Shown in pieces: positions 1 through 41,666 of a stretch of DNA of 41,666 bases (the first letter of the stretch is position 1; the number at the start of each line of letters is the position of its first letter). Origin of the DNA: a virus; the IMG/VR virus record IMGVR_UViG_3300010885_005800, positions 1-41,666 of that record; one strand, given 5' to 3'. The translations under genes and the position numbers were made by a program. The notes beneath the pieces were generated by a model. That model made no database searches, was not told where the DNA came from, and saw only the letters and a list, made by a program, of their open reading frames with translations.

Positions 1-260
1 TCTTCTGTGCCGAATCCTGTTCTTCGTCCAGCAACCGAAAAAGTTGCACACGGAAATCCTCCAACGAGTAAGTCACAATCGGGGATCTCATCAGGCTGAA
101 CTGCTCGGATGTCTCGTCCGTCTGGGGCGTGTTTAAAGTTGTACTCATAAATACTCCGTGGCTTTTCAAGGAACTCATTTGCCCAGACGCACTCATGCCC
201 AGCCCTTTCAAGACCAAGCCGAAATCCGCCTATACCAGCAAAAAGTTCGATAAATTTCAT
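1..260 (-). CDS. C5 cytosine DNA methyltransferase, N-terminal part (cut by window edge)
   Basis: The reverse strand from the ATG at 260-258 reads MKFIELFAGIGGFRLGLERA, the SAM-binding motif I of cytosine-C5 DNA methyltransferases. It continues to GGFPCATFSVAGRRTGF at about residues 70-86, which is motif IV with the catalytic Pro-Cys. Family members usually have PCQxFS, so Ala replacing Gln is slightly unusual. About 86 residues are visible; the target-recognition region and C-terminus lie beyond the left edge. The start overlaps the stop of the upstream gene by ATGA, so it is the most distal visible gene of the leftward operon. Its likely role is modifying phage DNA to resist host restriction, although an orphan regulatory methylase is also possible. 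Confidence 0.9.
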   Translation of the reverse strand, partial: MKFIELFAGIGGFRLGLERAGHECVWANEFLEKPRSIYEYNFKHAPDGRDIRAVQPDEIPDCDLLVGGFPCATFSVAGRRTGFGTE

Positions 261-499
261 TTTTTTGGTTTATTTTTAGATCCAAACGGGCGACCACGTT
301 TAGGTTTAGCAGTAACAGTAATGCTTGATCTGTTGGCTGGCGCAGCGCTTGACAGCACCACGGGGCGCTTTAGATTAAGATCCATAACTTGTCTTTGAAG
401 TACATGAATTTCATGGGATAAGCTATTTAACTTGCTTCTGAGCGCCTTGATTTCATTAGACATCTCTTTGAAATTTTGTTTGCTAATAAATGTAAACAT
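257..499 (-). CDS. Small coiled-coil protein with basic AT-hook-like tail
   Basis: This 80-aa protein has two visible parts. Residues about 10-42 form a probable coiled coil (IKALRSKLNSLSHEIHVLQ). The C-terminus is strongly basic with KPKRGRPFGSKNKPKK, whose RGRP core resembles an AT-hook minor-groove binder. A clear AAGGAG Shine-Dalgarno sits before the ATG, and the stop overlaps the methyltransferase ATG by ATGA. The neighbour suggests a DNA-binding accessory role, for example linked to methylation, but I do not recognise a named family. The coiled coil implies oligomerisation. The strand choice is supported by the Shine-Dalgarno, the tight operon packing and the non-random composition. Confidence 0.75.
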   Translation of the reverse strand: MFTFISKQNFKEMSNEIKALRSKLNSLSHEIHVLQRQVMDLNLKRPVVLSSAAPANRSSITVTAKPKRGRPFGSKNKPKK

Positions 500-508
500 G
501 TCAGCTCC

Positions 509-1153
509 TTAAAATGGGACGTCGTCGTCCATGGTTGCTAAGTCTGTAGGTACTTGCGCTGTTGACTGGTTAGGGGCGCCAAGTTTCTTGTACTCTGGTG
601 ATTCCATAATCTTCTTTTTAATGCCGTCAGACAGGGAGTCAAAGAGCGCCTGATCAAAGGTATCTGGCTCAAGAGATAGGCTACAAACCTTGTTTACGCC
701 ATCTGGCAAGCCATTCTTTTTAATCACCGCAGGAACAGGCGCTACGTTTTTGACGTTGGCATAAGTCTTCTGGTTCTTCTGGCTCGTCTCATGAGCTATG
801 GTTACCATGCACCAATGACCTAAAACGGCTGTAATGTCAAAGCCAGACAGCTCTTTTAAGGTAAATGGTTTGCCACGCCAGCTCTCTAGCACTGCCCGTA
901 AGGTTGCCTTTTCAGACAGGGATAAGGTGTAGTTGGCTGAGATCATCAAAGGTCTGCCGTCTGGCATAGTCAATGCGTTACCTTCGTCGTCTTCACCATG
1001 CAACTCCCAAGACACAAGGATCTTGCGTAGGGTATTGCCATATGAGTTTTTGTGACTACCCATATCGACGATGCGATAACACCGTGCAACGTGGTTTCCT
1101 GCTGGGGCTAGCTCAAAATCTGAGCTACCGCCTGATGATGCAATAATTGACAT
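509..1153 (-). CDS. SSB-like single-stranded DNA-binding protein
   Basis: This 214-aa protein opens with a segment (GSSDFELAPAGNHVARCYRIVDMGSH) typical of a phage family usually annotated as an SSB-like or DUF669-type replication/recombination protein. It ends with an acidic tipped tail, MDDDVPF, like the C-terminal tails of bacterial SSB that recruit partner proteins. The middle is beta-rich, compatible with an OB fold. It is transcribed leftward with a winged-helix gene 13 nt upstream and the coiled-coil gene 9 nt downstream. The Shine-Dalgarno is AAGGAAAT. The likely role is coating ssDNA during replication or recombination. The assignment rests on the N-terminal pattern and the tail; no residue-level catalytic test is possible. 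Confidence 0.7.
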   Translation of the reverse strand: MSIIASSGGSSDFELAPAGNHVARCYRIVDMGSHKNSYGNTLRKILVSWELHGEDDEGNALTMPDGRPLMISANYTLSLSEKATLRAVLESWRGKPFTLKELSGFDITAVLGHWCMVTIAHETSQKNQKTYANVKNVAPVPAVIKKNGLPDGVNKVCSLSLEPDTFDQALFDSLSDGIKKKIMESPEYKKLGAPNQSTAQVPTDLATMDDDVPF

Positions 1154-1166
1154 GATATTTCCTTAT

Positions 1167-1439
1167 TTAAAATAAACTATCTTTAACCACTGGTTTAATA
1201 GTCTTTTTGGTTATTAAGCATTTTCTTGGCGCTGTTTGAATAATCATTCCAATTGCCAATAATTCATTAACCCGACCACAAACAGAAGAGAGTTCTAAGC
1301 CAGTAAGCTTTGCCAACTCTCTTCTTGAATAAGCAACACCAGATTCCATGCTATTTAAAATAAACTGGGATTGAGATGCTACTTTTCCATTTTTTTTGTG
1401 TTCTTTGTAAGCGTTAATTGAAGTAAAGGAAACCGTCAT
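1167..1439 (-). CDS. Winged-helix DNA-binding protein
   Basis: A 90-aa protein. Residues about 25-70 (QFILNSMESGVAYSRRELAK followed by LTGLELSSVCGRVNELL) look like a winged helix-turn-helix that opens with a SQSQFILNxM-type helix, as in phage and MarR/ArsR-like small regulators. The C-terminal half is a basic beta-hairpin (RKCLITKKTIKPVVK) that could be the wing. It starts 2 nt after the stop of the 69-aa gene and precedes the SSB-like gene in the leftward operon. It may regulate the divergent control region or assist replication; its target is unknown. Confidence 0.7.
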   Translation of the reverse strand: MTVSFTSINAYKEHKKNGKVASQSQFILNSMESGVAYSRRELAKLTGLELSSVCGRVNELLAIGMIIQTAPRKCLITKKTIKPVVKDSLF

Positions 1440-1441
1440 AA

Positions 1442-1651
1442 CTAAGCTTTTCCAAAAATATTGCCAAAGTCAGCAAAAACGTCATTAAGAACTTGCTGGG
1501 AGTGGCTGGATTGCTTGGGTTTACCGCATTCAAAACGGATAATTTCCATATCCTCAGCGGTTGCTTGATTTGCTTCTGCACGTTCTAAGGCTTGCTCTAA
1601 AAGGAACTCACGTTCTTTCATTGCGAACTCGAACTCACTGTCATCGATCAT
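1442..1651 (-). CDS. Small acidic helical protein, first gene of leftward operon
   Basis: A 69-aa Glu-rich protein (FAMKEREFLLEQALERAEAN) predicted to be mostly helical. It has no transmembrane segment and no cysteine pair. It is preceded by AGGAGA seven nucleotides before the ATG, and a perfect hairpin (1664-1678) lies immediately upstream of that Shine-Dalgarno. It is the promoter-proximal gene of the leftward operon and lies opposite the Cro-like regulator. It has no helix-turn-helix, so it does not look like the usual divergent repressor. Its function is unknown. Confidence 0.65.
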   Translation of the reverse strand: MIDDSEFEFAMKEREFLLEQALERAEANQATAEDMEIIRFECGKPKQSSHSQQVLNDVFADFGNIFGKA

Positions 1652-1804
1652 GTGTATCTCCTAACGGCACTATGCCGTAAATAAGACTGTAGCATAAAAT
1701 CACATGTACACACATTTTATTTGTAGGTGAATTCCCTAATACGAAAGATTTATTAAGTATTTTCAAATATTCGTGTTAGCATTGAAAAAAACGAAAGGGC
1801 AAGT
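1652..1804. promoter_or_regulatory. Divergent control region with inverted-repeat operator
   Basis: This AT-rich gap separates the leftward operon from the rightward early operon and must contain both promoters. CTAATACGAA at 1736-1745 and TTCGTGTTAG at 1770-1779 are inverted copies with 9 of 10 positions matching. A further ACGAAAG at 1791-1797 repeats 1741-1747. These are good candidates for operator half-sites of the Cro/YdaS-like protein encoded at 1805. I could not fix one convincing -35/-10 pair by eye on either strand. Confidence 0.6.
1664..1678 (-). promoter_or_regulatory. Perfect hairpin in the 5' leader of the leftward operon
   Basis: ACGGCA and TGCCGT are perfect inverted arms around a 3-nt loop. 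On the leftward transcript the hairpin ends 1-2 nt before the AGGAG Shine-Dalgarno of the 69-aa gene. It could be a protein-binding operator on DNA, or an RNA hairpin affecting translation of the first leftward gene. It has no U-tract, so it is not a simple terminator. Confidence 0.55.
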
Positions 1805-1999
1805 ATGCAGCCGATGGATTTATTAAAAATAGAGTTTGGATCTTTGAAGGATTTAGCTGAAAAGTTAGAATTAAAACCAAATACTGTCTATCTCTGGGGT
1901 CAATCACAGATTCCTTTGAAGTACATAGCAAAGATTGAGGAGCTTACAAACAACAAATTAACTCGTGAAATGTTGCGTCCTGATTTGTACGGGAAGTAA
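1805..1999 (+). CDS. Cro/YdaS-like transcriptional regulator
   Basis: This 64-aa protein is almost entirely a helix-turn-helix domain. FGSLKDLAEKLELKPNTVYL covers the first helices, then WGQSQIPLKYIAKIEELT follows, ending in LTREMLRPDLYGK, which matches the closing segment typical of YdaS/Cro-family proteins (TREELRPD). It lies just downstream of the divergent operator and directly upstream of a DUF1376 (YdaU-like) gene, resembling the ydaS-ydaT-ydaU order of the E. coli Rac prophage without ydaT. It probably controls the switch between leftward and rightward transcription. Confidence 0.8.
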   Translation: MQPMDLLKIEFGSLKDLAEKLELKPNTVYLWGQSQIPLKYIAKIEELTNNKLTREMLRPDLYGK

Positions 2000-2001
2000 C
2001 C

Positions 2002-2715
2002 ATGCACTACTACCAACATAACATTGGCGACTATAGGAAAGATACGTCACATCTAAGCTTGCTAGAGCATGGAATCTATCGCCAGCTTTTGGACAGTTAT
2101 TACCTTGATGAGATGCCTTTATGCAACGACCTTGCGAAGTTAATGCGTTCGCATAGCGTTCGCAATGCGGATGAACAGCAAGCGCTTCAAAATGTATTGA
2201 CAGACTTCTTCGAACTCACTGAGGAAGGCTACATACACAAGCGTTGTAACGATGTAATTGCTGCTTATCATGGTAAATCTGACAAGGCGAGGGCATCTGC
2301 TAATGCTCGCTGGGGCATGAGGAGCAAGGGTTCTAAGCGTAAGCAATCCGAAAGCAATGCGAACGCAATGCCAACGCAATCCGAAGGCAATGCTAACCAT
2401 AAACCAATAACCAATAACCATAAACCAGTTGTAGGGACGACAACTAAGATTGAATTACCAGATTGGTTACCAGAAAAGGCTTGGTCTGAGTGGGTCGAAT
2501 ATCGTAGGTCTACAAAAAAACCGATGTCTCAACTTGCAAGCACTAAGTTTCTAAATCAACTAGAGACGTTTGTAAAGGATGGTTATGACCCAGTCAAATT
2601 AATTGACCTTGCCATAGCTAGTGGTTGGACAACTATTTACACCAGAGACGAAGCTAAGACTAAATCGTCTGGCAAACCTGATTGGGCGAAAGGTTTAGCG
2701 AATGCTCGGACATAA
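2002..2715 (+). CDS. DUF1376 (YdaU-like) replication protein
   Basis: Of 237 aa, residues 1-90 (MHYYQHNIGDYRKDTSHLSL and following) are the characteristic DUF1376 domain, a winged-helix-like domain found in phage replication-initiation regions. A low-complexity linker rich in Asn, Ser and Lys follows (about 95-150), then a second helical domain (about 150-237: ELPDWLPEKAWSEWVEYRRS onward) resembling the C-terminal domain of lambda O-type or DnaT-like loaders. It starts 2 nt after the regulator's stop, with a GGAAG Shine-Dalgarno, and precedes the DnaB-like ATPase. It probably recognises the origin or loads the helicase. Confidence 0.8.
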   Translation: MHYYQHNIGDYRKDTSHLSLLEHGIYRQLLDSYYLDEMPLCNDLAKLMRSHSVRNADEQQALQNVLTDFFELTEEGYIHKRCNDVIAAYHGKSDKARASANARWGMRSKGSKRKQSESNANAMPTQSEGNANHKPITNNHKPVVGTTTKIELPDWLPEKAWSEWVEYRRSTKKPMSQLASTKFLNQLETFVKDGYDPVKLIDLAIASGWTTIYTRDEAKTKSSGKPDWAKGLANART

Positions 2716-3034
2716 ACAAATTATCGAGTTGCGTAAAAACCACAGGAAGCCTATGACAGTGTTCTTTCACATAGCACCGCACCCTGAGTTTAAAAATGAC
2801 TTCCTAGATCCTGAAAGAGCTGTTGTTTTGGGAGACTTGATTTCTGTATACACAGGCGGAACAAATCCCAAGAAGGCTGATCTGAGTTGGGTTAAGGGTT
2901 TACAAATACAGTTGTTAGCTTGTGACTCTGGGATTGAAGAGTTTGTACGCTGGTGGATAGCAATCATTGATGCAGAACCGAAGTCAGTTATTGGCTTAGA
3001 CACGGATGGGGAAGTGAATCTATGGAAGGAATAA
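2702..3034 (+). CDS. Hypothetical protein between initiator and helicase
   Basis: A 110-aa protein overlapping the DUF1376 gene by 14 nt and the helicase gene by 13 nt, so it is clearly part of the same coupled transcript. It has no transmembrane segment or cysteine motif. Trp-rich stretches (LSWVKGLQIQLL, FVRWWIAIID) suggest a compact globular fold. Its place between a putative initiator and the helicase suggests a replication accessory role, but I do not recognise the family. Confidence 0.65.
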   Translation: MLGHKQIIELRKNHRKPMTVFFHIAPHPEFKNDFLDPERAVVLGDLISVYTGGTNPKKADLSWVKGLQIQLLACDSGIEEFVRWWIAIIDAEPKSVIGLDTDGEVNLWKE

Positions 3035-3933
3035 TCCAATACGACGACATCGATTGGGCGCAGTGGGAGCAGGAATCAGCACCTAAGCGCAAGATCAAAG
3101 AGAAGTCGTTCTATGCTGAGCAGATTGTTAAGTACTTTGAGGGAAGTCTTATTCAGCGTGGCAACTACTTGCCTTGGGATAAGCGCCAGAACTTTGTAGG
3201 CTTACGACCTTCAGAGGTATCAGTCTGGGCTGGTATCAATGGTCACGGAAAGTCATTGCTCTTGGGTCAAGTTGTACTGTCATTGACACAACAGGATCAG
3301 AAGTGTTTGATTGCGTCTTTTGAGATGCGTCCTGAGATCACGCTAGCAAGAATGGCACGTCAGGCAACAGGCATGAAGCTTCCGTCTCCCTACAGCTTAC
3401 AAGCGTTTCAGGATTGGAAAAAGGATCAGGTCTTTTTGCTAGATCACCACGGCATGATCAATGCTGAACAGATGCTAGCGGTGTGTCGCTATGCCTCGTC
3501 AGAGTTGAAGGTGAATCACATTGTCATTGACTCGTTGATGAAGTGCGTTAAAGGGGAGGATGACTTTAATGGTCAGAAAGATTTTGTTAATGCGTTATGT
3601 GCTATTGCTCAGGATGTAGGAATACACATTCATTTGGTTCACCATATGCGAAAGGGAGCTGATGAAAAGCATTTACCGGGCAAATTTGACCTCAAAGGTA
3701 GTGGCTCGATTACGGATCAGGTGGACAACGTATTTATTATTTGGCGTAATAAAAGGAAAGCACAAGAGCGCTCAGAGGCTGGAGCGACTGACGAAAGCGT
3801 ACCTGATGCATTGTTGATCTGTGAGAAGCAACGTAATGGCGAGTGGGAAGGCAAAATGGGTTTGTGGTTTGAGCCTGACAGTCAGCAGTATGTAGGAGAA
3901 AACTTTGGACGAATCGAACTTTACTTGCAGTGA
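3022..3933 (+). CDS. DnaB/gp4-like replicative helicase (RecA-fold ATPase)
   Basis: The 303-aa protein has Walker A GINGHGKS (residues 71-78), SFEMRPE (99-105) with the catalytic-glutamate position of DnaB-family helicases, Walker B HIVID (166-170), the HLVHHMRKG segment (204-212) and GSGSITDQVDNVFIIWRNK (226-244), which matches DnaB motifs H3-H4. It is short and has neither the N-terminal DnaB domain nor a primase domain. It therefore resembles the stand-alone helicase module of T7 gp4-type proteins. It should unwind the fork as a hexamer. No primase or polymerase is visible in the window. Confidence 0.9.
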   Translation: MEGIIQYDDIDWAQWEQESAPKRKIKEKSFYAEQIVKYFEGSLIQRGNYLPWDKRQNFVGLRPSEVSVWAGINGHGKSLLLGQVVLSLTQQDQKCLIASFEMRPEITLARMARQATGMKLPSPYSLQAFQDWKKDQVFLLDHHGMINAEQMLAVCRYASSELKVNHIVIDSLMKCVKGEDDFNGQKDFVNALCAIAQDVGIHIHLVHHMRKGADEKHLPGKFDLKGSGSITDQVDNVFIIWRNKRKAQERSEAGATDESVPDALLICEKQRNGEWEGKMGLWFEPDSQQYVGENFGRIELYLQ

Positions 3934-4117
3934 GGAATACCGTCACCAGTGTGAGATAAGGTTTATCTTGGCTGAACGAGCATTGCGTGGCAAAGAGTGG
4001 TTAAGGCAGTTTTTAAATCAACCAGCAGTAAAACATAGACGTGAAAGATTGGAGAAAGACATATGGCAACAGTGGCAAAAGGGAAACCGAGGGCAAGTAA
4101 AGGGGCTGTGGCTGTAG
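3905..4117 (+). CDS. Small hypothetical early protein (TTG start)
   Basis: A 70-aa protein starting at TTG 3905 with GGAG seven nucleotides upstream. It overlaps the helicase gene by 29 nt and the next gene by 55 nt. The sequence is charged and helical (CEIRFILAERALRGKEWLRQ, then RRERLEKDIWQQW), similar to short phage proteins found beside resolvase genes. The helical amphipathic pattern and the Shine-Dalgarno argue that it is real despite the large overlaps. Its function is unknown. Confidence 0.6.
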   Translation: MDESNFTCSEEYRHQCEIRFILAERALRGKEWLRQFLNQPAVKHRRERLEKDIWQQWQKGNRGQVKGLWL

Positions 4118-4464
4118 AGCCAGTAACCGTGGAAGGGATGATCGATAAGATTGAAGAGATCCGTAAGCCAGAGACAGTTGATCAAAAGCTTCAACGCATC
4201 AAAGCCATTGAGGATGAGATCAAGGAATCGATTCCAGTTGAGTTTGTTGGCAGAGATGCTGAGCTGACCGATCAAATCTATGGCGTTGAGAAGCCAGCTC
4301 CACGAGTACGCACTGACGTATTGCCAGAAAAGAATAGTGATGGCACTGGTGATTTAGGAACTTTGCAACGGTTTATCAATCTGTATCAACCGGGCGAAAT
4401 CGTAAGCCGTCAAATGTTTCGTAACCTATTGCTTGATTGTTTGAATGATTGGGAGAAAAGATAA
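4063..4464 (+). CDS. Hypothetical protein upstream of RusA
   Basis: A 133-aa protein with a Lys/Ala/Val-rich N-terminus (MATVAKGKPRASKGAVAVEP), a helical charged centre (about 25-60) and a C-terminal segment LGTLQRFINLYQPGEIVSRQ that ends near a DWEKR tail. It starts after GGAG and ends inside the Shine-Dalgarno region of the RusA gene. I do not recognise the family. The context is DNA replication/recombination. Confidence 0.65.
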   Translation: MATVAKGKPRASKGAVAVEPVTVEGMIDKIEEIRKPETVDQKLQRIKAIEDEIKESIPVEFVGRDAELTDQIYGVEKPAPRVRTDVLPEKNSDGTGDLGTLQRFINLYQPGEIVSRQMFRNLLLDCLNDWEKR

Positions 4465-4465
4465 A

Positions 4466-4834
4466 GTGATTGAATTCACTCTTCCATTTCCACCTAGCGT
4501 CAACACTTACTGGCGCATGTTCCAGAACCGAATGATCATCTCGGCTAAGGGGCGTGAGTACCGCAAGGCTGTTGAATTGCTGGTGGCAGAAGAGCTGGTG
4601 ATTGTTCGCCACAAGCCTTTGCGTGTAGAGATCACAGTGTTCCGACCAGACAGGCGTAAGCGTGATTTAGACAACTTGTTAAAAGCGCCTTTAGATGCTA
4701 TGACTCATTGCAAGGTCTGGGACGATGATTCTCAGATACAGGAGCTGTCAATCAAATGGGGTGATGGCATTAAAGGCATGTTGAAAATAAAGATAACGGA
4801 GTTAGATAAGGACATGGAAGGAACTATTCAATGA
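4466..4834 (+). CDS. rusA: RusA-family Holliday junction resolvase
   Basis: A 122-aa protein if started at GTG 4466, where GGGAG lies ten nucleotides upstream. An in-frame ATG at 4445 would add seven residues but lacks a Shine-Dalgarno. Hallmarks are FPPSVNTYWR (8-17), RDLDN (66-70) with two acidic residues, and WDDDSQI (85-91), matching the catalytic aspartates of E. coli RusA (D70, D72, D91). RusA dimers cut four-way junctions symmetrically, which resolves recombination and branched replicating DNA before packaging. The stop overlaps the next ATG (ATGA). Confidence 0.9.
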   Translation: MIEFTLPFPPSVNTYWRMFQNRMIISAKGREYRKAVELLVAEELVIVRHKPLRVEITVFRPDRRKRDLDNLLKAPLDAMTHCKVWDDDSQIQELSIKWGDGIKGMLKIKITELDKDMEGTIQ

Positions 4835-5190
4835 GCAAAAAATACCCACCAACTACGCCTGAGAATATCAATCCGTATGAGGCGATGGATTACTTGCGTG
4901 ATAACGCACAAACTGCAGGTGATCTAAAAAAACAGGTTTACATTTACACGGAGATGAAAAGAGCTGTCAGGGCTAGATTAATGAACTTGGCAATTGATGC
5001 TAAATCAGAAGCTGCCAAAGAACGGTATGCCGATTCTCATGAAGATTTAGAAAAGCATATCTACAAAACTGGGGAAGCTATTGGTGAATACGAAACCTTG
5101 CGTTTACTGATCTCAGCAGCCGAGGCTAAGCTTGAAGCTTGGCGTTCCTTAGAAGCATCCGCCCGTAACGAGATGAGGTTATCCCAATGA
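4831..5190 (+). CDS. Helical hypothetical protein
   Basis: A 119-aa protein, strongly helical and charged from residue 15 on (LKKQVYIYTEMKRAVRARLM, EDLEKHIYKTGEAIGEYETL), consistent with a long coiled-coil hairpin. It is coupled to RusA and to the next gene by ATGA overlaps. No enzymatic motif is visible. The coiled-coil shape suggests an oligomeric accessory protein of the early operon. Confidence 0.65.
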   Translation: MSKKYPPTTPENINPYEAMDYLRDNAQTAGDLKKQVYIYTEMKRAVRARLMNLAIDAKSEAAKERYADSHEDLEKHIYKTGEAIGEYETLRLLISAAEAKLEAWRSLEASARNEMRLSQ

Positions 5191-5351
5191 ATGATTACGC
5201 ACAAAGCATTATTGATATTCGCAAAGCTCTTATTAAGTTTGAAGAGTATGCCAACAAAAGACAATGGCATGAGGCTCAGACTGAGGTTCTAAAAATTAAA
5301 TCTTCAGCCATCATCATGAATAAGATTATGGAAAAAAATGTATCGAAATGA
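5187..5351 (+). CDS. 54-aa hypothetical protein
   Basis: A short frame beginning MNDYAQSIIDIRKALIKFEE, predicted helical, opening on the ATGA overlap with the previous stop and ending 14 nt inside the DUF1364 gene. Its position seals an otherwise unexplained gap of about 150 nt between two real genes, and the composition is protein-like (alternating hydrophobic and charged residues). Its function is unknown. Confidence 0.6.
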   Translation: MNDYAQSIIDIRKALIKFEEYANKRQWHEAQTEVLKIKSSAIIMNKIMEKNVSK

Positions 5352-5634
5352 AAAGCTTCTGAGAGCTGTAGCCCAGCTACCTTGCCAGATGTGTGGTCTT
5401 GAGGGGTCAACACAAGCGGCTCACTCTAACCAGCTCAGGGATGGCAAGGGGCGTGGGATCAAAGCGCCTGATTACAGGATCGCAGCTCTTTGCTTTAAAT
5501 GCCATACTGAAATCGATCAAGGCGTTAAATTATTAAAACAACGCAGGGTAGAGTTGTGGGATGAAGCACATCGTAAGACAATAGGAAAACTGTTTGAAGA
5601 CGGATGGCTAGAGGTTCAAAGCCACCCATACTAA
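5338..5634 (+). CDS. DUF1364-type zinc/HNH-like nuclease domain protein
   Basis: The 98-aa protein has C16-x2-C19, then AAHSNQ (27-32), GRGIKAPDYRIAALC (38-52) and CFKCH (52-56). This pattern is diagnostic of the DUF1364 phage family, generally described as a nuclease related to HNH proteins, with the two Cys pairs binding zinc. The family typically sits in the lambda nin-like region beside RusA, as here. It probably acts in recombination or DNA processing. The start is ATG 5338, overlapping the preceding small gene; an AAGGAGAC Shine-Dalgarno for the next gene lies directly after its stop. Confidence 0.85.
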   Translation: MYRNEKLLRAVAQLPCQMCGLEGSTQAAHSNQLRDGKGRGIKAPDYRIAALCFKCHTEIDQGVKLLKQRRVELWDEAHRKTIGKLFEDGWLEVQSHPY

Positions 5635-5643
5635 GGAGACGTC

Positions 5644-5811
5644 ATGATTACTGTGATACACGTTACCGAGAAATCCACCATTACCTATTACGGGTTAAAT
5701 GACTGGGTGCTCAATTTTGAAGAAAATCCACCAGAAGAGTTTGCTACCAGATTAGAAGCCTACAACCGTGCTACTGAGCTGATTAATCAACATGCAGAAG
5801 TTGGGAGCTAG
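5644..5811 (+). CDS. 55-aa hypothetical protein
   Basis: The frame opens at ATG 5644 behind the strong Shine-Dalgarno AAGGAGAC and encodes MITVIHVTEKSTITYYGLND, continuing with an acidic helical half (FEENPPEEFATRLEAYNRAT). The N-terminal half looks like two beta strands. The Shine-Dalgarno quality makes it a confident gene, but the family is unrecognised. Confidence 0.7.
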   Translation: MITVIHVTEKSTITYYGLNDWVLNFEENPPEEFATRLEAYNRATELINQHAEVGS

Positions 5812-5813
5812 CT

Positions 5814-6020
5814 ATTACTACCTTTACTACTGAAGACCGTTTAGAAGCGCTTAAAGAGTTTTCTCGTGTGATGGTCAGTTTCAACAGAACAGAAAACACC
5901 GCAACTTTTAAATTTGGTATAAACTTACACAAGTGGATAAATGAAGATGGTAATCGAGAATGGCTACATCAAAAGCTAGACGAGATTATCAACAATCAGC
6001 TCAGAGAAGGACATGACTGA
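5814..6020 (+). CDS. 68-aa hypothetical protein, possible ATT start
   Basis: The frame is open from 5787 to the TGA at 6018-6020, and its coding-like sequence begins TTFTTEDRLEALKEFSRVMV. There is no ATG, GTG or TTG before the internal GTG 5868/ATG 5871. GGGAG at 5803-5807 sits six nucleotides before ATT 5814, which would give M-TTFTTEDR. That opening resembles how many small phage proteins begin. The conservative alternative is ATG 5871, giving 49 aa but with a poor Shine-Dalgarno. The C-terminus (FGINLHKWINEDGNREWLHQ) is helical. The stop overlaps the following ATG. Confidence 0.55.
   Translation: MTTFTTEDRLEALKEFSRVMVSFNRTENTATFKFGINLHKWINEDGNREWLHQKLDEIINNQLREGHD
5925..5940 (+). repeat. 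Copy 1 of 16-bp motif TTRCACAARTGGWTAA
   Basis: TTACACAAGTGGATAA lies inside the 68-aa gene. It differs at one position from the copy at 7167-7182 and at two from the copy at 7930-7945, both of which sit in gene leaders. All three are on the + strand. The coding location makes this copy the least certain; it may be chance or the remnant of a promoter. Confidence 0.45.
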
Positions 6021-6105
6021 TCTGCTGATCATTGGTCTATTGGTTGTCCTGCTCATTGGGTGGGGCGTTATTTTACTTTGTATAGCTTATTGGATGACAA
6101 GATGA
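6013..6105 (+). CDS. 30-aa single-pass membrane peptide
   Basis: ATG 6013 with AAGGA upstream encodes MTDLLIIGLLVVLLIGWGVI followed by LLCIAYWMTR. This is one long hydrophobic helix with a short basic C-terminus, so the N-terminus would face outside and the tail the cytoplasm. It overlaps the preceding stop and ends in an ATGA overlap with the secreted repeat protein. Tiny membrane peptides are common in phage early regions, where they modulate host envelope functions; the specific role is unknown. Confidence 0.6.
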   Translation: MTDLLIIGLLVVLLIGWGVILLCIAYWMTR

Positions 6106-6368
6106 AAAAATTAGCACTAATTTTGATGTTTACCAGTGGCGCAGTATCAGCACAGACTGTGACCTATTCCAACCAGTACGGCATGCCAGTTGGCACTGCC
6201 CAGACTAACGGTAGCCTTACTACCTACTCTAACCAGTACGGTCAGGTGACTGGTTATGCTCAAGCTCCGCAACCTACGCTTGGCATGACCCTTCTGGCTG
6301 TACCAACTCCGCAACCCTTGCCAGTTGCTCCGATCATGCCTGTAATGCCAATCTTGATGGGGCGATAA
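6102..6368 (+). CDS. Secreted YSNQYG-repeat protein
   Basis: From ATG 6102 the 88-aa product has a textbook signal peptide (MKKLALILMFTSGAVSA, cleavage after VSA). It is followed by two direct repeats, TYSNQYGMPVGTAQ and TYSNQYGQVTGYAQ, and a Pro/Met-rich tail (VPTPQPLPVAPIMPVMPILM). A longer frame from 6060 would add residues that spoil the signal peptide, so 6102 is preferred; it is also coupled by ATGA. The mature protein should be periplasmic or exported during infection. Bacterial proteins with YSNQYG-type repeats exist, so it may be host-derived. Confidence 0.75.
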   Translation: MKKLALILMFTSGAVSAQTVTYSNQYGMPVGTAQTNGSLTTYSNQYGQVTGYAQAPQPTLGMTLLAVPTPQPLPVAPIMPVMPILMGR

Positions 6369-6448
6369 TGATCAATAAAATTGTGTTTATCGCAGTCATA
6401 ACCACAATGTTAGTTCTATTCCTAATCGTAAGGCTGATGACCAAATGA
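6368..6448 (+). CDS. 26-aa single-pass membrane peptide
   Basis: ATG 6368 overlaps the previous TAA (TAATG) and encodes MINKIVFIAVITTMLVLFLI then VRLMTK. It is a single transmembrane helix with basic ends and overlaps the next ATG by ATGA. It is one of two membrane micro-genes flanking the secreted YSNQYG protein, which suggests an envelope-directed trio. Confidence 0.5.
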   Translation: MINKIVFIAVITTMLVLFLIVRLMTK

Positions 6449-6690
6449 ATAATGAACCAGTAGCGTGGACTGCGTGTTTAGACTGTGGCAAAAGAGTTAC
6501 AGGTGATTCTATTCATACTTGCTCGCCACAGTTAAAGACATTAACAGATGAGGAAATAGAAAAAGTTCGTGTAGCAATTATGAATACGGCATATTGGTGT
6601 GCTGATGAAAATATGTCAGAGGCATACAACGCAGTCAAAGTATGTTGTAGTGAAGTGTTAGAAATACTAAGAAAAGCACAAGAGAAATGA
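6445..6690 (+). CDS. Small zinc-ribbon-like protein
   Basis: The 81-aa protein has an N-terminal C-x2-C (TACLDCGKR, residues 10-18) followed by HTC near residue 25, a partial zinc-ribbon pattern. A helical domain follows (LTDEEIEKVRVAIMNTAYWC) with further cysteines (VKVCCSEVLEIL). It ends in RKAQEK, a tail repeated by the next micro-gene. It is coupled by ATGA on both sides. The function is unknown; nucleic-acid or protein binding is plausible. Confidence 0.65.
   Translation: MNNEPVAWTACLDCGKRVTGDSIHTCSPQLKTLTDEEIEKVRVAIMNTAYWCADENMSEAYNAVKVCCSEVLEILRKAQEK
6671..6690 (+). repeat. Direct repeat copy 1, ribosome-binding/stop-start cassette
   Basis: A 20-bp segment ending AAGAGAAATGA is found again at 6769-6788 with 19 of 20 identical bases. 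In each copy it encodes the C-terminal KAQEK of one gene and provides the Shine-Dalgarno and ATGA overlap for the next. This suggests a local duplication of a translational coupling junction. Confidence 0.7.
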
Positions 6691-6788
6691 GAATTAAGTT
6701 ATTTGGAATACGTTTTATCTTGGAAGTAAAGCGTTGGTATCCATTATCTATAATTTATGGTTATGTAGGAAAGGCACAAGAGAAATGA
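6687..6788 (+). CDS. 33-aa basic micro-protein ending KAQEK
   Basis: It starts on the ATGA overlap and encodes MRIKLFGIRFILEVKRWYPL then SIIYGYVGKAQEK. It is basic and hydrophobic, and its last residues copy those of the preceding protein because of the 20-bp direct repeat. It may be a genuine micro-gene or a remnant created by the duplication; the intact frame between two coupled genes favours translation. Confidence 0.4.
   Translation: MRIKLFGIRFILEVKRWYPLSIIYGYVGKAQEK
6769..6788 (+). repeat. Direct repeat copy 2, ribosome-binding/stop-start cassette
   Basis: This is the second copy of the 20-bp element at 6671-6690. It supplies the AAGAGA ribosome-binding stretch and ATGA junction for the 66-aa gene that follows. 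Confidence 0.7.
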
Positions 6789-6985
6789 GTAAACAGAACT
6801 GGGAAACTGCTTTTGATGACTGGCAAAAGCTTTTAAGCGATGCCAAGGCTACCGAACTATTGAGCGATCCTAAGGCAGTCTGGGACGAAGCATGGCGTCA
6901 GGTAGCAATGGTTGCCATCAACGTGGCTGAACAGCATGAAGCGGACGCTGTAGCCACAGAGCTCTTTAAACGGTTTATGAGATGA
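6785..6985 (+). CDS. 66-aa hypothetical protein
   Basis: The product begins MSKQNWETAFDDWQKLLSDA and is acidic and helical with several Trp. A longer frame from 6734 exists, but ATG 6785 sits on the duplicated ribosome-binding cassette and removes an unlikely N-terminus. It ends in FKRFMR, four nucleotides into the next gene. The family is unknown. Confidence 0.6.
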   Translation: MSKQNWETAFDDWQKLLSDAKATELLSDPKAVWDEAWRQVAMVAINVAEQHEADAVATELFKRFMR

Positions 6986-7146
6986 TTTTCATGGAGTTGA
7001 AGCCAAGACGTGCTCGAACCAGAATAATGGCTCAGAGGCGCAATTCTGGCTTCATGCGAGGCATCTTTAGCCGATTCCATACTTTCAGAGCCATCATGAA
7101 GTACGGCAGACCTAAAAAGCCTGTCAGGTGGTGGCAAAAGCATTAG
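6982..7146 (+). CDS. 54-aa highly basic protein
   Basis: ATG 6982 overlaps the preceding stop. The product is very rich in Arg/Lys (LKPRRARTRIMAQRRNSGFM, KKPVRWWQKH) with few acidic residues, consistent with nucleic-acid binding or simply a short basic peptide. It is the last gene of the early operon before the leader region at 7147. Confidence 0.5.
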   Translation: MIFMELKPRRARTRIMAQRRNSGFMRGIFSRFHTFRAIMKYGRPKKPVRWWQKH

Positions 7147-7165
7147 GGTTTCCGATAATAAATAA

Positions 7166-7218
7166 TTTACACAAATGGATAATTGTTTGATATAGTTTCA
7201 CTTACTGGGACGTCCAGT
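7166..7218 (+). promoter_or_regulatory. Leader/promoter element 1 with ACTGG...CCAGT inverted repeat
   Basis: The gap 7147-7238 contains TTACACAAATGGATAA (7167-7182, motif copy 2), overlapped by TTTACA (7166-7171) as a -35-like box and TATAGT (7191-7196) as a -10-like box with a longish 19-nt spacer. An inverted repeat ACTGG (7204-7208)/CCAGT (7214-7218) then lies just before the Shine-Dalgarno of the gene at 7239. The same motif plus an ACTG...CAGTTAG element occurs at 7930-7980, so this is probably a regulated phage promoter/leader. Confidence 0.5.
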
Positions 7219-7238
7219 TAGAAAAGAAAGGTATCAAA

Positions 7239-7472
7239 ATGAAAAATCTAGAAATTGAAATGTTAGGTTGTTCTGGCGAAAAGCTTGAAGAGTTTTACAA
7301 CACTGCTTACAACATCAATGTTCGTTTGGCTGGTATGTTGTCTGACGTTCAAGAATGCATCTCTGCTGGTGACAAAAAAAGAGCTAACAGAATTTTGAAT
7401 CAAGTTAAGTATTATTTTTTTGAATATACAGACACTCGTAATGAAGTTCCTGCTGAGAAAGTAGAGGCTTAA
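7239..7472 (+). CDS. 77-aa helical hypothetical protein
   Basis: It begins MKNLEIEMLGCSGEKLEEFY after an AGAAAGG ribosome site. The sequence is helical throughout (LAGMLSDVQECISAGDKKRA) and acidic at the C-terminus. It is the first gene after leader element 1, with the 134-aa gene starting 1 nt after its stop. It has no recognised motif and is probably expressed strongly from its own promoter. Confidence 0.65.
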   Translation: MKNLEIEMLGCSGEKLEEFYNTAYNINVRLAGMLSDVQECISAGDKKRANRILNQVKYYFFEYTDTRNEVPAEKVEA

Positions 7473-7473
7473 C

Positions 7474-7878
7474 ATGATGAAATTAGGTAGCGGTACAGGT
7501 AACGTCTTTAATCACCTTGACAGCCGTGCTGTCCGTGGTGAACCAGCCCCATTCGTTGGCATGGGCGCAACCATTCTGCACTGGACTGATCGTTCAGCTT
7601 GCACCATTGTCAGGGTGGAAACCATTCGCAATGTGACTTACATCACAACTCGTGACGATAACGCTGTTCGGATTGATAAAAACGGTATGTCTGAGTCTCA
7701 GGATTACGAATATCTCCCAGACTTTCATGGGCGCCTTCGTGTATTTAAAAAGCACCCTAAGACTGGTTTCTGGAAGTTCTGCCTACTAAACGAAGCCACA
7801 GGACGCTATGTCCAGCAAAAGCATGGATGTGGGCTAAAGATTGGGGTTCGAGACGAATACTACGATTACAGCTTCTAA
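7474..7878 (+). CDS. 134-aa hypothetical phage protein
   Basis: A mixed alpha/beta protein whose middle (GATILHWTDRSACTIVRVET) looks like a small beta-barrel, followed by a basic Trp/Phe-rich segment (RVFKKHPKTGFWKF). Two consecutive ATGs give alternative starts. It is the last gene before a strong terminator. I do not recognise a function; proteins of this type occur in early or middle regions of proteobacterial phages. Confidence 0.65.
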   Translation: MMKLGSGTGNVFNHLDSRAVRGEPAPFVGMGATILHWTDRSACTIVRVETIRNVTYITTRDDNAVRIDKNGMSESQDYEYLPDFHGRLRVFKKHPKTGFWKFCLLNEATGRYVQQKHGCGLKIGVRDEYYDYSF

Positions 7879-7882
7879 ACAC

Positions 7883-7903
7883 AGCCCCTACGGGGGCTTT
7901 TTT
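7883..7903 (+). terminator. Rho-independent terminator
   Basis: AGCCCC pairs with GGGGCT around a TACG loop and is followed by a run of six T. It lies five nucleotides after the stop of the 134-aa gene. Confidence 0.9.
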
Positions 7904-7929
7904 ATTAGGGTTTTTCTTATATAAATATA

Positions 7930-7978
7930 TTGCACAAGTGGTTAATTTATGGTCAAATGGAGTTACTGATTAACCAGT
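7930..7978 (+). promoter_or_regulatory. Leader/promoter element 2 with long inverted repeat
   Basis: TTGCACAAGTGGTTAA (7930-7945, motif copy 3) is followed by ACTG (7965-7968)...CAGT (7975-7978), as in element 1. In addition, TGGTTAAT (7939-7946) and ATTAACCA (7969-7976) are perfect 8-bp inverted repeats that would enclose the putative -10 (TCAAAT, 7953-7958). This is a good candidate for a promoter with an overlapping operator driving the gene at 7991. Confidence 0.5.
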
Positions 7979-7990
7979 TAGGAGATTCAA

Positions 7991-8752
7991 ATGACAACAT
8001 CACGCACTTTTAGAGGTTCAATTATCGAGAATGAGCATGCTTACCAAGCTGCCATTCATCGCAACATCATTGCTAACGCCCAGAAGACTTGGCGTAAAAA
8101 CAACCCAGAGCATTGCGACGCCATTGAAGATTTCATCTCTGCTGGTCGTGGCGAGAACGCTCGTGGTGAAGCAACCTACTCTGCCAACTTTGTTGGCTCT
8201 CTTGCCAAAGCTTTTGATACTTATGGCAAACTATCACCTAAGCAGTGTGACGCTGTTATCAAGTGCATCAATGATCGTGCAGTTCGTATCGCTGAGCGCA
8301 CTAAAGCAATTGAAGAGCAAAAAGCTCGTTCAGTATTTCTTGGTGTCACCGCTGAGAAGTTAACAACTCGTGCAGTTGTCGAGGCAGTGATCATCGTAGA
8401 CGCTCCTCAGTTTAGCTACTACGATCCATCCAGAGCGATGGTATACCTGATGCGTGATGAGTCTGGTAACCGTATCGTGTACAAGAGCAAGTCACATTTG
8501 CAGTACAAGTTCCCATACAGCAAGAAATGCGTAGAGCGTTTTGGCAACATCACTAAGCAAGACAATGCAGAATTCCATTGGGCTGATGCATTCATTGGCA
8601 TCAAAGCTGGTATGACTATTGAATTCACTGGCACAATCAAAGCTCACACTGAGAGCAAGGGCGAGAAACAAACCATCGTTCAGCGTGTCAAAGTCTCTAG
8701 CTTAGAGTATGCAGAAGGTAAGCTTAAAGACATGATCGATAAGACAACTTAA
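7991..8752 (+). CDS. 253-aa hypothetical phage protein, probably nucleic-acid related
   Basis: The N-terminal part (about 60-95: YSANFVGSLAKAFDTYGKLS then PKQCDAVIKCI) matches a short helical segment that recurs in phage and bacterial helicase, primase and ssDNA-binding proteins. The C-terminal half is beta-rich (IIVDAPQFSYYDPSRAMVYL, MTIEFTGTIKAHTE), compatible with an OB-like domain. It has a private leader and a strong terminator on either side, so it is a stand-alone, probably highly expressed middle gene. It could be a DNA-binding protein; this is inference. Confidence 0.65.
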   Translation: MTTSRTFRGSIIENEHAYQAAIHRNIIANAQKTWRKNNPEHCDAIEDFISAGRGENARGEATYSANFVGSLAKAFDTYGKLSPKQCDAVIKCINDRAVRIAERTKAIEEQKARSVFLGVTAEKLTTRAVVEAVIIVDAPQFSYYDPSRAMVYLMRDESGNRIVYKSKSHLQYKFPYSKKCVERFGNITKQDNAEFHWADAFIGIKAGMTIEFTGTIKAHTESKGEKQTIVQRVKVSSLEYAEGKLKDMIDKTT

Positions 8753-8757
8753 CAAGA

Positions 8758-8780
8758 GGGGCGACAAAGCCCCTTTTTTT
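8758..8780 (+). terminator. Rho-independent terminator
   Basis: GGGGC/GCCCC arms around a GACAAA loop, followed by seven T. It lies five nucleotides after the stop of the 253-aa gene and separates it from the packaging operon. Confidence 0.9.
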
Positions 8781-8816
8781 ATTTATACTGAAAGCCATCA
8801 GCTTTGAAAGAAAGTT

Positions 8817-9398
8817 ATGGCACGAAAGAAAGAAGACAACGTCAAAGAGTACGAGGAGATCAAATCCTCAGAAGCAGTTGCCATTAAAGCACAATTGGAT
8901 AAAGACGCCGAGGAAATAAATCCAGTAGGTCGTCCATCCTCATACACAAAAGAAATATCAAGCAAGCTATGTAGCTATCTTTCTATGGGTAAGAGTCTAA
9001 GGACAGCCTGTAAGCAAGAAGGAATGCCTAGCATGCCGACGGTATACAAGTGGATAAGTGACTATCCTGAATTCCTTAATCAGTACACTAGAGCGAAGGA
9101 AGAGTCTGCTGAGGCTCTGGCTGAGGACATGCTTGATATTGCTGATGAGAGTCCTATCGCTGTTGAGACAGATAAGGATGGGAATGTAGTAGGTACTAAG
9201 CTTGACTCTGCTGGAGTGGCTCGTAACCGACTGAGGGTAGAGACTCGTAAGTGGGTAGCGTCTAAGCTTAAACCTAAGAAGTACGGTGACCTCTCAAAGC
9301 TAGAGCTCACTGGTAAAGACGGTGGTGCTATAGAGATGGATCACTTTAACGCCGCTCTTGAAGACTTGCTTGTTACTCTGGAGAAGAAACTTGGATGA
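8817..9398 (+). CDS. terS: Terminase small subunit
   Basis: A 193-aa protein. After a charged N-terminus, residues about 38-85 (GRPSSYTKEISSKLCSYLSM, then TACKQEGMPSMPTVYKWISD) form the helix-turn-helix typical of DNA-recognition small terminases. A helical oligomerisation region (EESAEALAEDMLDIADE) and SAGVARNRLRVETRKWVASK with LKPKKYGD follow, a very common terminase small subunit signature. It starts the late/packaging operon, and TerL follows two small genes later. It should recognise the packaging site and recruit TerL. Confidence 0.88.
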   Translation: MARKKEDNVKEYEEIKSSEAVAIKAQLDKDAEEINPVGRPSSYTKEISSKLCSYLSMGKSLRTACKQEGMPSMPTVYKWISDYPEFLNQYTRAKEESAEALAEDMLDIADESPIAVETDKDGNVVGTKLDSAGVARNRLRVETRKWVASKLKPKKYGDLSKLELTGKDGGAIEMDHFNAALEDLLVTLEKKLG

Positions 9399-9630
9399 CT
9401 TTAAACCGATGAACCCACCTACCTTGCACGATGACATCAAAGCAATGGAGCGTGGATTAGAGTTCTTTGCTGAGCTCAAGGCTAGCGACAAATCAGCTAG
9501 ACGCCCACTAACCATTGAGCAGATCGCTGAGCTGTTCGACTGCAAGCTGTCAACTCTAGACTCTAACGCTAACATCTTCAAATTGATTGATGCGGTGCGT
9601 AAGGTCGAGAAGGCGCATGGAATCTACTAG
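9391..9630 (+). CDS. Small hypothetical protein between TerS and TerL (TTG start)
   Basis: TTG 9391 has GGAG seven nucleotides upstream, giving a 79-aa product with helical, HTH-like content (RRPLTIEQIAELFDCKLSTL). An in-frame ATG at 9409 is the alternative; the longest frame, from 9358, would overlap TerS by more than 40 nt and is unlikely. The LTIEQIAELF segment looks like a short DNA-binding helix pair, so it could assist DNA packaging. Confidence 0.6.
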   Translation: MDDFKPMNPPTLHDDIKAMERGLEFFAELKASDKSARRPLTIEQIAELFDCKLSTLDSNANIFKLIDAVRKVEKAHGIY

Positions 9631-9847
9631 CGTACCGACAAAGGCGCTAGAACAACTTGCCTATATCGATGAGGTGCGTGAGGTACTTGCCAAGTACGGT
9701 TTCACCTTAGATAAGCCAGACGACTATGAAGAGGTGATGGAGATCAAGCTCAAGGAGTTTGAAGAGCGCCTGCACGAGAAGTTAGAAGAGGCTGAATCCC
9801 TTATCCACATGCTAATAGCGGATCATGACAGTTCAGGACATTGTTAG
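9617..9847 (+). CDS. 76-aa coiled-coil protein upstream of TerL
   Basis: ATG 9617 follows GAGAAGG and gives MESTSVPTKALEQLAYIDEV, then a very acidic, heptad-like helix (VMEIKLKEFEERLHEKLEEA). The longer frame from 9587 adds a basic stretch with no ribosome site. It overlaps TerL by 23 nt. It is likely an oligomeric packaging or regulatory factor, but the family is unrecognised. Confidence 0.6.
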   Translation: MESTSVPTKALEQLAYIDEVREVLAKYGFTLDKPDDYEEVMEIKLKEFEERLHEKLEEAESLIHMLIADHDSSGHC

Positions 9848-11237
9848 ACAGCTAGAGGATACAGCTAAGAAAGCTGGTCCAGTACAAGCTGAGGTCGCCG
9901 TTAAAGTAGCCAAATGGTTATTATCTAGACATGATTATCAAAAACTACCTGAGGGTGATTGGTGGAACATCTGGCTATTCCTTGCTGGTCGTGGAGCTGG
10001 AAAGACTAGGACAGCAGCCGAGAATCTATGGCAAATGGCATGGAGACAGCCGAAAACCAGATGGTTGGTTTCTGCTCCAACTTACGCCGACGTTAAAGAC
10101 GTCTGCTTCCTTGGGGAAAGTGGGCTCATCAACGTCATGCCTAGAAGCATTGTCCTCAAGCACACCGTAAGCGACAACGAGATCCATTTAACCAATGGGT
10201 CAATCATTAAGGGAATAGCGGCTTCTGAGCCTGAGCGCTTTCGTGGACCCCAGTTTCATGGTGGCTGGCTAGATGAATTGGCGGCGTGGGAATACCTTGA
10301 TGAAGCATGGAACATGATCCAGTTCGGTATGCGTCTAGGTCAGCGTCCTATCCTGATCTGCACCACTACTCCTAAGCCTAAGCCACTGATCTTTGATCTG
10401 ATGAACCGAGACGGTGATGATGTGATCGTTACTACAGCGACTACCTATGACAACTTAGAGAACTTGGCGCCCACCTTTAAGAACCAGATCCTGCAATACG
10501 AGGGTACGACTCTTGGCAGGCAAGAGATTTACGCTGAGATCATCGATCCAGAAGAGCAAGGCATCATTAAGCGCCAGATGTTCAAGCTCTGGGATTCAGA
10601 GAAGCCATTGCCTAAGTTCCAGTACGTTATCCAGTCGTATGATTGCGCTACGTCCGACAAGACTAAGAACGATCCTACAGCTTGCGTGGTGCTAGGTGCA
10701 TTTAAGCCATCAGACGACAAGCCAATGGCTGTGATGGTGATTGATTGCTGGTCAGAGCACATGCAATATCCAGACCTGCGTCCACGAGTGATTGAGGAGT
10801 CAACCTCGATCTATGGTGATGAGAACGAATGGGGTCATGGCAAGAAGGTAGACATGATCCTTGTGGAGGACAAGTCGGCAGGCATTAGTCTTATACAAGA
10901 CTTGCAACGTGCTGGGCTAAACGTCCGTGCATACAATCCCGGTAATACCGACAAGATCGGGCGCCTAAACATTGTCTCGCCCATCATTGCTAAAGGATTG
11001 GTCTATCTGCCAGAGTCAAGCACCAATGAAGGACAGGTAAGAGACTGGTGTCAAGAGTTCGTCAATCAGGTATGCGCTTTCCCAGAAGTAAGGCATGATG
11101 ACTACGTTGACGCCTTAACCCAAGGCTTACGTTTAATGCGTGACATGGGTTTACTAACCGTGGATTATCTGTACAATGACAATGACTTGTATGTCGATGA
11201 GACGCAACCCAAGCGAGTGAACCCTTATGCCGTATGA
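9825..11237 (+). CDS. terL: Terminase large subunit
   Basis: In 470 aa, the ATPase domain has Walker A GRGAGKT (55-61) and Walker B GGWLDE (146-151) with the catalytic Glu, plus TTTPKPKPL (181-189) as the coupling motif. The RNase H-like nuclease domain has acidic residues at YDC (D273), LVEDKSAG (E348/D349) and HDDYVDAL (D425/D426/D429). The protein pumps DNA into proheads and cuts the concatemer. The length is normal. It overlaps the upstream gene and, by 11 nt, the giant protein gene downstream. Confidence 0.95.
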   Translation: MTVQDIVRQLEDTAKKAGPVQAEVAVKVAKWLLSRHDYQKLPEGDWWNIWLFLAGRGAGKTRTAAENLWQMAWRQPKTRWLVSAPTYADVKDVCFLGESGLINVMPRSIVLKHTVSDNEIHLTNGSIIKGIAASEPERFRGPQFHGGWLDELAAWEYLDEAWNMIQFGMRLGQRPILICTTTPKPKPLIFDLMNRDGDDVIVTTATTYDNLENLAPTFKNQILQYEGTTLGRQEIYAEIIDPEEQGIIKRQMFKLWDSEKPLPKFQYVIQSYDCATSDKTKNDPTACVVLGAFKPSDDKPMAVMVIDCWSEHMQYPDLRPRVIEESTSIYGDENEWGHGKKVDMILVEDKSAGISLIQDLQRAGLNVRAYNPGNTDKIGRLNIVSPIIAKGLVYLPESSTNEGQVRDWCQEFVNQVCAFPEVRHDDYVDALTQGLRLMRDMGLLTVDYLYNDNDLYVDETQPKRVNPYAV

Positions 11238-14200
11238 CGAGCTAGGCAATTATATCCAAGGCGATGAGCCTAGCGTTGACCAGATGAAATATGCTCTGGC
11301 TCAAAGAGGATCGATGCCCCTCCGCAACGGATCAGACGTTCCCTATCTTGCTTCAGAAGTTCCATCGATTAGTGTGCCAGCTCAATCAAAAGCTCCGCCA
11401 CGCCCTGCATCAAGTGCCACCAATATCGTACAAGCCTTAGCCGATAAGTTCGGCATTACTGCTATACCGCAATCCATTCTATCCATGGCATCAGGTCTTA
11501 CATCTATCCCTGTCAGTAGTGCTTACGGAGTCTACAAAGGCGTAACCTCACCTAACTTTGGTACTCAAGCTGGTGTGGAAGAGGGAAGACAAGCTTCTGA
11601 GCGTTTACAGCAAGCCATGACTTATGAGCCTACATCGCAAGCGAGCAAAGACATCAATGAAAGCTTGGCAAAAGCTCTTGAAGCTTCCAAGTTGCCCCCA
11701 TATATTGGTGGCATACCGAGAGCTCGTCCGATCCTGACACCCAATGATGTCCGTGTGATGGGCGCCAATGCCAAGCGTGTTGCTGGTGAGGTAGGTGACA
11801 TCAAAGCTGATTTTGTTAATGCCCAGTCTGGTATCCGCCGTGAAAACGTGTTCGGTGAGCCAACACTAGGCGTCAAAGCGCAGGGGGCTGTTGAATCAGT
11901 CGCCCCTGTTATCTATCCTAAGATCGAGCAGTTCATGGAAAACATCGGTGGCTTAAAGCGCATCGACGTAGGGCAAAAAGCCAAGAACTACAGTAAGGCG
12001 TCTGAAGAGATATTCAAGCGTGAGTTCACAACAGCTCGCAGGGCAGGTCAGTCTGTAGACGAAGCTAACATCACTGCATGGAAAGCTAGCCAACTTGACG
12101 ATGTGCCTGAAGGCGCACCGGGTAGCCTTGGAACTCGCTATCTACCCATGACTGATAGGCTAGTTCAAGAATCTATGCTCGGTGAATTAGAGTTCGAGCC
12201 TAAGGCAACTCCACGTAGAAGCGCTCCCAAAGACTTACTCAAGACAGCGGATGCGTTGTCTATGGAAAACTTTGGCACAACATTTGATAATCTGACCCCA
12301 GAACAGAAGGTTCAGTTGCGTGACTATGCGTTGGCATTGCGAACGGTTGGTAAGTCAGCCAATTTACCCGCAGCCCTTGAAGCCTACCCAGAGCTGGCTG
12401 GCTATCGTTACGAGTACACCCCAACTAGAAGCAAGATCGCTGGTGGTTTTGGCAGACAATCCAAGTCTATAACCGTTGAGTCACCTAAGCGTGAGGCTGC
12501 AGGATCAACCATTCATGAGCTGACCCATGCAATCCAAGAAATTGAAGGATTGCCACAGGGTGCCAACACAGCCATGTTCGATCTGACCACAGCTCAGGGT
12601 CGTAAGTATCAAAAGTATGTTGGTGAGCTTCAAGACGAGAAAGAAGCTTTGTTCCATGCAGGCTTTATACAAAAGAAGGCAAACGAGTTTGGAATTCCTC
12701 TAGACGAATACATCAAACAGAACAATGCAGAGATAGATAGCTTGTTCCAAAAAGAGAAAAAAAGCATTACCTCTCGTGAAGCGAACGTCCTAAACCGTAT
12801 GGACGAGTTGGCATTGAAACATACGCCAGAAGAGCTTGAAGCCATGATGAAGGATCTGCAATCAAAGATTGATAAGAATCCACGCAATCCATTCTACGCC
12901 TACAAACAAGTATTTGGCGAAGCTCACGCTCGAAATGCTGAACGTAGAAGCAAGATCCCGTTCAATCTCAGACGTGAGATATTCCCTGAAAGCACATTAG
13001 ATGTTCCAAGGTCAGAGCTACGCTATAGCGATGTTCAGGCAGAAGGACCAGACTTACAGCTCAAGGTAGACGAGAAGCCTAAGCGCCAATCCAAAGCAGA
13101 AGCAGAAGCGTTAGGTCTATACCATCCAGTCGGTGGAGGCGTAAAGCTTAAGCGCCCAATCAGTGAGATGGACATCCAGACAATGGATAACCCAGACATG
13201 CCACTCAAGCCTCGCAAGGAGCTAAGCCCAGAAGAGATGGTTGGAGGCGCAATCATTCCACTTAGCATGGATCTATCAAGCGCAGGCAAGATCATTACAG
13301 GTGTGGGCGGTAAAGAGCTGATCGTCCCAGTCAAAACACAAGGTGGTTATCAATTCATGCAATGGAACGGAGACTCATGGTCATCACTACCAAACGTGTC
13401 TAAACGTATTGGCAACCAGATCCAAACAGCTAGAGAGATGGAAGGCGTAGATCCAGACAAGATATTTGGCGTCACTAAGACAATGTCTCCAACCGCCGTA
13501 GACTTTAACCACATGACCACGGAAGTGCTCCTGAACCAGTTCGATCCGACTACTATTCCGAAGCCTATTGCTAAATCATTCAATACCTTAGTGCGTGATC
13601 AAGGCGTTAAGAATCAAAAGACTGGCGTTATTAACTATCCGTTCAAAACCTTTGAAGGCATCGAGACACCAGAAGGTCGTGCTCAACTGCTAGAGATTTC
13701 TAACTGGGGTGGCGAGCTTCGTAAGAACATGATTAACAAGATGAGCCTCAAAGACTTCAGGGAGGCTGGCTTTCCAGACGTAGCAGAAGCAAGAGCTGCG
13801 GTTAGCGCACCTGAACTTTTAGATCAACCTATCGGAATGATAGGTCATGGCATTACACGATTTGATCCGTCAGGCGAGTTAAACCTTGATCCAGCAGATC
13901 CGCATTATACCTACACCGCTAACATCAAAGGGCATCCAACGATGGGTGCATATGCTGGTGCATTCAAGACGCCCGTCAGTAATGAAGTGGCATTCAAACC
14001 TTATTTTGATGAACGTCGTGCATTAAACAGGCTTCAGTCTGCAGATGATCGTGCATTCACAATGAGCATGCCTATCCAGAAGACTAATCAAGAGTGGCTT
14101 GATACCGTCATGGCTGAGATGGATGCTCAAGACAGAGCCATCAAAGAAGGCTTGACGATGGATGAAGCACGTCTTGCCATCATGCGTAAGGAAGAAGAGC

Positions 14201-16740
14201 CTAAACAGTTGTCACCTAAAGATGATGTTGGCTTCTATTCCAATGTACAGAAGGCTGCCTTAAACCTTAAGCGTCAGTCTGGCAACGGTCAAGCTTACAT
14301 GAACGATATTAAGAAGCAAGCTGGCGTACATAGTGATGAGCTAGAAGCTATGGGTTTGCCTGAGTTCCTAGACTCTAAGAAATCATTCACAACTAAAGAA
14401 GTTCAAGATTTTATTCGTAAGAACAGGCTCAGGATAACTCAAACAAACTTTAGTGAATCTGGGCAAGACTACCAAGATAACTTGATTGCTAAGATACTAA
14501 ATGAGCAAGGGTTTGATTTTGAGCATGCTCCTAGAGATGTCATTAATGAAGCCACAGTTAAAGCAAGACAAATAATGAGGGAAAAACGAGCTAACGGCAC
14601 GTTGATGGAATATGACGATCCAGACAATCCTGCAGAGAACAAAGTGCTTTACGGTCCTGACGAGTACGAAGAGTACATGACACCGGGCGGTAGAAACTAT
14701 CGTGAACTGATATTGCAATCCCCTAAAAAGGCTTCAATCAAGGTAGAAGCTCCAGATGTAGAAGGGGCAACTCTTAAGAAAAAGCAAGAGGCAGGCAATA
14801 GAGTAAGCGCAATCATCTACGACAAAGATGGCAATGAGATTGGTTCAGTCTATAACCTTATGCCAAGTGGATCAGATAAAAATGATATTGAAACATGGGC
14901 TCAGAATCAGAAGCACTTAAAACAAAAAGAAGCTGATAGCACCATGAAGTTTACTGATGGTCATTACAACGCATATCCCAATACATTGTTGAACTTGCGC
15001 CTTCAAGACTTCTTTGACGTTGAAGGCAAAAAAGGTACATTGATAGACGAGCTTCAGTCTGACTGGCATCAAAAGGGCAGGGATAAAGGCTATTACAAAC
15101 AACCTGCAAACATTCCCAAAGCGCCTAAGGTTACAGGTCAGATGATGACTGTCAAAGAGTTTGCTGATAAAGCTGGCATCGATGTGAATGAATATGTCGC
15201 CCATAGAAATGCAATGCAACAAGATTTAGGTCATCCGTTGATTGATGCGGATTCTAAGTTGGCTGTTTTGTTAGATAACGATAAGCCTGCTGTAGCTAGG
15301 ATTGCCATGAGAAGCAATGGGCATGAGATCTCTGAAGAGCGTTTAGCCAAGATGGTAAAAGATCGGCAGCATGGCGCAAACAAGATAGCTCAAGACGCCT
15401 TACAGAGATCGTTCATAGAAGCTAACGCAAGCGGTAAGGTTGCTGACGCTCCATACAAAGAACGCTGGCATGAGCTTGGTATCAAGAAAGCTGTGCTAGA
15501 AGGCATCAAGCGTGGTGACGATAGGATCTATTTGCCAGTAGGAAAAGATGTTTCAGATCGTTATGACTTGAGTAAGCAAGTGAAAGAGCTAACCTACGCA
15601 AACAAAAAAAATGGAAATTTCTTAATCAATGCCTTAGATAATAATGGTAGACCAGCCATAGTTAAAGAAGTTACTGAAAAAGAATTGCCTGATTTGGTAG
15701 GTAAAGACTTAGCAAACAAAATAATTGCCGATTCCAAAGTCAATCTGTTTGGCAATACATATTCAGGGTTAGACTTAAAGGTTGGTGGCGAAGGTATGAA
15801 AAAGTACTACGACGAAGTTTATCCAGCCGTGCTTAAGAAGCTTGCCAAGCAATACGGCGGTAAGTTCGGAGAGACTGAGATTGAAGTTGGCAATCCAGTG
15901 TTTCATGTAATTGATCAAAGCGGAAATAGGCTTACAGCCAGTGGTTTTGTTGGTCAAGAGCATGCAATAAAAAGTCTTGAAAAAGGAATTAGTAAAGGTG
16001 AGTTTCCTGAAAATTCAACTATTGAACAGGTAAACAACACTCGTAAGGTTCGCTACTACGAGCCAAGCGATGAAGCCAAGATTAAGATCCAAGGCGGTAT
16101 TGCCATGAAGGATGGTGGCGCAGTTCACATGCGTGAAGGCGGTATCAACTTACCAGAAATGGATTATCAAGAAGAGCGTAAGCCTTTTATACCGCCTGCA
16201 ATGGTGTTGCCATATAGCGGTCAAGGCACGACTGGCGCCCGTATCATGAAGGGCATTCCCATTAGCAACAAGGGCGCCATTAATCTAATGGCTGACATAG
16301 CGCATTCCCAGACTGGCTCTGGCACAAACTACAACGTGCGTGAAGCTGGTATAGGCTACTCACATAAAGTAGGTCCGGGCTATTTAGGTGGAAACATCTC
16401 GCATCGCCCCGATTCAAAAGAGAACCGCTTTGGTTTGATGTACGCTATTCCAATGGCAGAAGGCGGTAAACCACTGACTCCCTATGAGCAATTTAAGATC
16501 CAGCATGAAGAGATGATCCGCCAAGGCAAGGAAGATATTGCCAATCGAAACAAGTATGATCCGTACAAAGGAAGCGGTAAACCCGTTCCTACTACTCGCT
16601 CATCTGGATCTGCAGGCATAGTGCCTAGCATTGAACCATCTGGTAGTGGTAGCCCTAGCTTATTAAATCCATTGAACCGTAAGAACGGTGGCGATGTAAA
16701 CTTAGATGCAATGCGCTATGCGCTCACGAAAGGTAAATGA
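11227..16740 (+). CDS. Giant polyvalent protein with HELTH metallopeptidase motif and GG-motif tail
   Basis: The 1837-aa protein lies between TerL and the portal. Residues about 420-450 contain STIHELTHAIQEIEG, with HELTH at 430-434, the zinc-binding HExxH motif of metallopeptidases. Long helical and mixed segments follow that resemble the large polyvalent protein-associated domains of phages and conjugative elements (for example GTLIDELQSDWHQKGRDKGY near residue 1274). The last 210 residues carry the motifs MKDGGAV (1627), MREGGI, MAEGGKP (1743) and RKNGGDV (about 1818), and end DAMRYALTKGK, echoing the N-terminal DQMKYALAQRG (19-29). It may be packaged and injected, or act in head maturation. 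No processing site is proven. Confidence 0.8.
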   Translation: MPYDELGNYIQGDEPSVDQMKYALAQRGSMPLRNGSDVPYLASEVPSISVPAQSKAPPRPASSATNIVQALADKFGITAIPQSILSMASGLTSIPVSSAYGVYKGVTSPNFGTQAGVEEGRQASERLQQAMTYEPTSQASKDINESLAKALEASKLPPYIGGIPRARPILTPNDVRVMGANAKRVAGEVGDIKADFVNAQSGIRRENVFGEPTLGVKAQGAVESVAPVIYPKIEQFMENIGGLKRIDVGQKAKNYSKASEEIFKREFTTARRAGQSVDEANITAWKASQLDDVPEGAPGSLGTRYLPMTDRLVQESMLGELEFEPKATPRRSAPKDLLKTADALSMENFGTTFDNLTPEQKVQLRDYALALRTVGKSANLPAALEAYPELAGYRYEYTPTRSKIAGGFGRQSKSITVESPKREAAGSTIHELTHAIQEIEGLPQGANTAMFDLTTAQGRKYQKYVGELQDEKEALFHAGFIQKKANEFGIPLDEYIKQNNAEIDSLFQKEKKSITSREANVLNRMDELALKHTPEELEAMMKDLQSKIDKNPRNPFYAYKQVFGEAHARNAERRSKIPFNLRREIFPESTLDVPRSELRYSDVQAEGPDLQLKVDEKPKRQSKAEAEALGLYHPVGGGVKLKRPISEMDIQTMDNPDMPLKPRKELSPEEMVGGAIIPLSMDLSSAGKIITGVGGKELIVPVKTQGGYQFMQWNGDSWSSLPNVSKRIGNQIQTAREMEGVDPDKIFGVTKTMSPTAVDFNHMTTEVLLNQFDPTTIPKPIAKSFNTLVRDQGVKNQKTGVINYPFKTFEGIETPEGRAQLLEISNWGGELRKNMINKMSLKDFREAGFPDVAEARAAVSAPELLDQPIGMIGHGITRFDPSGELNLDPADPHYTYTANIKGHPTMGAYAGAFKTPVSNEVAFKPYFDERRALNRLQSADDRAFTMSMPIQKTNQEWLDTVMAEMDAQDRAIKEGLTMDEARLAIMRKEEEPKQLSPKDDVGFYSNVQKAALNLKRQSGNGQAYMNDIKKQAGVHSDELEAMGLPEFLDSKKSFTTKEVQDFIRKNRLRITQTNFSESGQDYQDNLIAKILNEQGFDFEHAPRDVINEATVKARQIMREKRANGTLMEYDDPDNPAENKVLYGPDEYEEYMTPGGRNYRELILQSPKKASIKVEAPDVEGATLKKKQEAGNRVSAIIYDKDGNEIGSVYNLMPSGSDKNDIETWAQNQKHLKQKEADSTMKFTDGHYNAYPNTLLNLRLQDFFDVEGKKGTLIDELQSDWHQKGRDKGYYKQPANIPKAPKVTGQMMTVKEFADKAGIDVNEYVAHRNAMQQDLGHPLIDADSKLAVLLDNDKPAVARIAMRSNGHEISEERLAKMVKDRQHGANKIAQDALQRSFIEANASGKVADAPYKERWHELGIKKAVLEGIKRGDDRIYLPVGKDVSDRYDLSKQVKELTYANKKNGNFLINALDNNGRPAIVKEVTEKELPDLVGKDLANKIIADSKVNLFGNTYSGLDLKVGGEGMKKYYDEVYPAVLKKLAKQYGGKFGETEIEVGNPVFHVIDQSGNRLTASGFVGQEHAIKSLEKGISKGEFPENSTIEQVNNTRKVRYYEPSDEAKIKIQGGIAMKDGGAVHMREGGINLPEMDYQEERKPFIPPAMVLPYSGQGTTGARIMKGIPISNKGAINLMADIAHSQTGSGTNYNVREAGIGYSHKVGPGYLGGNISHRPDSKENRFGLMYAIPMAEGGKPLTPYEQFKIQHEEMIRQGKEDIANRNKYDPYKGSGKPVPTTRSSGSAGIVPSIEPSGSGSPSLLNPLNRKNGGDVNLDAMRYALTKGK

Positions 16741-19280
16741 TGGCGGAGATGCCCATTCCACAAGATTACGACAGATACGTTGACCCAATTTCAGGTGAGC
16801 AAGAGGAGGAAATGTCCGATGAATCCCTGATGGAGATTCTGGATCAAGACGAATCAGATGTAGAAGAGTTGCCTGATGGCTCAGCCATTGTTCGTTTAGA
16901 TAACCTTAAAGGACCTGACGATACCCCTGATTTCTATGAGAACCTAGCTGACAAGTTAAAAGAATGGGATCTTGAAAACATTGCCTTAAAGTACCTTGAC
17001 CTGATTGATAAGGACAAGGAAGCTCGTGAAGACAGAGATAAGCAGTACGAAGATGGCTTACGCCGTACTGGATTAGGTAATGATGCTCCCGGTGGGGCTC
17101 AGTTTATGGGTGCTTCTAAGGTAGTTCACCCTGTTATGGCTGAAGCTTGCGTTGATTTCGCAGCTCGTGCTATCAAAGAACTATTCCCACCAAACGGTCC
17201 CGTCCGTACCAAGATCATTGGAGAGTCATCCGAAGAGAAGGTTGAAAAGGCTGACCGTAAGCGTGACTTCATGAACTGGCAGTTAACAGAGCAAATCGAA
17301 GAGTACCGTGATGAGCAAGAGCAGATGCTTACCCAGCTCCCATTAGGTGGCTCACAGTACATGAAAATCTGGTATGACGAGTCTAAAAAGCGCCCATGCG
17401 CTGAGTTTGTACCAATTGATAACATCTATTTGCCATTCTCTGCAGGTAACTTCTACACCGCAATGCGTGTTACAGAGGTTCAAGACATCACCGAAGAGGA
17501 ATATGAGCTCCGTGTAGAGACAGGTTTATACCGTGATCTGTACACCAGCATGCTTACCCAAGAGCCTGACCAGACTAAACCTGAAAAAGCCAACGATAAG
17601 ATCGAAGGACGTAAGAGTTCAGGCTCAAACGTGGATGGAATCCGTCGAGTATTTCACATTCAGACATGGCTATCCCTAGAAGATGACAAGTTTTCCAAGG
17701 GTGATCGTGCTCCATACATCTTGATGATTGATGAAAACGAGCAAAAGCCTGTTGGTTTGTATCGTAACTGGGAGAATGGCGATGAGATGTGTACCAAGCT
17801 TGACCACATCATTGAATTTAAGTTCATTCCTTGGAGGGGTGCTTACGCTATTGGTCTTCCTCACCTTATTGGTGGTCTTAGCGCCGCCCTTACTGGTACT
17901 CTCCGTGCTCTATTGGACGCTGCACATATCAATAATGCGCCTACGATGCTTAAGCTCAAGGGTGCGAAGATGTCTGGACAGTCGACGACTGTTGAAATCA
18001 CTCAAATCTCAGAGATAGAAGGCGCCCCCGGAGTCGATGACATCCGCAAGATTGCAATGCCAATGCCATTTAATGCGCCAAGCCCTGTTCTATTCCAGTT
18101 ATTAGGCTGGTTAACAGACGCTGCCAAGGGAGTTGTCACAACTTCTGAGGAAAAGATTGCTAATGCCAACAACAATATGCCTGTTGGTACAGCTCAAGCG
18201 TTGATTGAACAAGGAGCTGTGGTTTATTCCTCGATTCACGCTCGTTTGCATGACAGTCAACGCCGTGTATTCAAGGTTTTAGGTCGTATTAACCGTTGGT
18301 ATCTTGATGAACAGCAAAAAGGTGAGATTGTTGCTGATCTTCCTATCACTACTGAAGACTTTAAGAGCAACTCTGACATTATTCCTGTCTCTGATCCCAA
18401 TATCTTTGCAGAATCACAGCGTTACGCTCAGATTCAAACATTGGCGGCTCGTGCTCAAGCCAATCCTGACCTGTACAACCGTATTGCTGTAGAGAAACGC
18501 ATCCTAGAACAGATCAAGTTGCCAGAGATCGGTGAAGTATTGCCTGATCCACAAGATGTTAAGGACATGAACCCTGCACTTGAGAACGTGGCAATGACTT
18601 TAGGTAAGCCTGTGGGCGCATTCCCAAGCCAAGATCAGTTATCGCACCTGCTAACCCATCTGCAGTACGCTTTAGATCCGTTATATGGCTCTAATCCAAT
18701 CATGGCGCCCACATTTATTCCTGCATGTTTAGAGCACATCAAGCAACACTTAACGCTATGGTATCTAAACCAAGCTGATACCTACACTAGCGTTTCTTTA
18801 GGTCGTCCGTTTAACGTATTGAAGGTTCAACCGATGATCCAAGAAGCTCAAAAGCTATTGGCGGCTTCTGCTATGCACGTTCACCAAGACGCCAAGCAGA
18901 CAATTGCTCCAGAGGTTATGCCTGCCATCCAGCAAATGCTTGGCATGCTCCAGCAGATGAAGCAAACCAATATGCCTCCTGCGTCTCCAGACGTGATGGC
19001 TCAGGTTAACGCCCTTACTCAAACAGCAATGGCAGAAACACAACGCCGTGCTGAGAAAGATCAGGCAGAAACCTATATTGATTCACAGCGCCTCGCCCAA
19101 GACAAGCTTATTGAGACTCAGCGCCTGCAGTTAGAAGCGGCTGAGAACACAGAAGACAACTTGGTTAAAGAGCGCATGCAGACAGCAGAATTAACGCAGG
19201 ACGCAATACGGTTGCAAAATGAGCAAGTGCAAACCGCTTTGAAAGCTCAAAAAGAACTTCAATCCAAATTAGGAGAGTAA
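16737..19280 (+). CDS. Portal protein (P22-like)
   Basis: The 847-aa protein has the typical acidic N-terminus, then a stem/wing-like core (GAQFMGASKVVHPVMAEACV, ELFPPNGPVRTKIIG, LPLGGSQYMKIWYD, and a TGTLRALLDAAHINN helix) that matches large portals of P22-like and marine podophages. It ends with a long Gln-rich helical C-terminus (from about 690) consistent with a barrel domain. It forms the dodecameric DNA gate at one capsid vertex. Its ATG overlaps the previous stop (ATGA). The identification is strong from pattern, length and position after TerL. Confidence 0.92.
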   Translation: MMAEMPIPQDYDRYVDPISGEQEEEMSDESLMEILDQDESDVEELPDGSAIVRLDNLKGPDDTPDFYENLADKLKEWDLENIALKYLDLIDKDKEAREDRDKQYEDGLRRTGLGNDAPGGAQFMGASKVVHPVMAEACVDFAARAIKELFPPNGPVRTKIIGESSEEKVEKADRKRDFMNWQLTEQIEEYRDEQEQMLTQLPLGGSQYMKIWYDESKKRPCAEFVPIDNIYLPFSAGNFYTAMRVTEVQDITEEEYELRVETGLYRDLYTSMLTQEPDQTKPEKANDKIEGRKSSGSNVDGIRRVFHIQTWLSLEDDKFSKGDRAPYILMIDENEQKPVGLYRNWENGDEMCTKLDHIIEFKFIPWRGAYAIGLPHLIGGLSAALTGTLRALLDAAHINNAPTMLKLKGAKMSGQSTTVEITQISEIEGAPGVDDIRKIAMPMPFNAPSPVLFQLLGWLTDAAKGVVTTSEEKIANANNNMPVGTAQALIEQGAVVYSSIHARLHDSQRRVFKVLGRINRWYLDEQQKGEIVADLPITTEDFKSNSDIIPVSDPNIFAESQRYAQIQTLAARAQANPDLYNRIAVEKRILEQIKLPEIGEVLPDPQDVKDMNPALENVAMTLGKPVGAFPSQDQLSHLLTHLQYALDPLYGSNPIMAPTFIPACLEHIKQHLTLWYLNQADTYTSVSLGRPFNVLKVQPMIQEAQKLLAASAMHVHQDAKQTIAPEVMPAIQQMLGMLQQMKQTNMPPASPDVMAQVNALTQTAMAETQRRAEKDQAETYIDSQRLAQDKLIETQRLQLEAAENTEDNLVKERMQTAELTQDAIRLQNEQVQTALKAQKELQSKLGE

Positions 19281-19282
19281 AA

Positions 19283-19561
19283 ATGACTGAAGCAATTAAC
19301 GCCCATAAGAAGATGGCTATGGGAATCACAGAAGGTAATGTGATGAAAAAGGGTGGCAAGGTACGCAAGTACGCTAATGGCGGTGCAGTGGCTGAATCAA
19401 AGGTCGCTAATCTTCCAGCTATGGGTGACAAGCGCAATACAGGCGTTGACTTTAACGCTGGTAAAGCCAAAATAGCAAGTTTGAAAAAGGGCGGTATGGC
19501 TAAGTCTGGAATCATGATTGCAATCGGAATCCCAAAAAGGGCAGCAGGTAGAGGTCGTTAA
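19283..19561 (+). CDS. Small basic GG-motif protein
   Basis: A 92-aa protein starting 2 nt after the portal stop with AGGAG upstream. It contains MKKGGKV (21-27), ANGGAV (31-36) and LKKGGMAK (67-74), the same Lys-x-Gly-Gly motif seen in the giant protein and in two proteins downstream of the capsid. It is strongly basic with no transmembrane segment and is probably disordered. Its position points to a head-associated minor protein or assembly factor. Confidence 0.75.
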   Translation: MTEAINAHKKMAMGITEGNVMKKGGKVRKYANGGAVAESKVANLPAMGDKRNTGVDFNAGKAKIASLKKGGMAKSGIMIAIGIPKRAAGRGR

Positions 19562-19750
19562 TTGAATCTAATTAATGATTTGATTACCCGTATCAAGCAG
19601 TCAAAGCAAGGCATCGCTGAGGCTATGGTAAATGGAAATTGTCACAATTTCGAAAGTTATCAGCGCTTGGTAGGGCAGAGTATAGGCTTGCAAGAAGCTT
19701 TGCAAATAATTGAAACATTACTTAAAGAGGAAGAAAATGTCGAGTATTGA
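19562..19750 (+). CDS. 62-aa helical protein (TTG start)
   Basis: TTG 19562 immediately follows the previous stop, with AGAGG upstream. The product (MNLINDLITRIKQSKQGIAE, then a C-terminal IETLLKEEENVEY) is fully helical, resembling short head-region proteins found beside portals. It overlaps the co-chaperonin start. Its function is unknown. Confidence 0.6.
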   Translation: MNLINDLITRIKQSKQGIAEAMVNGNCHNFESYQRLVGQSIGLQEALQIIETLLKEEENVEY

Positions 19751-20162
19751 CATTGAACAAACGCTGTTAGAGGCGTTTCCAGAAGTAGATCCATTGATGG
19801 CTCCGTATGGAGCAAGGGTTCTCGTTCAAATGAGAGCTGTTAAAGAAAGGATTACCGACGCAGGGTTATTGCTACCTGAAGAGACTAGAGAAGCTGAAAA
19901 GTGGAACACTATGATTGGCAAGGTGATCGCTATAGGTCCTTTAGCTTTTAAGAAGCGTGACACGATGGAACCATGGCCCGAAGGGTCTTGGGCGTCAGAA
20001 GGTGATTATGTTCGTGTGCCAAAGTGGGGCGGAGATCGCTGGGAAATTGACTTTGAAGATGCTAATGGTGCTAAGGGACATGCTTTATTTACGTTCTTTA
20101 ACGACCATGAGTTAATCGGTAAAGTCACTGGAGATCCGAGAGCCATTAAAGCATTTATCTAG
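19737..20162 (+). CDS. GroES-like co-chaperonin
   Basis: From ATG 19737 (Shine-Dalgarno AAAGAGGAAG) the 141-aa product matches the Cpn10 fold. PYGARVLVQMRAVKERITDA (23-42) corresponds to the GroES N-terminal strand. AGLLLPEET (42-50) sits where the mobile loop's IVL tripeptide contacts GroEL. GKVIAIGPLAF (61-71), SEGDYVRVPKWGG (87-99) and the final ELIGKV (125-130) follow the family order. No GroEL is encoded here, so it would work with the host chaperonin, as T4 gp31 does for its capsid protein. Its place just upstream of the scaffold and capsid genes fits that role. Confidence 0.85.
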   Translation: MSSIDIEQTLLEAFPEVDPLMAPYGARVLVQMRAVKERITDAGLLLPEETREAEKWNTMIGKVIAIGPLAFKKRDTMEPWPEGSWASEGDYVRVPKWGGDRWEIDFEDANGAKGHALFTFFNDHELIGKVTGDPRAIKAFI

Positions 20163-20181
20163 GTTTTGAAAGGAAAACTGT

Positions 20182-21171
20182 ATGAATCCAACCGATAAAA
20201 TGGAAATGCAGGTCGCTGAAGAGCAAGACGGTTCTGCCGTTATTCAGTTGCCTGAAGGTGAGCAATCACCACAACAAGAAGATTTGCCAACCGAACCAAC
20301 TCAAGATGCGTCTGATGACGAAGGCGATGATGGTGATGATGGCAATCAAAGCAGTAACGATGACGAGCGTGAAAAGATTCGTGAAGCTCGTCGAGAAGAG
20401 CGCAAGCTCAAGAAACAAATTCATCGTGAAAAGGCTCGTGAGTCTAATCATTTAATTGTTGCTCTGCAAAAACGCAATGCAGAAATGGCTGAGCGCCTTG
20501 CAATCATTGAGAAGAAAACCTCTGGTGCAGAACTTGCACGAGTGGATAAGGCTATCGAAGATGCTGGTGTGCAGGTTGAATATGCCAAGATGCAAATGCA
20601 GGAAGCTGTATCTGCAGGAGATGGCGTATCTCTGACTCGTGCTCAAGAGCAATGGTTTGAAGCTAAGCGTCGGATGGAGTCTTTGCAAAATGTTAAGCAA
20701 CAGGCTACTCGTCAGATGTCTCAGCCTAGACAAAACATTCAAGCTCCTGATCCAGAAGTTCAAAGATTAGCGGCTGATTGGATGGAACGTAATACTTGGT
20801 ATGACCCAAATGGTCGTAACGAAGATTCGCAAATCGCCCAGCTTATTGACAAAAAATTAACCGAAGAAGGATTTGATCCGAGCTCGGAAGATTATTGGGA
20901 TGAGCTTGACGAAAGATTGAAAAAAAGAATGCCCGAAATGCAAAATCGTGCTTATAATGATTCACATGTCCGTAATCAAAGACCGAGGTCTGTTGTGACG
21001 AGTTCAGGAAGAGAAACTACTGCTACTACTAAGTCTAATGAATTTAGACTTACGCCTGACCGTGTTTCAGCCATGAAAGAAGCTGGGCTCTGGGATAATA
21101 TCGAGCTCCGCAAAAAAGCAATTAGCAACTATGTTAATTGGGATCGTGCAAACAAATCGAGGACTTCATAA
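20182..21171 (+). CDS. Scaffold protein
   Basis: In 329 aa, the N-terminal 70 residues are extremely acidic (DASDDEGDDGDDGNQSSNDD). A long coiled coil follows (about 70-190, EKIREARREERKLKKQIHRE onward), and the C-terminal region is basic. This is the classical scaffold layout: an acidic/disordered end, a helical rod, and a basic end that docks on capsid subunits. It precedes the decoration and capsid genes and follows the portal and co-chaperonin. The stop overlaps the next ATG (TAATG). Confidence 0.8.
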   Translation: MNPTDKMEMQVAEEQDGSAVIQLPEGEQSPQQEDLPTEPTQDASDDEGDDGDDGNQSSNDDEREKIREARREERKLKKQIHREKARESNHLIVALQKRNAEMAERLAIIEKKTSGAELARVDKAIEDAGVQVEYAKMQMQEAVSAGDGVSLTRAQEQWFEAKRRMESLQNVKQQATRQMSQPRQNIQAPDPEVQRLAADWMERNTWYDPNGRNEDSQIAQLIDKKLTEEGFDPSSEDYWDELDERLKKRMPEMQNRAYNDSHVRNQRPRSVVTSSGRETTATTKSNEFRLTPDRVSAMKEAGLWDNIELRKKAISNYVNWDRANKSRTS

Positions 21172-21701
21172 TGGATAACCGTTTAAAGAAAAATACCACT
21201 TCAGGGCGTGAAAGTCGTGCATCTAGCGATTTAGAAAGACGTCCTCCTGAAGAACAAACTGCAACATCGCAGGAACGTCGTAGTATGTTCCGTTCGGAAT
21301 GGCTTCAAGAAGCGCTTCCGACCCCCCCTGCTATTCAGGGATTCCACCTATGCTGGCTATCTACAACGAACCAGTACGACCCTATTCATAAGCGTTTGCG
21401 TATGGGATACATGCCTGTAAAAGCCGAGGAGTTAGCTGGCTTTGACAACTACAGGGTTAAATCCGGCGAACATGAAGGTTTTGTAGCTTGTAATGAAATG
21501 TTGTTATATAAACTTCCCGAAGATATATACCAAGAAATCATGACAGAGCTACATCACAATGCCCCACTTGAAGAGCAGGATAAGATCCGCATTCAGCAGG
21601 AGCAACTTCTTGGCGCAAAAGACAGTAGTGGGCGTCGTCTGGCAACTGTTGAAGGTGAAGGCATAGATTTTGACCGAACTGTAAAAGCGCCTACTTTCTA
21701 A
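21171..21701 (+). CDS. Head-region hypothetical protein
   Basis: ATG 21171 overlaps the scaffold stop and has GAGGA upstream, so it is preferred over the longer frame from 21138. The 176-aa product has a charged disordered N-terminus (RPPEEQTATSQERRSM) and a globular core (FHLCWLSTTNQYDPIHKRLR, ELAGFDNYRVKSGEHEGF). Such proteins occur between scaffold and capsid in podophages; none has a function I can name. Its stop lies inside a terminator-like hairpin. Confidence 0.65.
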   Translation: MDNRLKKNTTSGRESRASSDLERRPPEEQTATSQERRSMFRSEWLQEALPTPPAIQGFHLCWLSTTNQYDPIHKRLRMGYMPVKAEELAGFDNYRVKSGEHEGFVACNEMLLYKLPEDIYQEIMTELHHNAPLEEQDKIRIQQEQLLGAKDSSGRRLATVEGEGIDFDRTVKAPTF

Positions 21702-21713
21702 GTAGCGTTTTTT
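21688..21713 (+). terminator. Terminator-like hairpin overlapping a stop codon
   Basis: CTACTT (21691-21696) pairs with AAGTAG (21700-21705), extended by two outer pairs across a one-base bulge, and is followed by six T. The stop codon of the upstream gene lies in the loop and right arm. Only 15 nt separate the T-run from the next ATG, so there is no room for a promoter. It may be a partial attenuator or a processing site rather than a full stop. Confidence 0.6.
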
Positions 21714-21728
21714 AAAAAGGAGTTAACT

Positions 21729-22319
21729 ATGTCTGCAACAAATGCTCCGTTTGGTATGCGCCCAGCTTACTTTCCAACTGGGTTGGAACGTGCTCAAGCG
21801 CTTGCTAACGGAATCACTTCGGGCTATGCCTCGAATATCCTAAAAGGTCAGCCTGTTGTCTATGGAACTACCGCTAACGGTGGAACTTTAGGCACAATCA
21901 TTCCAGCAGCAACGACTGGCGCCATTACTGGTGCTTTCGCTGGTGTTGAATGGACTGACACAACTGGTCGTCGTCGTGTTTCTAACTACTGGCCCGCCAG
22001 TACGACTGGAACTCAGGTTGTTGCTTATTTCTACAACGACTTAAACATCGTTTATGAAATTCAATCTGATGCAACGATGGCTCAAACGTCTATTGGTAAC
22101 GAATTTAACTTCAGCAACATTACCGCTGGATCTACAACTACTGGCTTGTCACAATGCACCCTTGGTGTATCAACAGCGGCTGGTAGCGGTAATCAAGCGC
22201 AAATGCGTGTAGTTGACCTCGCTCCCTACCCAGACAATGCATGGGGGGACGCTTACGTTATTGTTCGTGTCCAGATTTCTAACTCGCAATTCTTCGGTGC
22301 AGTCACCGCTATTGCTTAA
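21729..22319 (+). CDS. Capsid decoration/stabilisation protein
   Basis: A 196-aa, Thr/Ala/Gly-rich, beta-rich protein starting MSATNAPFGMRPAYFPTGLE with an AAAAAGGAG Shine-Dalgarno. It sits immediately upstream of the capsid gene, as head-decoration proteins often do in this phage type, and the NAPFGMRPxY opening is typical of that family. It should bind the capsid exterior, stabilising packaged heads. Confidence 0.75.
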   Translation: MSATNAPFGMRPAYFPTGLERAQALANGITSGYASNILKGQPVVYGTTANGGTLGTIIPAATTGAITGAFAGVEWTDTTGRRRVSNYWPASTTGTQVVAYFYNDLNIVYEIQSDATMAQTSIGNEFNFSNITAGSTTTGLSQCTLGVSTAAGSGNQAQMRVVDLAPYPDNAWGDAYVIVRVQISNSQFFGAVTAIA

Positions 22320-22335
22320 TCAAGGAGACTGACAA

Positions 22336-23250
22336 ATGGCAGCCCCAATGAGAAGTACAGACTTCCGATCAATTGTTGAGCCAATCCTCAACGAATCATT
22401 TGACGGAGTTTATGACCAAAGAGCTGACGAATGGAGCACTGTGTTCCGTGAGCAAGCTGGTATTCCCCGTAACTACCATGAAGAACCTGTTTTGTATGGT
22501 TTTGGAGCAGCGCCTCAGTTACCTGATGGCTCACCTGTTTCTTACCAACAAGGTGGTGTGCTCTTCTTGCAACGCTATATCTACAACGTATATGGCTTGG
22601 CATTTGCTTTAACCAAAGTATTGGTTGAAGACGGTGACCATATCCGTATCGGTCAGGTATACGCTAAGCATTTAGCACAATCTTTAGTAGAAACTAAGGA
22701 AACCTTATGCGCTAACGTACTTAACCGTGCGTTTAACAGTGCATATGCTGGCGGTGATGGAGTAGCATTAAACTCCAACGCACATCCAATCGTTAACGGC
22801 ACATTCAGCAACTTGCTGACTACCGCCGCAAACTTGAGCCAAACCTCCCTTGAACAGATGCTGATTCAGATCCGTCAAGCTGTTGACAACAACGGCAAGA
22901 AGATCCGTCTGCAACCTGTCAAGCTGGTAGTCGCTCCGGGCAATGTGTTCCAAGCTGAAGTGCTTTTGAAGAGCGTTCTGCGTACTGGTACAGCGAACAA
23001 CGACATCAACCCAATTAAATCAATTGGTTTGTTGCCTGAAGGCGCATCAGTAATCAGCCGTTTGACAAACGCATCCAACTGGTGGGTTCAAACAGATGCA
23101 CCAGAAGGTATGAAGCTGTTAATGCGTCGTGCATTAGAGAAGACTATGGAAGGTGACTTCGAGACTGACTCTATGCGCTATAAGGCAACTGAGCGTTATG
23201 CGGTGGGCTTTACTGACCCTCGTGCAATGTTCGGAACACCGGGCGTTTAA
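22336..23250 (+). CDS. Major capsid protein
   Basis: The 304-aa protein begins MAAPMRSTDFRSIVEPILNE and has the long-helix plus beta-rich composition of an HK97-fold coat protein. Characteristic stretches are LAFALTKVLVEDGDH (spine-helix region), VKLVVAPGNVFQAEVLL and a C-terminal DSMRYKATERYAVGFTDPRA typical of phage capsids. It has a strong AAGGAG Shine-Dalgarno and is followed by a strong terminator. The scaffold, co-chaperonin and decoration genes upstream agree with this role. Confidence 0.88.
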   Translation: MAAPMRSTDFRSIVEPILNESFDGVYDQRADEWSTVFREQAGIPRNYHEEPVLYGFGAAPQLPDGSPVSYQQGGVLFLQRYIYNVYGLAFALTKVLVEDGDHIRIGQVYAKHLAQSLVETKETLCANVLNRAFNSAYAGGDGVALNSNAHPIVNGTFSNLLTTAANLSQTSLEQMLIQIRQAVDNNGKKIRLQPVKLVVAPGNVFQAEVLLKSVLRTGTANNDINPIKSIGLLPEGASVISRLTNASNWWVQTDAPEGMKLLMRRALEKTMEGDFETDSMRYKATERYAVGFTDPRAMFGTPGV

Positions 23251-23259
23251 TGAAGTGCA

Positions 23260-23290
23260 GGGCTGGTTTAACCGCCAGCCCTTTTAATTT
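23260..23290 (+). terminator. Rho-independent terminator after the capsid gene
   Basis: GGGCTGG pairs with CCAGCCC around an 8-nt loop, followed by TTTTAATTT. It lies ten nucleotides after the capsid stop. The next gene starts only 35 nt beyond the T-run, so some readthrough is expected. Confidence 0.9.
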
Positions 23291-23324
23291 AATCAATGTC
23301 TAAGCTTTTCAAGGAGAAAGACAA

Positions 23325-24572
23325 ATGCCACAATATTCAGATGACTTATTTTTAGGCTCAGCCCAGACGTACATGGGTACGGGCTTGCGTAACTACTCTA
23401 CTACCGCAATCGGTGGTACTGGTAGCGTTTCTTCCACAACACTGACAATCACTTCTGTGGGCTTTGGCGCTCCAATCGTGGTTGGTATGTTTGTTGATGG
23501 TGCTGGCGTTACTGACGGTACTTATATCACTGCCTTTGGCACTGGTACTGGTGGCGCTGGTACATACACCCTCAATCAAGCAATCAATATCGCAAACACT
23601 GTTGCGTTGACATTACATGACTTAGAGGCTTTTGATAATCCATCACCAATGAGCATTGGTGTTGGCCCATTGGGTCGCATCTATGTGTGGGATGTTGTTC
23701 CTCAAGCTGCCGTGGCAAACAATATTGCTACGTCGCAAACTCCTGTAGCCGCTGGTTCATTGACCTTAACGGCTGGAACCAGCGTGAAGTCAATTATCAC
23801 AATCGCAGGTACTACCGCTTTCTCGCTTGATGTTCCTCGTGGCGTTAGCGTGACAACCGCAACTGCCGCAGCTTCAACATTGTCTAGCGTTGTAATTGCA
23901 GGCACTGGTGGTCAAATCACCTTTACCTCGCAATCAGGTTTGGTAACTGGTCAGCGTTTGACTATCTCTGGCACTTTGGGTGGCACAGGTACCATTACTG
24001 GCTACACCAACCCAACGACCTACATCCTGACCGCTGTGACAGCAACTTCTGCAACTTTGACTACTACAGCAGGCGCAGCAGTCGTAACCACTGCAGGTAC
24101 ACCAACAGGTTTGACTTACACCTTGGGTGTTGCTCCTGTGACGGTTACCGTGTCTGGTTTTGACATTTATGGTCAAGCGATGAGCGAAGCAATCACTTCT
24201 AGCGCCTCTGTTAGCACTGCTGTAAGTGGTTTGAAAGCCTTCTACCTTGTTACTTCTGTGACGGTAAGTGGTGCTACTGGTACTGCTCTGACTGTTGGCA
24301 CAACCAACGTGTTGGGTTGTCCAGTTCGTGTTCCTAACATTGCTTATGTGGCAAGCGTTAAGAGCAACAACGCTTTGGCGCAAGATGGCGGTACTTTTAT
24401 TGCCGCTGATACTGCAACTGCTACGACCACCACTGGTGACGTTCGTGGTACATACACCCCTGCTACCGCATCAAATGGCACCGTACGCACAGTAGTAGGA
24501 ATCTTGTTGCCAGCAATTGCCGTAGGTCCAAATGCAACCCGTGTTGGCGCCCTTGGCGTTACACAAGCCTAA
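23325..24572 (+). CDS. Beta-rich virion surface or fibre protein
   Basis: A 415-aa, Thr/Gly/Ala/Val-rich protein with repetitive Ig-like or beta-strand segments (SSTTLTITSVGFGAPIVVGM, ATTYILTAVTAT-like runs) after an N-terminus MPQYSDDLFLGSAQTYMGTG. Its location right after the capsid gene suggests a head fibre or decoration protein, though a tail-associated role is possible. It has no enzymatic motif. The Shine-Dalgarno is AAGGAGAAAG. Confidence 0.65.
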   Translation: MPQYSDDLFLGSAQTYMGTGLRNYSTTAIGGTGSVSSTTLTITSVGFGAPIVVGMFVDGAGVTDGTYITAFGTGTGGAGTYTLNQAINIANTVALTLHDLEAFDNPSPMSIGVGPLGRIYVWDVVPQAAVANNIATSQTPVAAGSLTLTAGTSVKSIITIAGTTAFSLDVPRGVSVTTATAAASTLSSVVIAGTGGQITFTSQSGLVTGQRLTISGTLGGTGTITGYTNPTTYILTAVTATSATLTTTAGAAVVTTAGTPTGLTYTLGVAPVTVTVSGFDIYGQAMSEAITSSASVSTAVSGLKAFYLVTSVTVSGATGTALTVGTTNVLGCPVRVPNIAYVASVKSNNALAQDGGTFIAADTATATTTTGDVRGTYTPATASNGTVRTVVGILLPAIAVGPNATRVGALGVTQA

Positions 24573-24584
24573 TAGGAGAACATA

Positions 24585-25403
24585 ATGGCTACAAAATTTA
24601 TGCGTGAGCCCAAGATGTTCACCACCGAGCCTTCAGTTGATGAAGTCGGTAAGGGTATGAAAAAGGGTGGTAAAGCTAAGAAGATGCAGTATGGAGGAGT
24701 AATGGTTCCTCCTATTGATCGTCCTGCTATGGCTCCTGCTGTACGTCCTATGGGTCGTCGTGCTCCTATGGCAATGCCTACAGCTCGTATGCCAATGCGT
24801 AAGAATGGTGGAAGCATTGACAACGAGAAAGATGAAATCAAACGTGTTGAAAAAGAGCTGATGCATCATGAATCTATGAGAGCTAGTAAGGCTCATAAAG
24901 GCATGAAGTCTGGTGGCGCACCTAAGGCTGGTCCTAATGTAATTGGTGGTTTAGCTGGCGGTTTGGAGGCTACTCGTGCTAATAGCAAAAAGACTACTGG
25001 TGGTGTAAGAGCTCCCGGTTATAAATCTGGTGGCTCTTTAGGCGCTAAGATGGATGCATTTGCAACAAAAACTACCTTGAAACCAAAGATTGATATTAAT
25101 GACAAAGTGGTTGGCATGAAGCAAACCAAGAGTTTTAATACCAAAACTGGTGGCGTAAAGAATACTACCGCTAATGGTGGCGCTGCAGGCTACAAGCGTG
25201 GTGGTTCAATCGCTTCTAAAGGTATGGCAATTGCTAAGAAGTACATGACTAAAACCAACACTGGCAATCCAATGCCAACTGTAAAAGGCGGAACTAAAGG
25301 CATTAAACAAGCTCCTGCTGGATACAAAGATGGTGGTCACGTTGCTATGACATGTAAGAGTACTGGTGGCTTTGCTACCATGAAAAAGATGGCTAAGTGC
25401 TAA
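24585..25403 (+). CDS. Basic GG-motif repeat protein
   Basis: The 272-aa Lys/Gly/Met-rich protein is probably disordered. GG motifs occur as MKKGGKA (25-31), YGGVM (36-40), MRKNGGSI (71-78), MKSGGAP (107-113), GYKSGGSL (145-152), GYKRGGSI (202-209) and GYKDGGHV (246-253), with additional TGG and KGG spacers. The three GYKxGG units define imperfect repeats of about 50 residues. It is preceded by AGGAG. A cluster of Pro/Met/Arg (about 43-71) divides the protein. It may be a minor virion or assembly protein; no known enzyme domain is visible. Confidence 0.75.
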   Translation: MATKFMREPKMFTTEPSVDEVGKGMKKGGKAKKMQYGGVMVPPIDRPAMAPAVRPMGRRAPMAMPTARMPMRKNGGSIDNEKDEIKRVEKELMHHESMRASKAHKGMKSGGAPKAGPNVIGGLAGGLEATRANSKKTTGGVRAPGYKSGGSLGAKMDAFATKTTLKPKIDINDKVVGMKQTKSFNTKTGGVKNTTANGGAAGYKRGGSIASKGMAIAKKYMTKTNTGNPMPTVKGGTKGIKQAPAGYKDGGHVAMTCKSTGGFATMKKMAKC

Positions 25404-25411
25404 AACTGGTT

Positions 25412-25431
25412 GGGTGGGGGAAACCTCACCC
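25412..25431 (+). promoter_or_regulatory. Stable hairpin with GAAA tetraloop in an intergenic leader
   Basis: Eight base pairs (GGGTGGGG against CCTCACCC, one G-T wobble) close a GAAA loop, a GNRA-type tetraloop. It lies between the GG-repeat gene and the next ATG. There is no clean T-run (TTCTCTTACTT follows), so RNA processing, stability or weak termination are all possible. Confidence 0.6.
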
Positions 25432-25452
25432 TTCTCTTACTTCGGAGATTTT

Positions 25453-25737
25453 ATGAGTACATTAACTAATGTATTTTCGGCGCATGCTGATGCTACTGGC
25501 ACAATTTACGCTGGTGCTACAAACCTTGCTGGGTATCAACTATTGACTGGCGGTACTGCTGGTGAAATTGTATTTCGTGATGGTGGTTCATCTGGTACTG
25601 TTCGCTTAAAGGTTAATATTGCTGCTACGCCAACCAATCCATTTTCAACTTTGATACCGGGAAATGGTATTCGTTTTTCAACGAATATTCATGTGACATT
25701 GCCAACAAGCGCTGCTGTAACAATTTTCTGCGGTTAA
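25453..25737 (+). CDS. Small beta-rich phage structural protein
   Basis: ATG 25453 is preceded by CGGAG. The 94-aa product (MSTLTNVFSAHADATGTIYA) continues with FRDGGSSGTVRLKVNI, IPGNGIRFSTNIHVTL and the end VTIFCG, a pattern common in short all-beta virion proteins of marine and freshwater phages. An upstream in-frame ATG at 25414 falls inside the hairpin and lacks a Shine-Dalgarno. It is likely a head or tail accessory protein. Confidence 0.7.
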   Translation: MSTLTNVFSAHADATGTIYAGATNLAGYQLLTGGTAGEIVFRDGGSSGTVRLKVNIAATPTNPFSTLIPGNGIRFSTNIHVTLPTSAAVTIFCG

Positions 25738-25738
25738 T

Positions 25739-26419
25739 ATGCCAAGCAAGTCTAAGGCTCAGCACAACTTGATGCAAGCCGCAGCTCACACTAAGGGTGG
25801 GTTTGGTGGCGTTCCGCAAAAAGTTGGCAAAGAATTTGTCAAAGCTGACAAAAATATGAATGATGGTGGCGTTGTTAAATCTTTGAAAAAGTCTGGGTTT
25901 TATGAAGCAGGTAAAACGAAGTCAGAGAGAGAAAAGATTGTTAGCAAAGTAACAACCAAACCCCAACGAATAGCAATGGTTGAGAAATTATTCTCATCTA
26001 AAAAAATGGCTTCTGGTGGACTTTATGAAAATATTCATAAAAAGCAAGAACGTATTGCGTCTGGCTCTGGTGAGAGAATGCGTAAAGTTGGCTCTGAAGG
26101 TGCGCCTACTAAAGAGGCGTTTATCCAATCAGCTAAAACTGCCAAGATGAAAGATGGCGGTGACGTATCATTAGCAGTTGGTCGTGGTGAGAAATTATCT
26201 ACCAAGGCTGGTGCTGGACTGACCGCTAAAGGTAGGGCAAAATACAATAGAGAAACAGGCAGTCATTTAAAGGCGCCTGCTCCGAGTCCTAAAACAAAAA
26301 AGGATGAAGGACGTAAAAAGTCTTTCTGTGCTCGGATGGCAGGAGTAGTTCATAAATCAAGTGGAGATGCGCCTAGAGCTAAGGCGTCGTTAAAGAGATG
26401 GAAATGCCCCGGCTGGTAA
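25739..26419 (+). CDS. Modular GG-motif protein with DUF6321-like C-terminus
   Basis: In 226 aa, four modules are separated by GG motifs. Residues 1-38 (MPSKSKAQHNLMQAAAHTKG onward) are of the short SKAQxxxM type. MNDGGVV (40-46) precedes a helical segment to about 88. KMASGGL (89-95) opens a module with HKKQERIASGSGERMRKVGS. MKDGGDV (137-143) opens the C-terminal module GLTAKGRAKYNRETGSHLKA, RKKSFCARMAG and KRWKCPGW, matching DUF6321. From memory, several of these modules occur as separate small proteins in other phages, so this looks like a fusion. It is highly basic; the function is unknown. Confidence 0.75.
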   Translation: MPSKSKAQHNLMQAAAHTKGGFGGVPQKVGKEFVKADKNMNDGGVVKSLKKSGFYEAGKTKSEREKIVSKVTTKPQRIAMVEKLFSSKKMASGGLYENIHKKQERIASGSGERMRKVGSEGAPTKEAFIQSAKTAKMKDGGDVSLAVGRGEKLSTKAGAGLTAKGRAKYNRETGSHLKAPAPSPKTKKDEGRKKSFCARMAGVVHKSSGDAPRAKASLKRWKCPGW

Positions 26420-26422
26420 CTT

Positions 26423-27481
26423 ATGAGCACATCAGGAACTGTAGGACAAACCGTAATTACAGTACAGAATCTTATCGATCACGGCGCACGTCGTGCTGGT
26501 AAGCTTGCTGAAGAGCTGACTAACGAACAAGTTCAGGCGGCTAAGGATAGTCTTTACTATCTTTTATCAAATTTAGCCAATCGTGGTATCCAATACTGGT
26601 GTATCGACAAAGTTGTCTACGGATTAAACCCAGACAAGTACATCTATACCCTACCAGTAGGCACGGTTGACGTTTTAAATTCAAATTATCGTACCGTAAC
26701 CCAAGTTACTTCTGGTGGTTACAGCACAACTGGTAACGGATCGTATGCTTTTGACGGTCAATGTACCAATATTTGCCAAACTACCAACAATACAAGTTCT
26801 ATTGGTATCAATAATGGCTCTGGAAACGACGTCTATATCGCTACAGTAGGCATTTTGCCTGCCATTACAGGCAGTGTGAACATCGTAATCCAGTCATCTA
26901 CTGATGGCACTACATGGGTGACTGAATATGCTCCCGGTTTGGTGACTTGGACGTCTGGAACATGGATCTATTACGACATCGACCCGTCTGCAAGCACACC
27001 ATTTTGGCGTATTCAACAAACTGCTGGCGCAAATATGGGTGTTTTTCAAGTCGTTTTTGGTACAGCGCCCTATGAGATCCCATTAGCACGTCTAAATCGT
27101 GACGATTACGTCAATTTACCGAATAAGAACTTTTTATCTAACCGTCCTTTGCAATATTGGTTTGATAGAACAATTCCACAGCCTTCAATGTACCTTTGGC
27201 CCACGCCTAATACCTTCTTTCCACAGATCGTAGCGTGGTGTCACCGTCAGATTCAAGATGTAGGCGCTCTTTCTGGTGAGATTGAGATCCCACAGCGCTG
27301 GTATCTAGCGATTCAGAACATGTTGGCGCACCAGATGGCAATGGAATTGCCTAGCGTCACCCAAGAACGTATTAATTATTGCGAAGCTCAGGCTGAAAAG
27401 TACTGGTCACAAGCTGAACAAGAAGAGCGTGATAAGTCTCCAATTTACTTTGCTCCAAACATAAGCGTTTACACCAGATGA
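26423..27481 (+). CDS. P22 gp4-like connector protein
   Basis: The N-terminal helical part of this 352-aa protein (VQNLIDHGARRAGKLAEELT, then AAKDSLYYLLSNLANRGIQY) and the C-terminal IPQRWYLAIQNMLAHQMAME segment match the gp4-like head-to-tail adaptor family seated under the portal. A beta-rich insertion of about 120 residues (about 90-215, YSTTGNGSYAFDGQCTNICQ onward) divides it, which makes it longer than a minimal adaptor. It should bind the portal and close the DNA channel. Its stop overlaps the next gene by ATGA. Confidence 0.78.
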   Translation: MSTSGTVGQTVITVQNLIDHGARRAGKLAEELTNEQVQAAKDSLYYLLSNLANRGIQYWCIDKVVYGLNPDKYIYTLPVGTVDVLNSNYRTVTQVTSGGYSTTGNGSYAFDGQCTNICQTTNNTSSIGINNGSGNDVYIATVGILPAITGSVNIVIQSSTDGTTWVTEYAPGLVTWTSGTWIYYDIDPSASTPFWRIQQTAGANMGVFQVVFGTAPYEIPLARLNRDDYVNLPNKNFLSNRPLQYWFDRTIPQPSMYLWPTPNTFFPQIVAWCHRQIQDVGALSGEIEIPQRWYLAIQNMLAHQMAMELPSVTQERINYCEAQAEKYWSQAEQEERDKSPIYFAPNISVYTR

Positions 27482-27864
27482 GCATGTGGCTAGATACCAT
27501 TGGTAATTCAGTCTTGTCGATTGCTATTTGTGATCGATGCAAGATGAAGAGAGCTTATTCCAATATTGGTCAAGATAGGAATTTACCGGGATTGCGTGTC
27601 TGCAATGAAGGTTGCAATGATGAACGTGATCCTTGGCGTTTACCAGCAAGACAACCTGAGAAGATTACGATTCGTTTCCCACGTCCAGACGCTGATGTTG
27701 CTGAGCAACAAGATGCCATTACTACTGACCCATACACTGGTAATAATCCTAACCAAGCACCTAACGTCAGCCCTCCAACGCCTGTTACTGAAGGCGAATT
27801 GGGTATCGCACCTGAGACTTCGGAAGACGATCTTGACGGCAACCTTGATAATTTGAGTCCCTAA
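27478..27864 (+). CDS. Cys-rich virion-associated protein
   Basis: The N-terminus of this 128-aa protein contains CDRCKMKRAYSNIGQDRNLP, then RVCNEGCNDERDPW, a four-cysteine zinc-finger-like pattern (C-x2-C...C-x3-C). The second half is acidic and Pro-rich. The pairing with a gp4-like gene by ATGA overlap is typical of podophages of this type, where the small protein is annotated as unknown. It may be a structural zinc-binding component of the connector region. Confidence 0.7.
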   Translation: MSMWLDTIGNSVLSIAICDRCKMKRAYSNIGQDRNLPGLRVCNEGCNDERDPWRLPARQPEKITIRFPRPDADVAEQQDAITTDPYTGNNPNQAPNVSPPTPVTEGELGIAPETSEDDLDGNLDNLSP

Positions 27865-27865
27865 T

Positions 27866-30112
27866 ATGGCAAACATAAGAATTTCGCAATTACCAACAGC
27901 TCCCTCAGCCATTACAGGCTCAGAGCTAGTTCCTATTGTCCAAAATGGGCAAACCGTACAGACAACAGTTGGCGCTATTGTTAATAGCCCTGTTCAGACT
28001 CAAACTTTTTTAACCGTTGGTAATCAGCCAAGCCTTCCTAATAGCCGTAGGATTACAACAGGTTTAGGTTTAGGAAACTCAGATAGTGGCGCCCAAGGAG
28101 CTTATCAAGTATTTCTAAATGGCTCTTCTGCAAGCTTAGAAAGCGTTGGCAATGGCATGTTAGCCAAGAGTGGCACTAACACCATTAGCGCACGGACAAT
28201 CACAGCAGGAACTAGCGGTTTAAGCGTTTCTAACGGTGATGGCGTATCTGGCAATCCAACGATTAGCACTACAGGTCTTTTGACTTTATTGGCTGGTACT
28301 GTTGGCACTGGCTTATTGGCTACTGCTGGTGGCACAACTTTAACCCCTGTAACGATTACAGGTGATGCTAATGAGATTTCTGTAACCAATGGCAATACCT
28401 CCCCAGTGATTGGAATAGCTGACAATCCAGTGATACCGGGAAGCGCATCAATCCAAATACCTGCTGGAAATACAGCTTCTCGTCCAGCTACTGGAGTAAA
28501 CGGTCAACTACGTTATAACAGCCAAACTGCTACCTTTGAAGGTTATGCAAACGGTGCTTGGGGAGCTATTGTTACTGGTACAGGCGTTACCTCAGTAGGT
28601 ACTGGCGTAGGTCTGCTCGGTGGTCCAATCACCTCAACAGGTACGATTGACATCGATACTACTGTGGTTGCCACATTAACTGGTACTCAAACCCTTACCA
28701 ACAAGACGATTTCTGGCTCTACCAATACGTTAACCAATATTGGTAATGGCTCTTTAACAAATAGTGCTATTACAATTAATGGAAGTTCTGTCAGTTTGGG
28801 TGGCAGTATTACGGTTACAGCCACAGCTACGAATGCCTTAACCATCGGTACAGGCTTGTCTGGTACAAGCTATAACGGCTCGGCTGCGGTCACTATTGCA
28901 ATTGACTCAACAGTAGCCACCTTGACTGGCTCTCAGACTTTAACCAATAAAACAATTTCTGGGTCAAGCAACACACTGACCAACATTGCTAACGCAAGCC
29001 TGACTAATTCGTCTATTACTGTTGGTACAACGGCAATTGCTTTAGGTGCATCAAGTATTACCTTGGGTGGTTTGACTTCGGTTGCTGTTACCCAAAACCC
29101 CGTTTCGGCGTTGGAATTAGCTACCAAACAATACGTTGATGCATTAGCTCAGGGGTTAGACCCTAAGGCTTCTTGCGTGGCGGCAACAACGGCAAACATT
29201 ACGCTGTCTGGAACGCAAACCATTGATGGTGTGGCGTTGATTGCTGGAGATAGGTGTTTGGTTAAAGACCAGACATTGAGCCAAGACAACGGAATTTATT
29301 TGGTTGCGTCGGGTGCATGGACTCGTGCAACGGATATGGACAATTGGCTGGAAGTGCCGGGGGCATTTACCTTTATTGAACAAGGAACCCTATACGCTGA
29401 CACTGGTTGGGTTTGTACTTCCAATGCAGGCGGTACTTTGGGTACAACTCCCATCACTTGGGCTCAATTTGCTGGTGTAGGCTCATACACCGCAGGTACA
29501 GGACTGACCCTTACGGGTACGCAGTTCAGTATTACGAATACGGCGGTCACTGCGGCTTCGTATGGTTCTGCTACTCAAACTGGTACATTTACCGTTAACG
29601 CTCAAGGGCAATTGACTTTAGCTGGAAACACTACAGTAACCCCTGCAGTTGGCTCAATTACAGGTCTAGGTACTGGCGTAGCAACTGCTTTAGCGGTCAA
29701 TACAGGCTCTTCAGGCGCTTTTGTAGTCAATGGTGGCGCATTAGGAACACCATCCTCTGGAACTTTGACATCATGCACTGGTTTACCGCTAACAACAGGC
29801 GTGACAGGCACGTTACTAGTAGGTAATGGCGGTACAGGCGTTGCTACCCTGACAGGATTGGCATACGGAAACGGTACGTCTGCCTTTACAGCGGCTACTG
29901 GTGCTGAAGTTGTTGCGGTAATCGGATCTACTGCAGTTACCAATGCAACAAACGCTGCTAACGTCACATTAAGCGCAGGATCAGGAACAACAAACTATCT
30001 TGTATATGCTTCTACTCCTACAGGAAGTGTTCCAGAATTTACAAGTACAGGCTTAACTTATAACGCTACCAACAATGCAATTACAGGTGGCATTTCAGGT
30101 GGTGCTTTTTAA
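27866..30112 (+). CDS. Tail fibre/spike protein with TLTGTQTLTNKTISG repeats
   Basis: The 748-aa N-terminus (MANIRISQLPTAPSAITGSE) is a common fibre-attachment opening. Two repeat units begin LTGTQTLTNKTISGS (about residue 271) and LTGSQTLTNKTISGS (about 352). A conserved LATKQYVDALAQGLDPKASC module is followed by an IDGVALIAGDRCLVKDQT-type domain (about 430-550). It ends GISGGAF, a C-terminus echoed by the fibre at 40416. The protein is Thr/Ser/Gly-rich and beta-helical in character, and should form a trimeric fibre contributing to host binding. Confidence 0.82.
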   Translation: MANIRISQLPTAPSAITGSELVPIVQNGQTVQTTVGAIVNSPVQTQTFLTVGNQPSLPNSRRITTGLGLGNSDSGAQGAYQVFLNGSSASLESVGNGMLAKSGTNTISARTITAGTSGLSVSNGDGVSGNPTISTTGLLTLLAGTVGTGLLATAGGTTLTPVTITGDANEISVTNGNTSPVIGIADNPVIPGSASIQIPAGNTASRPATGVNGQLRYNSQTATFEGYANGAWGAIVTGTGVTSVGTGVGLLGGPITSTGTIDIDTTVVATLTGTQTLTNKTISGSTNTLTNIGNGSLTNSAITINGSSVSLGGSITVTATATNALTIGTGLSGTSYNGSAAVTIAIDSTVATLTGSQTLTNKTISGSSNTLTNIANASLTNSSITVGTTAIALGASSITLGGLTSVAVTQNPVSALELATKQYVDALAQGLDPKASCVAATTANITLSGTQTIDGVALIAGDRCLVKDQTLSQDNGIYLVASGAWTRATDMDNWLEVPGAFTFIEQGTLYADTGWVCTSNAGGTLGTTPITWAQFAGVGSYTAGTGLTLTGTQFSITNTAVTAASYGSATQTGTFTVNAQGQLTLAGNTTVTPAVGSITGLGTGVATALAVNTGSSGAFVVNGGALGTPSSGTLTSCTGLPLTTGVTGTLLVGNGGTGVATLTGLAYGNGTSAFTAATGAEVVAVIGSTAVTNATNAANVTLSAGSGTTNYLVYASTPTGSVPEFTSTGLTYNATNNAITGGISGGAF

Positions 30113-30145
30113 TGTCTAAATATATAATGGCTCAAAGGATTTAAT

Positions 30146-31075
30146 ATGGCTCAAACAGGCTTCTCTCCAATACTTATCTACGCTAGTGGCACAGCTACTA
30201 ACGTACCTTTGGCTGCTAATCTAACGAGCTCAGCTAACGGTGCGGAAATTGCCCTTAACTATGCTGATGGCAAGCTGTACTTTAAGAATAGCTCTGGAGT
30301 CGTTACCCTTTTAGCTTCTAGCGCTACCGTAGCTCCAGTGACTACGTTTAGTGCAGGAACTACAGGGTTTACTCCTAGTTCAGCAACTTCTGGGGCTGTT
30401 ACCTTAGCTGGAACATTGGCGACGACTAACGGCGGTACAGCGCTAACTTCCTTTACTTCTGGCGGTGCAGTCTACGCAACATCCACTTCAGTTTTAACTA
30501 CTGGAACTTTGCCAGTCGCTTCAGGTGGTTCTGGCGCAGTGACTCTCACTGGTATCTTAAAAGGTAACGGTACTTCTGCATTTACCGCAGCTACTGCTGG
30601 AACTGATTATGTCGCACCGGGTACCGCAACTACTTTTACAGCGCTTCAAACATTTGCTGGTACATCATCTAATGCAGACTTAAAGACTTCTAATATCCTT
30701 GAAGTTGCTACTGTATCTGCTACAGCGGCTACTGGTACGATCAACTATGACGTTACCACTCAGTCAGTCTTGTATTACACAACTAATGCCTCTGGTAACT
30801 TTACTGTTAACTTTAGAGGTTCTAGTGGTACATCTTTAAACACCATTATGTCTACAGGTGAGTCTTTGTCTCTTACCTTCTTGGTAACTAACGGTGCTAC
30901 AGCCTATTACAACTCAGCCGTTCAGGTTGATGGTTCTTCTGTAACACCAAAATGGCAAGGCGGAACAGCCCCAACCACAGGTAATGCTAGTTCAATAGAC
31001 AGCTACACCTACGTCATTATTAAAACGGCAAGTGCAACATTTACAGTATTAGCAGCTCAAACTAAATTTGCTTAA
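30146..31075 (+). CDS. Tail fibre protein
   Basis: A 309-aa protein beginning MAQTGFSPILIYASGTATNV with a YADGKLYFKNSSG segment, a frequent phage fibre module. Ser/Thr/Gly/Ala-rich beta repeats follow (TLAGTLATTNGGTALTSFTS). The C-terminal 120 residues (TINYDVTTQSVLYYTTNASG onward) form a distinct beta-rich domain found at the ends of fibre proteins. It sits between two longer fibre genes. Confidence 0.8.
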   Translation: MAQTGFSPILIYASGTATNVPLAANLTSSANGAEIALNYADGKLYFKNSSGVVTLLASSATVAPVTTFSAGTTGFTPSSATSGAVTLAGTLATTNGGTALTSFTSGGAVYATSTSVLTTGTLPVASGGSGAVTLTGILKGNGTSAFTAATAGTDYVAPGTATTFTALQTFAGTSSNADLKTSNILEVATVSATAATGTINYDVTTQSVLYYTTNASGNFTVNFRGSSGTSLNTIMSTGESLSLTFLVTNGATAYYNSAVQVDGSSVTPKWQGGTAPTTGNASSIDSYTYVIIKTASATFTVLAAQTKFA

Positions 31076-31085
31076 GGTCTTATAG

Positions 31086-34000
31086 ATGCCACGTTTATCT
31101 AAAATTGGTGCAGCAGCCCTAGGAGCCTTTGGCTTTACTGGAGGAGGCGCTGCAGCCGTTACTGCTAGTTACCTAATTGTCGCTGGCGGCGCAGGTGGCG
31201 GATCAGGAGTAGCTGGTGGTGGCGGCGCTGGTGGTTTGTTAACCAGCACAACATCTTTAAATGCAACGCTTTCATATACCATTGTGGTGGGCGCTGGCGG
31301 TGCAGGCGGTGCAGGCGCTGGATTTAATGTTGGCGCATCTGGTTCAAATAGCTCTGCATTTACTATAACCTCTACTGGCGGTGGTTTTGGTGCAACTGGC
31401 GTTTCTTTAAAAAATGGTGGCTCTGGTGGTTCTGGCGGTGGCGGTGGTTCAGATTCTACGGCTGCAGGAACAGGCGGTGCTGGTACTGCTGGTCAAGGTA
31501 ATAACGGTGGAAACGGTTTTTATTCTGCTGGTGTTAATCAAGCTGGCGGTGGTGGCGGTGGCGCAAGTGCAGTAGGCGCAGCAGGTACTGGTACTGGCGC
31601 TGGCGCTGGTGGCGCTGGATCAGCTTCTTCTATTACTGGCACATCAGTAACATACGCTGGTGGTGGTGGCGGTGGAAATAGAAATACTACATATTCTGGT
31701 GGAGCTGGAGGCGCAGGTGGTGGTGGCGCTGGGTCAAATGGCGATAACAACGCAACATCTGGATCTGCCAACACAGGCGGTGGTGGTGGTGGATCTGGCT
31801 ATACAGCATCAGCAGGTACTGGCGGTAACGGTGGCTCAGGCATTGTCATCATCTCTTACGCTGGCGCTCAGCAATTTGGTGGCGGTATCGTCACATCCGT
31901 GGGCGGTAACACGATCCACACATTCAATACATCAGGAACGCTTGTTCCTCTTAGTTCTTTATCTGCAAGCTATTTAATCGTAGCTGGTGGCGGTGGTGGT
32001 GGTGCAAGTACAGGTGGTCGTGGAGGCGGTGGCGGTGCTGGCGGTATGCTTACTGGTTCTGGCGTAACCATTGACACAAGCTCAACATATTTAGTCACAG
32101 TTGGTGCTGGTGGTACTGCTGGAGATGGAACTACTGGCGCTGGTGGACATGGTGGTAATGGAACAAATTCTACGTTCAGCATGGTTTCAACTGCATCTGT
32201 TGGTGGCGGTGGTGGCGGTGCAAATGACGGTACAGGTCAAGCAAACGGAAACAACGGTGGATCTGGTGGTGGAGCACACTATAACGGAACTGCAGGTACT
32301 GGAACTTCTGGTCAAGGTAATAATGGCGGAACTGCAACTGTAAACCCAAATTTTGGATCTGGAGGTGGTGGCGGTGCAGGAGCTGTAGGTGCAAACGGAA
32401 CTACAACCGTTGGTGGTAACGGCGGTGTTGGATTAACTTCTAGCATTTCTGGAACATCTACATATTACGCTGGCGGTGGCGGTGGTCAAATTTCTTCAGG
32501 CACACCGGGAACTGGTGGTTTAGGTGGCGGTGGTGCAGGTACTGGAGTTTCGGGAACCGCAAATACTGGTGGCGGTGGCGGTGGATTAGGTAGTGGTGCA
32601 GCAGGTGGTTCAGGCGGATCAGGCATCGTAATCATTAGCTACGCTGGCGCTACTCAACAGATGGCTGGCGGTTCAGTGACAATCACTGGTGGCAATGTAA
32701 TCCATACATTTACTTCAAGTGGATACTTAACTCCGCTGACTTACTACAGCAACAGCTTGCGTTTCCGTCTATCGGCTAACGGTTATTTAAATAGAACTCA
32801 AACTTCTGGAGATAGACAAAAATGGACATGGAGTGGCTGGGTTAAGCGTGGATCTTTTGGAACAAGACAAGGTTGGTTTAGCGCTGGACCAGCAACATCA
32901 AGAACTGATGCAAATACTTTGCAGTTTGGTTGGCAAAATGATAATACCTTACAACTAGGTCTTGAAACAACATATGTTTTGTTATCCACCCAAGTATTTC
33001 GTGACCCCGCAGCTTGGTATCATTTTGTTGTTAATCTTGATACCACTCAAGCAACTGCATCTAACAGAATGCGTATTTATGTTAATGGATCAGAAATAAC
33101 TTCATGGGCAACAGACAATAGAGCAACAGCTATTACTCAAAACGTAAACTTAGGTGTAAATCTAAGCGCAAACCCTCTTTTCTTAGGCGCAATTTCAGCA
33201 ACTGTATCTCCAACAGATGGCTACATGACCAATGTCAATTTTGTTGATGGTCAGCAATTAACACCAAACAGCTTCGGTACCTTTAACTCATATGGTGTAT
33301 GGCAACCAATTAACTACGGTGGTAGCTACGGTACTAATGGCTTCTATTTGCCGTTTAACAGTGGCTCACAGACTTTTGCTGGTTCATTTACTTATGCCTC
33401 AAGCCAAGTCTTATCTGTTGCAGATAACGCTGCGTTAGAGCTAGGTAGTGCTGATTTCTGTGTAGAGGGATGGTATAACCCAACATCGTTTACTAACAAC
33501 TTAGCTTTGTACAGCAAGAGAGCAAACTCAACTTCAGTAGGTTCTTTTATTATCTACGCTGGTTCTGGCGGTGGTACATTAACATTTTATGCAAGCTCTG
33601 ACGGTTCTACTTACTTCTACTCAGGAACAAGTTTTGGAACGGTGGTTCTTAATCAATGGAATCACTTTGCAGTTTACAGAAGTGGTAATAACTGGTATGG
33701 ATCTGTCAACGGTATTGTGACGTCAATGGGTTCAAACTCCAGTGCAATATTTAACAACGCAGAAGCATGGAGAATTGGTGGCGACTCTAACGGTAACTAC
33801 GCTAACGGTTATCTTTCTAATACCCGTATAGTTACAGGAAGCCCTGTTTACACTTCAGCTAACTTTATTCCATCAACAAGCCCGTTAACTGCAATCACTG
33901 GCACTCAGTTATTAACACTTCAAAATGCAACTATTGTTGATAACTCAACTAACGCATTTACTATTACAAACACGGGTTCAGTAACAACAGCCACGTCAAA

Positions 34001-34658
34001 AGCACTTTCAACTGCAGTGTTCTTAGATCAGTCACCACAGGGCAACAACTGGACACCTAACAACATCTCTGGTGCTACAGGCTCTACGCTTGATTACATG
34101 ACCGATGTCCCCACGCTGACTAGCGCTACTGCGGCTAATTATTGCACTTTAAACCCATTGATGTCTGGTGGCACGTTGACTGATGGCAATTTAAAAACCG
34201 TAACGATTAATAATTCTTCTTTTGGTACTATACCAATTGTTTCTGGAAAAATATACTTTGAATGTACTATTGCATCTGCTGGTACTGATATGTGGTTTGG
34301 TGTATTAAACTCTACTACTGTTCTTTCACCATCAACAAGTGCAAACTGGACTGGATCTCAAGGGCTTACATATAGGGGCTCTGGTGTTAAGAATAATGGA
34401 ACAGATACTTCTTATGGCGCATCTTGGACTACTGGAGATATTTTATCTGCAGCTTTAGATATGACTGCAGGAACAATAACTTTCTATAAAAATGGTGTAA
34501 GCCAAGGCGTGGCATTTAGTTCTGGTGTAGCTGGAATTTCTTGGATTCCGCTGATTTATTCGGCTAACTCTACAACAGCAACTTTTAACTTTGGTCAACA
34601 GCCATTCACCTACACCGTGCCAACAGGATATGTTGGTTTAAACACTTACAACCTATAA
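31086..34658 (+). CDS. Large adhesin: duplicated glycine-rich modules plus LamG- and SPRY-like domains
   Basis: The 1190-aa protein contains two tandem glycine-rich modules, each opening ASYLIVAGG and closing GGSGIVIISYAGA (about 27-293 and 294-550). A LamG/concanavalin-like domain follows (about 553-731, TWSGWVKRGSFGTRQGWFSA, AAWYHFVVNLD), then a second LamG-like domain (about 765-930, FCVEGWYNPTSFTNNLALYS, NQWNHFAVYRSGNNWYGSVN) and a SPRY-like C-terminal domain (about 1029-1187, GKIYFECTIASAGTDMWFGV, TITFYKNGVSQG). Glycine-rich and LamG modules are typical of phage receptor-binding proteins, so this is the best candidate host-range determinant. Confidence 0.85.
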   Translation: MPRLSKIGAAALGAFGFTGGGAAAVTASYLIVAGGAGGGSGVAGGGGAGGLLTSTTSLNATLSYTIVVGAGGAGGAGAGFNVGASGSNSSAFTITSTGGGFGATGVSLKNGGSGGSGGGGGSDSTAAGTGGAGTAGQGNNGGNGFYSAGVNQAGGGGGGASAVGAAGTGTGAGAGGAGSASSITGTSVTYAGGGGGGNRNTTYSGGAGGAGGGGAGSNGDNNATSGSANTGGGGGGSGYTASAGTGGNGGSGIVIISYAGAQQFGGGIVTSVGGNTIHTFNTSGTLVPLSSLSASYLIVAGGGGGGASTGGRGGGGGAGGMLTGSGVTIDTSSTYLVTVGAGGTAGDGTTGAGGHGGNGTNSTFSMVSTASVGGGGGGANDGTGQANGNNGGSGGGAHYNGTAGTGTSGQGNNGGTATVNPNFGSGGGGGAGAVGANGTTTVGGNGGVGLTSSISGTSTYYAGGGGGQISSGTPGTGGLGGGGAGTGVSGTANTGGGGGGLGSGAAGGSGGSGIVIISYAGATQQMAGGSVTITGGNVIHTFTSSGYLTPLTYYSNSLRFRLSANGYLNRTQTSGDRQKWTWSGWVKRGSFGTRQGWFSAGPATSRTDANTLQFGWQNDNTLQLGLETTYVLLSTQVFRDPAAWYHFVVNLDTTQATASNRMRIYVNGSEITSWATDNRATAITQNVNLGVNLSANPLFLGAISATVSPTDGYMTNVNFVDGQQLTPNSFGTFNSYGVWQPINYGGSYGTNGFYLPFNSGSQTFAGSFTYASSQVLSVADNAALELGSADFCVEGWYNPTSFTNNLALYSKRANSTSVGSFIIYAGSGGGTLTFYASSDGSTYFYSGTSFGTVVLNQWNHFAVYRSGNNWYGSVNGIVTSMGSNSSAIFNNAEAWRIGGDSNGNYANGYLSNTRIVTGSPVYTSANFIPSTSPLTAITGTQLLTLQNATIVDNSTNAFTITNTGSVTTATSKALSTAVFLDQSPQGNNWTPNNISGATGSTLDYMTDVPTLTSATAANYCTLNPLMSGGTLTDGNLKTVTINNSSFGTIPIVSGKIYFECTIASAGTDMWFGVLNSTTVLSPSTSANWTGSQGLTYRGSGVKNNGTDTSYGASWTTGDILSAALDMTAGTITFYKNGVSQGVAFSSGVAGISWIPLIYSANSTTATFNFGQQPFTYTVPTGYVGLNTYNL

Positions 34659-34662
34659 GACT

Positions 34663-35718
34663 ATGCCAACTACATACGCAATCCCTAATGGTCGGACAGT
34701 ATTTGATGCTACTTTAGTAAGCGGTGTTACTGGTGGCGTTCAAACTGTGAACAACTCTGATTTAGGAACTGTTGGTTTTAAACCAGATCTAATTTGGACA
34801 AAAACTAGAAGTGCTGTTGATAATAATTATTTAGTTGATTCTGTTCGTGGAACATCTAATTATATTATTTCAAACAGCACTGCTGCAGAAGCATCAAACG
34901 CAAACTTTATCACTGGCATTACCTCCACTGGATATAGTTATGGATCAGCTGGTTATGGTAGTGGAATCACTTTGGTTGGTTGGCAATGGCAAGCTGGACA
35001 AGGCACAACTACAACCAATAACGCAGGATCTATTTCAAGTCAAGTGTCAGTAAATACTACTGCTGGGTTTAGCATTGTTACTTACACTGGTAATGGAGCA
35101 TCTAACCAGACTGTTGGTCATGGGCTAGGCGCAGTTCCAAGCATGATGATTGTAAAAGCTAGAAATCAAGCAGATAGCTGGCTTGTATACCATATTGGCT
35201 GCCCTAACCCAGCGACTAACACATTGATTTTAAATGACACGATTGCTGTACAAACTAGTTCGCCAAACTGGAATTCACTAGCGCCAACTTCAACTGTTAT
35301 TAACGTATATAACCCTGGCAGCGGTGGCTATACAAACGGGAATGGATACACATATGTAGCTTATTGCTGGACTCCTATAGCTGGCTTCTCTGCATTTGGT
35401 AGCTATACAGGCAATGGTTCTTCTGATGGACCATTTATTTATACAGGATTTAGACCTAAATTTTTCTTGTATAAATCAACATCTTATTCTCCCACGGACT
35501 GGAATATTGTTGATACTTCCAGAGATACTTACAATGCTTCTCAAAAGTATTTAAGACCAAATACTAGTGGTGCAGAAGGAAACGATGGTGATTTATTGGA
35601 TTTATTATCTAACGGAATTAAGATAAGAAGATCTTTTTCTGATCTAAATCGTTCTGGTGAAAATTACATTTACATGGCTTTTGCCGAGAATCCAACGAAG
35701 TTTTCCAACGCCAGATGA
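34663..35718 (+). CDS. Tail protein with DUF7483-like domain
   Basis: The first residues of this 351-aa protein (MPTTYAIPNGRTVFDATLVS) and the motifs FKPDLIWTKTRS, VDSVRGTSNYI, GYGSGITLVGWQWQAG and IVTYTGNGASNQTVGHGLGA match a beta-rich domain shared by many marine phage tail/fibre proteins. The C-terminus (GFRPKFFLYKSTSYSPTDWN onward) repeats the same fold. It lies 4 nt after the large adhesin and overlaps the nuclease gene by ATGA. It is likely a tail-tip or fibre-associated protein. Confidence 0.75.
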   Translation: MPTTYAIPNGRTVFDATLVSGVTGGVQTVNNSDLGTVGFKPDLIWTKTRSAVDNNYLVDSVRGTSNYIISNSTAAEASNANFITGITSTGYSYGSAGYGSGITLVGWQWQAGQGTTTTNNAGSISSQVSVNTTAGFSIVTYTGNGASNQTVGHGLGAVPSMMIVKARNQADSWLVYHIGCPNPATNTLILNDTIAVQTSSPNWNSLAPTSTVINVYNPGSGGYTNGNGYTYVAYCWTPIAGFSAFGSYTGNGSSDGPFIYTGFRPKFFLYKSTSYSPTDWNIVDTSRDTYNASQKYLRPNTSGAEGNDGDLLDLLSNGIKIRRSFSDLNRSGENYIYMAFAENPTKFSNAR

Positions 35719-36242
35719 CCGCTAAAAGACAATTTGCGGAAAGACCGCATCGGCAAAAATACAATCAATACCAAGGTGTTTTGGGTGTTGTTGTTGGTAT
35801 AGACGGTAGGGATTCCGCTGGTCATATTTGGTACAAACTTAAGTGTTCCGATTGCGATGAAATACATTTAAGAGACTCTAGACAATTACAAAGAAGCATG
35901 AAGTCACAAGATTGTAAATTTTTTAAACCGTACAACTGGTCTGGTTTTGAAAGAGAAGATGCCATTATCCGTAGACAATACGGCATATCTATGCAGCAAT
36001 TTGATAAGCTATTAGAGTTTCAAAAATATGGTTGTGCTATTTGCAATAAACCTATTACAAAACTGAGTAGGCGCATGAACATAGACCACGACCACAAAAC
36101 AGGTCAGGTAAGAGGTTTGTTGTGTTCTGGCTGTAATACTGGATTAGGGCATTTGGGGGATGATATTCAAGGCTTAAAAAGAGCTTTAGAATACTTAGAA
36201 AACCCAACATTTAAACAAGTTAAATTAGGAGAATTAAATTGA
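35715..36242 (+). CDS. Recombination endonuclease VII-type nuclease
   Basis: In 175 aa, the C-terminal half carries C107-x2-C110, DHDHKTG (124-130), then C137-x2-C140 followed by N141, the zinc-binding and catalytic signature of T4 endonuclease VII and its free-standing relatives. The N-terminal 80 residues hold a second possible zinc motif (KCSDCDE, 43-49) and a basic DNA-contact region. Its position between two tail genes is unusual for a resolvase and more typical of a homing-type nuclease. It would cut branched or specific DNA. Confidence 0.85.
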   Translation: MTAKRQFAERPHRQKYNQYQGVLGVVVGIDGRDSAGHIWYKLKCSDCDEIHLRDSRQLQRSMKSQDCKFFKPYNWSGFEREDAIIRRQYGISMQQFDKLLEFQKYGCAICNKPITKLSRRMNIDHDHKTGQVRGLLCSGCNTGLGHLGDDIQGLKRALEYLENPTFKQVKLGELN

Positions 36243-36712
36243 GTCACTACGCTAAGATTGAAAACGGTATTGTCACTCAGGTGATTGTTGCCGAGTCAGA
36301 CTTCATTGCCACTGGCGCTTTAGGAGATCCAGCCGCTTGGATTCAAACTTCATATAACACTCATGCAAACCAGCACCCAGAAGGTCGCCCATTGCGTGGT
36401 AACTACGCTGGTATTGGCTACACATACGACCCCACAAACGATGTCTTCGTGGCGCCACAGCCATCTGCTGACCACATCCTTGACACCGATACATGGACTT
36501 GGTGGAACCCAACCGACCCAGAGGCAGTAAAGCCAGTCAGGGTAGTTGTAGAAGCTCCAGTGGTTGAAGAGACTCTAGTTGAAGCCCCTATAGAAGCTCC
36601 TGCTGAAGTGGTTGAAGCACCTGTTGAGGCTGTAGCTCCTGTAGAGGCTTCAGTCGTTGAGGAAGTAGTAGAGGCGCCTGTTGAGGTTCCGCAAGAAGTA
36701 GCACCAAAATAA
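36239..36712 (+). CDS. Virion-associated protein with acidic EAPVE-repeat tail (TTG start)
   Basis: TTG 36239 has AGGAG upstream. The 157-aa product starts MSHYAKIENGIVTQVIVAES, a pattern seen in small tail-fibre assembly or structural proteins, and continues with WIQTSYNTHANQHPEGRPLR. From residue about 95 the protein is a low-complexity Glu/Ala/Pro/Val region with repeats such as VEAPVEE and EAPAEVVEAPVE, probably extended and disordered. It ends before the next small gene. Confidence 0.72.
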   Translation: MSHYAKIENGIVTQVIVAESDFIATGALGDPAAWIQTSYNTHANQHPEGRPLRGNYAGIGYTYDPTNDVFVAPQPSADHILDTDTWTWWNPTDPEAVKPVRVVVEAPVVEETLVEAPIEAPAEVVEAPVEAVAPVEASVVEEVVEAPVEVPQEVAPK

Positions 36713-36740
36713 ATTTTTTAACAACCGAAAGGAAAGAGTA

Positions 36741-36926
36741 ATGGAAATCACTCTGAAGTATGACTTAGATCGTTTAAATGGATTGTTATCAGCTCTTGGA
36801 AAAGTTCCCTTTGTAGAAAGCGCACAGTATATCCAAGAGATTCATCAACAAGCGATGCCTCAGATACAAGCACAGCAACCACCTACTATAGTAGAGGAAG
36901 CAAAGCCTGAGGAAGCGGTAGCTTAA
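36741..36926 (+). CDS. 61-aa hypothetical protein
   Basis: It is preceded by GAAAGGAAAGAG and encodes MEITLKYDLDRLNGLLSALG, then a helical Gln-rich segment and an acidic tail (EEAKPEEAVA). It is soluble and has no known motif. It is the last gene before the lysis cassette. Confidence 0.6.
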   Translation: MEITLKYDLDRLNGLLSALGKVPFVESAQYIQEIHQQAMPQIQAQQPPTIVEEAKPEEAVA

Positions 36927-36938
36927 ATAGGATGTTTA

Positions 36939-37205
36939 ATGGATTCCCAAATTGTATTCAATTGGATTATTGGCTTATGTGGCACATTAGGCGGTTGGGT
37001 GCTAAAAGTGATCTGGGACGCCATTAGTGAGCTAAAGAAGGATGTAAAAGACATGAATCGTGAGATGCATGAAGACTTTGTACGCCGTGAAGACTTCAAA
37101 GACGCCATGATCGACATGAAAATGGATATGCGAGAAGGCTTCAAAGAGGTTAAAGATTTGATTGGCGTGGTTTTTAAAAAGCTAGACGCTAAGGCAGAGA
37201 AATGA
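36939..37205 (+). CDS. Membrane-anchored coiled-coil protein, lysis-cassette member
   Basis: The first 25 residues of this 88-aa protein (QIVFNWIIGLCGTLGGWVLK) form one transmembrane helix, followed by a charged coiled coil (ELKKDVKDMNREMHEDFVRR). This topology occurs in phage holin-associated proteins and antiholins. It overlaps the holin gene by ATGA, so it is probably a holin partner. Confidence 0.7.
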   Translation: MDSQIVFNWIIGLCGTLGGWVLKVIWDAISELKKDVKDMNREMHEDFVRREDFKDAMIDMKMDMREGFKEVKDLIGVVFKKLDAKAEK

Positions 37206-37414
37206 CAAAAATGAAACGCTACATGCGTGGAGCTATGCACTCTAGAACCATGTGGTTTTCGTTGGCAATGATGGTATTTGGCGCTGTAGAGATGTATTTT
37301 CCCTATTTAAGAGATAACATCCAGCCACAATACTACGGTCCCATCTTCATGACCATTGGCGTCATATGTGGAATCCTAAGATTTTTAACTAAATTACCCT
37401 TGGACGACAAATGA
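37202..37414 (+). CDS. Holin
   Basis: The 70-aa protein has a basic start (MTKMKRYMRGAMHSRTM), a first transmembrane helix (WFSLAMMVFGAVEMYFPYL), a short polar loop with a conserved-looking YYGPIF, and a second helix (FMTIGVICGILRFL). This matches small two-transmembrane phage holins of the type that begin with an S-K/R-T-x-W motif. It sits immediately after the coiled-coil partner and upstream of the spanin and endolysin genes. Confidence 0.75.
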   Translation: MTKMKRYMRGAMHSRTMWFSLAMMVFGAVEMYFPYLRDNIQPQYYGPIFMTIGVICGILRFLTKLPLDDK

Positions 37415-37956
37415 AATACATTATCTATGCAATTCAAGTAGTCATCAATCTAATCGGGGTAGTGCTTACATTCCCGTTAGCATTCATTATTGGCATCCTG
37501 TATTCCACTCAAATTGGCTGGTGCAATAACGGCACGGTTTGGGAGTCAGGTCCACGCTTGTTCTCATTCCTATCATGGTGGCAAACCCCAGATAACAGCC
37601 TAGACGGTGATCAAACCTTTAGGGCTAGCCACAACCCTTGCTGGTGGTCAAAAGTCCAGTGGCTGTGGCGTAACCCGTTCTATGGTTTTGCAGTCAAATA
37701 CTGCCACGGTACAGAAGGCATGACCTACCAAGGCAATATCAACTGCAACGAACAGACTGAAGGCACTATCCGTGTTGAAGGTCAAGGATTGTGGCAATAC
37801 AACTCCTACCATAAGCTGTTTGGAAAGATGATCTGCTTGAACTTTGGACACAATATCCGTGCTTTAGTTGACCCAGCATTTATCAATGATCCCAATAACA
37901 AGGAGTTTATCGCTAACTACCCTGCAACCTTTGCGTTTACTATTCGGTTTGTCTAA
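37411..37956 (+). CDS. DUF7338-like membrane-anchored protein
   Basis: The N-terminal 30 residues of this 181-aa protein are a transmembrane helix (IQVVINLIGVVLTFPLAFII). A Trp/Cys/Asn-rich soluble domain follows (WWSKVQWLWRNPFYGF, KYCHGTEGMTYQGNINC) with a C-terminal FAFTIRFV. Similar proteins sit in lysis or tail-end cassettes of many phages and are annotated only as domains of unknown function. It is coupled to the holin by ATGA and to the next micro-gene by TAATG. Confidence 0.7.
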   Translation: MKYIIYAIQVVINLIGVVLTFPLAFIIGILYSTQIGWCNNGTVWESGPRLFSFLSWWQTPDNSLDGDQTFRASHNPCWWSKVQWLWRNPFYGFAVKYCHGTEGMTYQGNINCNEQTEGTIRVEGQGLWQYNSYHKLFGKMICLNFGHNIRALVDPAFINDPNNKEFIANYPATFAFTIRFV

Positions 37957-38123
37957 TGCTTTATTTGAATATATTTCTTATGGCGATCATTATTGGTATG
38001 GCAGTATTTATCCATGACCTTTTAATGAACTACCCAAAGGTAGAACCCTACTATCAAAATCAAATGATTGATGGATGCGTCATGCAAAAATCAGGTGGTA
38101 CTTGGATAAGGACTTGTGGATAA
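37956..38123 (+). CDS. 55-aa single-pass membrane protein
   Basis: The start overlaps the preceding stop (TAATG) and the product, MLYLNIFLMAIIIGMAVFIH then a polar tail ending GTWIRTCG, has one transmembrane helix and a 35-residue soluble part with two cysteines. It has no lipobox, so it does not look like an Rz1 outer-membrane spanin. Its stop overlaps the ATG of the spanin-like gene. Confidence 0.55.
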   Translation: MLYLNIFLMAIIIGMAVFIHDLLMNYPKVEPYYQNQMIDGCVMQKSGGTWIRTCG

Positions 38124-38506
38124 TGTTTGGAATAAATCTATACGCCATTATTGCTATTGTTGGAATCATTTTATTTTGCGGTGGCTTTGTTAACGGCTGC
38201 TCGTACCAACAAAGCAAAGCTGAAAAGGTAGTGCGTGAAAAAGAACACGAATATCAAGCAGTTGCAGATACCATAAGGAAAGATAAAGATGCTCAGATCA
38301 AAGTTATTAATACTAAGCTTGTTGATGCCATTAGTGGGTTGCGTAGCCGTACCAGTAGTCCCACAAAAACCGTCACTGGACAGGATTGCAACGGACAAAC
38401 CCTTTCTTCCCCCGATGCAGAATTTCTTATCAGGGAAGCCGCCCGTGCAGACGAAATAAGAGTAGCACTTGAGGCTTGTTATAAACAGTACGATGCAATT
38501 AATTAA
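38123..38506 (+). CDS. Rz-like inner-membrane spanin
   Basis: From ATG 38123 (TAATG overlap) the 127-aa product has one N-terminal transmembrane helix (AIIAIVGIILFCGGFVNGC), a long charged coiled coil (KAEKVVREKEHEYQAVADTI, IRKDKDAQIKVIN) and a C-terminal DAEFLIREAARADEIRVALE with ACYKQYD, the usual end of Rz proteins. An upstream frame from 38075 is longer but lacks a ribosome site. Spanins join inner and outer membranes during lysis. I did not find an embedded Rz1 lipoprotein. Confidence 0.75.
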   Translation: MFGINLYAIIAIVGIILFCGGFVNGCSYQQSKAEKVVREKEHEYQAVADTIRKDKDAQIKVINTKLVDAISGLRSRTSSPTKTVTGQDCNGQTLSSPDAEFLIREAARADEIRVALEACYKQYDAIN

Positions 38507-39115
38507 ATGGCAATTGAACAAGGTAACGCTAAGGAAACGCTATTAGGCGTTTTAAATTACATTGACAGCCCATTCAAGCTGGGGGTTGTTCTTTTATTAG
38601 CATTTTTGGGATTTTTTGGTTTCTTTTTTTACCAGCATCAAGAAGTAATGGTTGGTGCTTATATGAAGAGCAAAGAAAGACCAGCTATGAACGCTGATAG
38701 ATTTGAACCAGCGGCTAGACTAATATTGAAATCTACTGGAGCAACGATGGTAGTTATTTTTAATGTAGACACCATCCTTGGAAAACGGGTAGTTGAGAGG
38801 GCTTTTCTTGCTGACGGATCTAGGTATAAAGATTTTGATGGCTATGATGTTGGATTGTTTACTAAGAATACTGCGAATAACAACGATGTTATTAAATTGA
38901 TGGCTAATGAAATTCCTTGTAGCGAATATTTAAAGGCTCAATCTGAAATTGGTCTTTGGTACAAATCCATTGGCGTGAACTATACCTGTCGTATATCCGT
39001 TCCTCCTGATCAAAATCAGTTTATAGGTCAAATTACCGTAGGTTGGAAAGAAAAGCCAGTTGATCCAGAATCCATTCTTCCAATAGCAGCATTAATGTTA
39101 AATAGAAAACAATGA
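38507..39115 (+). CDS. Membrane-anchored soluble-domain protein in the lysis cassette
   Basis: The 202-aa protein has a transmembrane helix near residues 25-45 (VVLLLAFLGFFGFFFYQHQE). A compact alpha/beta domain follows (LILKSTGATMVVIFNVDTIL, then KSIGVNYTCRISVPPDQNQF and IGQITVGWKEKP) that resembles a PAS/GAF-like sensory fold. The orientation would place the domain in the periplasm if the short N-terminus is cytosolic. It lies between the spanin and endolysin, with ATGA coupling to the latter. Its function in lysis is unknown. Confidence 0.6.
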   Translation: MAIEQGNAKETLLGVLNYIDSPFKLGVVLLLAFLGFFGFFFYQHQEVMVGAYMKSKERPAMNADRFEPAARLILKSTGATMVVIFNVDTILGKRVVERAFLADGSRYKDFDGYDVGLFTKNTANNNDVIKLMANEIPCSEYLKAQSEIGLWYKSIGVNYTCRISVPPDQNQFIGQITVGWKEKPVDPESILPIAALMLNRKQ

Positions 39116-39702
39116 CAAACGAACAATTACAACAGCTAGGTATAGACCCTAAATGGCTACAACCGTTAGAAGATACCTTTGAAAAGTACGAAATCAACAC
39201 TCCAGAGCGTCAAGCATGTTTTATTGGTCAATGCGCTCATGAGTCTGGGAACTTCAAGGTCTTGCAAGAAAACTTGAATTACAGCGCAGAAGGCTTAATG
39301 AAGACATGGCCCAGTCGTTTTCCAACAAGGGAAATAGCCGACCAATATGCACGTCAACCAGCTAAGATTGCTGGCAAAGTCTATAACGGAAGGCTTGGTA
39401 ATGCCAATGAAGAGGAAGCCGCCAAGTATTTAGGCAGAGGCTTAATCCAGCTTACTGGCAAAGAAAACTATGAAAACTGCGGTTCTGGAATAGGTGTAGA
39501 TCTCCTTGACAATCCTGATCTGCTAACCACTCCTGAATATGCGTCGCTAAGCGCAGGCTGGTTTTGGAACAAGAAATTGCTCAACGCCCTAGCTGATTCT
39601 GGGGATATTGACACCATGACTAAGCGTATAAATGGGGGCTTAATCGGGTTAGATGACCGTAAAGCAAAAATAGCTAAAGCTTTAAGTGTTTTAAGTGTAT
39701 AA
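39112..39702 (+). CDS. GH19-family endolysin
   Basis: The 196-aa protein shows the chitinase-class GH19 fold. AHESGNF (42-48) contains the catalytic Glu44, LNYSAEGLMKTWPSRFPT (55-72) is the typical second segment, and YLGRGLIQLTGKENY (106-120) is the diagnostic GRGxxQLTG loop. In phages this family cleaves peptidoglycan. There is no signal peptide, so it depends on the holin. The ATGA overlap with the previous gene and the downstream hairpin define the end of the lysis cassette. Confidence 0.92.
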   Translation: MTNEQLQQLGIDPKWLQPLEDTFEKYEINTPERQACFIGQCAHESGNFKVLQENLNYSAEGLMKTWPSRFPTREIADQYARQPAKIAGKVYNGRLGNANEEEAAKYLGRGLIQLTGKENYENCGSGIGVDLLDNPDLLTTPEYASLSAGWFWNKKLLNALADSGDIDTMTKRINGGLIGLDDRKAKIAKALSVLSV

Positions 39703-39727
39703 CTTTATGCAATATTGGGCTAAAATC

Positions 39728-39752
39728 AGCAAAAAGCTAGCCAGTTTTTGCT
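39728..39752 (+). promoter_or_regulatory. Inverted repeat between endolysin and adaptor genes
   Basis: AGCAAAAA pairs perfectly with TTTTTGCT around a 9-nt spacer that itself contains the palindrome GCTAGC. It could be a weak bidirectional terminator or a protein-binding site. No GC-rich stem is present. Confidence 0.5.
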
Positions 39753-39780
39753 CCAGTAAATTAACCTTTGCGGTGAAAAG

Positions 39781-40413
39781 ATGACAGCTTCTTTTGTACT
39801 AACCTATGACTCTCTTGTTACTGCCGTTGAGCAGTACCTAGAACGTAACGACCCTGCAGTCGTCAACCAAATTCCGACGTTTATTACCTTGTGCGAGTAC
39901 GAGATTGCTCAGCAGATCAAAACCCTTGGTCAGCAACAGGTAGTGAACTCCACGATGACTATTAATAATGCCATCATTCCTAAGCCAGCTCGTTGGCGTA
40001 AGACTGTATCGTTTAACGTAACAGCGCCCAGCAATACCCCAAGCCCTGTGTTCCTACGCAAGTACGAATACCTGCTTAATTACAATACTGGCGGTACTAC
40101 GGGTTTACCCTTGTATTACGCTGACTACGATTATGATCACTGGTTAGTGTCTCCTACCCCAGATCAGGCTTATCCATTCCAAGTGCTCTTTTATGAGCGC
40201 CTACAACCTTTAGATTCAGCTAATCAGACTAACTGGATTACCCAGAATGCACCGAATGCGATGCTTTTTGGAACACTGTTACAAGCTATGCCGTTCCTCA
40301 AGAACGATCAACGCCAAATTTTCCAACAAAAATATCAGGAAGCCATGCAAGTCTTGAAGGCAGAAGACCAGCTACGCATTGGTGACCGTCAAGCTGTCGC
40401 TATCGAGAGTTAA
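39781..40413 (+). CDS. SU10-type head-tail adaptor protein
   Basis: The 210-aa protein begins MTASFVLTYDSLVTAVEQYL then ERNDPAVVNQIPTFI, the N-terminal pattern of the adaptor family named after phage SU10. It continues with a beta-rich middle (WRKTVSFNV, PLYYADYDYDHWLVSPTPDQ) and a helical end (FLKNDQRQIFQQKYQEAMQV). It should sit beneath the portal. Its place after the lysis genes rather than beside the portal is odd, and a gp4-like connector is already encoded at 26423. Confidence 0.8.
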   Translation: MTASFVLTYDSLVTAVEQYLERNDPAVVNQIPTFITLCEYEIAQQIKTLGQQQVVNSTMTINNAIIPKPARWRKTVSFNVTAPSNTPSPVFLRKYEYLLNYNTGGTTGLPLYYADYDYDHWLVSPTPDQAYPFQVLFYERLQPLDSANQTNWITQNAPNAMLFGTLLQAMPFLKNDQRQIFQQKYQEAMQVLKAEDQLRIGDRQAVAIES

Positions 40414-40415
40414 CT

Positions 40416-41615
40416 ATGACTACATATGTAAATCCGTTTACAGGGCAAACCATATCTCCTTCACAGGTTGCTTATGAATCCCTGAGTATTTCTACCAATA
40501 CGACGCTCCAATGGCCCGTCAATGGCACTACGAGCTCTGTAGCGTCTAATATTATTGAGGTTACAGCTACTGTAGCAAGCCTTAATTTGATTATGCCTTC
40601 TGCCCAGCAGGTATCTGTTGGTCAGGCTTTAATAATTAACAACGTAGGCGCTATTACATTTTCTGTTGTCAATAATGCAAACGGTGCAATTACTACTGTT
40701 CCTGCAGGCGTTATTAAATACATCTACGTTACAAGCAATTCAACGGATGCAGGTACTTGGGCTACCATTACATTTGGCGCAGGAACATCCTCAGCAGACG
40801 CCGCTTCTCTTGCTGGAAATGGATTATTAGCGATTGGAAGCACCTTAAACCAATCTTATCCAGCTGCGCTATTTTACTCAAGTACAACCCTTACTACATC
40901 AAATCGCTCTCAATTCATTGTTTATGAAGGTGGCGCTGGAACGATTACTCTGCCTTCGGCGTCGTCAGTAGGTAATAACTGGTTTTGTATGATCCGTAAC
41001 AATGGAACTGGCATATTAAATGTTGTGCCAGTGGGTACAAACACAATTGATAACAATGTATCTACACAGCTTCAATTAACCGAATCGTTTGTCATTGTTT
41101 CTAATGGATCAAATTGGAATACCTTTGGTTATGGTCAGTCAATCCAATTTGCTTTTACGCAATTAGCTTTAAATGTTACAGGCGGAACAACAACCCTAAC
41201 ATCTTCACAAGCTTCTAATGTCATTCAAGCATATTCTGGAACATTAACGTCAAATCAAATCATTGTTTTGCCGTCAACTGTTCAGTTATATACACTAACG
41301 AATAACACAACTGGCGCATTTACATTAACCTTTAAAACCACTGCAGTAGGTGCTGGTACTGTTGCGATTAACCAAGGCGATTCATTAGTTGTTATTTGCG
41401 ATGGAACAAACGTCTATAACGCCGCATCTGGCGCATCTAGCAACATTACCTCTCTTACACTTGGAAATGGATCTTTAGGAAGCCCATCATTAAAGTTTTC
41501 TGGTGATGTAACAACGGGAATCTATTTGCCAGCAGCAGGTAAGTTTGCAGTGGTTGCAGGCGGTGTTTTGGCAGGCGTATTTACGAACCAAGGCTTATCT
41601 GGAGGGGCATTTTGA
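40416..41615 (+). CDS. Second tail fibre protein
   Basis: The 399-aa N-terminus (MTTYVNPFTGQTISPSQVAY) is followed by Thr/Asn/Gly-rich beta repeats (SNGSNWNTFGYGQSIQFAFT, TGAFTLTFKTTAVGAG). Residues 350-390 contain GNGSLGSPSLKFSGDVTTGI, a common fibre end module. The final GLSGGAF resembles the GISGGAF end of the 748-aa fibre at 27866. It lies 2 nt after the adaptor gene and was probably duplicated or diverged from a shared fibre-tip module. Confidence 0.8.
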   Translation: MTTYVNPFTGQTISPSQVAYESLSISTNTTLQWPVNGTTSSVASNIIEVTATVASLNLIMPSAQQVSVGQALIINNVGAITFSVVNNANGAITTVPAGVIKYIYVTSNSTDAGTWATITFGAGTSSADAASLAGNGLLAIGSTLNQSYPAALFYSSTTLTTSNRSQFIVYEGGAGTITLPSASSVGNNWFCMIRNNGTGILNVVPVGTNTIDNNVSTQLQLTESFVIVSNGSNWNTFGYGQSIQFAFTQLALNVTGGTTTLTSSQASNVIQAYSGTLTSNQIIVLPSTVQLYTLTNNTTGAFTLTFKTTAVGAGTVAINQGDSLVVICDGTNVYNAASGASSNITSLTLGNGSLGSPSLKFSGDVTTGIYLPAAGKFAVVAGGVLAGVFTNQGLSGGAF

Positions 41616-41666
41616 CAGCTAATGTCATCTCGCTCAATATCCCAGCAGGGATACAAAGAGACGGCA
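41612..41666 (+). CDS. Start of a tail/DNA-stabilisation protein (cut by window edge, TTG start)
   Basis: TTG 41612 lies six nucleotides after GGAGG and opens MTANVISLNIPAGIQRDG. This resembles the N-terminus of a large podophage tail or packaged-DNA-stabilisation protein that usually follows the adaptor. Only about 18 residues are visible, so the identification is tentative. Confidence 0.6.
   Translation, partial: MTANVISLNIPAGIQRDG

Follow-up and report, generated by a model that had tools for sequence, protein, structure and literature searches.

A recurrent Gly-Gly motif in head-block proteins of uncultivated tailed phages, a candidate docking tag

The stretch of DNA analyzed here (the window, 41,666 nucleotides) is an IMG/VR virus record of a tailed, uncultivated water phage. 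The window encodes a Sf6-like small terminase, a Terminase_6 large subunit, a GroES-like chaperonin, a portal protein matching phrog_1216, and a major capsid protein corresponding to the Pfam family Phage_capsid_4. Portal proteins 54% and 46% identical to that of the window were found in a Manatee Spring contig and in Caulobacter phage RW, respectively; identity is 35% in the Roseobacter phages CRP-901/902, 32% in the Pelagibacter phages HTVC027P/023P, and 31% in DSL-LC04. PDB sequence searches with the major capsid protein, the 226-aa protein, and a 176-aa head protein gave no usable match. The comparison set includes 80 IMG/VR relatives and annotated phage records, and genes in the related loci have been called mechanically. 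Four proteins of the window are marked by a short motif centered on a pair of glycines (Table 1).

Table 1. Proteins and sequence elements of the window carrying or accompanying the Gly-Gly motif
Feature	Coordinates	Strand	Remarks
Large polyvalent-type protein (1837 aa), between terminase and portal	11227..16740	+	Assigned by domains of relatives
N-terminal helix box VDQMKYAL, aa 17-24	11275..11298	+	About 20 relatives have the box at aa 15-58
Tandem motif MKDGGAVH MREGGINL, aa 1627-1642	16105..16152	+
Motif MAEGGKPL, aa 1743-1750	16453..16476	+
C-terminal tag RKNGGDVN-LDAMRYAL-TKGK, aa 1818-1837	16678..16737	+	Compared with family C-termini
Small basic protein (92 aa) after portal, copies at aa 21, 30, 67	19283..19561	+
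Motifs MKKGGKV and YANGGAV, 92-aa protein	19343..19393	+
Repeat protein (272 aa) after capsid genes	24585..25403	+	Copies at aa 25, 34, 107, 146, 203, 247, plus variants
Mosaic of small modules (226 aa; phrog_16759, phrog_16028, DUF6321)	25739..26419	+
Motif MNDGGVVK, end of first module of 226-aa protein	25856..25879	+
MASGGLYE, start of GLYxNI module (phrog_16028), 226-aa protein	26006..26029	+
Motif MKDGGDVS at DUF6321 boundary	26147..26170	+	GG invariant in 22 homologues

The motif had been presented in a first-pass annotation as a recurrent Lys/Met-x-Gly-Gly sequence. All the examples quoted there are present at the places given: MKDGGAV starts at residue 1627 of the 1837-aa protein and MKKGGKV at residue 21 of the 92-aa protein, RKNGGSI, GYKSGGSL, GYKRGGSI and GYKDGGHV are found in the 272-aa protein, MNDGGVV and KMASGGL in the 226-aa protein, which also features MKDGGDV. 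The recurrence was borne out, the role of Lys as defining residue was not. The refined consensus is [M/Y/F]-[A/K]-x-G-G-x-V, and units are often arranged in tandem with a period of 8 residues. Conserved are an aromatic residue or Met at position -3, Ala or Lys at -2, the GG pair, and Val as second residue after GG, the residue directly following GG being free. KMASGGL belongs not to a free linker but to the beginning of phrog_16028 (GLYxNI), a small module already known. Directly before GG, basic residues outnumber acidic ones in the 92- and 272-aa families and acidic residues outnumber basic ones in the 1837- and 226-aa families; because this charge differs between families the motif is more than Lys/Gly composition. 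Free motif positions in the polyvalent (1837-aa) family are acidic or neutral oftener than basic, which disfavors a DNA-binding K/G composition as sole cause of the repeats.

Expected numbers were obtained by shuffles in which GG pairs were kept intact and the rest was permuted within each protein. The four window proteins contain 12 copies of [MYF]xxGGx[VILMAP] versus 1.98 expected (0/3000 shuffles), the remaining ORFs of the window together 3 versus 5.6. Shuffling had been named in the first-pass annotation as a test able to refute the motif, which withstood it. The excess comes from the 272-aa (6 copies versus 0.73 expected), 92-aa and 226-aa proteins; the 1837-aa protein by itself features 2 copies versus 0.9 expected, which is not significant. 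The same four families are enriched 5–12 fold when 86 related loci are counted with the window, observed and expected numbers being 232/43 for the 1837-aa family, 118/9.4 for the 92-aa family, 163/24 for the 272-aa family, and 26/3.8 for the 226-aa family, in counts made of homologous proteins that are not independent samples. The motif is present in all 58 members of the 92-aa family. No enrichment was found in the terminase (1/6), portal (6/20), GroES (1/5), and 748-aa fiber-like (0/9) families over the same set. In ten long related contigs, in which blocks were delimited by the distance from the terminase gene and not by annotation, 106 motifs lie in the head block (32 expected), 9 in the tail block (26 expected), and 15 elsewhere (19 expected).

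Chance occurrence in Lys/Gly-rich sequences is ruled out by the GG-preserving shuffles, and by the spacing-control scans reported below. Known glycine-pair sequences were also considered. The stress-induced KGG repeat (PF10685) has no Pfam match in the four proteins at E values up to 0.1. The motif is internal or C-terminal, at variance with a double-glycine (C39) leader, and no C39 match was found among the window proteins scanned. The capsid-protein site SYQQGGVLF, conserved in 50/55 major capsid proteins at a single fixed position, is probably a position of the fold rather than the tag.

The 1837-aa protein of the window has no Pfam match. Grouped relatives carry ART-PolyVal and GH108 domains (L021) or LPD23 (L069). 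GGx[VI] is found within the last 32 residues in 54 of the 57 distinct complete C-termini of this family, against a background of 5.3% of the other 32-aa windows. The GG box is followed by a second element, the amphipathic helix box [LIV]DxM[RK]x[AE]L, and the C-terminal tag of the family reads GGxV-[LI]DxM[RK]xxL. Counted in a looser form, the helix box has 53 C-terminal occurrences in polyvalent-family proteins, 21 close to the N-terminus, and 24 internal ones, and almost none outside the family; the window protein features it at both ends (residues 17–24 and 1826–1833). The joined GG and helix-box pattern was found in 59 IMG/VR stretches; its spacing control matched 3, including one true site. 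At 39 of 60 sites the joined element lies 35 aa or less from the C-terminus; the remaining sites are mostly internal, typically GGQVDMDRMRLELMN. The terminal tag is missing at the L010 and L014 C-termini, and the N-terminal helix box is kept in L014. In the AlphaFold model of the 1837-aa C-terminus, of low confidence, the chain is folded to about residue 143 of 357 and mostly disordered thereafter, the LDAMRYAL box forming a short helix within the tail.

Binding of the motifs to each other, by which cargo and multi-copy small proteins would form a common prohead core, would account for the tandem and multi-copy arrangement, and for a motif common to presumed cargo and not enriched in portal, scaffold, and GroES. 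Conservation of the C-terminal helix box points to a specific partner instead, and this self-association is regarded as quite improbable.

Tags with the same layout terminate otherwise different proteins. Among 55 non-redundant tagged proteins, the 300 aa preceding the tag lack detectable similarity (E > 0.01) in 1293 of 1485 pairs, and no whole-body similarity was detectable in 777. Several loci encode the big protein as two separate ORFs, the upstream one of which terminates in the GG box, as the variant KHGGAVH in L064. Against fused relatives, the motif is seen at the joint. The L062 pair (844 + 1246 aa), compared with fused L054, has its aligned end at residue 815, next to motifs at 806 and 814; the L069 pair (1286 + 778 aa), compared with fused L057, has its joint at about 1011–1014, with motifs at 1008 and 1016; the L058 protein (583 aa, ending YATGGKVK) aligns with L059 up to residue 547, the motif being at 541. 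The other split/fused pairs compared gave no clean joint, and no motif was found at the joint when split ORFs were compared with the window 1837-aa protein. Where a protein stands alone, a docking tag at its free end would be of use, a linker or a cleavage joint would not; the retention of the motif at the free C-termini of stand-alone ORFs therefore favors a docking tag.

The motif marks module boundaries, as the first-pass annotation had proposed, at split/fused joints, around the modules of the 226-aa protein, and outside Pfam domains: in 13 domain-bearing proteins 0 of 61 motifs fall inside Pfam envelopes, 4.2 being expected. In relatives of the 226-aa protein modules are swapped, and the GG pair is constant at the DUF6321 boundary. 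The N-terminal module has a match in phiKZ, PHIKZ165.1. In the Pelagibacter phage HTVC201P, GLYxNI and DUF6321 are two separate small ORFs located between the scaffold and capsid genes, and neither carries the motif. In a low-confidence AlphaFold model of the 226-aa protein the three GG sites are at or adjoining segments with pLDDT <50 between helices; this model and that of the 1837-aa C-terminus have pTM of 0.33 and 0.30, respectively, too weak for fold searches. Low pLDDT, location outside domains, and swapping of modules would suit a flexible GG linker, marking joints of domain shuffling and binding nothing. A spacer of this type is nevertheless unlikely, as aromatic/Met, GG, and Val are strictly spaced with free residues in between, a conserved helix box adjoins the motif, and the motif is found at free C-termini.

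Location at domain joints would also be expected if a protease cut at GG, so that polyvalent-protein domains and the modules of the 226-aa protein were set free during head maturation or following injection. The proteases of adenovirus and African swine fever virus use GG-x sites, which counts in favor of cleavage. The zincin-like HELTH sequence at residue 430 of the 1837-aa protein points in the same direction, as does P1 DdrB, which is processed before packaging (PMC5512222). Against cleavage stand the retention of the motif at the free C-termini of stand-alone proteins, the spacing of tandem copies at 8 aa, with as many as nine copies in small proteins, and the conservation of Val two residues after GG next to a free residue directly after it. 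A Pfam scan of the head genes detected no peptidase family, though Pfam absence is weak evidence on a maturation protease. Processing at the motif is accordingly held to be improbable. Spacer, protease site, and self-association are each weakened. A docking tag fits best in view of the tandem 8-mers and the several copies in small proteins, of the conserved helix box following the motif at N-terminal, inter-domain, and C-terminal positions, and of the lack of a protease family among the Pfam-scanned head genes. Of the three roles proposed in the first-pass annotation (cleavage, docking, linker) docking is thus the one retained, except that docking to the inner membrane found no support.

The motif is nearly specific to viruses. 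A scan of IMG/VR DNA for the tandem pattern [FY]AxGGxVxMAxGG identified at least 120 stretches, and a shifted-spacing control made of identical tokens none. The 80 tandem stretches examined among these matches lie in open frames of at least 149 codons. They form several mutually unrelated clusters, one of 28 corresponding to polyvalent-type proteins, others of 22 (tape-measure-like proteins included), 8, and 4 members, plus pairs and singletons. Tandem-motif proteins elsewhere carry PcfJ, ART-PolyVal, PBECR5, LPD23, and InPase domains. Bacterial and archaeal genomes totaling 257 billion bases contain 6 matches to the tandem pattern, and one only looks genuine; it resides in a 5.8-kb MAG contig, and the end of the encoded protein resembles a viral protein of L159.

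The motif is not described in the open-access papers searched, and the small modules of P-SCSP1u are not covered in the P-SCSP1u cryo-EM paper. Short peptides directing proteins into shells are known in other systems. The capsid-targeting sequence (CTS) of T4 internal proteins, about 10 aa long and N-terminal, is able to encapsidate virtually any protein attached to it (PMC7697877). Encapsulin cargo-loading peptides (CLPs) are short peptides at either end of the cargo, which they direct into a HK97-fold shell (PMC7355545). The tag described here resembles the CTS as a short terminal peptide common to different proteins expected in the head, being found at the end of several proteins with dissimilar bodies (54/57 C-termini), and resembles CLPs as a short terminal peptide. 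It differs from the CTS in being mainly C-terminal and inter-domain, with internal GG boxes, and from CLPs in being carried by a tailed phage and also repeated within proteins. A head maturation protease removes the CTS in T4; the Pfam scan of the head genes, weak evidence on this point, detected no such protease. Phage polyvalent proteins have been argued, from genomic context, to be packaged in the capsid (Iyer et al. 2017, PMC5512222). Like them, the 1837-aa protein neighbors packaging and portal genes; ART-PolyVal, LPD23, and GH108 domains occur in its relatives. In the passages of Iyer et al. examined, neither a GG tag nor a DxMR helix box is mentioned, and the word glycine is absent from the text of the paper.

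The GG box also adjoins the DGQSDxIPAxLADGEYVF domain of tape-measure-like proteins, which suggests that the motif may have a wider structural role. In relatives, YAKGGQV-type motifs precede this domain; tape-measure-like proteins differ in that the motif lies some 100 aa ahead of the C-terminus, beside one conserved domain. The portal of CRP-902 is homologous, and between portal and GroES this phage has four proteins (436, 248, 178, and 513 aa). They have in common an N-terminal peptide, about 17–38 aa long (MANPVKGAI..LGE.VID), but not much more. The peptide appears to be another terminal tag that would serve an equal purpose in a related phage.

On balance, the motif is best viewed as a docking tag, short and transferable, of proteins that are loaded into the phage head, and the tagged proteins are probably packed into the head of the window phage. 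We infer the loading, the receptor, and the virion location of these proteins. The tag would bind a common partner during prohead assembly, either the inner capsid surface, the portal, or the scaffold core. Tagged domains would be packed together with the DNA, and may later be ejected and act in the host. The three small basic proteins of the head block (92, 272, and 226 aa), with their several copies, could work as multivalent bridges between the partner and DNA or cargo. More tentatively, it is conceivable that an aromatic-Ala-x-Gly-Gly-x-Val box plus a lineage-specific terminal helix make up a cargo-loading code, marking virion-bound proteins and domains in many uncultivated tailed phages, whose injected arsenal might be read from sequence. 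Except in T4 and a small number of other models, how large effector proteins enter phage heads is an open question. A sequence-readable tag would list the proteins packaged and injected by thousands of uncultured phages, candidates being ADP-ribosyltransferases, nucleases, and lysozymes, and, if portable, could serve to load proteins into phage capsids.

The GG motif is also found in tape-measure-like proteins of other phages, where it lies about 100 aa from the C-terminus and directly precedes a DGQSDxIPAxLADGEYVF domain. No tape-measure-like gene of the DGQSDxIPAxLADGEYVF type was seen within the window, which may stop short of such a gene. The major capsid protein features a motif-resembling YQQGGVLF, located at a fixed position in 50 of 55 relatives, and this site is probably a position of the fold.

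Features and loci
Feature	Locus	Coordinates
Tape-measure-like proteins with GG motif	L285, L289, L291, L293, L300, L303	
Tape-measure-like protein with GG motif	L277	12884-15163
Major capsid protein, YQQGGVLF site	window	22336-23250
226-aa protein, N-terminal module	window	25739-25860
PHIKZ165.1 (phiKZ), match to this module	L210	4001-4177
175-aa protein, tail-gene neighbourhood	window	35715-36242
Four-protein portal-GroES slot	L003 (Roseobacter phage CRP-902)	7550-12801
Portal-to-GroES interval with four large ORFs	L275 (MW202675.1)	9773-18435

In the 226-aa protein, the N-terminal module shares 64% identity across 39 aa with PHIKZ165.1, a small protein of phiKZ. A GLYxNI head-type module is present in Limnohabitans phage DC33 (L211, PQ492659.1). 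The record classifies DC33 in the Inoviridae, a taxonomy line which looks wrong, given the 39-kb genome carrying such a module.

Among the tail genes, the 175-aa protein features the pattern CxxC ... DHDHKTGxVRGLLCxxCN and, by eye, reads like an HNH-type endonuclease.

Four CRP-902 slot proteins (436, 248, 178 and 513 aa), dissimilar elsewhere, have in common an N-terminal peptide of 17–38 aa, MANPVKGAI..LGE.VID, possibly another terminal tag. Two of the four large L275 ORFs have similar C-termini, KALALTRSFTKR and RALSLTSRYTARHDRDAG, which perhaps represent a third tag type.

Follow-up and report, generated by a model that had tools for sequence, protein, structure and literature searches.

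The window analysed here is a 41,666-nucleotide stretch of viral DNA, positions 1 to 41,666 of IMG/VR record IMGVR_UViG_3300010885_005800. An open reading frame for a giant modular protein of 1837 residues sits in it between the genes for the terminase large subunit (TerL) and the portal protein (Table 1). This gene order had been proposed in an earlier, sequence-only reading of the DNA and is borne out by the Terminase_6N/6C and phrog_1216 matches of the two flanking proteins.

Table 1. Positions of the giant-protein gene, its parts and other genes of the head region in the window
Feature	Position	Strand	Basis
Terminase large subunit TerL	9825..11237	+	Terminase_6N/6C match; context
Giant modular protein, 1837 aa	11227..16740	+	ORF, stop included; full-length homologue L001
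N-terminal copy of short terminal motif, VDQMKYALAQR, residues 17-27	11275..11307	+	Near the N-terminus in 45/47 proteins
Conserved leader region, about residues 74-243, with PNDVRVMGA block	11446..11955	+	Sequence comparison
LPD23-like segment, about residues 246-290, diverged	11962..12096	+	Position and motif resemblance by eye
Zincin metallopeptidase domain, about residues 374-602	12346..13032	+	Alignments, predicted fold, structure matches
HELTH, residues 430-434, first zinc-site helix	12514..12528	+	H, E, H invariant in 68/68 aligned
GEAHARN, residues 564-570, second helix; E565 probable third zinc ligand	12916..12936	+	Alignment and model
Module without assigned function, about residues 641-976	13147..14154	+	Separate gene in other phages
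Second module without assigned function, about residues 1010-1620	14254..16086	+	Phage comparisons
C-terminal GG and short-helix tail, KNGGDVNLDAMRYALTKGK	16681..16737	+	Comparison with relatives
Portal protein	16737..19280	+	phrog_1216 match; context
GG-motif protein, 92 aa	19283..19561	+	Motif search and comparison with relatives
Major capsid protein, 304 aa	22336..23250	+	Pfam/PHROG matches; context
Multi-GG protein, 272 aa	24585..25403	+	Motif search
GG-motif protein with DUF6321, 226 aa	25739..26419	+	Pfam match

A single near full-length homologue of the giant protein was found (L001, the same contig as L012). It is ~60-63% identical over the alignment and retains both GEAHARN and, as HELQH, the HELTH motif. 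The whole protein gave no PHROG at E 0.1 and no PDB sequence match, and its sole Pfam row, DUF1858, was sub-threshold. The modules other than the peptidase match no family in the Pfam scan and have counterparts among phage head-region genes. Those at residues 641-976 and 1010-1620 occur elsewhere as separate or differently ordered genes (MW202675, MW202879, C72C1, CRP-902, PH1 and Dfl-JY45). Structure prediction of the N-terminal leader returned no usable fold (pLDDT 43.9), and the invariance of PNDVRVM in the leader is built in by construction, as this string served as search pattern.

The GG-motif proteins to which the earlier reading had drawn attention are real, and comprise the C-terminal region of the giant protein and the three GG proteins of Table 1. 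In the 226-aa protein, DUF6321 is C-terminal, and the N-terminal segment also starts an 845-position virion structural PHROG. C39 and JAMM-type GG peptidases, also considered, are not known to use HExxH. A prohead protease domain was not recognised in the window proteins scanned (sets of 8, 10 by Pfam and 10 by PHROGs, partly overlapping), in keeping with the earlier remark that no conventional one is visible. Fused 'head maturation protease' PHROGs were matched by the capsid protein over their capsid part; at 304 aa, it is without the protease part. Presumably no protease is to be expected where the scaffold is a protein of its own, as the 329-aa product of the gene preceding that of the capsid may be. 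The head-gene block also holds a GroES-like co-chaperonin at 19710-20162 (Cpn10, phrog_3188), found in nine of ten related records. Further downstream, at 31086-34658, lies a protein of 1190 aa in which two long repeats rich in glycine are followed by a C-terminal part that may be tail-fibre- or adhesin-like, a function that is guessed.

The zinc-peptidase domain and its predicted fold

HELTH is the single HExxH across all window ORFs of at least 60 aa, and chance would supply a mean of 0.028 such strings per shuffled copy of the giant protein. It is not a chance string, because it is kept as HELQH in L001 and because the domain around it belongs, by alignment, to a large family. The motif had been reported before at residues 430-434, which is confirmed, and at nucleotides 12511-12525, which is one codon early and starts at I429.

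When the domain was compared by tblastn with 50,697 phage records, weak matches were obtained in 45, mostly Pseudomonas phages of F116 type. All six of these that were examined carry HE[IVL]QH, with GEVEARN in five and GEAEARL in the sixth. A scan of IMG/VR, built on an alignment of the six phage records with the window, gave at least 206 places, and 80 were kept; HExxH is present in 80/80 of them and GE..A[RQ] in 77/80. As HExxH and GExxAR were the search patterns, their invariance, that of E565 included, is partly built in. The domain alignment comprises 68 sequences, picked from 73 distinct segments. H430, E431, H434, G564 and E565 are invariant in all 68, under search patterns that favoured these motifs, while position 567 holds glutamate in 64, glutamine in 2 and histidine in 2. 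E565 in GEAHARN is probably the third zinc ligand, since it is invariant in this alignment whereas position 567 varies. The histidine at residue 567 (window 12922-12924), in place of the near-invariant glutamate, is found solely in the window and L001. A scan of genome contigs gave no relative. No Pfam model is passed by the window domain: DUF6782 (PF20573) reached 12.9 bits against a cut-off of 27, and Peptidase_M78 (PF06114) gave no match. Judged from its sequence, the region of residues ~374-602 is a genuine zinc-peptidase domain, which would bind zinc.

Structure prediction, which the earlier reading had suggested as a check, gave a zincin-type fold. The AlphaFold model of residues 320-620 (pLDDT 86.2, pTM 0.74) has a core of a three-stranded sheet and the HExxH helix that comes after it; a long insert of helices then leads to a second helix with GEAHARN (244-255 in model numbering), into which E565 falls. 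In BFVD, 11 matches at E <=0.001 were obtained, the top rows at E 3e-8 to 3e-4, and the top matches are mostly phage 'large polyvalent protein associated domain' proteins. Matches to the PDB were weaker. Foldseek gave none at E 0.001, with weak rows for jannalysin, the most probable among the rows shown (0.66), and CapP. With VIA-align, SPRTN and an M61 peptidase (Z 4.6 and 4.5, respectively) aligned over the sheet and HExxH helix, within noise, and the best rows of this program against the PDB landed on the helical insert. The lack of a strong PDB match by either program shows little.

Likeness to polyvalent-protein peptidases

Going by alignment and model, the window domain appears to be of a known polyvalent-protein peptidase type. 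According to Iyer et al. 2017 (PMC5512222), a zincin-like MPTase with the same architecture is the commonest polyvalent-protein domain, phage polyvalent proteins near virion genes bear zincin domains, and their proposed roles are self-processing or action on host proteins. The window domain resembles these MPTases in its three-stranded core, HEXXH helix, second-helix glutamate and variable insert between the helices, and its multidomain host protein is likewise encoded beside virion genes. The comparison with polyvalent proteins that had been suggested earlier thus finds the BFVD matches and this architecture in agreement. Unlike the MPTases of Iyer et al., the window domain is without a Pfam match and has a histidine for the second glutamate in GEAHARN.

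The LPD23 segment (PF18838) lies upstream of the peptidase in 7/7 hand-picked relatives scanned, over the Pfam cut-off in six. In the window, residues 246-290 gave no Pfam match to it and resemble it by eye only. One relative whose tblastn match spans window residues 233-447 (L155) passes LPD23. The name LPD23 was considered for the peptidase itself and rejected, as it denotes the segment that precedes it. LPD23-plus-metallopeptidase phage proteins, such as those of L098, L112 and L135, and F116's giant virion protein share the signature HE[LIV]QHAIQ...EG...GExEAR with the window, and such proteins, like that of the window, are often encoded beside portal or ejection genes. Their leader differs from the window's, and the window LPD23 has diverged below detection. 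A preprint (PMC12633501) describes an HExxH domain, C1, in the giant ejected virion RNA polymerase of N4. The likeness to the window is by description: both have HExxH in a giant protein, and that of the window has no polymerase.

Stand-alone peptidases are frequent, with 28 of 70 closed peptidase ORFs shorter than 550 aa. In a survey of ten neighbour proteins from seven of eight listed loci, a stand-alone LPD23-type metallopeptidase gene was seen directly 3' of the portal gene in L124 and L133, and the peptidase gene lies upstream of the portal gene in L098 and L122. From such portal-adjacent genes, a virion-linked role stays likely.

What the peptidase cleaves can be read in several ways. 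It is possible, at less than even probability, that an injected IrrE/ImmA-like protease cleaves a regulator of the host or a resident prophage, or another host protein. IrrE/Peptidase_M78, DUF6782, jannalysin (4jix) and SPRTN (6mdx) have a similar small HExxH zinc-peptidase core, by weak profile or fold matches. The profile match to IrrE 3dte (E 0.01) is weak, as are the Foldseek rows given above; the relative L059 (a 197 aa segment) is over the cut-off for both DUF6782 and Peptidase_M78, L105 passes the latter, and stand-alone homologues exist. Nevertheless, the likeness is confined to the strand and HExxH region. A little less probable, and on the whole unlikely, is an autoproteolytic releaser, by which the fused modules would be separated from one another inside the head or the host cell. 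It draws on the occurrence of the two modules at 641-976 and 1010-1620 as separate genes and on the self-processing proposed by Iyer et al. (PMC5512222). However, the short ORFs have little else to release, so that freeing fused cargo cannot be the peptidase's only role, and the virion RNA polymerase of N4, in which there is a similar domain, is described there as packaged unprocessed (PMC5512222). As H567 stands where 64 of 68 sequences have glutamate, catalysis by the window domain is not assured. That the domain has degenerated, is inactive and plays a structural part is nevertheless quite unlikely, with H430, E431, H434 and E565 all kept, in L001 too despite ~60% identity.

Relatives of the giant protein and the GG motifs

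The leader (residues 1-243) is common to 47 IMG/VR loci; 46 were analysed together with the window, and L013, a partial copy identical to the window, was left out. Among the 46, the giant proteins are closed in 24 and open in 22, and many rows are near-identical, with 11 distinct tails. L012 is the only closed homologue with HExxH, which is absent in the other 23/23. The open ones have none in their sequenced part, which is weaker evidence. A GG in the last 45 aa is present in all 25 closed giant proteins, the window included, hence also in the 23 without HExxH.

The scan of ten related records covered them in full or almost in full (G011, G015 and G017 being shorter fragments, and G017 nearly the same as G018), and the peptidase domain was matched in none of the ten. 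Against the window, their TerL is 68-72% and their portal protein 68-74% identical (a partial portal match in one), and the capsid protein is 88-95% identical in eight. Where found, GroES is 63-77% and the scaffold-like protein 53-63% identical. The 92-aa GG protein is present in eight and the 226-aa GG protein in five. GG motifs are kept in all ten, with G015 showing the giant protein's own GG tail only. Nine HExxH/HExxxH strings occur in ORFs of at least 80 aa from six of the records, none with the family signature. These records have matching heads and GG proteins and are without the domain; such heads therefore occur without the peptidase, which is dispensable among the relatives.

A stricter C-terminal pattern was scanned against IMG/VR and found 34 contigs, several already among the loci examined. 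The tail motif ends two residues before the stop in 34/34, the printed tails have GG just upstream, and HExxH occurs in 0/33 scored ORFs.

The sequence-only reading had united the observations in a zinc peptidase that cleaves at GG sites in place of a prohead protease; its peptidase site and the polyvalent link stand, and the GG-processing role is contradicted by the relatives. Processing by the peptidase of GG proteins, and of its own C-terminal GG tail, while the head assembles is very improbable. In its favour are the shared gene block, the stand-alone homologues next to the portal gene in L124 and L133, the GG tail at the end of 6/73 peptidase ORFs and the processing of P1 DdrB before packaging (PMC5512222). 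Against it, close homologues have lost HExxH and kept GG (23/23), an outcome that the earlier reading had itself named as refuting, the domain was found in 0/10 records whose head genes and GG proteins match, and the proteins of the tail scan end in GG tails with no HExxH among those scored. GG cleavage by the peptidase was rejected on these comparative grounds, and the comparisons suggest that it is an exchangeable payload, neither a GG-processing nor a head-maturation enzyme.

Terminal motifs and the proposed payload

Outside L001, the window protein aligns with its relatives over the leader and the last residues only, and divergence starts from about residue 260. The relatives share among themselves the first ~900 residues, are variable thereafter and have the tail in common again. 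The motif [DE]xM[RKQN][YFL]x[LIMV] was found in the first 45 residues of 45 of the 47 proteins and in the last 45 of 24 of the 25 closed ones, and nowhere else in those proteins; the shuffled window protein has 0.05 of it in all. In the window, the related short motifs DQMKYAL (within 11275-11307) and DAMRYAL (within 16681-16737) lie near the two ends, conserved despite different interiors. L033 is without both copies, and L032, with the same leader, is without the N-terminal one. Covariation of the N- and C-terminal motifs is not beyond chance (15 distinct pairs; in 1852 of 10000 permutations the observed value was equalled or exceeded). A search of phages with the leader segment gave one record only, and a DNA pattern for the tail, which was too strict, 0/172 loci. 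Four peptidase proteins with unrelated leaders (L134, L147, L148, L155) end in GG and [VI]x[LI][DE]xF. Given these, GG tails may be more widespread among phages.

The terminal motif might be an address tag. In phage T4, a short terminal peptide, the capsid-targeting sequence, has been proposed to direct proteins into the head. Unlike it, the window motif is at both ends and in a phage without a recognised maturation protease. Tentatively, at somewhat less than even probability, we propose a payload slot between TerL and portal, in which a fixed leader and tags would surround a swapped interior, so that one loader would serve various injected enzymes.

Taken together, we hold it reasonably probable that the giant protein is of the polyvalent type, packed and ejected, with an exchangeable interior that includes an LPD23-associated zincin, and that this peptidase is not a GG or head-maturation enzyme. 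The protein would probably be carried in the head and leave it together with the DNA on ejection. The part between about residue 260 and the C-terminal tail would be the exchangeable payload, with the LPD23-associated zincin (HELTH and E565) as one of its modules. Most likely the peptidase would act once it has been ejected, when it would cleave a host protein or free the fused payload modules, and self-cleavage elsewhere in the giant protein is possible. The conserved leader, the C-terminal GG-plus-helix and the N-terminal motif would most likely load or dock the protein.

With the peptidase as payload, annotation as a head-maturation protease is unwarranted. If the terminal motifs truly load and eject the protein, they would offer a way to test how giant proteins enter phage heads, and a simple handle by which metagenomes could be searched for phage effectors that are injected and have no assigned function.
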